Part shown: piece by piece, positions 1 through 64,000 of the stretch
Numbering within the stretch: the stretch's first letter is position 1
Layout of the letters: the number at the start of each line of letters is the position of its first letter
Assembly: GCA_963402885.1 (NCBI GenBank)
Contig: OY727098.1
Coordinates: forward strand, 13,564,717-13,628,716
Length of the DNA stretch: 64,000 nt
Source: Antedon bifida
Lineage: Eukaryota > Echinodermata > Crinoidea > Comatulida > Antedonidae
Direction of reading: 5' to 3'
Program-made: the position numbers and the translations under genes
Notes under the pieces: model-generated
What the model saw: only the letters and a program-made list of their open reading frames with translations
What the model was told of the DNA's origin: nothing
The model's database searches: none

Positions 1-386
1 AGCTTGCCTAGCAGGCCTAGGCCGAATTAGCCTAATCCAGCTGTTAGTTGGATTAGAGGCTACCTCTGTTATAGCCTAGGCATAGAGTATGTTTTCAGAG
101 AACAATACTAAACTTTATTTAAATAATACGTTTTTGACAGGGTTTGATAGGCCTACGCTTAGTCTACAAGTTACTTTTTGTTTACTCGATAAATAAAACA
201 AACAACTCAAACAGAGATAAAATGAAATTGTGCTTCAAAATACGTATAGGGCCTAGTATCCATTAATTTATCCAATTTTCGTCACGCTCTAAGTAAAATA
301 ATAATTTTTTAAAACTTCATTGTAAGCCTAAATGTTAGTGCGGACATACCTACAGACATTATGCAAATTACCATACTATTACAAGT
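1..386. other. Non-coding, nothing recognised
   Basis: This A+T-rich stretch has taggcct-type words in its first 80 bases. No credible coding region, RNA gene or repeat with a second copy in the window was seen. Confidence 0.5.
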
Positions 387-1117
387 TTAAACTTGAATTT
401 AATTCGTCACTTTGACGAATTATAGGTGATCATTTTTATAAATTTATTAACATTAATATTTTTTAAACATGCACGTACGTTAACATACAATCGGAAAATG
501 TTGATGTATGCCATCCTATTATACGCTTATAGTGCTTAGTTGTGCCTATTATGTCATATCACATTATGTACAGTATACTGTATATCTATATACAGTGTAG
601 CATTGGTGAAATTACGGACACACATCATGTTCTAAGTTTTTGGCACTGATGACATTATCAAAATAAACTTGTGGATACCAATATCGAAAGATAATGAATT
701 GAGCAATAAAATATAACAATTAGAAGAAAATTTGGCACGTAGAAGCGCAGTGCTTTTTGAAATGTGTATAACTTTGACGAAAGAGATGAAAAAACTACTT
801 TTTAGTTTCAACTGGCCATATGATAACTTCATAACATTCGATAGGCTTAATTTTTATATGCATTCATATCTACATTTCACCTTCTCTCATAATAAGTTAT
901 AAACATCAAGGTCAACTTTAATTCAGAAGAGCTGTAAGGTATTCAACTATAAGTTGTAGGTGAAATTACGTAACCACCGTTATTCAAATTTTAAGACGTG
1001 ATGACGTCATCAAAATGAAAATATTGGCAACTCATGAGTAACATAATTGGTTGAGGTAGAATATATTAAAAATTTAAAAAAAATCGAGCACAGATAAGCG
1101 AGTTGCGCTCTGTAAAA
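387..1117 (+). repeat. Partial copy of palindrome-ended element X
   Basis: About 700 bases resemble the start of the element at 3901-7095, in the same order and orientation. Both begin with the hairpin aattcgtcactttgacgaat, then taggtgatcattt, then the shared acatgcacgtacgttaacat block. Similarity fades near 1117, where the copy at 3901 continues near 4622. Scattered substitutions and small indels mark it as an older or 3'-truncated copy. No protein is encoded. Confidence 0.75.
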
Positions 1118-2127
1118 CCCATTTTCGAACTATGGTGGGCTAAGATCCTGGAGGTACTAATAAATATATTTTTATTTCATATTTGAAATTAAGTGCCATT
1201 TCCGGCCATCGAGCAGCTCTATTTTTCCAAATTTTCAACCATGGTGGGGCTGAGGTCCTGTGACACTTAAAGGTGTATTGTCCCAAAAAAATGAAGGTCA
1301 GAATATTCTAAATTTAAATTGGCCATATCAAAGTAATATTAAAGTTATTCACTTTAAGTCGAAAATTCGAGCCAAAAACAAAAATTTTACGTAATTAACA
1401 GCTAAATTAATTTGATTACATTTCGTCTGGAAAATCGTCACGAGCGAAAGTAAACAAAGATTTCAAACCATGATTATACATTATGCATGATGCTAATTAG
1501 GATTGTTTACAACTCGTCACGGTTGAGAAGGTGTTTTCACACAGATCGCGAGGAAGTGATTATGCATACAGAGTAGCCAAATAAGCGCGTTGCATTATGA
1601 GATATGTTTTGATCGAAAACTTTGACTGGAAGTCAAAGTTATTTTTTGAGCCAAAAAACGTCTGTATTTCAGTAAAATGATTTTTTTTTCAATTAATTTT
1701 TGGTGAAAGTTAATAACTATTATGATACTTCAAAATGACCCACTTTTTTTCGAAATCTTTTATTTTTTTGGAATTTGACAAAGGGACAATACATCTTTAA
1801 CATATATTTTGATTTCCTATTTTCAATTATAATTGCCATTTTCGAACTATCGTGTGCTAAGATCCTACAGACACTAATAAATATATTTTTATTTCATATT
1901 TTAAATTAAGTGGAATTTCCGGTCATCAGTATTTTTCCAAATTTTCAACCAACCAACCATGATGGGGCTGAGGTCCTGGAGACACTTAATATATAATTAT
2001 GGTGGGCTAAGATCCTAATTCATATTTGAAATTAAGTGCAAAGATTGAGCAGCTCTCATATTTCAGCTCAAAAATTCTAAATTTCCATGGCTGTAACAGG
2101 TTTTTTTTGGGGGGGGGGGGGGGGGGC
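1111..2127. repeat. Diverged repeat block and poly-G tract
   Basis: A block of about 160 bases beginning cattttcgaactat and running through gctaagatcct and ggggctgaggtcctg occurs at 1120-1275 and again at 1840-2000, with a third fragment near 2000-2060. The block between them carries no gene. It ends at 2101-2127 in eight T followed by about nineteen G, a mononucleotide tract whose true length is uncertain in any assembly. Confidence 0.6.
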
Positions 2128-2377
2128 GTGGGTTGGTGTTGGTGTTATTTGCAATTACCATTTTCGCACCCCAGATATTTTTATAATTATTAGTTATTAC
2201 TCACAAAACTAAAAATATAATTTTGAACGACATAGGGATACAATTTTAGGCCCTATTTTGTGTCAGTTGGAGTTTTACAAACGTTTATTAGACATACAAC
2301 CGTTAGTGACGCTGTTTAAGGCCACATTTTGGGTATCTGGCATTATTTTTCCCAATCTGGCATTATTTGAGACTATG

Positions 2378-2459
2378 GGCGGCCATTAGGGCCAAAATAG
2401 ACAAACGTTGCCGTACGAACAATTCCGCTTCCGTAAGCCAAACAAATGGCGTTAAAGAC
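2378..2459 (+). repeat. Outer left arm of foldback element
   Basis: These 82 bases are the reverse complement, with few differences, of 8720-8803. They include ggccattagggccaaaatag and the motif aagccaaacaaatggcgtt. They are the outer part of the left arm of the foldback element that resumes at 8024. A LINE inserted at 2460 separates the two parts. Confidence 0.85.
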
Positions 2460-3900
2460 TATATCACTATTAAGCATCACCTATAAGTTAGCGTCTGGGT
2501 GTATAGCTAATCGAATAAAGAATGTATTAAGTCATATTATAAGTAGAGAGCAAAATGGTTTTATGCCAGATAGATTTATTGGCAAAAATATTAGACTAAT
2601 GAATGACATTATATGTATTAGTGAACAGTTAAAGATGACCGGTATGCTATTATTAATTGACTTCGAAAAAGCCTTCGACTCTGTTTCACATATATTTATT
2701 GATAGAGCCATGGAAATGTTTAACTTTGGTGAGTCTATTAGAAGGTGGATTACAATTTTTTATTCGGAAATGTATTCCTCAGTTAATGTTAAGGGTGCTA
2801 TGTCGAATCGTTTTAAAATTGAAAGAGGCTGAGACAAGGAGACCCTCTTTCTCCATATATTTTTCTAATTTGTGCAGAAATATTGAATAATTTAATAAAG
2901 CAAAACAAACTAATTAAGGGAGTTAAAATTAGAGATGAGGAATATACAATATCTCAATATGCAGACGACACTACCATTATACTTGATGGGTCTGAAGCAT
3001 CCCTGCATGCAATACTCGATACACTAGATACATACGAGAGTATTTCCGGTTTAAGAATAAATGAAGAAAAAACAAAAGTTGTATGGATAGGTAGTAAGAG
3101 AAGTAGTAATGTAAGGTTAAAAACAAGAAAAAAGATAAACTGGATAGGTAATGCCATATTTTCAATTTTAGGTATTGACTTTTCATTGGATGCAGTCCAA
3201 ATGATTAATGTAAACTATGAAAGAGTGTTTCTAACGATAGAGCGTATGATAAACCAATGGTCTAAAAGAAACTTGACAGTAATTGGTAAAATAACCATTA
3301 TAAAATCACTCTTGTTACCAAAATTAATTCATATGATCATGCCCTTACCGAACCCATCAAATGATTACGTAGTACGTCTTAATAATTTATTTTTCGTTTT
3401 ATTTGGCAAAACAAACCTGATAAAATAAATCGGCATCAAATGAAAAGTGATTACTTACATGGTGGATTAAGAATGGTAGATTTAAACTTTTTTTTTATGT
3501 CATTAAAAATAACTTGGTTGCGTAGAATTTTCAACAATAAATCCGAAGACAACCCAATATTTAAGCTATTTAAGTACATAACAAATTTGTCTAACTTTAT
3601 GCAACTTGAAACGAATTGTAAACGTCTGTCCAGCAGTAGAGATAATGTAAAAATTATCTTCTGGAGAGAGGTAATAGATGCATGGAGTAATTTTATTTCT
3701 ATTCATTATCCAAAGTCTGTTGACGAGCTATTACGAATACAAATTTGGAATAATGAAGTAATAAGAATAGGCAACGAATGTATAAGATATGGAAATTGGG
3801 AAAAAGCAGGTATTTTGTTTGTTAATGATTTGTTTAACAGCAATGGGCAATTTATGAATAAAAAAGAAGTCGAAGATACCTACGGTATTAAGATAAACTA
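2460..3900 (+). pseudogene. LINE reverse transcriptase fragment (Tx1/L1-like)
   Basis: The stretch encodes the palm of a LINE reverse transcriptase followed by the start of the C-terminal region. It starts at SLLSITYKLA, which matches RPITLLSVTYKL in the LINE at 13288. DFEKAFD and QYADD carry the catalytic aspartates. One base is missing near 2830, where the expected RGCRQGDPLSPY becomes RG followed by a stop; the next frame continues from about 2832. Another frame change lies near 3430, between the NPSNDYVVRLNN part and the GGLRMVDLN part. The reading frame is cut at 3900 by the element that starts there. The first methionine upstream (2446) belongs to the target duplication, not to the LINE. 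Confidence 0.85.
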
Positions 3901-5581
3901 GAATTTAATTCGTCACTTTGACGAATTATAGGTGATCATTTTTATCATTTTACTGAAATTAATTTTTTTTAAACATGCACGTACGTTAACATACGATCGG
4001 AAAATGTTGATGTATGCCATCCTATTATATGCTTATAGTGCTCAGTTGTGCCTATATGCCATATACAATATGTACAGTATATACTGTATATCTATATACA
4101 GTGTAGCATAGGTGAAATTACGGAACACACATGTTCTAATTTTTTGGCATGATGACGTTATCAAACTAAACTTTAAGATGACAATTTCGAAAGATAATTA
4201 ATTGAGCAAAAAAATATAAGATTTGGAAAAAAATTTGGCACGTAGAAGCGCTGTGCGCGCTCTTTGAATTGTGTATAACTTTGACGAAAAATATGAAAAA
4301 ACTACTTTTTCACTTCAACTGGCCATATGTTAACGTCACAACATCCGATAGGCTTAATTTTTATATGAATTAATATCTACATTTCATCAGCTTTTATAAT
4401 AAATTATAATCATCAAGGTAACCTTCAATTCTGAAGAGCTGTAAGATATTCAAATTTACTGCGAAGGTGAAATTACACGGCCTACGTTATTCAAGTTTTT
4501 ACGCGTGATGACGTCATTAAAATGAAGATAGTGTCAACTCATGATAAAGATAATTAATTAAGCAAGCACATACTGAAAGTTGTGCGAAATTCGAGCACAC
4601 ATAACCAAGATGCGCTCTGTTGAATGTGATAATCTACACAAAAAGATAACAAATCCTAATTTTTAAATTCAAGTGGCCATTTGATGACGTCACAACATTT
4701 TGTACATCAAATGTGTATATGAATTCATATCTACAACTCAATAGCTTCCTGAATAAGTTAAAAAAATTGGGGGTCATCTTGCATTCTGAAGAGTTATTTT
4801 CATTTTAAAAAGGCCTTATTTTTCACCATTTTCAGAACTTTTGTGAAATTAATGTGCGCATTTTGTCATTTTTAACATGCTCGTATAGCGTCATTTTAAG
4901 TCTGAATGGACTCAAAATCGGTAAATGTACTAAGGATTGTGAGTAGAATATGATTTATTATTATTATTAATTTTATTTTTTACGCTTTCTAAGATTCGCG
5001 TGCGCAAAAACGCATTTTTGCGCAGTAATTTTTTGAAACATGCAAATGGCCTAATTCATGCTCTAAATTGATCAAAACTTAATTTTGAGCTTTTTAAAAT
5101 TTTAACGCGCGATTTCACGCGCATGACCTTGAAACGCACGAGTTTTTATTTGCTAATATTTTTACCTTTACCTGAAATTTACGTGTAGTGAATTTCATTA
5201 ATATGTGATAATGAATTATGGAGATATGATTGATAATGTGATTTCACAAAATGGCGTATAAATGACGTCACGGATGAGTGATCACGCTGAAAAGCTTATT
5301 ATGTCTAAGTTAAAGTATTTGAAAGACATTGTGTAATTTTTGTGATCATTGCAATTCAACTTTTTGAGATAATTGTTACACAAAAAGTGTACAGAAAGAA
5401 TAAAAAAAACTAGATCTTAAACTCGTCACTTGAGGACGAGTTTGGTTATCCGCCCGCAACAAAACGTATCTTGCGTATTAAAGTACTTCTCAGTTATGAC
5501 TTTTCCAAAAAAGTAGCCTATTCAAAATTAAAACTGCCCTTTAAGTGTAATAACCAAATAAATCCTTTTTTGATTGTTTTC

Positions 5582-5656
5582 CCGTGATGGGATTCGAACC
5601 CGGTACCTGTGATACCAAAGTCGGTTGCACTACACATCGAGCCATATCAGCACCTG
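5582..5656 (-). repeat. tRNA-like SINE head or tRNA pseudogene
   Basis: On the - strand a stretch of about 75 bases has a B box (gggttcgaatccc) and an A-box-like tatggctcgatgtg at tRNA spacing. The anticodon and acceptor stems pair poorly, so it is unlikely to be a working tRNA. It is best read as the 5' head of a tRNA-derived SINE inside element Y. Confidence 0.55.
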
Positions 5657-6360
5657 GTGAAGAAAATCCGAAGAAAGAATCCTCGTTCATTCGGTATGTC
5701 GTGAACCCCCTCGATGCAAGTTGATTATTACATATCGAACTTAAATCATAATGTTTACTATGATGAAATCGTCACACATTTTAAACAGTGACATATTATG
5801 AAAGTGCATACTTTCAAGTTTAATATATTAACATGTAAAGAAAAAAGATAAACGTTATGTTTATTGTTTTACTCTTTGAATATGTTTATGTTTGTTTGAT
5901 GATAAATATTTCAAAAATTACATTTAATATGCAAATAATGTAGCCATCAAACACTTTTTAACATTCAAGACTATTATAAATTAGACCTATGATTCATACT
6001 CTGCAAGAAAATAAAATAAAAAAATGGGGTAACCTTGCATTCTGATGAACTGTTTCATTTTTAAAAGTAGACATATTTTGGAACATTTTCACAATTTGTT
6101 GACGTTTTCGTGCGCAACCTGTCATGTTTAACGTGCTCGTGGAACGCCATTTCAAGTTGAAAAGTGAATAAAATAACGTAAAATTGTTAACCGAAGATTT
6201 AAAAACACAAATCGTGTAAAAGAAATGCTCATACGTGTTCCCTGCGCCGTGCGCGCGTAAAAATGTGCGCAACAGTGGCAATTTTTTAAACGCTTAAAAT
6301 GACCTGAATCGTGCTCTAATTTAATCAGAAATTGATTTGGAGCATTTTAAAATTTCAAAC

Positions 6361-6945
6361 GCCATTTACGCGCGCACTTTCTAACGTTACAAATTGCGGT
6401 AGCGTTAAAAAAGTTAACTATTGATGTGAAGCAAACGTGGCTGAAAATGACGTTAAAAAATATTCGTTTGTTTCGAAGTTATAACCAATTTAAGATTTTC
6501 AGAAAATCACGCGTAACTTACGCTACGCGGCTCTGACATCGTCAAAAAGCTTGGCTGGACAACTTCAGTAAAATGTCTAAATGCTGAACAAGTTACAACA
6601 TATTATGTTTACACGTTGAAGAGAAACAGCGTGCACAAAATAAGAAGAGTAAAATATTTCAAACGCAATTTACGCGAAAACTTTCTAGTCTCCAAAAATT
6701 TGTTAAACATTCCAAAAGTTAGCCATTGATGTGAAGAAAACGTGGCTGAAAATTTCGTTAAAAAATATTTATCGGTTTCGAAGTTATGACCGATTTAAGA
6801 TTTTCAGAAAATCGCGCGTGACTTACGCTACGCGGATCTGACAGCGTCCAAAAGCTTGGCTGAACATCTTCAGTTAAATGTCTAAATGTTGACCAAGTTA
6901 CAACATGTTATGTTAACACGTTGAAGAGAAAACGCGTGCACAAAA
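6361..6945. repeat. Tandem duplication, about 290-bp unit
   Basis: The stretch 6361-6650 is repeated at 6655-6945 with about 15-20 per cent differences. Shared landmarks are ttgatgtgaag..aaacgtggctg, aagattttcagaaaatc, cttacgctacgcgg, aaaagcttggctg and acacgttgaagagaaa. It lies inside element Y near its right end and has no coding capacity. Confidence 0.75.
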
Positions 6946-7095
6946 TCTGAGAAAGAAAGAAGAATAATAAAAAAAAAAAGAAACACGTACAATAACAAAG
7001 GTTATCCGCTTGTGGCGGATAACCAAAAATAATAAAAAAAAAAATAAATAAAGATTTCATACAATAACAATAGGTGATCATTTTATTCTAAATGA

Positions 7096-7855
7096 TCACC
7101 TAATTATATAAAATTAATAGGATTAAGAAGGCTTCTTATGGAAAAATTTAACAATTTAATGATATGTGAAATTAAAAAAACAGTTTTGCTAGATATTCCA
7201 TTTCATATAAAAGTACTCTTTCAACAAAGAAAGGGATGTCGTATTTTTTATGATGTTTTAAATAACTCAATGTTTAAATCATGGAAAGCCCAAAAGAAAT
7301 GGGCAGAGAATAAATTTGTATTCAATAACGAACAATGGAAAACAATCTACCTAGCTCCACATACGTGTACAATGAATATTGTTTTAATATATTTTCAATA
7401 TAAAATTTTAAATAGAATAATTGCAACAAATGAACAATTATTTAAAATGAATATAAAAGAAACTTCAATGTGCTCATTTGCTCATCGAAACCATTCAGCA
7501 TTTGTTCTGTAATTGTCCAATAGTAAAAAGGATATGGAACCTCCTCCAGGAAAAAATTTCAGAAAAAACTGGAGTGCAATTTATTTTTAGTAAAGAGAGC
7601 ATAATTTTCGGATACCAAGATGCGAATCAGTTTTTTAATTTAAAAGCCATTAATGCAATTATTCTAATTGTAAAATCATTTATTTATAAAACTAAACTAG
7701 TTAAATGTAAGCCAACTATCAAAATGGTTATGAACGAGTTAAAAAGGTTTTATGAAACGGAAACATTTATTTATCATCAGAATTTTGAGGACAGTATTTT
7801 TAATACAAAATGGATAAAATTAGAAGCATTTATAAATCAAATAAGAAATTGTTAG
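7096..7855 (+). pseudogene. LINE C-terminal region (Tx1/L1-like)
   Basis: This is the C-terminal part of the LINE polypeptide, resumed after element X. It aligns by eye with residues 210-400 of the protein at 13688-14911: GCRIFYDVLNNS against GSKLIYNTLINS, WKTIYLAPHTCTMNIVLIYFQYKILNRI against WEIINTMSFSLTMSTPLIWFQYKIVHRI, and a Cys/His segment (C-x2-A-H-R-N-H, then HLFCNCPIVKRIWNLL) like the zinc-binding end of L1-type proteins. A frame change lies near 7480-7500 within that segment. A 3' untranslated region of about 130 bases and the poly-A tail follow. Confidence 0.8.
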
Positions 7856-8023
7856 AGATTAGAATAATTTTTAAGAACCGTTATTTAATTTGTTAGATGG
7901 ATATCTTTGTTGTTTTTGTTTGCTTTTAATTTTAATTTTTTATTTGAAAAATGTTTTTCCTTTGTAATGTATTATATGATGAAATAAAAAAAAAAAAAAA
8001 AAAAAAAAAATGGCGTTAAAGAC

Positions 8024-8803
8024 ATTATCCGCTCCCGTAAGCCAAACAAATGGCGTTAAAGACATAATTCATCGAGTAACAAACAAATATTGCCGTACGG
8101 ACAAACGCACATATTGCCGTATAAACAAATTGCCGTATGGTTAAATTGCCGAAAGGACAAAAATTGGCGTAAGGACAAATTGGCGTACAGTCTAACTAAA
8201 TTTAAACGTTGAGGGCAGCATAATATTTTAAAACCATGTGACTGAAACCACTCTGCTCTCTGAGGCCGGGTGGGGAGAGGGGGTTAAAAACATAATCATG
8301 GAAGCGAGAATTGTAACGAACTTTGGAAACAGAATTCAGCGCCTTGCAACTTCTCTCGAAAATAAGGAAATTAATCTAAATCACGTGCAATATTTTATAT
8401 GGGTTATGTAGAGATGCCATACAATTTGGACAATATTTTCGTTACAATTCTCGCTTCCATGATTAGGCCTATGTTACCCTCCCCACCCAGCCCATCGGGG
8501 AGAGAGCAGAGTGGTTTCGGTCACGTGGTTTTAAAATACTATGCTGCCCTCAACATTTAAATTTAGTTAGACTGTACGCCAATTTGTCCTTACACCAATT
8601 TTTGTCCTTACGCCAATTTTTGTCCTTTCGGCAATTTAACCATACGGCAATTTGTTCATACGGCAATGTGTGCGTATGTCCGTACGGCAATATTTGTTTG
8701 TTACTCGAGGAATTATGTCTTTAACGCCATTTGTTTGGCTTACGGGAGCGGAATTGTTCGTACAGCAACGTTTGTCTATTTTGGCCCTAATGGCCGTCCA
8801 TAT
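8024..8803. mobile_element. Foldback element, arms of about 300-380 bp
   Basis: The left arm (8024-8320, plus 2378-2459 outside the LINE) and the right arm (about 8440-8803) are reverse complements. They are separated by a loop of about 120 bases. Paired landmarks are catggaagcgagaattgtaa / ttacaattctcgcttccatg, gagggcagcata / tatgctgccctc, and several variants of the word ttgccgta(c/t)ggacaaa. A short extra copy of the ccgtaagccaaacaaatggcg block lies in the left arm. No open frame of interest was found; the 8636-8863 frame on the - strand is only the arm read through. Confidence 0.85.
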
Positions 8804-8864
8804 GAGACAGGAGGATAGGGCATAATTTAAATTATACTTCATCCTCCTTCGGTTTCGAATCAAT

Positions 8865-8949
8865 ATGCGTCCTGTTGGCTGCGCAGCGCCACAACCAGTT
8901 TTTAAAAGTTAACTAGCCTGTATCCCCCAACTACGACCTTCCACCTCTT
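8865..8949. repeat. Left inverted terminal repeat of DIRS A
   Basis: These 85 bases, starting atgcgtcctgttggctgcgc, are the reverse complement of 12893-12977 with about one mismatch. Weaker complementarity continues outward for about 35 bases. Confidence 0.9.
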
Positions 8950-11900
8950 CTGTTAACTGCGGTTAGCGCGTTGTCAAAATCTAACAATAAAATAGATTAT
9001 GCATGTCAGCCGAGTGGAAATAATAGATCCTCGACTCATGCTGTGGGCGCGATAAATCACGATGGTGAATCTACGCCCGCAGGCGAGAAACAACTATCAC
9101 GTCTTCCTAGCCGTGATATTCATGACAAGGCAGGCCTTCTGAGCCGAGGTGATAAGGAACTGCCACCACGGCCTAATGCCCGTGATAATGCACCCGTTAC
9201 CGATATTTTCTTTCTTTAGGACCATGCTCGGTGACGCACTTCAACATTTCTCTCGTAAATCTCGGTCTAGATCTAGATCAAAAAGACCACAAAAGAGAGG
9301 GAGATCTAGTTCCATGTCTCGTTCATCAGTCTCCTCAGATGAGGAGTATATCTTTAGGCATAGGCCTAGACTATCGCCAAAAAGACGATTAACTGATGAT
9401 GATATGATCTCAATTGTGGCAGGGAACGAGTTGGTCCAGGTACCAACCAGCTCAATCGAAAATGTGGAGCTAACAAACCCACACGAGGTCACACGAGGTG
9501 TCAAAGGGCACTGAATATTCCCATAAAGTACTAGAATGGTGGGAAGTCCAACGAACACATACGTTGGAACAAACAAAGAAAGACGATTTGTTGGGAGATC
9601 TAAAGCCAGATTCCTCAGTGGCGCGATTTTTCAAAGCTCCCGACATGCCCAAACCTATGAGAGACTCAATGAAACGAGCTAACACCAATGCATGGAAAAC
9701 AGATAATTCCATGTGGTCAATTCAAGAGGACCTCCTCCGAGCATCAATGCCTCTTCTAAAGGCCATTGAAATTAATAACCAAATGGGAAAAAACGAACTA
9801 AAACCTTTGTTAGAGTCGACTGGAAGCTTGCTAGGCTCGGCAATTCGGCGTATCTCTCTGTGGCGACAGGGGCATTCTGAACCCTTCATTAAAGAGGGCT
9901 ATCTCCAAAATGTCACCCCTTCAATGGAGTGCATCTTTGGCGAGAAGTGGTCAGAGAAAATCGAGGAAGAGGAAAAATTGAACAAAGTAACACAGAAACT
10001 TACTAAAGAGCCCAAAGTGGCAATAAAATACACACCCAGAAGCAAAGGAATTAGTGGGTATAGACAAAAGGCTGATCTTCTTACCAGGAAAAACAGAATT
10101 TTCGATATAAAAAAAGATCAAGTCATAGGCAATCGTATAAACCCGAACACAGTGCGTCTACTTCGACAGATTCCTTTCGTCAATTAAAAAAAACGAATAG
10201 ACAACCATTTTCAAAAAACTAGACAACAGAAAACAGTTCGATTCGGTACCCCATTTCTTCCGCTCTTATCAAGCCGGGGGAATACAATTTCACATAAACA
10301 AAGAAATTACGACAGATCCATGGATACGACAAACAGTAATGGGTTACAGAATCGAATTTTATCAAAAACCTGTTCAAACAAAAATACCCAATCAAATAAA
10401 AATGAATCGGCAATAGCAAACCATATGCGATCTAGAAATTAAAAAAAATGGTAAAAAAGGGCGCAATTGTCCAAGTCAAACCCGTTCGAGGTCAGTTCAT
10501 TTCAAACATTTTTGTGGTACCGAAAAGTTCGGGGGGATTCAGGCCGGTTTTCAACCTAAAACATCTCAATCGTTATATCAAATCAGACCACTTCAAGATG
10601 GAATCAATCAATCAAGTAAAACCACTAATAAGCACACGAAGCTTTATGGTAACCATCGATCTAAAAGACGCCTACTTTATGGTACCAATGTTTCACAAAC
10701 ACAAGAAGTTTCTCCGGTTTCTTTGGGGAAAAACTCTTTACGAGTTCCAAGTTCTACCGTTCGGTTTATCGGCAGCCCCTCGGGTTTTTACAAAACTGAT
10801 GAAGCCAGTCGTGGCTCATTTACGAATGAAAGCGATGAAGGTCGTAATTTATTTAGACGATCTGATCCTCATTACAAAATCCATAGAAGAACGTGTGCAA
10901 CAAAGGGATTACATTGTTCAATTTTCAATCAGTTAGGACTGACAATAAATACGGAAAAGTCCCAGCTATTTCCGTCCCAACACGTCCCTACCGGCCGAAA
11001 AAATGAAAAATATTCAAGCCACATGCAAAAACATAATAAAAAATCCAGTGATAAAAGCGGATGCACTTGCAAGCATCCTTGGGAAAATGACTGCCACTTC
11101 AGAAAATATACTTCCAGCTCCCCTATTCTACAGATCACTCCAATCCGAACTGATTCAATCAGTTCACAAAAATCCCACATATCAAGGTCAAATAAAATTA
11201 TCAAACCCCAGTATTCAAGAGTTAGTATGGTGGACCCATTGCTTACATCGATACAACGGAAAGCCAATTGTTCTGTCATGCCCAGAGCTAACGATAACGA
11301 CAGATGCGTCAACAAAGGGCTGGGGAGCCCATTGTGCACTAGGCAAACAGGGGGTCGATGGTCGGTAAAAGAAGCAATGTTTCACATCAATTACCTTGAA
11401 TTACTGGCAGTCTTCTTAGCAATACAGAGTTTTGCAAAGAATCTGACAGATTGTCATATTCTAATTCGATCGGACAACACCACAGCATTGTCATACATAA
11501 AGCACAAGGAGGGTACACACACAGCCACCCTGTCGCAGTTAGCGATCAGGTTCTGGAAGTGGTGCATAGAGAGGCGAATAACTCTTACAGCATACCATGT
11601 ACCAGGCAAAGAAATCTGATTGCCGATTACCATTCCCGGGTTTTTCAGGACAGGTTAGAATGGATGTTGAATCCGCTTCCATTCAAAAGGTTGTGCAACA
11701 GCCTGGGGTTTTACCCAACAATAGACCTATTTACCTCCAGGATGAATCACCAAACACCACGTTACATTTCGTGGAAACCGGATCCAGGAGCACTAACAGT
11801 GAATGCCTTTTCCATCAATTGGACGACCGAACACAACCATGCGTTTCCGCCCTTTTGTCTATTGGCACAGGTATTGAGGAAGACAATTCGGGACAAAGCC

Positions 11901-12892
11901 ACCGTACTGGTGATAGCCCCGAGATGGATAACACACCCTTGGTATCCAATGCTGTTACAGCTAGCGATTACGACATCAATTCTATTACCCAGTTGCCCCA
12001 ATCTGTTAACACAACCTCACTCTGGCCTACCACACCCGTTGACCCAGTCTCTACATCTAGCGGGTTGGACTGTCTCAGGCGATATTATAAAACAAAAGGC
12101 TTTTCAGAGGACCTTACCAATGTCATGTCTGCAAATTGTAGACAATCCACTTACAACCAATATCAATCAGCATGGAAAAAGTGGTGTAGCTGGTGTGGTA
12201 AACGGGCGATTGATCCCATTTCGGCGCCTTTAACAGAGATTATGGAATTTTTAGTTCAATGCGAAAAAACCTTGGGAAGGCACAGCAATTGGTAACAATG
12301 TTTCAATGAACAGGTTGATGAAAGGGTTTTTTAATAGAAATCCACCTAGGCCCAAGTATACAATTACATGGGATGTAGAACCGGTAATCAAATATTTAAG
12401 ACAATTACCACACTGGGATTCACTGTCGTTAAAATGGTTAACTTTAAAGGTAGTCTTACTATTAGCTCTGGTTACGACAGGGCGCGTGTCTTCCTTATTA
12501 GTTTATATGACGTCGAATCTTGAAAGTTTGGTTATATCTTCAAGTAATTTAAAATCTGTACCATCATCACTCTTAAAACAATCTAGGCCAGGGTACAGTC
12601 TAAGGAACGTCGAAATTGAGGCGTTTGACGATAAGCGTTTATGCCCGGTTCAAGCTATTTCAAAGTATTTACTCAGAACAAAGATCATTAGAGGTTCTGA
12701 GAAACAAGTGTTTATAAGTCACCAGAAACCTCATCGTAATGTAACCTCATCTACGATTAGTCGATGGATGGTGGAAATGATGGGAATGGCAGGGATGAAT
12801 ACGGACATTTTCAAAGCCCATTCGGCTCGGGGTGCATCTTCCTCAGCATCTCGTAGGTTAGGTGTGTCGATGAAAGACATACAAAACACTAG

Positions 12893-12977
12893 AAGAGGTG
12901 GAAGGTCGTAGTTGGGGGATACAGGCTAGTTAACTTTTAAAAACTGGTGGTGGCGCTGCGCAGCCAACAGGACGCAT
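12893..12977. repeat. Right inverted terminal repeat of DIRS A
   Basis: This is the reverse complement of 8865-8949. It lies directly after the recombinase region and overlaps its end, as is usual for compact DIRS elements. Confidence 0.9.
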
Positions 12978-13287
12978 TTTGATTCTCACCTCCGGAGGAC
13001 TCGTATAATCTCGATTATACTTCAGGGGCGGATTGCTATAAGCGGTCTATAAACGGTCTTATAGACCATTGCTATACCGCGGTCTAACCTATAAGCGGTC
13101 TTTAAAATTAAAGCCTACTCGAAGGAGTCTTAAAACAGTCTTAAACCTCTCATTTTGTTCTTTTACGTATTATTTATCGTCAAAGACAACCAATTTAACG
13201 AGTATTAAGTGTTAAATCAAATAATAACGGTGATTTTATTCTTAAATAGGCCTAGAATAGATTTTCTCGCATAGAAATGTACGTACT

Positions 13288-16199
13288 TTTTTTTTTTTTT
13301 TTTTTTTTTTATTGAACACTTTCATATTTAAATTTAAAAAATAAAAAATAGCTTAAAATAATAACACTTTCTTATTAATAATAATATACAATATACATTT
13401 CTCTTAAGAACAAAATATAAATAATTTCATAATGTAATAAATATAAATCTACTTTTTTTTTTCTCTTAAAAACAAAATCTATAAATAATTTGTTGTCAAA
13501 TTTTTTTTTTTATAGCATATTTCAATTGAACAAAATAATTTAACTAAACATATAACTTTCTTATTCAAATAAATAGTTATTAGGCCTACTTACTAAATAA
13601 ACAGACGATAAAAGTCTATAAATAATTCAAGATTAAAAAACATTATATAAAAAAACAATACTAAGTCTTTTTTTTTTAAATGCAAAGTTACCAGTCAATA
13701 AGTTCATGTTTTTCCAAGAAAGGACTCCATTTGTTTAAGTAAGTATGATGCTCCCCTTTAGTTTTCAAAATATATTCTTCTTGTTTAACGTGTAACTTAA
13801 TCTCATTCACGAATCGTGCAATATTAGGCTTAATTTTTCTCATTTTACAGCTATATATGTAGTGTCGACAAATTAGTAAAATAGTATTTAGGGCTTTAAA
13901 TGTTTTTTTTCTAACTCCAAAAAGGCATAATTCGGGGTTAATAATTACATTTATATTAAAATATGATTTCAACCATTGTTTAACCTTTCTCCAAAATATT
14001 TTAATTTCACAGCATTTTGCAAAAATATGTATTAAGGTTTCTGTTTCTGCTTTACATAAAGCACATAAAGGTGAGTCAATTTTCCCAATTTTAAACAAAA
14101 AGGAGTTATTACCTAGAATTCTATGCACAATTTTATATTGAAACCAGATTAGTGGTGTGGACATGGTAAGTGAGAAAGACATGGTATTAATAATTTCCCA
14201 CTCTTTATCAACATATAAAGTATCCAATGCCTTCTCCCACTTAATTTTAGCTTTCGATTGTTTTTTTCTGGAATTGATTAGAGTATTATAAATTAGCTTT
14301 GATCCTTTTTTATTTTTAATAACTACGCTAAGGTTAAAAGGTAGTAATGGACTATTTATATTTTCTTTTGGAGAAATTTGATTTAAAGACGTATGTTGTC
14401 TGACCGCATTTATTAGGCCTTCATATTGAAGAAAGTTTATGTTAAGGTTATGATGTTTACTAAATTGTTTAAATGGAGTTATTCCATGTCTATCAACTAA
14501 ATCATTTATAAAATTCACCCCATGATTACTCCAGTTTTTATAATAGATACTTTCTCCGCCGACTTTAATATTGTCATTCATCCAGAGTGATTGTCTACAT
14601 ATCGATTCGGTGCTCATAGGAGTGTTGTGTTTCACGAATACGCACCACGCCTTCATTACATCCAGCCAAAAATCATTGTAGGGCTTAACCTTCGCTAATT
14701 TGATTAACTTCGCTGATTCGCCTTCTATGAGCCAAGTTTTATGAATATTCAACACGATTGGAACTAAAAGAGCCCAGCCCGTCTCATTGGACGTTACTAA
14801 CCGTCTAACCCACGTGATTTTTACCGATTGAATATATGCATTTATATCGACCATTCGTAAGCCTCCAAATTTCTTTTCTTGTATAAGTTGATCTCTGGAT
14901 ATTCTATCCACCCCTTTCTATATGAAACGATATAGTTCTGACTTAAGTGATTTTATTACTTTTTCAGGGGGATCGGGTAATGTCGAAAGGACATAGGTAA
15001 GTTTGGACAGTAGTAAAGACTTAACTACCGTGATTCTTCCCAAAACAGTTAAGTTTCTTTTTGACCAATGTCTCATTGTATTTTTTATTGATTTATATGC
15101 GTCTTCATAGTTCAGATCTACCATTTCATTTAAATTTGTACTGAACCGAATACCCAATGATACAAAGGGCTCTCCATGTTTGATCCATTTTATATTATAG
15201 TTTTCGCATATTGAGTCACCTCGGTCTTTAAACGAACCAACCCAGACAGCATTTGTTTTGTTCACATTCACTTTTAGCCCGGAAAATTTGGAAAATACAT
15301 CGAGAGTCTTAAATGCTTCGTGCATTGACTTCTCTTTACCGTCAAGAAACAATACAGTGTCGTCCGCATACTGAGATAATCGATACTCGTGATTTGCAAT
15401 TGATATTCCTTTAATTTGTTTATTTTCAGATATCATTGAGGATAAAATTTCTGCGCAAAGAAGAAACAGGTATGGACTCAACCCATCCCCTTGTCTACAT
15501 CCTCTTTCAATTAGGAATGATTCGGAGAGAAAGCCATTAACAAGAACTGAGGATCTTGCATCTTTATATAGTACTTTCACCCATTTTCGAATGGATTGTC
15601 CGAAGTTAAAATGTTTAAGAACGCAGTTAACAAATGTATGAGAAATGCAATCGAACGCTTTTTCAAAATCTATCAGTAAAAGCAGACCAGGAATTTTCTT
15701 CTTTTCACAAATTTGCATAATATCATACATAAGTCTTGTATTTTCGCCTATATATCTCCCATTAATAAATCCTTTCTGTTGTTCACTAATTAGTATATCA
15801 AGGACCGATTTTATTCGTTCTGCAATACATGAAGAAACAAGTTTATAAGTGACACTTAACAGGGTAATAGGTCTCCAGTTTTTTAGATACTCTCGGGGTT
15901 TATCCCCCTTAGGCAGTAAAGTAATTATTCCTGACTTTTGGGAAATTGACAGTTGACCTGAGTTATACGACTCGTTAATAGCTCTCAAAAGATAGGAAAC
16001 TAAATCCGCAAAAAAGAACTTAAAAAACTCATAGCTAAAGCCGTCAATACCAGGTGACTTTCCATTTTGTGACCTCTTAAGAGCCTCTAAAAGTTCATTA
16101 TAAGTAATTGGCCCTTCAATTTTATTTTGTTGTTCTTTTGTTAATGTTGGTAATGTATTCATAGTTTTAAGAAGTTTTACAATATTTTTTTCGTCATCA
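13288..16199 (-). mobile_element. Tx1/L1-like LINE, 5'-truncated, recent
   Basis: This is a non-LTR retrotransposon on the - strand. A poly-T run of about 24 at 13288 is the poly-A tail. The 11-base duplication atgtacgtact flanks the body (13277-13287 and 16200-16210). The 5' end is truncated between the endonuclease and reverse transcriptase domains. The 3' untranslated region is about 400 bases (13288-13687) and very A+T-rich. The coding region is almost fully open, with one in-frame stop, so the insertion is fairly recent. It landed in the TIR element at 13023-16433. Confidence 0.9.
13688..16199 (-). pseudogene. LINE ORF2 fragment: reverse transcriptase and C-terminal domain
   Basis: The frame runs from 16199 down to 13688 and is broken only by a TAG near 14916, between LKSELYRFI and KGVDRISRDQ. 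The open stretch to 16285 includes about 28 residues from the flanking TIR element, so the apparent start at 16285 is not the LINE's own. Visible parts are NGKSPGIDGFSYEFFK, the fingers motif LKNWRPITLLS, DFEKAFDCISH, RGCRQGDGLSPYLFLL, the catalytic SQYADDTVLF, the thumb segment HWSKRNLTVLGR, and a C-terminal zinc-binding stretch C-x2-C...HIFAKCCEIKIFW. The order and the GRYIGEN motif fit the L1/Tx1 clade. Catalytic aspartates are present, but endonuclease and ORF1 are absent, so it is not autonomous. Confidence 0.9.
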
Positions 16200-16477
16200 A
16201 TGTACGTACTTGTTATGATTGTGAATTGAACAAGCGTGACGAACATTACCTTATTTGGTATTCTACACGCAAAGTACGCCCTCAATTTGTTATTTACGCA
16301 GTCTTATCCAAGACTGTTTTATAGCAATGGTCTAACAGGGGTGGCTTTAATAAGACCGTCTATCTGATAAAGCCGGCTTTAATCGGGGAGTTAAGACCAT
16401 CAGTTAAGACTGTTTTATAGCAATCCACCCCTGTATAGTATACCTTGATTTACCTTGACCTTTAGACTATAAACCTG

Positions 16478-19400
16478 TTAAGGTTTGTGAGTCCCTCTTT
16501 GAACATCTTGGTTATATGGCTCAAACTTTAGGTTGTGGGTTTTCCAGAGTGTTTCAAGATGGGTTTTAAAATTATTTATAGAGGATGCATTTACTATATG
16601 ATATGGCAAACTATTCCAATCATTTACTGCAGATATTGAAAAGAATTTCTGTCTGTGTTTCGATTTACTATGAACTTTTTTAATTTTAAAATTGTGGCCT
16701 CTAGTTAGAGTAGATGGTGCTAATTCAAAAAAGACACCCGGATTAACATTATCATACTTTTGTATCATTCTAAAAATCTGTAAGCAGCAAGACCTCTTTC
16801 TTCGAAATGCTAATGATGGCAGTTTCATAAATTTCATTCGGTCACTATATGGTTGAGTTTTAATTTCCACAGCAAGTGTTGTGGCTTTTTGCTGAACTTT
16901 TTCTAAGAGAATAGAATCACCAACAAACTGAGGAAGACAAGCCGTACTAGAATATTCTAAAATCGGTCTAACCATTGATTTATAAAGGATAGACACTAAA
17001 TGACTGTCTAAATATTCAAAGGTTCTCTTAATTAAACCAAGTCTAGAATTAGCCTTTTTAACAACTTCAACGATATGATCATGAAAATTCAATTTATTAT
17101 CAACTAAAACACCAAGATCTCTCATCTGAGTTACAACTCCTAACTGAATTCTATCTGAACCTGTTCCCATAAAGTATGTTGTGTTCAAGGATTTTTTACC
17201 GAGATGCATAACCTTACATTTATTAATATTAAAGGGCAACTGCCACTTTACTGACCATTTATACATCTTATCAATGTCCGCCTGAAAATCAAGAGCATCT
17301 ATGTCTGAATCAACAGCTTTGTATATCTTTGAATCATCAGCAAACAAAAAAAGAGGTGACTTAACTGATTGAGGCAGATCGTTGATAAATATTGTAAAGC
17401 AGATTACACCATATACACTTCCTTGAGGAATACCACTCTGGACCGATATCCCATCCGAAACTTCGCCATTTACCACCACTCGCTGGACACGAATTGACAA
17501 GTATATTTTAGTCCATTTCAACAATTCACCACGAATACCATATGTATGCATTTTATGGAGAAGTCTTTCATGTGGAACAGAGTCGAAAGCTTTTTGAAAA
17601 TCACAGTACAAGATATCGACAGAGTGTCCTTCATCTATCATTGAAGACCATTTCTCAGTGGCCTCAAGCAGTTGCAGGATCTTCCCTTGCGAAACCCATG
17701 TTGTTAGTTACAAAATAGTTTATTATCTTCCATATGTTTCGATATTTCATTCTTGATGAATGTCTCCATGGTTTTACATAGTATTGACGTTAAACTCACT
17801 GGCCTATAGTTTAGAGGATTAGTTTTACAGCCTTTCTTATAGATTGGTGAAACATTAGCTTGCCTCCATTGTTCAGGAATAGTTCCCTCATGTAAAAGCT
17901 TGGAAAATAAAATGCTGAGAATTGGACTAATTTCATTTGCCGTTTCTTTTAAAAGTCGAGAGTGCACACCATCTGGTCCTGGAGACTTAAAAATGTCTAA
18001 TACTAATAGGTGCTTTCGAATTTCATTCTCCGGAAATGCAACAGTATACAAAGGTTCGACTTCATGATCAAGGTTAAGTTTAAGCACGGGAATGTCAGAA
18101 ATATTTTCTTTAGTAAAAACTGTTGCAAATGCTTGGTTTAAGAGTGCAGCTTTTTGTCTATCATCTACAATCAGTTCTCCTCTCTCGTCTTTTAATGCAG
18201 AAATGCCCGTCTTTTTGCCAGTTTTCTCCTTATAGTATTTCCAGAAACTCTTAGGATTCACTTTTATCTCGGATGCCAACTTGCATTCAAAACTTTTCTT
18301 CGCTTTTTTTATTGCCTTATTTGTCTCATTTCTGACTTTAATATAAGCATTCCATCTTTCCGGTGTTCTTCTACTCTGATATCTATTCCATGCTTTATGT
18401 TTCTGTTTAACTATAGACACTGTTTCGACGTTCATCCACTGCTTCTTATACCTTTTAGTTTTAGACCTTAAAGGAACATACTGTAAAATACAGAAATCTA
18501 ACAGGGAATAGAGGGAATTAGCAATAGAAACACCATCAAGTTCATGCATATCAATATTTAGTTTCGATTCTTTTATTTTAATTCTAATAGCTTCGTAGTT
18601 GGCTTTGTAGTAATTTCTTGTAGGAGTGACATTTTCTTTTTCTATAAAACTTAAAGCAAGATTAAAGGTTAAAACAACATGGTCACTCTTTCCCAATGGT
18701 GCACTACTAATAAGATCACAGACATCAAACTCCTCCTTTGAATGTACTAAATCTAGTATATTAGATTCTTCTCCAGTACGATGTCTTGTCGGACAGTCTA
18801 CATGTTGATGCCACATTAAATCATCGATTAAATCGGTAAATTTTTGGTTCACATCATGTGATAACCCTTTGCTACGCCAGCTTATCCCTTTAAAATTAAA
18901 ATCGCCAGCAACAATCATATGATCAGCACTGTACTTGTCTGCTGCAACCAAAATATCTTTTAAATCCTCAAATTTATCCGCGTGACTACTTGGACTGCGA
19001 TAAACACAACCAATTAAAACATTAATATCATTTAATTTAATATTCACAAATAATATTATATTCTCATCAAAACCACCTATGTCAACCTGAACTACAGTCA
19101 GTGCATCTTTTACTAGGATCGCGACTCCTCTATGTTCCAGTTTACTAAATAAATTATAACCTTCTAAATTAAAATTTTTCTCATCAATTTCATACAGATA
19201 ATTTTTAGGTAATATTTCATTTAAGATTATAATATCCGGTTTAAGCTGATTTATTCTTATTCGGAGTTCTGCGATTTTGTTAGTTAATGTATCACAATTA
19301 GTGTAAAAAAAAGAAAGATTATCTCTGTCAATGTTGATAATGTTATTTCTTCGATAATTAAAATTAAAAGTATTATTTCCTAAATTATAATTACTTTCTG
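16478..19400 (-). pseudogene. CR1-like ORF2: endonuclease plus reverse transcriptase
   Basis: Read on the - strand, the endonuclease opens with FFYTNCDTLTNKIAEL and contains PDIIILNE, GCVYRSPSS, VAGDFNFKG and the C-terminal GKSDHVVL. These are the expected exonuclease-endonuclease-phosphatase motifs. The linker runs to SPGPDGVHSRLLKE, and reverse transcriptase follows with NYRPVSLTS, YCDFQKAFDSVPH, SGIPQGSV and the catalytic LFADDSK. The frame breaks near 17700: a TAA follows KLFCN just before the HGFRKGRSC motif, and a one-base shift follows within about 30 bases. The shorter open frame commonly read from 19047 begins at an internal GTG and is only part of the protein. The C-terminal end looks complete. 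Confidence 0.85.
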
Positions 19401-19420
19401 TGTTTATTTTCTTTGTGTTA

Positions 19421-19843
19421 TTAGTGTTGTGCCTGGTATTGTTTGACCTGAGGGTTGTGGTTTGGGCTTGTCCGAAAGGGCACCTTCACAATCTCGTAGT
19501 TTCTTATCATTAAATTGGTCTCACCAGCTTGCTCTCTTCTCTCTTTCTCGACTTTCAGCGTATTAAACCGGTCACGATCTAACTTGCTTCGGTCTCTACT
19601 AACCCCTTTAATGTTTTTATCCCATGCATTCTTAAGTATAAGCTCCTTGTCTCTTATATCATAGAAAACTAATTTAATAGGACGTCTTTTATTAGGTTCT
19701 CGTTTGCCTAAACGGAAGAAAGTTCTGATTTTACGATCCACATGCTGTATATCAAGCCCATGAAGAAATTGAACTACGTTCTCCCAATCATCTTTTTTCC
19801 TCAAATTAGACCCTTGCATAATCATCAATTTTATCGCTGGCAA
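19421..19843 (-). pseudogene. LINE ORF1-like fragment
   Basis: This frame of 140 residues lies directly upstream of the CR1-like ORF2 on the same strand, with only about 20 bases between its stop and the start of endonuclease similarity. It is rich in basic residues (RLGKREPNKRRPIKLVFYDI, then SRDRSKLDRDRFNTLKVEKE). A beta strand of the KLVFYD type next to a charged helix resembles the RRM-like region of LINE ORF1 proteins. It starts mid-protein at 19843, so the LINE is probably truncated at its 5' end there. The assignment rests on position and composition. Confidence 0.6.
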
Positions 19844-20012
19844 CGCTGTACTGCCATCTCTCGTTGTTTAAATATTTAGTTTCGTATTGCAATCTGTTGT
19901 GTAATCCCGGGCAGTGTGTAAACGGCGATAATAAGTTGTTATTTGGCGGTTAGCCATTCCAGTTGTTACACTATTACATTGTATACATAAAATTGCTTCT
20001 TTAGCATACCAA

Positions 20013-23000
20013 ATGAGAGGCCTAAAGATTCTTTTTGGTGCAGTCGGTAGTTTGGTTCTTGCTGGCAGTGTATACCGCTTTGCAGGAGTAGCTCTGAACG
20101 TAGGCCTGCAAACTGTCGAATCACCTGTGTTGGCTGTTCTGGAAGGTAAATGTTTGTTATCACATTCCAAACTGTGTACATTATAACATACCGGATCATA
20201 CAAAACATAGTACGTGCCTAAGCCAAATGGGTCGAATAAACAACTATATTTAATCTGCTTCTTTGTTATCAGGAACAATATCGGATTATTTTCTGTACCA
20301 CCGATCGCACTATCATTATCACTCTGAAATTAAAAACATTTTGTAAAATCATGAGCGCGCAAGAAGCAGAGACAAAGGTTCAGGGACGATTCGGCCCTGA
20401 GACGATTCGGCCCGGGACTATTCGGCCCACTTTTGGTGGGACGATTCGGCCCACTTTTGGGCCGAAACATCCCACTTTGTGGGCCGAAACGTCTCACTTT
20501 AGACCAAATTCATATTCATTTTTTTTTTATTTATCAAGTTTTTAAAGGTGTTTAACAATCCGTATTTTATTGATATTGACAAAGTTGATATAATATATAT
20601 AATAAATTACTAAAAAAACGTAATTTTATATTCAATTTATTACTTCGAAAACCTTGTTTATTTCGTGCATTCGCCAAGCGGCCAACAGAGGGCGTAACTT
20701 GTTTACATCGTTCGCGTGACTAAAAAATGATTATTTTTGACAATGTTTTCAAAATGTTTGCTTTATTACATCTTTATCCCTAGTAGTGCTACCCCATAGT
20801 TACTCTGAAAATAAAGTTTGGGGAAAAAAGCTTATTTTATGATTATAAATGCATATCAAAGCCGATAAATGTAAGTGTGCCGAATCGTCTCAGGGCCGAA
20901 TCGTCCCGGGCCGAATAGTCCCGGGCCGAATCGTCCCAGGGCCGAATCGTCCCGGGCCGAATCGTCTCAGGGCCGAATCGTCCCGTTACCGAGACAAAAC
21001 ATCCTTTTGCATATGCATGAGACTCTGTGACAACACGCTTTAACGTGACGTCATTTTACTTTAGCTGCATGCGAAGAAGAAGTTGTCACCGACTGAAAAG
21101 TGATTCCAACAGGAGGCCGTAAATGTGTTCAAAAACATTTAATATAAAAAATAATAATCTAATATAATACATTAAAACCACATAAATTACAACACATATT
21201 CTTGTCAAAGCACAGTGAAGTTTTTATAAAATTAAATATAATTATTTTTAATCATATTAGAATGAATAATTTCTTGGTAATATAGCATTTTTTGTATACG
21301 AGGATCATATAGAATGCGTTCGCGTTTATACGCTTAACGCGCTGCGTTGCATATCGTTCTCACGCAGATAGGCTCAACACAGGCGTAGTAGTGCGTACTG
21401 CATGGGGCACATTTGATTGGTCGATTGCAGCCGCCATCTTGTTGGTTCCCTCTCCATAGAGAATCACTTTTGAACTGCGATAACATTAAAAGATTGCCAT
21501 CCAGCCTTCGGCTATTACATCCATGTTCGCGTTTTCAAGGTTAAAAACAATATCGTTCGTGGTGTATGGCGCGTCAATTATGCATGAAGCATACAAAAAT
21601 GGATGCTATTGTAGGTTTGATAGACTTAACTGTATCAGATTTAACTCTCTTTCAGCAGTCGGTACGTGTAGTAGTTCGAATTTATAAACCTGTGTGCATT
21701 TTTACCGATTTTGATCTATATATATAGAATATTTACAAAATATATTAAAATACAATGCTTATAAAAACAATTAAAAAAAACCGTTAAAGTAATAAAATAC
21801 TGTGTAAACAATTTTTATTTAAATGATTATTATATAAAAATATTTTTAAATAAACACCTAAAAACCCTAATAAAACCTACACTTCGATACGCTTCGATCT
21901 TTAATTAGAGCTTACAGTGTACAGTACTGCATTGAGCGACGTTCCATAGAAATCGCCGGAAGTTCGATTTATCGGAAGTGCGACCAAAATGAAACGCGAC
22001 CGAGATGATCCGATACCCTCTTGTACACCGCGCCTTTGATCACTTACTGCTGGAATTGGCGCGTTACAAATTCGTTTTATTATTATGTTATTCCTTAGAA
22101 TCATTACACACACGCTGGAGCGGAACTTGGCGGTTTCCACTAAGGATTAACCATTTCTAATTTTCTTTTGGCGAAAAATATTGATTGATTGATTGATCAC
22201 TCTATTTCAAAATGACAAAATTCCATAACCAAAAAATAACAATATAAAAAAAACTAAAATCACACTAAAATATAATAAAATATAATATTAATAGTTAATT
22301 TTAATGAGTTACACTAATTTTATGTTCTTTTGTTTGAAAAATAAAACCCACATTTTACGGAAATTAGGTTAATGGTGAAAGATATAAAATAGATACATCA
22401 TTTTTATCATTGGTAAATACTATAAATACGTGCTTCTGTACTAATCTTTCTGAAAGAAAAGAAGACTATTTTAACAAATTCGTTCGAAGAGCAGGTTGTA
22501 GGCTAGAATGCTATACTGTTGGCAGAAATTTTAATTTCTGTGCGCGGTTCATTTTATTATACTATACTACGAAAGGAGTATACAATTAGTCAGAGCGCAT
22601 CCAATGAACAGATTGCAGAAATGAGTTTCAGAACAGTATGTGTATGTTTATACTGCATTGTATTATTGTAAATAAATCCTTATTTTTTTCAGTTCTCTTG
22701 CTTACACTGTTATCTGTAATTGGCATCATCTTCGTGCACATGTCACTTGTCTTGTGGTCTGATCACCTTGGCCTATATTCAATCGTCATATTATATTTAC
22801 TAAATGTAACTATGCGATTACTTGCTAAATTCTCTAGTTGGAGGTCATTTGAAAAACAAACCAAATTGTTTCGAAGGACACAGGAGAAGCTACTTTTAGA
22901 CGGTCTCAAGAAAAATGGAAAGACTGCGTATGGCAAAGATTTTAAGTTCCACGATATCCACAGTCTTGATGAGTTTAAGGAAAAACATCCTCTGACAGAA

Positions 23001-26000
23001 TACAGTCATTACAGACAATACATAGATCGGATATGCAAAGGAGAAGAAAACGTCATGACGAAAGACAAAGTTGTCAGACTGACCCTGACATCAGGAACAA
23101 CTGGTAACAGTAAGAAAATACCATATACACAACAAGCATTAACTGGCATTAGACTAACAATGAATTCCCTGGTATTACATATTATTATGGAAGACAAACG
23201 GTTTAAACTACATAGTCCATTACAGCGCAGTTTACTAGTATATTGCCCTCCAACTCCTAGACCCGAAGAAGCAGGGATATCTGTTGGCCCTGTGTCAATG
23301 TTAGAAAAATCTCACAAGAAGTTACTTGCTGCAGTTACGACCACTCCATCAGCCGGCTATGACATTATGACAGAATTCGAATCAGGTTATGTACACATGC
23401 TATTTGGTATATGTGATCGTTATATCGCAAGTATGGAGTCACCATTTACACCTTTGCTACTAAGCGCGTTTCAAGTTTTGGAGAACCATTGGCGACAGAT
23501 GTTAAATGACTTGGAGACCGGTTGTATCAGTTCAACTCTAAACATTCCCGCTGAAGTCCGCCTAGAAATAAACAAACAGATCAAAGCCAGATATGTACCA
23601 GAGAGAATCCAGTTTTTAAGAAGAGAATTTGAAAAAGGATTTGTTGAAATCGCAAAAAGGATCTGGCCAACGTTACAACACTTTACAGGTATTAATATTG
23701 GGACAAGCAACGAAGAACTAGGCAGAACATATGCTAAAGGTACGGCCTATCTAAATGTTATAAGTGAAATATTATTAGGCAAGGCTTTATAATAAACATA
23801 TAGTCCTACACAGTTGTTTTCCATTCACGTTGCCGACAATTTACAGGAGTTCTGTCGTGAGAATATAGTCAGGCCTACTTCCATAGCTAACATGGGGGTT
23901 CTAGTTCCAAATCAACAAGTATTCATTTTAGAAAGAAATCAGTTTACTCTATTTTTTTTCTAATCCTTTTCAGGGCTTTTACAAGTAACCTCAGCTTACG
24001 CTGGAACTGAAGGATTGTTTGGAGTAAATCGATCACTAACCCCTCCATTGTGGTACACTCTAGTTCCGGCAGCAATCATTTATGAATTCATTCCTGTTGA
24101 ACAAAGGTATGTATTCCTAATAGATAGAGGAAAATAATAATGTAATGCCTTTGTTAGTCCTGTACAGCACGAGTTCTTTCCCGGAAGATCTTGTGTTACA
24201 CAAGCTTCATCCATATACCACGAATGGTCCAAAATATTAGATGGTATGAACCCACCAGTCATCGATGCTATATTCCTTGATTGGGAAAAAGCATTTGACT
24301 GTGTGAGTCACCCTAAACTATTACGTAAGCTCCACAATTTTGGTCTATGTGGTCCAATTTTGAAATGGATGGGCTCCTTTCTTACTGATCGTTGCCAACA
24401 GATTGTCCTCAATGGACTGATATCTAACCGTACGCCTGTTGTTTCAGGTGTACCTCAAGGGTAGTGTTTAGGCCAATTAGATGTGAATATGATGCGATAT
24501 TACTTCAAAAAGATCTAGACAACATTGATGAATGGTGTCAAAATAACATTATGAGACTTATTGCTAAAAAATGCAAAGTTCTCCATATTAGTTACTCGCA
24601 AAAAACGTAATCCCATTCATGCTCGTTATCATATTCACACTAATAACCTTCAAGCAGTTACCTCCTACAAATTTTAATGATTGTTCAATTTGATGCCTTG
24701 CAATTTTTAAATTTTTATATCTTTGTATTTTTATTGTTTACTTATATGTTCAAGTGCAGTATATGGAGAGCCATCTCGATAGTGCTTTGCACTCATGGCA
24801 ATCCTCAGGGTGCTGCACCGCTGTCTTGTTGTCATGTAATTTTGAAATGGATGGGCTCCTTTCTTACTGATCGTTGCCAACAGATTGTCCTCAATGGACT
24901 GATATCTGACCGTACGCCTGTTGTTTCAGGTGTACCTCAAGGGTCGGTACTTGGCCCATTACTTTTCAACTTGTTCGTTTTTTACCTCCCTATGTCGATC
25001 ACCTCTCAAATCAGACAATATGCCGACGATACGATAGTGTTTAGGCCAATTAGATGTGAATATGATGCGATATTACTTCAAAAAGATCTAGACAACATTG
25101 ATGAATGGTGTCAAAATAACATTATGAGACTTATTGCTAAAAAATGCAAAGTTCTCCATATTAGTTACTCGCAAAAAACGTAATCCCATTCATGCTCGTT
25201 ATCATATTCACACTAATAACCTTCAAGCAGTTACCTCCTACAAATATCTTGGTATTCACTTTGAAAGCAATCTCTCTTGGTCAACGCATGTGACCGCAAT
25301 TACCACAAAATCTCTCAAAATTGTCGGATTCATAAAGCGTTTTGTGATATTTAACGACCCTGTAATTTTGATGAGGCTTTTTAATGGTTTATGTAGGCCC
25401 ATACTTGAGTACGCTGCCCCTGTTTGGGTGCCTCATCAAAAACAACATATTACTACTGTAGCATAAATAAACCTCTTCGAAGGATCACAAAATTGTGTGC
25501 TAAGGGCGATTACGAGCAATGGCTCAAACATTTAAATTTACCATCTATGGACCAGAGTGTGTTTTCTCAGTATACTTTTTATTATGAAATGTTTGTATGG
25601 TCGAATTGATCTTAATATTCATGATTTTGTTGATTTTAATCCAAGATATCCCGAATCAGTTATTTTTAAACCAAATATGCCAGAACCAATTCTTTTAAAT
25701 ATTCATTGTACACTAATTTTCCCCGTGTATGGCAAGAGATTCCTAATTCCTAATAGAGAACATTCTTTATTTAGTTTTAACACATTTGTGACAGCTCTCC
25801 GGTCTTATGGCAGGCAACTTTAAACTTTTTATCTTTAACAACCATTTTTATCTGTACATAATATTTATATTTATATGTTTTTAGATTCAATTTTAATGAT
25901 TGTTCAATTTGATGCCTTGCAATTTTTAAATTTTTATATCTTTGTATTTTTATTGTTTACTTATATGTTCAAGTGCAGTATATGGAGAGCCATCTCGATA

Positions 26001-27862
26001 GTGCTTTGCACTCATGGCAATCCTCAGGGTGCTGCACCGCTGTCTTGTTGTCATGTATTTTTGTGCCTGAAAATTGAATAAAATCAAAATAAAATAATAA
26101 TTTGATGAACAGACGGCGGCGTCTTCGATCAAGCTTGGTGTAAAATCTTAATACCCATGAGGACGCTAATTTGTGTATCTGTAATATCTCTCTATTTTTG
26201 TAGAAATTAATTTTATATCAAAAATTAGCTTGCTTTAGTATGACGATATTTGATAAACAAGCAAAATCAGTGGATTGACTTCCAGTGACAAATAACGGGT
26301 CAAAGGTTACCTTTTGAAGTTACATACAACGCACGTACAAACCATGCTTTTACTGAGATTAAAATATATCTGATAAGGTACAATAATTCCACTGCTGGTG
26401 TATTCTGGGGAATGATATTATTTTGCGAAAGTGGTGTCTTGCTATTAAAAAAACAACTTTTATCAGCGATATATCTCATATTTCGAGAATATTAAGAGAA
26501 TACACTTTGGAATTATGTTTTTCTTTGTATTAATTGGAAAATAATATATTATCATATAAAATTTAAAGGAACTGTACAATTCTCATCTTAAACAAAAAGA
26601 GTAAACAGTATGTCTTGTTTTTAGCGGAGACGCAAACCCAAAGATCATGTTTGGCGATTCTGTTAAAGTTGGAGAACAGTACGAAATGGTTGTAAGCAAT
26701 CCGACTTGTGGGTTATACAGATTTAGATTTGGCGACATCATCAAAGTTGTGGACTTCTATAACACAACTCCAATGATTGAATTTCAGTACAGGTAAGAGA
26801 AAGGGTTTACAACACGTCAAAATATATAAAAATTGGAGAAAACACTTAATACCTGCAACTTTGAATACATTGAACAGTGCAACAGACAATTTCACCCAAT
26901 TCCCAGTGCTGTATCTCCACATACTACCGATCTATTTCTGAGGTATCATAAGAATATTTGCACATTGCACCTTTAACGTATGTTTTTAAACAGATGCTAT
27001 ATTTTATTTTTTTACGCTGTTTTCGATTCTGTTTTATAGGTATGGTCAAATATTAAACATACGTAGTGAAAAAGTGGACGAATCAGCGGTATACACGTCT
27101 ATATTAAAATGTGTTAAAAAATGGCCTAGCCAACAACTCGTTGATTTCACTTCCGCGGAGAGCGACCTTCTACCAGGTTCGTACTGTAGGCCTAATGTTA
27201 GTGGTGATTTTTAGGTTCTTTTCTTTCGAAAAAAATATGCTTGTAAACAAGAAATGTGCGAAACTTGTAAATAGTAGATGATGTGTGTTTTTATTTCAGA
27301 TTGTGAAAGAAAAACTGGACCTGGATATTACGTAATTTTCATTGAAATCAAAGGAAAAGATGGAGAATATGTGTTGACAGCCAACGAAAAATCAACGGTA
27401 AAGTACAATCTGCTTCAAAGTCACTCAAATCAAATTAATATACACATTTATTCATTAAAAAGTTTAGTCTAGTTTTAGTCTAGGCCTACATGCACCTGAT
27501 GAACCTTCGATGGCTCCGAAGAACAGTCATTAGGGGCCTACAGATGTTTTCATTTTATGGTAAATCAAACAGCTAGCTATGAATATTTTAAACACCTTTG
27601 ATAATGTAAATTGTCATTTCTAAAATTCTTTCTATTCCAGATTGATTCTGCACTTTGTGATCAAGCATTTGCCTATAAGTCGTACCGGGACAAAGGCAGT
27701 ATTGCCCCGATGGATGTACGCCAAGTTAAGCCAGAGGGTTTTGCTGAATTTAAGAAGTACGTACTAGACAATTCCACAGCATCGGTTACACAATTTAAGC
27801 AACCAAGAAAACTGAAAACACCAGAAATGGTGGCCTTCCTATTACAAAATACATTCAAGTGA
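20013..27862 (+). CDS. GHDC: GH3 domain-containing protein (GHDC-like), seven exons
   Basis: This is the only ordinary host gene. Exons: 20013-20145, 22693-23739, 23974-24106, 26625-26792, 27040-27176, 27300-27397 and 27641-27862. Every intron is GT-AG and every junction keeps phase, giving about 645 codons from ATG to TGA. Residues 1-90 hold about three hydrophobic segments, suggesting membrane attachment. LTLTSGTTGNSKK (residues about 175-186) is the nucleotide-binding loop of the adenylating (ANL/GH3) superfamily. Exon 3 carries AYAGTEGLFG (about 357-366), and exon 4 carries LYRFRFGDIIKV, the conserved Arg/Gly-Asp motif. Plant GH3 enzymes join amino acids to hormones; the substrate of animal GHDC proteins is unknown. 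No break is visible. Exon 1 is duplicated at 29176. A possible AATAAA lies near 28130. Confidence 0.93.
20381..20990. repeat. Foldback repeat of gggccgaatcgtccc units, GH3 intron 1
   Basis: The left arm (20381-20505) repeats gacgattcggccc with variants. The right arm (20878-20990) repeats the complement, gggccgaatcgtccc. About 370 A+T-rich bases lie between them. Each arm is a short tandem array of units of about 17 bases, and the arms can pair. Open frames crossing the arms (20351-20545 and 20849-21043) are read-through of the repeat. It lies within intron 1 of the GH3 gene. Confidence 0.85.
21419..21661 (+). promoter_or_regulatory. Candidate internal promoter and short exon
   Basis: Inside GH3 intron 1, ttgattggtcgattgcagcc is an inverted CCAAT box, followed at once by gccgccatcttg, a YY1-type site; the pair is common in animal promoters. 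About 130 bases on, an ATG at 21599 opens 21 codons (MDAIVGLIDLTVSDLTLFQQ and one more) that run into the splice donor gtacgt at 21662. The exon ends in phase 0 while GH3 exon 2 needs phase 1, so it does not join to that exon in frame. It may start an unrelated transcript, or be chance. Confidence 0.3.
21662..22692. other. Rest of GH3 intron 1
   Basis: This is A+T-rich non-coding sequence with a short attgattgattgattgatc microsatellite near 22180. It ends in the polypyrimidine tract and AG before exon 2 at 22693. No gene or repeat family was recognised. Confidence 0.6.
24155..26095 (+). mobile_element. Rearranged LINE in GH3 intron 3
   Basis: Two joined partial copies of one LINE, of the jockey/CR1 group. 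Copy 1 (24155-24837) has DAIFLDWEKAFDCVSH, WMGSFLTDRCQQIVLNG and SGVPQG, then lacks two internal stretches that copy 2 retains (matching about 24952-25034 and 25244-25889), yet keeps the 3' end. Copy 2 (about 24838-26095) starts in the middle of the reverse transcriptase, contains RQYADDTIVF and SYKYLGIHFES, and runs to an A-rich tail (aataaaatcaaaataaaata). One-base and few-base shared words sit at the deletion points. Frames are broken near 25180 and 25465. The insert is in the sense direction of the GH3 gene. Confidence 0.85.
26096..26624. other. Remainder of GH3 intron 3
   Basis: This is A+T-rich sequence without recognisable coding or repeat content. It ends at the acceptor AG before exon 4. 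Confidence 0.6.
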
Positions 27863-28304
27863 ATTGACAGGTAATTAAGTCTAGGCCTATGTTCCTACTA
27901 AAGAACTGAATATTAAATTAGTTTGACCACCATTGAAAAAACGACGTAATTCTCTCAGAAAGGGAAAGTAATTGTAAACATGAAAAATGATGAATTTTCA
28001 AATCATTATCTTAAAAGCGTTGTGGTATACTCAGATATTAATTGCGCAATGGTGTTATTTTCCCATTGCAACATGTATGTGTTGTTAGTTATTACTGCCT
28101 TTAGGCTCAATAACTAAATTAGCTTTTAAAAAATAAACATTTGAGTTTATAGCCCATACTCTACTTAAATTGAATTGATTTACTTTAGTTGGCACAATGA
28201 AATCGATGCATTGAAAATAACTTTTAAAATGCGTATGACATTTATGTTTAGCGGTAATGGAAGTGCAACATAATTCTAGATCGGAACTGGTAATCAATTC
28301 AATT
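27863..28304. other. GH3 3' flank
   Basis: This is the non-coding sequence after the GH3 stop codon. An AATAAA near 28130 is a plausible poly-A signal about 270 bases after the stop. Nothing else was recognised. Confidence 0.4.
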
Positions 28305-28960
28305 CAATTTCTTTATTGCTGCAAATGCCATCAAGGGCAAATATTCGCTTAAACATACTACATCATACAAACATAATTATACATATTTACACTTAAAATT
28401 AAAACACATAAACATTTTAGTCATTACTACTGTTTTTAATTATTGTTATAATGATTAATGTTGTAGTTATAATTAATAAAATAAAATAATAAAAGTGTTA
28501 CATCTTAAGGGCAGTTTTAATGTCAAGCACAGAAGAGGAAGACACGTTAAGATGAAAAGATTGAGCGAGTGAGAGCGAGTGAGGTAGAGTAGAGTGAAGA
28601 AAACAAGTAGTATGTCCTTTAAAGGGAAGATGAGAAGAGTGTCGATTGTGGCGAAGGACCATAGACATATTACGAACAGGAGGAAGAAAAGGACGAAGAG
28701 GGTGTTAAGGGGACTGTGTGATGGCACAAATAAATTTAAGTAAAAAATACTGATGCCTTAAAGAGAAGGAATAATATTGAAATTAGAAAAAATGGCGGGA
28801 ATGGTAGAATAAGTAGCATGATCAGAGAGGAGTTTAGCGACATAGAGTTTGAGACGTTTAATTCGGGCGATTTCACATTGGGGGAGGAGACAATGGGTAG
28901 AGCAAGAGTATTCAATAGCAGGTAGTATGTAGAATTTATCATCACTGTAATATAGCAATC
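28305..28960 (-). mobile_element. Probable LINE 3' remnant
   Basis: Read on the - strand the block ends in gcaataaagaaattgaattg followed by attgaatt repeats, a tail typical of some L2/CR1-type LINEs. Upstream of it is a diverged region of about 600 bases with several short open frames and no intact motif. It is assigned on the tail and orientation only. Confidence 0.45.
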
Positions 28961-29175
28961 ACACTACGTGTATAGACCTACAAACATCTATCGATTTCAC
29001 ATTGGTCATGCTTTCAATCACTGTTTAAATATTTGCATTGCAATATCAGCCTGGCAGTGCTTAAATAAGGACGTTTGCACTAATTTATGGGTTTTAGGGT
29101 TCGCCCACTTCAGCTGTACTCATATTGCACTGTAGCCTATACATTAGTCCTACATCATATAGCAAGTTACGAACA

Positions 29176-29308
29176 ATGAGAGGCCTAAACATTTTTTTTG
29201 GTGCAGTCGGTAGTTTGGTTCTTGCTGGCAGTGTATACCGCTTTGCAGGAGTAGCTCTGAACGTAGGCCTGCAAACTGTCGAATCACCTGTGTTTGCTGT
29301 TCTGGAAG
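29176..29308 (+). pseudogene. Second copy of GH3 exon 1
   Basis: These 133 bases match GH3 exon 1 (20013-20145) at all but a few positions. They begin with ATG and end at the same point before a GT (gtcaat). The start region reads MRGLNIFFGAVGSLVLAGSV against MRGLKILFGAVGSLVLAGSV. The flanks are unrelated to those of the first copy. No other GH3 exon follows in the remaining 34.7 kb, which is filled by mobile elements. It may be the first exon of a tandem paralogue with a huge intron, or an orphan duplicate. Confidence 0.75.
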
Positions 29309-29981
29309 GTCAATATGACATTGCTACGGTTGATTCACAATATCTATTGTTATTGTTTGGAAAGCGTGGGCTGCTGTTGATTTTATATGTATTCACTCAT
29401 ACTGTACTGACTATTTGAACAAAAGCTTTTTATAACAATACACAATAACAACAATATCCATGAAAGACAGCCTATTTTATTTTATATTTAACTTTATTTA
29501 TAGTTGTGCACTTTGTACTTCAAATATATCTAAATGGGACAATGTAATGTAAATTACAGTAGTTATAGGCCTACTTTTATTTGATATTGTCGAGTTTGCT
29601 AAAATCGATTCGGACAGTATCATGTCTAGTGACAATAAACAGCCTGGTAACGTGTCTGAAGATAGCAGCATGCTTAGAGAAAAACGTCACACACAAATAA
29701 CCTACTAAGAGGCCACTTACTAATATAGCCCTCTAACAGTAAGCCTAAGTAAAATGATTTTGCACAAATGAAAAAGCTATAAATTCAAACGTATCCGTGT
29801 TGTGACACGGATACGTCGTGGGTTTGCCCAAACTCTCTTTACAACGATTGCTTACATGCTCATAAACAACAAACGGATACGAAATCATGATGGGTGAACC
29901 CAGTAAAAACTAGAAAGCCACTCCGAGAGTGCATACTTCCGCCTACTGTAAAATTCTCCTACATAAGATTTCTCCAGGAAA
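29309..29981. other. Non-coding stretch before DIRS B
   Basis: No gene seen. A 28-codon open stretch beginning MSSDNKQPGNV near 29623 has no support. The sequence would be intron if 29176-29308 is a working first exon. Confidence 0.4.
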
Positions 29982-30088
29982 ATAAGAAGATTAAACGAGA
30001 ACTTACCTGTTCGAAGTTTAATCTTTATTTTATGAGGTAGGTGTAAGTGAGAGATAACATGAGATCCCGTTGCGCACACGCACGTCAG
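29982..30088. repeat. Terminal repeat of DIRS B (left in window)
   Basis: Its first 80 bases are the reverse complement of 30227-30305. Its end (gcgcacacgcacgtcag) is complementary to 34921-34938. In the element's own orientation this is the 3' terminal repeat. Confidence 0.85.
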
Positions 30089-30226
30089 TCTTCAACATGA
30101 GGCCAGAGTTGCATCCGTATGGAATTTCTGACCAAGTGGAGCGAAATTCAATAATCACGTTTATAACATATTGGAGCTGTCTTTCATTATTAAAGCTCAG
30201 TTAATTTTAGGGTAGGGCGTGGAGGG

Positions 30227-30338
30227 CATGTTATCTCTCACTTACACCTACCTCATAAAATAAAGATCAAACTTCGAACAGGTAAGTTCTCGTTTAATCT
30301 TCTTATTTTATTTCGCTACGGTGATCGTTCGAGATCAC
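30227..30338. repeat. Internal complementary region of DIRS B
   Basis: One part is the reverse complement of the outer left end (29982-30060). The adjoining part (tttcgctacggtgatcg and beyond) is the reverse complement of the outer right end (about 34952-34984). A joined complement of the two ends is the hallmark internal complementary region of DIRS elements. Confidence 0.85.
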
Positions 30339-33300
30339 ACGAGAGTTTAAAGAAACTCTGGCCTCAACGACCAGTTTGTTTGGGTAAATAATAACGACGC
30401 ATGTAATTAAATAACATTGATATTTATTATTTAAAGAACATTTTGATTGCTGGGTATAACTTCCCAACGTGGGATTTCAAACTTAATCCCAAACACAACT
30501 TGTATATTGCAATAAACACTTTTATCAACCTATAGGCCTACTCCAACTTGCTATGAAGTACCTTAGCATTTAGAGGAACATGTTAGCCATTTTAAATATA
30601 ACGTTTTGTAGCAACTTCAATTTTTCTGTGTATAACATTCCCATCATGGGATATTAAACTCAACACAACATGTAACTGTACTACAGTTATAACATTTTAT
30701 AAAACTAACTCAATAAAGTGTGCTTGCTTGTTAGTTATATATTATATATATGTATATATTATGGTAATTAACATTTATTCTTTCATTAGTGCGAGAGCAA
30801 AGTTACAACCATCTTCTCGAATGGGTTTATCGTAATATGATCGAAATGTTTTTTCACTGTTCCAACCCACATGTTGCAAAATATCAGAGACCGGAAGCAT
30901 AGATCGTTTTACTTTTGAAACTGCTGCCGACCTAGTTGAGTGAGGTTTAAATTGTGTAACATCAATTCCTGCAATTTGCATCTCGCATTTAATCCATCGT
31001 GCTATAGTGTCAATTGAAACTCTCTTATAAGGTTTTTTATAGCTTATAAATAAATACTCTTCACCATTGCGAAGGTCTTTCGTGCGGTCAATGTATTCTA
31101 CCAACGCAGTGTAAACACAAATATTAGGGTCTGGTAGATATTTCTTGATATTGAGATAGCAACCTGTCGGCTTCCCTGGTCTGTTCTGTTTCAATAATTC
31201 ATTTATTTTGAAATTTACTTGCATAGTGTCTATGTTTAGCAAATGTAGTGTTTGTTGACGTGCAGTGACTAGAGCTACCAGCATGCATGTTTTTAGGGTC
31301 AAATCTTGAAGGTTGAGACGGAGTGCCATCTTTGAGGGTCACAAACGATGACAACGCAGCTTTTGCGGTGTTGAGAGCACTATATCCTAACGTAAGATAT
31401 AGTGCAGTCAAAAAATCCAGAATGTTTACGACAGTGGTCTGCATAGAATTAATCTGTCGTTGATGCGAAAATTCCAGCCATTTGTTAACATATATGGAGT
31501 ATTGTTTTCTGGTTGATTCTCGCCATGATGATAATAAGATGTTGGTAGTCTCTGCTGAAAAGCCATTGTCTTTGAAGATTTCCCCGACAACCTGCAACAC
31601 ATAAGATATAATCGTTTGTAAAGTGGGTGTTCTCGACCGGAAACCGGTTGGGTAATTATATTTTTCCCGGATGGAAGTATTATTGGCTCTTCAATTAATA
31701 ATGAGAGTAGCTTAGCAAACCAGGGTTGTGAAGGCCATCGTGGGACTATCATAAACCCATCCGATTCTTCCACCTCTATTTTTCGAAGGCACCTTGCAAT
31801 GAGGCAAAATGGGGGAAATGCATAGAAAAACGTTTTCCCCCAATGAAGTGTAAACGCATCAATAGCAATTGCGTTTGGGTCTGGTTTCCATGATACAAAT
31901 GTTCTCACTTGAGCATTGAGGCGCGATGCAAACAAATCTATGTCGGGTTTTCCATACTGTATACACAGTTTTTGGAAAACTGCCCCATCAAGTTCCCATT
32001 CTATTTGGTCATTAAACTTCCTAGATTTTGTATCAGCAATAACATTTAGAATTCCAGGTATGTATTGAGCAGTGACAAATATGTCTCTGGGTATGCACCA
32101 TTCCCAAATCTCTTTTGCCATAGCATTGCAAGCGTGTGATGTTATTCCTCCCATGTTATTTATATACACCACTGCAGTGGTATTGTCAATTTTTATCAAA
32201 ACATGGCTATTTGAACTATTTACACAAAAGGCTTTTAGTGCAAACAAGGCAGCCTTCATTTCTAGATAGTTTATTTCATTTGACTTGATTTTTTCTATTT
32301 CCTTGGAATTCCATCTCCCTCCTATGTGAATAGAACCGTTTGACGCACCCCATCCGAGGCCCGAAGCATCACTAGTTAGGTTCACAGAGGGTACCCCATG
32401 ATCTATTTTCTTTGTTGCCGATTTAGCATTTTCAATCCACCATTTGAGTTCCCTTTTAGCGGTTTGTGTGATGGCCATTTTTCTATCAAAGTGGCCCGTG
32501 TTTAGTCTCAGTGCATAGATTTTGTCTTTTTCAAGCCCACGGTAATGTAATGGCCCATATTGAACACCCGGAAAAGCCGCAACGAGCTTACCTATAACCG
32601 ATGAGACAGAACGAATAGTGGGCCTAATTTTTGTATTCAGCGATATACATTGATTACATATTTCTTGGGCCTTTTCTTTTGTGAGGCTTATTTTCATGGT
32701 GCGAGAGTTTATTACAAATCCAAGAAATTTTATTTCCCTCACTGGCTCAATTACAGATTTAGATGGATGTATGGCAAACCCCAAGTTAGAAAATAGTTCT
32801 GCTGTTTGTTTAACTGCTTCGTGGGCAGCTTTTTTATTCTTAGCAATTATAATTGTATCATCAATGTAGGCAATAACAGTATGTCCACAACTTCTCATAG
32901 TTGCTAATGGTGGTTTTAGGAGTTTAGTGAATATGCGTGGACCTGAAGAGAGTCCATTGGGCAAACAACAGAATTGCCATAGATCATCATTCCATCTAAA
33001 TTTTAAATATTTTCTATGGTGTTTTGCAATAGAAATTGAATAATATGCATCTTGGAGATCAATTGATGCCATAAAGCAGTCTTTTGTTATGAATTTCATG
33101 GCTGTATCAAAACAGTCCATCTTGAAATGGTAATATTTTATGAATTTGTTTAATTGAGATAGGTCGAGGATCATACGATATCCGCCATCTTTCTTTCGTC
33201 TGGTAAAAATATTTGATAAAAATTCACCATTCTCAGGATTTGAGTGTTCAATCACACCAATTTGCAAAAGGCGATTGATTTCATTGGTTACTACCTTTGT

Positions 33301-34920
33301 TTCCTCCCTTTGTTTCCTCATGATTGAGTTTGTAAGGCCTTGGTATATAGGCTTGGATTGGTGGTTCTGATGATTCAAATTCTAATTCATAACCATTTAC
33401 AATACTCAGGATATTAATATCTCTGGTAATATGGAGCCAAACTGCTTTATTGTGTACCAATTGACCTCCTGTATGTTTAGTTTCAGTAACATTTAATCGA
33501 GAGGAGGAACCGTTACTTACTTGGTTTAGGTTTGATACTGGAGAAGATTGTTTTAGTTCTGATTGAACTGCCGCTTTCCCAACGGCTGAGTGGAGGCAGC
33601 ATATCTTCCCCGTTTGTACCTGGGATTTCTCATCGACAGTGCAGGTTTTTGGTGTTGGGGATACTGATTATTGTAACCTTGCCCTAAAAAAGACAGGTGT
33701 GATCTACTATGGCTTGCTGACCAGCCTGTGTTTATCGAACGGTTTTGATAAGACCTCCTATTAGCAATAGAGCCTGAATTCTGATATGGTGTGAACCGAT
33801 GTGACCTATATTGCCCCTGGCGGTTTTTTATAACGCCCACGGTTTTCTGTTCTTCCTCTAATTCTTTTACTGCCTTGTGAAGGTCATTGCCAAACAACCA
33901 TTCAGTTGTCTTTACTCGTGTTTTACAGAGATGAGTGTATCGAGCATTAAGATCAGGTTTGATCAGCTCCTTTCGCAACTGATTTAGTTCAAAGTGTGCG
34001 CTCGCTAATAAAGCCACGCTATCTTCCTGTGTCTTAGTTAGAGTTGGCAATTCATTAGCTGATCTCAAAAAGGCCACAAGTCCTTTGACAAGGGGTTTCT
34101 GGCATTTCTGGATCTTCAAATCCAGATTTCGTACATTTGGTGTCAAGTTTTCCCATATCAATGGGTTTACCCTTGGTACAAGAAGATTCTGACAGTTTAT
34201 TGGTTTGGGATACTTTTGACAAATTTCTGTCATATATTTCTCTTCGAGCGGAGTTGTGATCATATAGTTTACACTATCTGCTTGAAATTCTTGCAGAGGT
34301 TTTCCCTCCTCAATAAGAGTGGCAAAACGTTTAGCAAACCCTAACTTTTCGGTTTGTTTATCCTTTTCTTGGCCCTGGGCCAAACTCTCTAGGTCAACCA
34401 CTTCTTCAGAGTCAGATATATCGTTATTGATGTACCCACTTGCAACATCATTCAGTTGGTGAGTTTTATATTCTGATTCTATATACTGACCTTGATCATC
34501 ATCATATTCATCACTAGGCCTAGTACGTTCTAGCAATACTGTTTCTAACATCTCCCGTAGTTCACTGTTTTCCTGACGAGACTCTCTCATAAAATGCTCA
34601 ATTTTGTCAAGACGGTTATCAACCGTAGGTGTTTCTGAGACAGGTTTTTGTTTTGATTTAGTGGATTTATGTTTAGAATCATGTATCAGTTTCCCCTGCG
34701 GGCGCGGTATTATTCGGCAAAACCTGTCGAAGTTTTTGAACTCTCAAGCCCTACTTCTACTATTTTTCTTGATTGTTCGTTATCCCTCTTACCAAGTGAT
34801 AAGTTGTCCATAACGAAACAATGCCTGATAGATAATATGACGTGTATTTCTTACAAAATAATCAATTTTTGTTTAGATATCCAATGTCGAAGACTTCTGA
34901 TTTTGTGCGTATGCAACGAA

Positions 34921-34984
34921 CTGACGTGCGCGTGCGCAACGGGATCTCATGTGATCTCAAACGATCACCGTAGCGAAATAAAAT
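34921..34984. repeat. Terminal repeat of DIRS B (right in window)
   Basis: It starts ctgacgtgcgcgtgcgcaac, complementary to the inner part of the left terminal repeat, and ends in the stretch mirrored by the internal complementary region. Confidence 0.85.
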
Positions 34985-35979
34985 ATCTATATATATAAAA
35001 GGTAAACACAAAAAGTTTGTCCTCTATGCATGCCGCGGTACAACCTCTGATTGGTGTGAAATTTGCACTCAACACCAATCTTGCAACGGAGATGGTCATG
35101 GTCTATATAAAAAGTGTGTAAACCAAATATTGATTAAATTATGACACTGGATCAAAAGGCTATGAAATGTGGAATTTCCAGAGGGCGTCATTAAGACTAT
35201 AAAAGCAGGAACCGAGAAAAAAAACCGGTAGCATTACCGTTTAGAGAGAGGTGAGTCGATAGGGTAGGCACCATTTTTATGTAATAGAAAAGCCACGTGG
35301 TCGTGAAATACTTCAGTTCACTTCCATTTGTAAGAAGTAAACATGTTGCCCCCCTCAGGCGGCCATTTTACGGTAAAATAATTACATAAAATCACCGTTT
35401 TTTTAGTAAAATATGTTGTGTATTAACATTGTAAAATTCAATAAAATATATTAAAAGATAGTAAATAAAAAATAATAATTATTTAACCTCATGCGAAGAA
35501 TATCAATATTCTATTAGTCCTGACAGACAATGTGATTTTACGTGGTAGGCTTACACGCGAGAAACATATTATGGAGTGCACTGCATTTTTACCTTGAAAG
35601 ATTAAAAACAATTAAATTATTAAATATGACTACTTTCCTTTGCTGTGTTGTTATGGCGGTTCAAACCAACAAAATTGTAGAATGTAATTATATATTCTTG
35701 ATTTTCATGACACAATAAACCTAAAGACCATGAACTTATGTACTAGGACACCACTCTATCACTACGCGAAATGTCGTAAAAGACGCACTGGGCGTTTCAT
35801 AGAAATTACCGGCCCAACCGGTCATATGCCGTTTATAGTCCAGTCAATCTAGCAAATATAAGGGGGTGACCCACCACTAATTGCAAAAGAATTTATTTCA
35901 CTGCAGTGCATTTCAGCATGGCTCCCTAATCAACATACTAAAAGTCCCCAATAATCCAAGTATGGGAAATTGGCTAATT
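34985..35979. other. Non-coding, possible promoter near 35110-35255
   Basis: Two TATA-like words occur: tctatataaaaag near 35103 and gactataaaagcagg near 35195. The second is followed about 55 bases later by gagag|gtgagt, a strong splice-donor match, so a promoter with a non-coding first exon is possible. No coding exon was found to follow it. The remainder is A+T-rich with no recognisable gene. Confidence 0.3.
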
Positions 35980-36330
35980 TGCATAATATGCAAATTAGCT
36001 TCCGCCATTAGATAAAAATAAAAATATTGCCATAACTTTGGATTGGACTGTCCGATTGAAACAAATAAAGTGTTCAAAGGTATATTGTCATGGTCAGTGA
36101 AAAAGATAAACATACTTTTAAATTAATTATTTGATTCAATCATAATATGCAAATTAGTTATCGAAATTGGGTAAAACAGATCAGAATTATGCTAAAACTT
36201 TAGTTTGGATGGTCTGATTCAAACAATTAAATGTTCAGAATTATTAATGACCAATTAACATGATAGCCATACTTTTATTTCAATTCAGTATAATGCTTAT
36301 AATTTACATAATATGCAAATTAGCTCATAA
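35980..36330. repeat. Diverged tandem repeat, about 160-bp period
   Basis: The word ataatatgcaaatta occurs at about 35985, 36145 and 36312. Each copy is associated with related text such as tttggattggactgtccgatt and tttggatggtctgatt. The units share roughly two thirds of bases by eye. The core atgcaaat matches the octamer bound by POU factors, but this could be incidental. Confidence 0.55.
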
Positions 36331-36461
36331 ATAGAAATACCTTTATTCTGGGTATAAACATTAGACTGAAACACCCAATAAGTGAGTAAGGTTTTGGCAG
36401 AAAATATAAATGAACTAGAAGTCATATATCAAAAAGTCAGCAAAAGTAGTATTCATAATAT

Positions 36462-36518
36462 ATTTTATTTCATATACGTTCGCTGTAAACTGAGATCCCG
36501 ACGCGCACGCGCACCCTC
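36462..36518. repeat. Left terminal repeat of DIRS C
   Basis: It begins attttatttcatatacgttc and ends gcgcacgcgcaccctc. The first half is mirrored in the internal complementary region at 40934. The second half is mirrored at 41158 in the right terminal repeat. Confidence 0.85.
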
Positions 36519-39500
36519 CACTTGTACAGCATACGGTGGCTAAGCCCACCAAAAAGGCCAGGCAGGCGGGGTCTAGCTGTACTATTACTAGGCCTCCTAA
36601 AGAAGGTAATACGCATAGCAACAGCGATGCCGTTGCTATCGCCGGGCCATCATGCACTAACGTGCTGCAGCCTAATCAACAGGTCGGAGTAGGCCTGAAC
36701 TATGAGGCTAGGGTTGAAAACCTTGAGCGGTTGGTTGAGCAGCAGGTTAAAGAGACGAAGGCTGCTCAACAAATAAATGAGTCAACGCACGACCTTTTAT
36801 CTCAGTTGATGACACAAATGTCATCACAATGTCACAACAATGAATATGATGACAGTAGCTCGGTGGTTAGCCTCACGAGTAACATTTACGATAGGCATCA
36901 TCAGTACGAACGTGATGTGTCTGACCTGGAGGAGGGGGAAGTAACAGGTACACAACTATCCAAGAAGGATGAAAATCCTGAGCGACCAGCCACTAATAGT
37001 AATAGTAAGGTCAAAGGCCCCCTTCCTCCGGGTTTTGCAGCAAGATTTGCTAACGAATTGGCACCAGCAGTCAGCCAAGAGTTGGCTGACACGCTAACAT
37101 ACTTATTGCACTCGCATATGAGTGAGAGTGTAATGACCGAGCTGATCAAAAGCTATCCTATACCGGAAAATCTAGAGGCCCTAATGGTGCCAAAGGTCAA
37201 TCCAACTATTTGGGATTCCATTACACCAAGGGCACGGTCTAACGATCTAAAATTTCAAAAGGTACAAAAACCTTTGATAAAGGGAATTACCGCCCTTGCT
37301 AAATTAGTTGATGGAAATGAGTCATCGGAGATAGCACAGGACACAATCGGCCTACTTGCCAATGCGAACTTCGAGTTACTTGCACTTCGTAAGGAGATGT
37401 TGAAACCGGAAATAAATGCCAAATATACTCATTTATGTAAACCCAGCATTAAGCCTACAGAGTATTTATTTGGTGACCTGAGTACTACAGTTAAAAAACT
37501 GGATGAGGAAAGGAAGGCTACGGCAGGCTTATTTAATTTTAAGTCGTACCAACCAAAGACCAGGTCCAACAACTACAGATACCAGCCATACAATAGAAAT
37601 GGCAAACCTTTTTTAGGTCAAACCCGGCGACACAAATGGTCAACAAACAACTACAACCAGACCAAATTTTATCAGGGGAAAAAGGACCTAAAACAACAGC
37701 CGAAGAGGTATGAGTCGATTGATAATATAAGTATTTCTCCTAACAATAAGGTTAACAAACATAATAACCTTGACATAGTAGGAGGTCGACTCAGGTCATA
37801 TATACATAGGTGGAAAAAATATACTTCGGATCCATACATCCTAAATGCGGTTTCAGGATATAAAATAGAGTTTGATAAAGCCATACCCTACCACCTAAAA
37901 GGAAAAATACCTCATCCATACAAACTCAGCAACATGGATATGGAGGCTATTGATGATCAAATAGTTAAATTGATATCAAAAGGGGTGGTCAAACCAGCCA
38001 TGTATGAACATGACCAGTTTGTATCAAATATTTTTACAAGGCCAAATATTAGACCTCTCTAAATTAAATGAATATGTGACATACAAACATTTCAAAATGG
38101 AAATGTTTGGAAATGCATTGACACTAATTTCACCAGGTGTATATATGACGTCAGTCGACCTCAAAGATGCATATTTTACTGTACCCATAGCAGAGTCGGA
38201 CACTAAATATTTAAAATTTGTTTGGAAAGACAACCTGTATAAGTTTGTCGCATTGCCTAATGGGCTTAGCTCAGGGCCTAGACTTTTTACGAAATTATTG
38301 AAGCCCCCAATTGCGTTTTTGCGCAGCAGAGGGCATATTCTGTTGGTTTACATTGATGACATTTTGTGTATAAACCAGTCAGAAGACTTGGCCGGCGGTA
38401 CCGCCAGGGAAACTAGTGAACTTCTAGCCTCATTGGGTTTTATCATTAATAGAGAAAAATCAGTAATGAATCCTACGCAGATCATAACCTTCTTGGGATT
38501 TGAAATAAATTCTATAAGTATGACGGTTTCCCTTCCATATCACAAGAAGGAGGAAATTAGAGTTCAAAGTAAACACATACTTACATTAAGTCATACTACC
38601 ATTAGGAAAGTTGCGCAATTTTTAGGCAAAATTATAGCAACACTACCTGCTGTAGAGTATGGAAAGCTTCATTATAGGGCACTAGAGAAGGAGAAAATAC
38701 TAGCTCTAAAAATAAATAAAGGCCATTACGATAGGCCTATTAGTATTTCCGTCAATGGACGGGACGATATTCTTTGGTGGCAAAATAATGTCAAAGACGC
38801 ATATAAATTGATATATCATGGGTACTCCGACCTAACAATTGAGACAGACGCTAGTGGTCTAGGCTGGGGTGCCACTGATGGACATACCCACACAGGGGGA
38901 AGGTGGATAAACAAAGACCTAGACATTGCATATGCTACAGGGGCACTAAATATTAATTACTTAGAATTGCTGGCTGCTTTTTTCGGCCTTAAAGCATTGT
39001 CCCGTGAGAGAAAAGCTAAGCACATAAGGTTGAAGGTTGATAATACCACGGCAGTAGCTTACATAAACAACATGGGCGGCGCAAAATCAATTGCGTGCAA
39101 TAAAATTTCAAAAGCCATCTGGTCTTGGTGCATTGAGAACAATTTTTGGATAAGTGCAGAATACATCCCAGGTAGAGATAATATAATAGCTGATGCAAAG
39201 TCTCGTCAGTTTAAAGATGAGACAGAATGGATGCTTAACAAAGAATTGTTTATAAAAATCACTAAAACATTCGGCGAACTGGATATAGACCTATTCGCTG
39301 CTTCTAGGCACAATGCACAGCTTCCGAAATATATATCATGGAAACCGGACCCAGATTCAATTGGTATCGATGCATTTCTACAAAATTGGTCCTCTGCCAA
39401 GCTCTATGCTTTCCCGCCGTTCTGCCTTATAGGTAGATGTTTGCAAAAAATATTGACAGATAATGCCATAGTTATCATGGTGGTCCCAAACTGGCCAACA

Positions 39501-40933
39501 CAGTATTGGTATCCTAAATTACTATCAATGATGGTTGGGGAACCACTGAGGTTTAAGAATACCAAACATGCCTTAACATTACATGGTTCAGATGATTGTC
39601 ATCCCCTTTATAACAGACTTAACCTTTTTGCCTGCAGGCTATCAGGGCGGAACTCTACAACAAAGGAATAAGCAATACTGCAGCAGACGTCATTCTGCAA
39701 TCCTGGAGACGGTCAACGTGGAAGCAATATAACTCACAGCTAACAAAATTTATAGACTTTTGTGAAATCAGAGGAATCACATGGCAACAGCTAAACACCG
39801 GTCACGTCCTCGATTTCTTGATAAAGCTGAAGGACGAGGGCTTAGGCTACAGTACTATCAGTATGGCGAAAAGCGCAATTGTAAACTTTCTCGAAATCTT
39901 AGATATAAACATGAAGGAGTCTATTGAACTGAAAAGATTTATGAAAGGGTTATTCAATTTTAACCCACCGACTCCAAAATATGCATAAATTTGGGATGTT
40001 CGCTTAGTTACAGACTATCTGAGGCGAACAATTAACGACGATACATTATCGCTTAAAGAATTTACCATAAAAGTAGCATTGTTATTAGCATTATTGTCCT
40101 CAAGTAGGCTTCAAACCTTATATAATTTCAAATTTTCAAATATGAATATCGAGAATGAAGCAATCACCTTTTACATTTGTACATTACTAAAAACTAGCAG
40201 ACCAAACAATACAGGTCAACTGGTGGTTTTCCACAAAAGTGAAGACCCTGCCCTATGTCCGGTCAGAACAATTCTAAAGTACAGGGAAAAAACTAGTAAT
40301 TTAAGGGAAAATAAGGACAGATTTTTTATATGTCATAAGAAACCGTATGCCGAGGCATCAAAAGACACAATTGCTCGATGGATAAGGACAGGTTTATCAG
40401 AAGCAGGAGTGTAGATACAACACAATTTAAAGCTCATTCGGTCCGAGCGGCTGCATCTTCATCAGCAAAATTAAGGAATGTCCCGGTTGACTTAACAATG
40501 AAAACAGCTGGGTGGAGAAACGAACATACACTAAACAGATATTATAATAAGCCTATAAAATTTGTAGAAAATCCGTCATTTCAACAGGCACTGTTGAGAA
40601 AAGTTGATTCATCAACTCATTAATATTGGTTGTGTTTGTTGGCTACTACAAATAGCCCCTGTTTGCATTTTGAACCAGTTTAATATTGTTGTTTAGTTTT
40701 CTAATTGATGTTTTTAGGGTGAGAATCCTAAAACGTTGGACTATTGATTATAAGCAAAATAAATGCTTTATTATTAATACAACACGATAGTTGTCATATT
40801 TAAGTTGCCCGTTAGGCAAACATCCTTATGAATGAATGTAGACTTTTGGAAATAAAGTTGTTTTATTGAAACTAACATTTCCGTCAATTATTTGGTTTAC
40901 AGTTCAAACATGTTTCCAGAGTTGGCTTTAAAC

Positions 40934-41058
40934 ATCTCAGTTTACAGCGAACGTATATGAAATAAAATAGGAAGATTAAACGAGACTTACCTGTAAGTTG
41001 AAGTTTGATCACTATTTTATGAATATGTGAGTGAGGTGTAAACTGCCCGCCTCAACCC
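40934..41058. repeat. Internal complementary region of DIRS C
   Basis: Bases 40934-40967 are the reverse complement of the outer left end. Bases 40968-41045 are the reverse complement of the outer right end (about 41185-41261) and look identical. This joined mirror of both ends is the DIRS hallmark. Confidence 0.9.
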
Positions 41059-41157
41059 ACCCCAAGTAAAACAATTATTATTATAGAACAATGCAGGTTA
41101 TCATATATATACTTATCGCTGCAAATTATTACTCTGGACATGTTTGATTTAAAGTAT

Positions 41158-41262
41158 GAGGGTGCGCGTGCGCGTCGGGATCTCAGTTTACACCTCACTC
41201 ACATATTCATAAAATAGTGATCAAACTTCAACTTACAGGTAAGTCTCGTTTAATCTTCCTAT
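41158..41262. repeat. Right terminal repeat of DIRS C
   Basis: It begins gagggtgcgcgtgcgcgtcg, the complement of the inner left repeat, and ends tctcgtttaatcttccta. Confidence 0.85.
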
Positions 41263-41810
41263 TAAACAAGACAGTCATACCCTTAATAGTAGAGCAGTTA
41301 ACGCCATAAAAATAGCCAAGTTGTGCACTTTATTACCAAAGCATGAAACTTGCCACAAAGTTTCTTTGATGTATATAGATTCAAAATATCGGGGGGTGCC
41401 AAGTGTCCAACGTCCGGTATGGCGGCCATCTTGATTTCAAAATGGCCACCATAAAAACAAAAAGTACTCATATCTTGGCAACTATAAACAGTAGAGACTT
41501 GATTCTGGTGTTAAATTGTTCTCAAACCACATATTTCTATTTGCTCTAATGAAAAGTTTCGTCAAAAAATGACCGGAAATAACGTTTCTTCCAGTTTGAC
41601 CTTTGACCTCTTATCTGTATATCTCAGTAACTACTGATTATTTTCAATCGATTTTGGTGTCATTTTGTTCAGAATAGAGACATTTATATTTGTAGTAATG
41701 AAACATTTTCACATAAAATGACTGGAAATACAATTTATAACCTTTGACATATATAAATATGTGAATATACTGTATGTGGTTTACATTGGTATAAATGCAC
41801 CTAATTTTTT

Positions 41811-42492
41811 TACCGAAATAAATTACACGTAATGCAAAAATGACCAGGAATTGTTATTCTGAATTTTTTACTTTTAATGTGATAGGATAGGCGTAAAGTA
41901 TGACAGATCACAGAAACAGCAATCACTGAGCTCATCTATGCCGACTTGTTTGCTAAACTGTGATGTGTCAATCGTTAGATAAAAGTTTTGGTCCTCTCTC
42001 CTTCATCTTTTCTTTTTTTTTTTGTAATGTATTATACCATATGGACAATTGTCTATGCTATTTGGAAATATTTTTGATGTAAAGTAGCATTCTTTCGTTG
42101 GCCTCTTTGATGTTGCATAGACAAGTTCGGAAAGTTCTCATTTTCATGAGTTAAGAGAACACCGTCTTTCAAAGTACTTACTACAAACTTATCCTGCATT
42201 TGTGCAGTAGACCTACTTTTATTAGTCAGAAACTCAGATAAATCTAAAAAAATGTACTCCATTTGTATGGTAATGGGCCTTTGCTGTAAACCATCTGAAT
42301 CCTTTTTCTCTAGTCATCTCAATATAATTATTCAAGTAATCCTCAAATTAGTGACATGGACCTACAATATACTGTTCTGTACAAGACCTTTTTAGGCATC
42401 CACCTGTGGACTTTCACTTTGAAGGTTTTGGTCTCCTAATCATACAAGAAACAATGTCTGATTTAATCAATCAAAGTAGTCTGTCCAGAAGT
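41811..42492. other. Left interior of the long-TIR element
   Basis: This is non-coding sequence between the left arm and the minisatellite. It is A+T-rich with a poly-T near 42010. No gene recognised. Confidence 0.5.
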
Positions 42493-45042
42493 GGGTGTAA
42501 GACCATCCACAGAAAAAGAAGGGGTATAAGACCATCCACAGACAAAGAAGTGAGTGTAAGACCATCCACAAACAAAGAAGGGGGTGTAGGACCGTCCACA
42601 AACAAAGAAGGGGGTGTAGGACCGTCCACAAACAAAGAAGGGGATGTAAGACCGTCCACAAACAAAGAAGGGGGTGTAAGACCATCCACAGACAAAGAAG
42701 GGGGTGTAGGACCGTCCACAAACAAAGAAGGGGGTGTAGGACCGTCCACAAACAAAGAAGGGGATGTAAGACCGTCCACAAACAAAGAAGGGGGTGTAAG
42801 ACCATCCACAGACAAAGAAGGGGGTGTAGGACCATCCACAGACAAAGAAGGGGGTGTAAGACCGTCCACAAACAAAGAAGGGGGTGTAAGACCATCCACA
42901 GACAAAGAAGGGGATGTAAGACCATCCACAGACAAAGAAGGGGTGTAAGACCGTCCACAAACAAAGAAGGGGGTGTAAGACCGTCCACAAACAAAGAAGG
43001 GGGTGTAAGACCATCCACAAACAAAGAAGGGAATGTAGGACCGTCCACAAACAAAGAAGGGGGTGTAAGACCGTCCACAAACAAAGAAGGGGGTGTAAGA
43101 CCGTCCACAAACAAAGAAGGGGGTGTAAGACCATCCACAAACAAAGAAGGGGATGTAAGACCATCCACAAACAAAGAAGGGGGTGTAAGACCGTCCACAA
43201 ACAAAGAAGGGGGTGTAAGACCGTCCACAAACAAAGAAGGGGGTGTAAGACCGTCCACAGACAAAGAAGGGGATGTAAGACCATCCACAGACAAAGAAGG
43301 GGGTATAAGACCATCCACAGACAAAGAAGGGGATGTAAGACCATCCACAGACAAAGAAGGGGATGTAAGACCATCCACAGACAAAGAAGGGGATGTAAGA
43401 CCATCCACAGACAAAGAAGGGGATGTAAGACCGTCCACAGACAAAGAAGGGGGTATAAGACCATCCACAGACAAAGAAGGGGATGTAAGACCATCCACAG
43501 ACAAAGAAGGGGGTGTAAGACCGTCCACAAACAAAGAAGGGGGTGTAAGACCGTCCACAAACAAAGAAGAGGGTGTAAGACCATCCACAGACAAAGAAAG
43601 GGGTGTAAGACCATCCACAGACAAAGAAGGGTGTAGGACCATCCACAGACAAAGAAGGGGGTGTAGAACCGTCCACAGACAAAGAAGGGGGTGTAAGACC
43701 ATCCACTGACAAAGAAAGGGGTATAGGACCACTTACAGACAAAGAAGGGGGTATAAGACCATCCACAGACAAAGAAGGGGATGTAAGACCATCCACAGAC
43801 AAAGAAGGGGGTGTAAGACCATCCACAGACAAAGAAAGGGGTGTAAGACCATCCACAGACAAAGAAGGGTGTAGGACCATCCACAGACAAAGAAGGGGGT
43901 GTAGAACCGTCCACAGACAAAGAAGGGGGTGTAGAACCGTCCACAGACAAAGAAGGGGGTGTAAGACCATCCACTGACAAAGAAAGGGGGTATAGGACCA
44001 CTTACAGACAAAGAAGGGGGTATAAGACCATCCACAGACAAAGAAGGGGATGTAAGACCATCCACAGACAAAGAAGGGGGTATAAGACCATCCACAGAGA
44101 AAGAAGGGGGTGTAAGACCATCCACAGACAAAGAAGGGGTGTAAGATCATCCACACACAAACAAAGGGGTGTAAGACCATCAACACACAAAAAAGGGGTG
44201 TAATACCATCAACAGACAAAGAAAGGGGTGTAATACCACCAACAGACAAAGAAGGGGGTATAAGACCATCCACAGGCACAGAAGGTGGTGTAATACCATC
44301 CACAGACAAAGAAAGGGGTGTAAGACCATCCACAGACAAAGAAGGGGGTGTAGGACCGTCCACAGTCAAAGAAGGGGGTGTAAGACCATCCACAGACAAA
44401 GAAGGGGGTGTAAGACCATCCACACACAAAGAAGGGATTATTAGACCATCTACAGACAAAGAAGGGGGTGTAGGACCATCCACAGACAAAGAAGGGGTGT
44501 AAGACCATCTACAGACAAAGAAAGGGGTGTAAGACCATCCACACACAAAGAAAGGGGTGTAATACTATCAACAGGCAAATAAGGGGGTTTAATACCGTCC
44601 ACAGACAAAGAAGGGGGTGTAAGACCATCCACTGACAAAGAAGGGGGTATAAGACCATCCACAGACAAATAAGGGGGTGTAGGGCCATCCACAGACAAAG
44701 AAGGGGATGTAAGACCACCAACAGACAAAGAAGGGGGTGTAAGACCATCCACACACAAAGAAGGGATTATTAGACCATCTACAGACAAAGAAGGGGGTGT
44801 AGGACCATCCACAGACAAAGAAGGGGTGTAAGACCATCTACAGACAAAGAAAGGGGTGTAAGACCATCCACACACAAAGAAAGGGGTGTAATACCATCAA
44901 CAGACAAATAAAGGGGTGTAATACCATCAACAGACAAAGAAGGAGGTATAAGACCATCCACAGACACAGAAGGGGTATAAGACCGTCCACAGACAAAGAA
45001 AGGGGTTCAAGACCATCCACACACAAAGAAAGGGGTGCTTTG
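42493..45042. repeat. Minisatellite, 30-bp unit, about 85 copies
   Basis: The unit is close to accatccacagacaaagaa followed by gggggtgtaag. The 30-base period is kept almost throughout, with occasional 27- and 29-base units. Variants (ccgtccacaaac, ggggatgtaag, ccacacacaaag) alternate in longer patterns: a 120-base block near 42601 recurs at 42721, one of about 240 bases near 43620 recurs near 43860, and one of about 340 bases near 44400 recurs near 44740. All three - strand frames stay open for long stretches because the unit lacks stops there. These decapeptide repeats (SVDGLTPPSL, FFVCGWSYTP) are not real genes. Confidence 0.97.
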
Positions 45043-47056
45043 TAAGGTCATTAATAATATATTGATATAAACACGATCATCATACTATTCATTGACATTC
45101 AAATACAGTCTATCTCGAAAAGAAGCTCATACTATCACCTTTTCGAGGTTTTACGGTATTCCATAACAATTAACATGTATGTTATTTCATCTGTCAAACT
45201 ATTAAAACTTTTAGCGAATCAGAAGGTGCCAACATCATTGAACTAATAGTACCACCAAGCACAATGTTTACCAATTTTGTACTAAATTAACTAACTAAAC
45301 TAAGTACTATATACAATTTAAGTCCATTAATCATTTAATATAATTACGCCTATCAGGTCAAAGTTCAAAATTAGGTGCATTTAAGACCAACAAAAACCAC
45401 ATACAGTATATTCACATAATTAAAAATAAATAAATAAATGTCAAAGGTCATAAATTGTATTTCCGGTCATTTTATGTGAAAATGTTTTATTACTACAAAT
45501 ATAAATGTATTTGTTCTGAACAAAATGACACCAAAATCGATTGAAAATGACCAGTAGTTACAGAGATATACAAATACGAGGTCAAAGGTCAAACTGAAAG
45601 GAACGTCATTTCCGGTCATTTTTGGACGAAAATTTTCATTAGAGCAAATAGAAATATATAGTTTGTGAACAATTTGAGACCAGAATTAAGTCTCTAATGT
45701 GTATAGTTGCCAAGATATGAACATTTTTTGTTTTTATGGTGGCCATTTTGAAATCAAGATGGCCGCCATACAGGACGTTGGACACTTGGCACCCCCGATA
45801 TTTTGAATCTATATACATTAAAGAAACTTTGTGCCAAGTTTCATGCTTTGGTAATAAAATGCACAGCTCATGTCATTAACTGCTCTACTATAATTAAATT
45901 ACAGTTTATGAATATAATTTACAAACTATGCAAATTACCAATAGACTGGATACACAAATACACAACAAACAAGTGGGGTTTTCGCTGAATAAATGAACCA
46001 TATAAAAAGGTCATCACATCTATGTATGAATATTGTACATCATGAATTTCAGGCTTTACCATACACTGCATCCAGATTGTTAATAGGAATCAGTTATATA
46101 GATCTTAACGTAAACAAAAAGAAGCTTAAAATAAACTCGCAAGAGAGCAACAGAGAATTTGCTGTGGTTTTTGCTCTTCGCCCCAAAAGGCCTGGGTGGT
46201 CAGGTCTAATGCAGGTCATACATCATGGTAATTATCCTGAAAAATCATCGGTGCAATTCCTGCCCATGATAGATTTAAATCCATCTGACATGTCATGTAT
46301 CTTCTCCACACTCTCGTATGTTTGTGAACAAGCTAAGGAATACAATGTCACACCCATTTGATCAACCACTTTGGTGAAAAGCCATGATGATCATCGAATC
46401 AGAGCCAGATTGCAGTTATCTGAAGTCCATTGTCCTGAGACTAGGGGGGGGGGGGTTTACATATGGAAATGAGCTTCTTGGGCTGCATTGGTTACCTTAT
46501 GGCAGGAAGTGATTCTTGAAGTAGCATATGCAGGAAATGCTGTAAAGCATATGCTGAGTGGAAAAGCAATCTCCAGAGCAGTCCGAGGACATCTCTTGGT
46601 TGATGCTGCCCTACATACTATATTACTAGCTAATGTATATAATCTTCCTATATCCACATTTCAACCTGATCAACTACAACACAATCGAGACACGGAAACA
46701 ACCTGTGAGAACGATCAAACAACAGAACTTTCAGAAGAAATGGAAATAGAAGTTGATGCTGATATTATTCCAAACAAACGGCCAGATCAAGATTTGCTCG
46801 AAGCCAGTAAGATTTTGGATAATCTAATAAATGATCCCGACGCTCATATTGACCTTTCCTCTTCAGATGTCCTTACAAGAATTACTCATAGATTGAAAGA
46901 AAAGCGGAACTTACTTAGTGATAAAAGGACTGCCCAACTCTGGTTGCAATATTTGGACAAAAAAATCATAAAAGCTGAACGTATAGGGAATTGGACTTTC
47001 ATCTTTCAGCAGTAAAGGATATGTTACCTTTTTTTGCTGCGGCTGGGCATAACCTG

Positions 47057-48113
47057 TACACGAAATCTGCGTATCTGTACTCCTAATGAGAAGTGTTAAA
47101 GGAGTGGGATCCATTTGGTAGTGAGTCATCACTGCGTAGCATAGTAAGTGATGTTGCTGCTACTGACAATGTAGATGTTGACCAGGCAAGGTCTGAGGGC
47201 CAGCGTATACTTGAATCGATGGTTGGAAAGAACATTGATGAGTTCTTATTCCAAAGAAAAAAAACAAGCAGTCACACTTGGATCCAAAACAGCTGTTGTC
47301 ATTTGCGGAGATCCAGTCCAAGTTGATCCACAATTACTCTTTCAGCGATTAAGTGTTATCGCCACACATGAAGAGGAAGAAGATCCCGCAAATGTATTTA
47401 AATATGAACTTTGCAGTCATCCAACTGCATTATTCGATAATAATTCGATTCCCAAGGAGCCAAATAAGGCGACACTAGCCGATGCCCTTTGGGAGATTGT
47501 AAAGCAGGATCAGACAGACCCCACTAATGATCCACAGTATGTGCTTGATGGTGGTGCCCTCTTTTACGTTTACCATGGTTAAGAGGTCAAACATTTGACA
47601 GTATTTGTCATAAGTATGTATCATATGTGACAAGTCGATATGGAATTCCAACTATTGTATTTGATGGTTACACGAAATCTGCGTATCTGTACTCCTAATG
47701 AGAAGTGTTAAAGGAGTGGGATCCATTTGGTAGTGAGTCATCACTGCGTAGCATAGTAAGTGATGTTGCTGCTACTGACAATGTAGATGTTGACCAGGCA
47801 AGGTCTGAGGGCCAGCGTATACTTGAAGATCCCGCAAATGTATTTAAATATGAACTTTGCAGTCATCCAACTGCATTATTCGATAATAATTCGATTCCCA
47901 AGGAGCCAAATAAGGCGACACTAGCCGATGCCCTTTGGGAGATTGTAAAGCAGGATCAGACAGACCCCACTAATGATCCACAGTATGTGCTTGATGGTGG
48001 TGCCCTCTTTTACGTTTACCATGGTTAAGAGGTCAAACATTTGACAGTATTTGTCATAAGTATGTATCATATGTGACAAGTCGATATGGAATTCCAACTA
48101 TTGTATTTGATGG
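47057..48113 (+). repeat. Internal tandem duplication in copy 1
   Basis: The stretch 47057-47668 is repeated at 47669-48113. The second unit lacks about 166 bases, removed between two cttgaa/gaagaa-type words. Both units carry the same extra taagaggt after YHG, so that change came before the duplication. Confidence 0.9.
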
Positions 48114-48214
48114 TTATGAAGATGGACATGCAACTAAAGATGCTACACACTGCAGACGTACAGGCAGTTCCAAGGGACCAAATGTTTTGTTTACAGGAGA
48201 GACTTCGCTAATTA

Positions 48215-48476
48215 TGGAGTGGAGTTGTGGCTTGGTGGTTATTATTCTTGGCTACCACTCCAAGGGTCCTGGGTTCAAGTCCCGTCACATGTCAGGATTT
48301 TTTCTAAGGACCAAATTACAACTCCACTCCCAAAGACTTGTAATAAGACTTTGTTTATTTAGAGCATCTTGTGTATATATGTTTGTCTTGTGAACCTGAG
48401 GGTCCCTAATGATCAGCAATAGCTGGATGTATCACCCTCATTAAATATGGTTTTAAAAAAAAATAAATAAAATAAA
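48215..48476 (+). mobile_element. tRNA-derived SINE
   Basis: About 260 bases with an A-box-like tgtggcttggtgg (48226-48238) and a good B box gggttcaagtccc (48271-48283) 45 bases on, a tRNA-unrelated body, and an A-rich tail (ttttaaaaaaaaataaataa). The body end gggtccctaatgatcagc recalls L2/CR1-type LINE tails that supply the reverse transcriptase. It interrupts the nuclease part of copy 1 between FTGET and FLTNK. Confidence 0.85.
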
Positions 48477-49166
48477 TTTCTGACCAACAAAGTAAACAAG
48501 CAACGATTTCTTCATTTGCTCAGTTTACACCTTGAAAAGGCAGGTTGTACAACAATTCATGCCAAAGGAGATGCAGATATCCTAATTGTCAAGACAGCAG
48601 TTGAGTCAGCAGACGAGTCAGTGACGATACTGATTTGCTAATCCTGCTGTGCTATTATGGAGATACAATTGAGAAGTACCTCTTTTTATACCAGAAATAA
48701 AGGCCAACACCAAAAAGCACAAGGTATGGAACATAAAGAAAACAGTGATGATCTTGGGGAATCAATTATGTTCCAGACTTCTCTTTGTGCATGCTTTACT
48801 TGGATGCGACACAATGTCGAGAGTATTTGGTATAGGAAAACATGTAGCACTAAAGCAAGTCCAGAACAGTGTTGATTTCCAGCAATTTGCTGACCTGTTT
48901 ACTGAAGAGGGTGCGACAAAAAAAGATATAATTGCAGCAGGAGAGGACTCTCTGATTCACCTCTATAAGGGCAAGTATGGTGAAAGTATAGACGTTCTAC
49001 GGTACAAGCGATTCTGTGAGAAGGTGGCAAAAAGTAGCACATGTGTTGAACCTCAGACACTGCATCTGCAGCTACACAATACCATAGTCTGCGAGTATAT
49101 TTTCAGATACAAACATGGAAAGAGACTGCTGCACAAATGAAAACAGAAGAATAGGGATGGAAGGTA

Positions 49167-49240
49167 TAGATGAGTGGAAATAGACTTTTCAGTCAAACAA
49201 ATTGCAACAGTTTGTTTTTTTGCTGAAACATGCTCAACTA
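49167..49240. repeat. Left TIR of the Academ-like element
   Basis: Complementary to 63697-63779, with one gap of about 12 bases. It lies next to the target word gta at 49164-49166. Confidence 0.9.
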
Positions 49241-49329
49241 TATGTAGATATTATCATATCCAAAATCTACCCTGATCTGCCCATTATAAATTACCTAATT
49301 TGCATAAAATCAAAATGGCTGCCATTTTC

Positions 49330-49710
49330 AACTTTGATCCCAATTATCTCTTAAACCGTAAAGAATTTGGTATAAGAATGTATTAAACACAAATATAAAC
49401 ATGACCCTAATTATTCGGAATAGCACATTTGATTTGACCTTTGACTGGGTCAAAGGTCATTTCAGTATACCTTATTAAAAAACCCTAATTATCTATTAAA
49501 CCATCGAATATTTAGTATAAGAATGTATTAAATACCAATATAAACATGACCATAAACATTCCGTATATGACATTTAATATGTCCTTTGACCTTAGGTCAA
49601 AGTTCATTTCAGTATACCTTATTATAAAAATTCTATGAGTATATATTAAACCATTAAATAGTATAAGCATGTATTAAACACTGATATAAACATGACCATA
49701 ACAATTCTAA
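49330..49710. repeat. Tandem repeat, about 150-bp unit, with DR1-like words
   Basis: Three diverged units share gtataagaatgtattaaa and aatataaacatgacc. Between units lie the inverted pairs tgacctttgac-tgg-gtcaaaggtca (about 49435-49459) and gtcctttgacc-tta-ggtcaaag (about 49573). Non-coding; it lies between the left TIR and the 3' end of the gene. Confidence 0.75.
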
Positions 49711-50006
49711 ATAATTCAATCTGGGTTTTGAACTTTTTTTTAACATTAATTTTACATATTAATATATTGTACTATCAATTATTCAATATTGGGCACATTG
49801 GCATAATATTATTTTAAGCTCAGACACTAAAGATAAATCATATTAACAAATTAAAATTTCGAATGTTGCATGAACTCTTACTTGTTATGTGTGGCTGTAT
49901 CGAATTTGTAGTAAAACAACTTAATAAAGGAAATTTGAAAGTTTATAAACGTCCGTCGGTGTACAAAACTAACTTTCTTCTAATTCGATCAAAGTCTGTA
50001 GCATTG

Positions 50007-52187
50007 TTATAGATAGATATCACTATCTCCAATAATATCAGTATTGTCTTCCAACAAAATATTTGTACAGAAGCCATCCTGGCATTCGCCACAAGAGTTT
50101 GTACAGTAGAGGCCATTTTTTTTGCAAGAACATTGTAAGGTATCGCAATATCCCTTACATTTGCACCTTATTACCTTCAATAGTTCATGAGGTGCAGGGC
50201 TAGAATCCATAGTAATAGGCATCAACTTTCCATTCTGTAATTTCCAACCCCACTCTTCTGGCTTTAGGTGGTTGTTCCCCATCCACACTTGTGTTTGATA
50301 GTAAACTCGGTACGAATGATATTTTGCAGAGTCTGATGTAGGTGGAATGCTTTGTACCTCTATGCTACGAATGCTTTTTTTTCATTGAATTTCTTATGGC
50401 GCAGGTCATTAATGCTTTCTTCACATCCACCATACAAGTGAACAAGAGCTCTTTCACCAGCTTTCTTAATTGTTTCGTGATTCGAATATCTAGAAAGAAA
50501 TGGTTCTCCATGTTGCATAAGTAACTCTTTTTTCTTTAAAACTATCCCTTTCCCGATGCTGTATAGACGAGAGGTGGTATCACATCCACAAAGAGCGTGA
50601 AGAAATGGCAAAAATCTGCAAAACTGATCTCCAAGTTTAACACTAGTAACCTTTATGTCCCATAAAGGATGTTTTGAATTGGCTTTTTCAGATTTCATGA
50701 ACAACCCAATAGTGTTCGATGACACAGTAAAACAAGGATGTCTGTGTCCTCAGCTATTACATAAGTTGGTCTACATACAGCTAAATCAACGGCTGTTTTT
50801 GCAATAAGAACATCTGCATCACCTTCTGCATGAATTGTTTGAATGCCATTTTTCAACATTTTATCTGATAACATGTTTATGAAATTTTGCTTGTTGTTGT
50901 TGTTGTTTGTAAGGAATTTCTTCTTGTCTAATTTAAATGGTAGATTTGGTGAAAGTGCTATTAATGGTGCTGAAATACCCTTTGATCGAATCTGATGTGT
51001 GATACTCTTTGTGGATGTGTTGTTGTATCCATCAAAGATTACAACGGGATTAGAAAACTGTTTGACGTAGACTACATACTTTTCCATAATTTGATCATAT
51101 GTATCTCCTTTTTCCATTCCATTCGTTGAATCAATGAGCCTCCATCGAAAGCATAGCAATGATCTTCCTCATTTAATATAGTAGGTGAGGTTGGTTGACA
51201 GTGTTTTGATATTGCATTTGAAAGCTGTGGCTTGTTAGGTGAATGTAGAATTCCTTTGCTATTGAATAGAGATGGTGGATAGATGGAAAGTTCATAATTC
51301 AGCACCTCACCAAGATTTAATTCTGTATTATTTGCTATAACAAGTAATCGCTGAAACAGAAGTTGGGGGTCCACTGGAATATCTTCCCCTTGAGCAACCA
51401 CTTTTTCTCCCATGACTTTAACCTGATCTTTCTTGCGAAATACATAATTTGAAACTGTTTCTCCTTCCATTTTCTTCATAATTGCTTTACCAATTTCTTC
51501 AGCTTTATGTACATTTGAAGAACAAGACGATATACCAGTGGAAATATCATACAAATTTTCATTGTCATCAAATGGATCATGGCATTGCAGGAATTCAAAG
51601 ATGCACTCAGTGTCTTGATTATCTTGTTTACGTCTACTAGGTGTCATGTGCTTGTAGTTTTCATGTGTTCTTTGATACATGCTTTCCATTTCTTTGTTTA
51701 TATCGGCAAATGCTGGCATTGAGAGGAGCCATCTTGTCCGTTGAGTCTCGTCCATTCCTCTCCCATGTGTTAAACCTCCTTTGCTTTTTAATGATCTCAT
51801 CAGAACCTGTTCAATGATGAGATCTGTTGGGAGGCCAGCCCAGAAGCGGTCACTTCTTCTCACGAAAAACAATCCAGAAATAAACTTTGAATACACGTCT
51901 GGGTTACTTTCTTCAAGTTGAAACATATCTTGCAAAAATAGATGAACCGATTTTGCGTAATTGTTGTGACCACTAGCAGCAAAAAATGGCAGCATGTCCT
52001 GTAGAGACTTCAGATAGAGCATAAATTGACCAGTGCGCTGTGCTCGTAAGGCACATCGCAAGATACCTATCATCTTCATGTACTGGATCCATAACTGCCC
52101 AGTTGGCCTTTTCTGCAAGTATTTGGTTTGCTGCAGCGTCTCCTGTATAGATTGTATTTTGCTATCTGTTTTGCATACAACTGTTTC
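50007..52187 (-). pseudogene. Academ-like transposase, C-terminal half (nuclease, GCDT, CXC)
   Basis: Read on the - strand from 52187: VVCKTDSKIQSIQET, RPTGQLWIQYMKMI, GGLTHGRGMDETQRTRW, DPQLLFQRLLVI, then a PIN/FEN1-like nuclease domain with VVIFDGYN, AEGDADVLIAKTAV and VIAEDTDILVLL, then LHALCGCDTTSRLYSIGKG (position of the helix-hairpin-helix of FEN1-type enzymes), then WMGNNHLKPEEWGWKL. The end is a tesmin/TSO1-like CXC domain with IRCKCKGYC, QCSCKKNGLYC and CGECQDGFC. Frame changes lie near 51110, 50710 and 50370, the last in a run of eight T. The acidic pattern EGDAD plus EDTD fits a metal-dependent nuclease. The frame across the Bel/Pao site is the same as in the N-terminal half. Confidence 0.85.
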
Positions 52188-53595
52188 TGTTAGATCTTTC
52201 CCATGCAGCGCGCCCCCAGCGTTTTAAATTGTATTTGTGAGGTAGAACGAACTTTGACTTCGCGTCGGAAGAGCGCAACTAGCATCAGTCGGCGATGCAC
52301 GTGAGTTTATTGATGGTAGAAAATGCCAGATTTGCGAGCGTAAATGCCAAATTACACATTGTGTTCAGTTGCAGATGATTACTAGTGAGTTAAAGTTTAT
52401 AAATAAGTAGTTTTAGGATTCTTTACGAATCGATTCGCTTAGTAATTAAAGATTTAATAAGGTGTTGACATGTTGATTTGTATATTCGCCATGATGAGTC
52501 CATTGTTTCAATGGAATGTTAACATTGAGCATAATTGTATACGATTCTAAACAGGCATTTAACTAATGTATTACTGTTTCCAACATTTTATAGACATGCC
52601 TAGACTATACACATGTTATTACTGTTCATCGACGTGAAGATATTATATGATTTAAGCCTAGAATTGTTAAGCTATTCCATGTATTGAATATCGTATTTGA
52701 TCTTACCGCTGTAGCATGGTACGCTGACTGATTTCTCAGCTCATGAATATTCATTAGCTATGCAGGGAAGTTCTATTGTATTGTGATGCATTTGGCCATT
52801 GGTTAATGATTGGTTAACTAAATTACTGGATCCCTGCTTATCTTAATTATTCAAGATATTTCTTGTGGATGAATAAAAGCATTCTTTGTGTCGTTTAAGT
52901 AAACTAAACTATGTGCGTGTTAATTAGAGAAGGATTTAGACATGTTTTATCATGGTTTCATGATCAGTTTAATTGACATTTCCTATGCATTTATCATGTG
53001 TTGTGTTATATTTTAGACAAATTTCTATCAATATATTTATGTTGATTATTGTTACAGAATTGAGATAATGTTTGAAAGGAGAATATTGACATAAGATTTG
53101 AGGCTTAGAGCGGTCATATTCACGTAAGGATTTGTTCTATGCATATTATTGATTGACATGTTAATTAATTGTTTGTATTTGCTGTAATTCAGATGATGAT
53201 ACTGTTCACATTGTTTGCCATTTTTTAATGTATTACTATGATTAGTACGGTAACTGAAGAAGTTAAGTAATACGGAATTTAATATAATAATTGAGCGTAA
53301 GCATTGAATGATGACGATAATGAAGGAATTTATGTTAGACGATTATAACATGTGCTTTGTGACGATTTGTATGATTCCTTTACTTCAGTTTTATTTTATG
53401 GTAACTTGTATTTATACTTTTGTATTTAGTCACCGAACGAACTAACAAAAGGTAGTCAGACAGACACGGTTGGAACATAATAAATTGAAGATTGTTTAAC
53501 TGATGGTCATAGTGTTGCCTTGTTCGCGTTTGTGTGACTTGACTAAACGACGCCCTCTACATTCCAAACTTGCTCCGAGCCCAAGAGCAGTTACA
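52188..53595 (+). repeat. 5' LTR of the Bel/Pao element
   Basis: 1408 bp, TG...CA type, starting tgttagatctttcccatg. An AATAAA occurs inside (atgaataaaagcattc). The target word gtttc lies just before it at 52183-52187. Confidence 0.95.
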
Positions 53596-56500
53596 GTGAG
53601 TTAATGACAACTAGCAGTGAGTGACGACGTCGACAACATCGTGTAAAGCTACTGTGGAAAAGTACTGGTTCTTCAACGACTGGAAGAACATCTGAGCACA
53701 ACATGGCTACTCAATATAGTAGACAGCGGAAAAACTGTAAAGGCGCGATGACGCGAGCAGTGAACCTGTGGAAGTCTGCCCTTGACAAAGAGGGAGTAAA
53801 CATCAAAACCGTTAAGGATCTCTTCCAGAAAGTGACAACTACATTTGAAGTCGTGGAGTCCGCGCATCGAAGCTTGTCCGACGAAATCGAAGACGACGAG
53901 GCCTACGCGCAAGAGGAGAAATGGATGGAAGAAGTCCAGGGTACTTTCCTGGAAGTAAGACTTGCAACCGAGAGCTTTCTGAAGGATAAGGTTAGTCCAT
54001 CCAGTGATGGGAGTGCGGTAGTTGTACCTACCACTACTTCAGGTAACCATGATAATATTGATGGTGATAATGTTAGTAACATAAGTGTGTCATCAAATCG
54101 TTTAAGTGATTTCAAAGAAATTAAGTTAGCACTAGAACTGCCTAAGGCAGAATATCTCATGAGAATCCTGCCAGTGATCGTGACAGCGAAAAATGGAAAT
54201 CAGGTAAGCACCTTGGCTTTGTTAGATCACGGATCAGACACAAGCCTGTGTTCTGAAGACCTCAGATGTGCATTAGGTGCTAGAGGCGAGAGACTAAAGT
54301 ACACGTCATCCACCATCAATGGAGACTTGGAGAACGAAGGTTGGAAGTTTGAGTTAGGAGTCAAAGGTAAGTTTGAATGCCAAGAAATGAATGTCGAATT
54401 TCTGACTGTAGCTAAAATACCAGCACTAATGGAGAGTTTCCCTACTGTTGAGGAACTAGGTAAGTGGGAACATTTAAGGTCTTTTCCATGGGAGAATCCG
54501 AAGTCCGCTAAAGTCGACCTCTTAATCGGAGCAGACTCACCTCAAGCGTTTTGGGTGTTGGATGAAAGAAAGGGAAGACCTAAAGACCCTTATGGCGTAA
54601 AGACACCTCTTGGATGGTCGATTATGGGGCCAGGAGGACACGGTACCAAGAAGAGTTATTTTAACCGAATCCACGTCAGTAACCAGCGGCTTCTTGATGA
54701 GATTCAACGTTCATGGGCCATCGAAAATAGTGGACTGTCAGACGAGCAAGACTCAAAGGAAGACATCAGAGCGCATGAAATTATCCGCTCAACTATAAAG
54801 AAGATGGAAGATAATCATTATGAGATGGGTCTGCTTTGGAGAAGAGAAGACCACAATCTACCCAACAACAAATCGATGGCGTTGTCAAGACTTAGCTCGC
54901 TAAAGAGAAGACTAGTATCTGACGAGACCATGCACTCTAAATATACCGAAGTTATTGAGGGTTACATCAAGAAGGGATACGCGGAGCCAGTGCTCAACGA
55001 AGGAAATGCCGGTAATGTCCGGTTGTGCATCCTCATAAAAGGAAAGTTCGAGTCGTATATGACTGCGCTGCCAAGTTCGCTGGGACATCCTTGAATGATC
55101 ATCTACTTAAAGGGCCAGGGTTTATGAACGATCTGTTAGGCGTGCTTATTCGATTCCGACAGAGGAAAGTAGCCATAGTTGCCGATATCGAAGCCATGTT
55201 CCATCAAGTAAGGATAATCGACTCCGACAGAGATGTGTTAAGATTCCTGTGGTGGGAGAACGGCAACCTAGATGCTCAGCCTAAAGAGTACCGGATGTGC
55301 GTGCACTTGTTTGGTGCAACCTCATCGCCATGCTGCTCTAGTAAAGCCTTGAAGCAGACAGCAGATGACAACGAGAAGCAGAATGAAGATGAAGTTGGTA
55401 AGATGGCCATAGAGACCATACGTACTGGATTTTATGTTGACGATTGTCTCAGCTCTGTTGAAAGTATAGATGTTGCGAAGCACTTGGTTCAGAGGCTCTC
55501 TGGTATTCTTAGTGAAGGTGGCTTCAGACTGACAAAATGGTTAAGCAATAACAGAGACGTGCTCGATAGCATAGACGAATCTGAACGAGCTCCATCAGTG
55601 TCGCTCTCTCTCGATGAGTTACCTACGGAACGGACCCTTGGTGTCTGTTGGGATGCCGGAAGCGACAGTTTTATTTTTCAGCTTACTCCCAAAGACAAAC
55701 CGATGACCAGAAGAGGACTGCTGTCAGTTACCAGTTCTGTATTTGACCCCTTAGGTATAGCTGCCCCATTTGTTTTATTAGCAAGGTCTCTTCTTCAAGA
55801 AGTTTGTAGGAGAGGTGCTGATTGGGATCAACCTTTAACTGAAGACGAGAAGAAGACATGGAGTCAATGGCTCGACCGTACATCTATTCTATCACAGGTC
55901 AGCGTTCCTCGGTGGGTAAAACTTGATATAACTACTGCTGTGCAAATGCATATCTTCTGTGACGCGTCCGAAAAGGGGTATGCTGCAGTGGCCTATTTTC
56001 GTATCGAACCAGACGGTAAGAAGCCTACAGTTGAATTCATCATTGGTAGAGCTAGAGTTACACCGTTGAAACTTGTAACTATTCCCAGATTAGAACTGAT
56101 GGCCGCAGTACTAGCCGCAACCCTCGACAGTACCATTCGAAGAGAGCTTTCTTATTCCATTAACGAGACCGTCTACTGGAGCGATTCTATGATTGTCCTC
56201 AGTTACATCAGAAATGAAAACCGTCGCTACAAAACCTTTGTAGCTAATAGAGTATCTAAGATACTTAGCGAATCCAGCAAACACCAATGGAGACACGTGC
56301 CAACCAAGGAGAATCCCGCTGACGAAGGTTCACGGGGTACTTATGAATTGGGTAAGTGGTTGACAGGTCCTGACTTTCTGTACAAAGATGAAGCCTACTG
56401 GCCTGTGTCGAAATTTGTAGACAGTGATCAACCTGACTCCTGATCCGGAAGTGAAGAAACCAGTGGTTGTAGTAAACCAGATCCAGACCTGTGAAAACAG

Positions 56501-59106
56501 TTTCATAGCAACATTGATAGGTAAATATTCATCTTGGACGAAGCAGATACGTGTCCTTGGGTGAGTATTACGATTTGTAAGATCCCTTAGAGCCAAGGTG
56601 AAACATCAACCCGTTGCAACTAACAACATGCTCGTATCCGAACTGCATATGAATCTCTTGGTGCAAATTTTGCAACCAAACAGTGATTTTTAATATGTAC
56701 CTATTGAGCTGTTTATCTACTTATAGGTTCATACCAAGTTCATGCAACCCAAGTCTTGTCATCATCCATTATATAGGAGGGGGGTCAACCATTATGACTA
56801 CAACTAATTTCCACAATTATTGATTACATGTTTTAACCAAAGAAATTAAAATGACATAAACTAGTATAGTATGAACATTTCCAGACTTCGTAATAATTAC
56901 CATCTAATAATTAAACAGGTCACAGAAAGATAAACATAACCATTACCCGAGTGATAAATGGTAGATCCCAGCTCGCTGGCATTCAAACATAGGTATCTTA
57001 ATTTTGCAATTGTGAATATAAAAAACGACATCTAGAACTAAATAACACCTAATAATTGTTCCTTATATATCAAACATTAGAATGATATAAGAATTAAAAT
57101 GCTACTTACAAATTATATAATGAAAAATTAACCCCAAACTTAGCTACAATCCAACGGTCTGTCAAGTGAAGGCTTGATAACACAGGCAAACCCTATTTGA
57201 ATTTTGCCGCGACTTTGAGGATTTTTTAGATTTTTTCAAAATAGATTTTGCTATTTTGACACAGTCTATTTTAAGCCAATGCTCATAAGAAAAGTATGTA
57301 AGGAATCTATGAATATTCAGCTTTCTTTTAAGAAACTAACCAAAATGATTGATGACAATGACATACAACTGATCTTAAATTGCAAATAAAACACTGTGGT
57401 ACTTTAGAAAATAGGTAAAAAATTGACCTCACACTGTCAGCGGGCAATGCCATGGTGAGTTTTAAAACGTAAAATGACACATACTTTTTTTAACTTTACA
57501 ATTTCAAACATATATTACAATGTTCAGTATTGTCTACAGTTTATTTTGAGCTACTAACCAAAAGAATCCGATTTATAATAGCCGAGATATTTAGGTGGGA
57601 ACATGAAAATCAAGTGTTTTGTAGAATATCACGGTGCGAAATCAGTGGTATTCATGTCCCAGTGGAGTGTGTTGAGACCATTTAGCTATTTCGTTGCTCA
57701 AGAGATTCATATGGAGAAAGTGAGACGATGATCTTATCATGTAAACAGAGACACTCATTTCCAAACTGGAATACAGACAAGAGAATTAAAGACTTAAACC
57801 CAGTACTCTTAGGTGGTCTACTCAGAGTTGGAGGTAGACTGGATTATGCCAGAATTGACTACGATGCCCAGCACCCTATAATATTAGCTAACGACGGAGA
57901 ATCGGTGAGAACGCTAGTTATGTACTATCATCAAAGTGTTGGACATAATGGATGGTCCGCAACGTTGAACGCACTCCGCGAACGGTTTTGGATCCTGAAA
58001 GGTAGGTCGGTAGTAAAAGGTATCTTAAGACACTGTGTTATATGTAAAAGACAAAATGCACGACGAGGTGAACAACAAATGGCGCCTCTACCAGAAGAAC
58101 GTGTTACCGCAGATAAACCACCTTTTACTTTCACTGGGATTGACTACTTTGGACCCATAGATGTCAGACAAGGTCGTTCGACCGTGAAACGATATAAGTG
58201 CATCTTCACATGTCTCTTGACAAGAGCCGTCCACCTTGAAGTTGCTGACAGTTTAAGCACAGACTCGTTTATAAACGCCTACAGACGATTTGTAGCAAGA
58301 CGTGGCGAGCCTTCTAAAATATTTAGCGACAACGTTGTTGGAGGCGAAAGGGAACTTCGAAATGCTCTAGCTGAAATGAACCAAAGCATTGTAGAAGAAT
58401 TTCTTCACACCAAAGGGGTTGAGTGGCACTTTAACCCACCCTCAGCCAGTCATTTCGGAGGCGTATGGGAACGCCTAATAAGGTCAGTGAGAAAAACATT
58501 ATATAGTGTTCTAAGACAACAAACAGTTACTAATGATGTACTACAAACTGTTCTAGCTGAGGTTGAATCCATATTAAATTCTAGACCTCTTACAGACCTG
58601 TCACCAGAGGCTTACGATGATGAGCCCTTAACCCCTAATCATCTCCTTTTGATGAGAAAGGGACCTGCTGCGCCGATAGGTAGAATTGAAGCCTATGGTA
58701 AAAGACGTTGGCGTCAGGTTCAATATTTAGCTAATATTTTTTGGACCCGTTGGAAGAAGGAGTACCTCCCTCTTCTCCAAAAGAGACACAAATGGACGAC
58801 GCCTAGACAGAATGTGGAGGTATGTGACATTGTACTTTTAGTAGATGAAACCATGCCGAGAGGTAGATGGCCTATGGGCAAAGTTATCTCAGTCTACAAA
58901 GGCAAAGATGGAAAGGTACGTAGCGTTGATGTCAAGATTGCAGGTGGAGTTTTGAAACGTCCTATCGCAAAGCTTTGCATAATATACAGAGGATCCATCG
59001 CTAAAGATGTGAACCATTGTTAATTACACATTGTTAATTAGTTAAGATTGTTTGTGGAATAAAGTTCTGAAATCCTGTGTTGTGTGTTTGATTTCAGCGT
59101 GGGGAG

Positions 59107-60514
59107 TGTTAGATCTTTCCCATGCAGCGCGCCCCCAGCGTTTTAAATTGTATTTGTGAGGTAGAACGAACTTTGACTTCGCGTCGGAAGAGCGCAACTA
59201 GCATCAGTCGGCGATGCACGTGGGTTTATTGATGGTAGAAAATGCCAGATTTGCGAGCGTAAATGCCAAATTACACATTGTGTTCAGTTGCAGATGATTA
59301 CTAGTGAGTTAAAGTTTATAAATAAGTAGTTTTAGGATTCTTTACGAATCGATTCGCTTAGTAATTAAAGATTTAATAAGGTGTTGACATGTTGATTTGT
59401 ATATTCGCCATGATGAGTCCATTGTTTCAATGGAATGTTAACATTGAGCATAATTGTATACGATTCTAAACAGGCATTTAACTAATGTATTACTGTTTCC
59501 AACATTTTATAGACATGCCTAGACTATACACATGTTATTACTGTTCATCGACGTGAAGATATTATATGATTTAAGCCTAGAATTGTTAAGCTATTCCATG
59601 TATTGAATATCGTATTTGATCTTACCGCTGTAGCATGGTACGCTGACTGATTTCTCAGCTCATGAATATTCATTAGCTATGCAGGGAAGTTCTATTGTAT
59701 TGTGATGCATTTGGCCATTGGTTAATGATTGGTTAACTAAATTACTGGATCCCTGCTTATCTTAATTATTCAAGATATTTCTTGTGGATGAATAAAAGCA
59801 TTCTTTGTGTCGTTTAAGTAAACTAAACTATGTGCGTGTTAATTAGAGAAGGATTTAGACATGTTTTATCATGGTTTCATGATCAGTTTAATTGACATTT
59901 CCTATGCATTTATCATGTGTTGTGTTATATTTTAGACAAATTTCTATCAATATATTTATGTTGATTATTGTTACAGAATTGAGATAATGTTTGAAAGGAG
60001 AATATTGACATAAGATTTGAGGCTTAGAGCGGTCATATTCACGTAAGGATTTGTTCTATGCATATTATTGATTGACATGTTAATTAATTGTTTGTATTTG
60101 CTGTAATTCAGATGATGATACTGTTCACATTGTTTGCCATTTTTTAATGTATTACTATGATTAGTACGGTAACTGAAGAAGTTAAGTAATACGGAATTTA
60201 ATATAATAATTGAGCGTAAGCATTGAATGATGACGATAATGAAGGAATTTATGTTAGACGATTATAACATGTGCTTTGTGACGATTTGTATGATTCCTTT
60301 ACTTCAGTTTTATTTTATGGTAACTTGTATTTATACTTTTGTATTTAGTCACCGAACGAACTAACAAAAGGTAGTCAGACAGACACGGTTGGAACATAAT
60401 AAATTGAAGATTGTTTAACTGATGGTCATAGTGTTGCCTTGTTCGCGTTTGTGTGACTTGACTAAACGATGCCCTCTACATTCCAAACTTGCTCCGAGCC
60501 CAAGAGCAGTTACA
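59107..60514 (+). repeat. 3' LTR of the Bel/Pao element
   Basis: Same length as the 5' LTR, with two differences seen. A purine-rich gtggggag directly precedes it. The target word gtttc follows at 60515-60519. Confidence 0.95.
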
Positions 60515-62654
60515 GTTTCACTTGATGTTAAAACTTCGTCAAATTTTTCTAAAGCATAGTCCAGTAGTTGCGGGTCATCATTATCATTCAGCATCTTCTT
60601 TACCAGAAGCCCATTGAGAGCTCCATCAATCAAGAAGTTACCTCGTATTGCTCTCTCATATGCTTTTCCCATGAGCATGTGTGTAACTGTGTTGCCGGCA
60701 TATACTAGTTCCAATAATGATCGTAATCCACTCGACCTCATGATGTGGCCAATGCTGCCTAAGAAGCTCATAAGTGTATGAAACCCTCCAAGATTTAGAA
60801 TCATACCTTTCAGCTCTTCTTCATGAGTAGTTATTTGTTTTGCTTTAAACCAAAGTGGCTGGTCAAAGGTTATAACAGGTGTAACTCCATGTTTTAGGCA
60901 TTGGTTATTTACGAATAATAGAGTTGAATACACGCAGCTCATATTTGTGGGATCCAAGTCTACCATTGGCAGGAAATGAAAAGAAGACTTTCCTGGATGA
61001 GCACATCTCGTCACAGCCTGCATAAATCCAGACCAACTAGGTCTATCTGTTCGATACGGAAATGCTATTTTCCACAATGTATCAAGGTGCTCTCGGTCAT
61101 CTTCCTTGTCAATCATTGGTAATGCATTATATATCATGTTATCGCCAGCTTTTCCCAATTTTCGAAATCTTTTAATTTCAACGCTCTTTGGTTTGTCAAT
61201 GTTACGAGAAGCACTACGAGGAACTTGGCGTTTGGAGCTTATTTCTGGGGTAGCTGTAAACATTAGACCCATGCCATGGTAAGTGTTCTTTCTATTTAGT
61301 GTTACAATATTGTGGTCTACATTGTCTGCAATCACATGACAAAAGTGACCATCTAAATTAGAAAACGGGTCGCTCTGATCATTAGCAGCACATGCTTTGA
61401 AATGGCATGCCTCATCATAAGACAAGCAAAATCCTTTGTTGTTCAGATTTTCAATAAGTTCTTTAGAGCCCCATTTCCAATGCAACTGCATAGTTAATCC
61501 AAACGGGATGGGTGCTACAATACTTCTTGGTCTAGTCTGCTGCATGATACTCTGTCCAATTTCTGCAATTTTTATTTCATTAGAAGTTTTATTCCCTCTA
61601 AAAATATCACTTAAAAACATTCTGAGTGACATTGGAAGATATGCTAAGTTACGTTCTATATTTCCGAGACCTTGAAGATCAGGATATATGTCTCGACTAT
61701 CCTTTACCTGATCGATGTCTGCTTTAATTAATGCTGCAGCAGCTCTTAAAATGTTTTTCTTACGTACTTCTTCATTTTCTTCTTGTTTGTGATTTACATA
61801 AAATTCATTCAATATTTTTGCAGCTGATTTACGAATTGTAATAATATTTGAACGGTTACCAACTTGAGTAATCATCATGGAATCTCCAAAATATTCATAG
61901 TTTTACCTTCATGTAGATATTGCTATATGGCTCTGAACACAAGCATGTAATTCTATCAACTAGATCAGATATTGTAGTCTGCTCTTCCTCATTTTCCAAA
62001 AACTCTTCTAGTACTAGTAAAAAAAGCCTGTTCACGAGTGGCATCAGGTTTTCGCCCAGGGCGAGTTTGTTTGTCTCCACCAGAATTAGTGTCGTACTTG
62101 TTAGGAATGTTTCTGCCAGTTCTGAAATTGACGCTACAAACTTGATGATATACAGCATCAACGGCTGGTAAGTCTTGAGCAAAAACAACACAAGATCGCA
62201 TATCATCTGCCCATTTATCTCCTCGGATCTTACAGGAATTTAAAATAGAATCTTGACAATTCCAAGAAGCTACTCTGTATACATTTTCAAGACGATTTCC
62301 ATCTTCATCAACTACCTTACTTTCACAATAAAGACAATGGCTAGAAAAATTGAATATTGACTGCTTTGATCTCAAAGATGGTGTCTCAACAATAAATTCT
62401 TCCGCCTTTCTTTTTTTAGCGACAGCAATGTTTCTCTTGTTGGTAAATGCTTTTCTGCAGTCTGAGTGGAGGACCTGACCGGCTACTACTTGCAATGATG
62501 TTCCTCTTTCTTTACTAGCTTCATTTACTGTCCTTGCTGCTTTTTGAGTAATGTTTACTGTTCTTTTACCATCATCATCAGTCATACTCTTATCACATAA
62601 TGGACATAAATCTGTCTCAGAATGGTCTTCTTGGTTTTGCATAGGCCTACTCAT
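60515..62654 (-). pseudogene. Academ-like transposase, N-terminal half (zinc fingers, catalytic core)
   Basis: Starts at the methionine at 62654 (MSRPMQNQEDHSETDLCPLC). Two Cys/His clusters follow: CPLC with VLHSDC, and CLYC with VYHQVC. A frame change lies in a seven-base run near 62025, before LLVLEEFLENEEEQTTI, and a second near 61905, before EYFGDSMMITQ. From 61878 the frame is open to the insertion point. It carries IVAPIPFGLTMQLHWKWGS, FLPMVDLDPTNMSCVYST, VITFDQPLWFKA, LGGFHTLMSFLGSIGHI and GKAYERAIRGNFLIDGAL. The aspartates in MVDLD and TFDQP are my best candidates for the first two acidic residues of a DDE-type site. Host sequence ends at TSSET, where the Bel/Pao element entered. Confidence 0.82.
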
Positions 62655-63696
62655 AGTCCTGTAAGTTAAAACAATTCAAATACTTATTTTCCCTTCCTTA
62701 TAATTTGTTTTCTTGCAAACTATATTGTATAAGAAAAGATAAAGAAAGGTCTTTGGTTCTTTTGGTCATTAGCTCTAAAATTAGATTCAAGCTAGTCTAA
62801 GCCCAAGTTGAACTACATAGGCCTAAGCTGACCATGCCTAAACCATCACTAGGCCTATCTTGCTTAGGCTCGTGCCGCCTAGGCCTAACTGACTTAGGCT
62901 ATGCTGCCTAGGCCTAACTGACTTAGGCTATGCTGCCTAGGCCTAACTGACTAGGCTATGCTGCCTAGGCCTAATTGACTTAGGCTATGCTGCCTAAGCC
63001 TAACTGACTTAGGCTATGCTGCCTAGGCCTAACTGACTTAGGCTCATGCCGCCTAGGCCTAACTGACTTAGGCTATGCTGCCTAGGCTAGGCCTAACTGA
63101 CTTAGGCTCATGCCGCCTAGGCCTAACTGACTTAGGCTATGCTGCCTAGGCCTAACTGACTTAGGCTCATGCCGCCTAGGCCTATGCCTAACTGACTTAG
63201 GATATGCCACCTAGGCCTACACACGGCCTAGGTTTTATATAAATACTGATGTTTAGAACTACTGTTGATTGATATTCAGAAACTCTGGAAACTTACTTGA
63301 AGGAATTAGTATTAAGAAATACTAGATTCTGTATGTACTTTCTTCATGTCATTCATTTTTCCTGGGAAAACTTTCAGTCAATCAGGATCTTTTGTTTTGC
63401 TTGGAATTATGGGATTGTTATTTTTATTTTTTTTATTCTGGAACATTCTTCATTTTATCATAATAGAAGTAATGTTAATAATAACCAGTATTATTTTTTA
63501 AGTAGTAGTGATATTTTGTTATGCTTTAAAAGCATAAAACGGTACAATTGTGGATGTCGGCCATATTGGATTTCAAAATGGCTACTTTAGCAAAAATAAA
63601 AGTGACATAAATGGATTCTTTGGTATTGAAAACATAGGTATAGACCCTAAAATCAACATGTTTAGCTTTGTATTACCTGATTTATAAGCATTTAAT
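62655..63696. other. 5' region of the Academ-like gene, non-coding
   Basis: Lies between the gene's start (62654, - strand) and the right TIR. It holds the taggcct minisatellite at 62871-63230 and otherwise A+T-rich sequence. The open frame at 63297-63590 shows no recognisable domain. A promoter for the - strand gene should lie here but none is obvious. Confidence 0.5.
62871..63230. repeat. Minisatellite, about 29-30-bp unit, taggcctaactgacttaggc
   Basis: About 12 units alternate between endings tatgctgcc and tcatgccgcc. The array lies upstream of the - strand gene, inside the Academ-like element. Each unit contains the palindromic word taggccta. Confidence 0.92.
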
Positions 63697-63779
63697 GATT
63701 GAACATGATTCATCAAAAAAACAAACTGTTGCAATTTGTTTGACTCAACGCCTACTTTTCATCTATTTCCACTCATCTA
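63697..63779. repeat. Right TIR of the Academ-like element
   Basis: Reverse complement of 49167-49240 with a 12-base gap, ending ctatttccactcatcta directly before gta. Confidence 0.9.
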
Positions 63780-63782
63780 GTA

Positions 63783-64000
63783 ACTAATGGACAACTGCTG
63801 CCATTACAAACACATCTCCCCGCTGCACGTGAAAAGTTGATCAAGATAATCATATGTAACTGAAAAACTGGTTGCAGTACTAGCAGATGCACTTGTAAAC
63901 GATATTCAATTAGTTGTACATGGATATGTGGGGTGTGCAAAGGTTCCAGTTGCACAAACTCTTCTTCGGTAGATATAGATGATGTCAATGATTATGATTG
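63783..64000 (+). pseudogene. CXC-domain end of copy 1, displaced by the insertion
   Basis: The frame continues that of 49163: TNGQLLPLQTHLPAAREKLI, matching NGKLMPITMDSSPAPHELLK in the other copy. Then come IIICN, a TGA where a cysteine codon is expected, KTGCSTSRCTCKRYSISC and ICGVCKGSSCTN. The spaced cysteines are those of a tesmin/TSO1-like CXC domain. An acidic tail (SVDIDDVNDYD) runs off the window edge, as EDNTDIIGDSD does in the other copy. Lying 14.6 kb from the rest of its gene, it defines both ends of the inserted element. Confidence 0.82.

What the first reader, a model, noticed from the sequence alone, without database searches (positions are those of the whole stretch)
49164..63782. 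A giant multidomain gene family shown to be transposon cargo by self-insertion
The two ends tagatgagtggaaatag / ctatttccactcatcta, the 3-bp word gta on both sides, and the exact return of the interrupted frame (GWK-V-TNGQLLPL) together show that 49167-63779 is one inserted element. Its only own gene belongs to the same family as the gene it interrupted. So the family with TFDQP core, EGDAD/EDTD nuclease, HALCGCDTTS and a CXC end, often listed in invertebrates as uncharacterised protein, is here carried by a TIR DNA transposon. The closest known type I can name is Academ with an XPG-type nuclease. That assignment is from memory of the superfamily (3-4-bp duplications, nuclease domain).
Basis: partly seen in the sequence, partly recalled or inferred. 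Interest (0 to 1): 0.93.

Follow-up and report, generated by a model that had tools for sequence, protein, structure and literature searches.

The report
Academ-like DNA transposon inside a relative
A decayed 6.3-kb animal DNA transposon, most likely of the known Academ type, jumped into an older broken copy of a related transposon gene and was later split itself by a retrotransposon; this is ordinary layered mobile DNA.

Summary
A perfect 17-bp inverted repeat plus a 50-bp, 92% block sits at 49167 and 63779, flanked by GTA on both sides. Of 12 joints tried, removing 49167-63782 aligns the interrupted frame best to its relative. The 14,613-bp span is not one element: it is a 6,281-bp terminal-inverted-repeat (TIR) transposon split by a BEL/Pao retrotransposon at 52188-60514 (5-bp duplication GTTTC). 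The only gene seen runs on the minus strand with about five frame changes. It has a DUF6589-like part (E=1.5e-5, under the curated cut-off), a FEN1/XPG-like stretch and a cysteine-rich end. The interrupted + strand copy is colinear, 27-57% identical per piece, and broken: an old relative, not a working host gene. The gene is most simply the element's own transposase gene, not cargo. The published AcademX lineage (nuclease, 3-4-bp duplications; PMC10045372) fits best: ends and duplication are met; nuclease and transposase core are supported but inconclusive. No Academ sequence or whole genome was on hand, so membership is inferred. Known kind; low interest.

The parts
49164..49166 (.). left target-site duplication GTA
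49167..49237 (+). left terminal inverted repeat: 17 bp perfect plus subterminal 50-bp block
49363..49701 (.). 2.3 copies of a 145-bp tandem repeat in the left non-coding end
50007..52187 (-). 3' half of the transposase gene (DUF6589-like part, FEN1/XPG-like stretch, cysteine-rich end), three frame changes
52183..52187 (.). GTTTC target duplication of the nested LTR element (second copy at 60515-60519)
52188..60514 (+). nested BEL/Pao LTR retrotransposon; LTRs 52188-53595 and 59107-60514 (ends set by TG...CA and GTTTC; the BLAST match runs 2 bases further, 1,410 columns, 99.86%, no gaps)
   Evidence: Peptidase_A17 E=2.8e-47, DUF5641 E=6.5e-32, Integrase_H2C2 E=1.1e-11
60515..62654 (-). 5' half of the transposase gene (N-terminal Cys-containing part; TFDQP motif), two frame changes
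62849..63219 (.). 29/59-bp tandem repeats (CCTAGGCCTAACTGACTTAGG) in the right non-coding end
63699..63779 (-). right terminal inverted repeat
63780..63782 (.). right target-site duplication GTA
46140..49166 (+). interrupted, decayed copy of the same family, colinear pieces; no match found for residues 83-237 of the piece 51075-52181
63783..63986 (+). continuation of the interrupted copy (Cys-rich end, with a stop)

Best explanation
The span is an old, decayed DNA transposon, most likely of the AcademX lineage of the Academ superfamily. It was 6.28 kb long with terminal inverted repeats and a 3-bp (GTA) target duplication, and carried one large transposase gene. Inferred mechanism: the protein bound the inverted-repeat and subterminal blocks, its DUF6589-like core (Academ is counted among DDD/E transposases in the literature) and its FEN1/XPG-like nuclease cut and processed the ends, and the element was pasted into a staggered 3-bp cut. 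Its target here was a broken older relative. Later a BEL/Pao retrotransposon landed in the transposase gene. Shown: ends, target duplication, frame restoration, relation of the two copies, nesting order. Inferred: Academ membership, catalysis, cut-and-paste.
For: TIRs and GTA. Frame best at the exact joint, 1 of 12 offsets tried. Taking out the BEL element with one GTTTC leaves the transposase frame unshifted. Relation of the two copies: tblastn E down to 2e-29, colinear. DUF6589 E=1.5e-5, 24.3 bits, curated cut-off 27. FEN1: unforced local alignment in which FDG/FDG, EGDAD/SEAEA, EDTD/EDMD and GCD/GSD line up in order, reached by 1 of 2,000 shuffles; the global score also by 1 of 2,000. The single-frame nuclease piece alone had z=4.6, 0 of 500 shuffles, against z from -1.5 to 1.7 for the 8 ORFs of other elements and GH3. 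Literature: AcademX has a nuclease and 3-4-bp duplications, AcademH a helicase and 9-10 bp (PMC10045372 passage). Curated bivalve Academ elements average 5,565 bp (PMC10294476 passage).
Against: No Academ sequence was available to compare with (Kojima 2020 is not held). Pfam, NCBIfam and PDB sequence searches show no XPG, PIN or FEN1 entry at the limits used (E<=1; E<=10). hhalign of the two-copy nuclease profile against FEN1 gave only 36 columns, probability 2.8%, P=0.016. The first acidic residue of FEN1 (recalled) is not matched by the DGG of this protein in the alignments. In one search the first-half piece p2, which is not the nuclease part, also scored z=3.5 (1 of 500), so that control is not clean; pieces p1, p3 and p5 scored 0.65, 0.34 and 1.82. 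The AlphaFold models are poor (pLDDT 43.7 and 51.0), and Foldseek of the first (nuclease piece) has a best E of 0.9 and no FEN1 among the 50 matches listed of 66. Only one copy of the element was seen.
Confidence: 0.8

Rival explanations
1. A TIR transposon of another or undescribed superfamily with 3-bp duplications (for example a PIF/Harbinger-, EnSpm- or KDZ-like one) whose transposase happens to have an XPG-like nuclease.
For: Ends and duplication length alone do not name a superfamily; DUF6589 is under the curated cut-off; no Academ reference could be compared.
Against: No named transposase family of Pfam at E<=1 for the 10 pieces scanned, 6 of the inserted gene and 4 of the interrupted copy (the short piece 61898-62239 was not scanned). 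The combination of nuclease and 3-bp duplication is what is printed for AcademX.
Confidence: 0.12
2. A host gene family captured as cargo by a non-autonomous transposon, which then inserted into the resident host gene of that family.
For: The two copies are of one family, the inserted one in opposite orientation, and the interrupted copy shows no ends of its own in the window.
Against: It is the only gene seen in the element, with a transposase-like and a nuclease-like part; the interrupted copy is itself decayed and partial; Academ elements are reported to bear a nuclease.
Confidence: 0.04
3. Chance inverted repeat or assembly join rather than an insertion.
For: One copy only; no reads to inspect; the nested BEL element's coding part is also spread over three ORFs, which leaves some room for base errors.
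Against: 17-bp perfect plus 50-bp 92% repeats, 3-bp duplication and restored frame all agree. The two LTRs of the nested element agree with no gaps over 1,410 columns.
Confidence: 0.02

Closest known systems
AcademX lineage of the Academ DNA transposon superfamily (Kapitonov and Jurka 2010; Kojima 2020; neither read, seen only as cited in PMC4455052 and PMC10045372)
   Same: TIRs, 3-bp target duplication, nuclease-like part, no significant helicase hit in the pieces scanned, size near the 5.6-kb mean given for bivalve Academ elements
   Different: No sequence-level comparison was possible; this copy is broken and has a retrotransposon inside it
FEN1/XPG nucleases
   Same: Order of acidic motifs FDG, EGDAD, EDTD and GCDTTS on unforced alignment to human FEN1
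   Different: Not reached by Pfam, NCBIfam or PDB sequence searches; hhalign weak
AcademH
   Same: Same superfamily by the literature
   Different: AcademH has a helicase and 9-10-bp duplications; here 3 bp and no significant helicase hit

Membership tests
Academ / AcademX | terminal inverted repeats | tested here: met
Academ / AcademX | 3-4-bp target-site duplication (AcademX) | tested here: met
   GTA on both sides; one copy only
Academ / AcademX | nuclease domain instead of helicase | tested here: inconclusive
   pairwise match to FEN1 with motifs in order but no profile or fold match and weak hhalign; no significant helicase hit in the pieces scanned
Academ / AcademX | DDD/E transposase domain | tested here: inconclusive
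   DUF6589 E=1.5e-5, 24.3 bits versus cut-off 27; that DUF6589 is a transposase core is inference; catalytic residues not identified
Academ / AcademX | sequence homology to Academ transposases | not testable with these tools
   Repbase and Kojima 2020 not held
Academ / AcademX | repeated copies with the same ends in the genome | not testable with these tools
   no genome held for the window; only one copy in the window
AcademH | 9-10-bp duplication and helicase | tested here: not met
   3-bp duplication; no significant helicase hit
BEL/Pao (nested element) | LTRs, short target duplication, Pao-type protease/RT/integrase | tested here: met
   (RVT_1 itself below its cut-off)
Pfam TCR / CXC domain | match to the Pfam model | tested here: not met
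   no TCR hit at E<=1 for piece 50010-50381 nor at E<=10 for its Cys-rich end; Cys-rich by eye only

The most novel reading that the evidence does not exclude
The element chooses relatives as targets: nuclease-bearing Academ elements nest into older copies of their own family by some sequence or chromatin preference, which would limit damage to the host.
Probability: 0.04. Interest if true: 0.5.

Novelty: new member of a known kind. Interest (0 to 1): 0.2.

Why it matters
It gives a clear case, with an internal frame ruler, that a protein of the invertebrate 'HALxGCDTTS' kind, often listed as uncharacterised (recalled, no call), is the gene of a TIR element. It also suggests that this motif lines up with the GSD motif of FEN1. 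It would help annotation but does not change what is known of Academ elements.

Tried and rejected
Searches for relatives gave none that I accept. The HALxGCDTT pattern in viral contigs gave 2 stretches and in genome contigs 7; none of the 9 shows the family beyond the motif itself (best tblastn E=0.003 over 22 residues around the motif). Piece 51075-52181 in viral contigs (six peptide patterns) and in phages by tblastn at E<=1: none. Terminal 18-mer and subterminal 30-mer, exact, in viral contigs: none.

A search for natural FEN1 relatives to build a FEN1 profile failed: one stretch matched a pattern but was not a relative, one motif hit (L010) was not FEN1, and PF00867 gave no match in L006's genome although the control rang in 4 of 14 genomes.

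Structure route: two AlphaFold jobs on shallow window-only alignments gave low confidence; Foldseek of the nuclease model gave noise. I take this as no evidence either way.

Literature: 7 paper searches; passages of PMC10045372, PMC10799480, PMC9587614, PMC4455052 and PMC10294476 seen, no paper read whole. Kojima 2020 and PMC3093488 (Yuan and Wessler 2011) are not held. A search for HALTGCD, DUF6589 or 'CXC domain transposon' found 0 papers.

Considered and rejected: a programmed frameshift (the changes between DGG and FDG in the two copies lie at different bases); long-read assembly error as the main cause of the frame changes (LTR copies agree with no gaps; not settled, since the BEL coding part is also in three ORFs); the 41287-45890 element as a relative by its ends (first 11 bases differ at four places, Repbase rule allows one). 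Short introns in place of some of the first two frame changes were not tested. The two halves of the gene either side of the BEL element were searched apart, so a DUF6589 match spanning both was not tested.

Full report
What is there. The ends at 49167 and 63779 share a perfect 17-bp inverted repeat, followed after a short unequal stretch by a 50-bp block that is 92% complementary. GTA lies on each side. The local alignment score of the two ends is 87; the best of 3,000 random places in the window, those within 120 bp of the ends left out, is 31. The whole span is 14,613 bp.

The nested retrotransposon. A direct repeat of 1,410 matching columns (2 mismatches, no gaps) starts at 52188 and 59107. 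With TG...CA ends the LTRs are 52188-53595 and 59107-60514, flanked by GTTTC at 52183-52187 and 60515-60519. ORFs between them match Pao peptidase (E=2.8e-47), DUF5641 (6.5e-32), Integrase_H2C2 (1.1e-11) and, below its cut-off, RVT_1, so it is BEL/Pao. Its coding part lies in three large ORFs. Taking it out with one GTTTC leaves the transposon gene in the same frame. The TIR element was thus 6,281 bp and is older than the BEL insertion.

The element's gene. It runs on the minus strand from about 62654 to 50007. Pieces in different frames show about five frame changes; short introns were not tested as an alternative for the first two. Pfam finds a DUF6589-like part in the second half (E=7.8e-5 for 51075-52181; 1.5e-5 and 24.3 bits for 51590-52181, cut-off 27). 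No XPG, PIN or TCR model is found. An unforced local alignment to human FEN1 (typed, checked) puts FDG on FDG, EGDAD on SEAEA, EDTD on EDMD, and GCDTTS on GSDYCE; the DGG of this protein does not fall on FEN1's first acidic residue. One of 2,000 shuffles reaches the score. hhalign of a two-copy profile against FEN1 is weak (36 columns, P=0.016, probability 2.8%). In one search, 13 proteins were compared with FEN1: the single-frame nuclease piece gives z=4.6 (0 of 500 shuffles); the 8 from BEL, LINE, DIRS and GH3 give z between -1.5 and 1.7; the other pieces of the gene give 0.65 (p1), 3.46 (p2), 0.34 (p3) and 1.82 (p5). The p2 value warns against over-reading the test. Fold prediction was too poor to help.

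The interrupted copy. tblastn of the pieces finds colinear matches on the + strand from 46140 to 49166 and then 63780-63986, 27-57% identical per piece. It has stops, frame changes, a missing middle, and a local duplication at 47057-48116. No second match to the N-terminal pieces or to the first 265 residues of piece 60520-61902 was found anywhere in the window at E<=1e-3; a looser look at 30000-46200 gave nothing better than E=0.013. It is most simply an older, broken copy of a related transposon. Its own ends were not found: its 3' end lies beyond the window.

The joint. Of 12 joint offsets tried, the four in-frame ones align residues 15-116 of the C-terminal piece in one stretch. The one that removes the element plus one GTA scores best, 80.9 bits against 75.9-76.6; the eight others reach 47.0-48.5.

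What it is. PMC10045372 (passage), citing Kojima 2020, states that AcademX makes 3- or 4-bp and AcademH 9- or 10-bp duplications, and ties this to the nuclease and the helicase they encode. Repbase lists Academ as a superfamily (PMC4455052), and PMC9587614 counts it among those with a DDD/E transposase. Bivalve Academ elements average 5,565 bp (PMC10294476). The element here agrees with the ends and duplication, and its nuclease and transposase core are supported without being settled. No Academ sequence could be compared, so the name is a strong inference, not a test.

How it works, most likely. The transposase binds the inverted repeats and subterminal blocks, cuts the element out using the transposase core with help of the FEN1-like nuclease, and joins it at a 3-bp stagger. 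All of the catalysis is inferred from the family.

Verdict. A real nested insertion, with a clear order of events, of a known kind of transposon into a relative; useful for annotation, of low surprise.

Noticed in passing
41287-45890: A 4.6-kb element with about 520-bp terminal inverted repeats (471 identities, 40 mismatches, 24 gaps), TAA on both sides, more than half of it an 85-copy 30-bp tandem repeat; looks like a non-autonomous DNA transposon.
   Followed up: partly
30775-34743 (-) and 36494-40414 (+): Two probable DIRS-like retroelements in opposite orientation: reverse transcriptase and (below cut-off) Dam-like matches in both, a tyrosine-recombinase N-terminal domain match in the second, with inverted-repeat arms near 30-35 and 36-41 kb.
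   Followed up: partly
22611-23789 (+): GH3-domain protein (Pfam E=5.5e-61), the one likely host gene among the ORFs scanned.
   Followed up: no
13691-19485 (-): LINE-type reverse transcriptase and endonuclease ORFs, two RVT_1 matches one after the other.
   Followed up: no
47057-48116: Local duplication (292 and 159 nt at 100%) inside the decayed interrupted copy.
   Followed up: no
49195-49217 and 63719-63741: The subterminal block holds an inner inverted repeat AAACAAA...TTTGTTT at both ends, a possible transposase binding site (read by eye).
   Followed up: no
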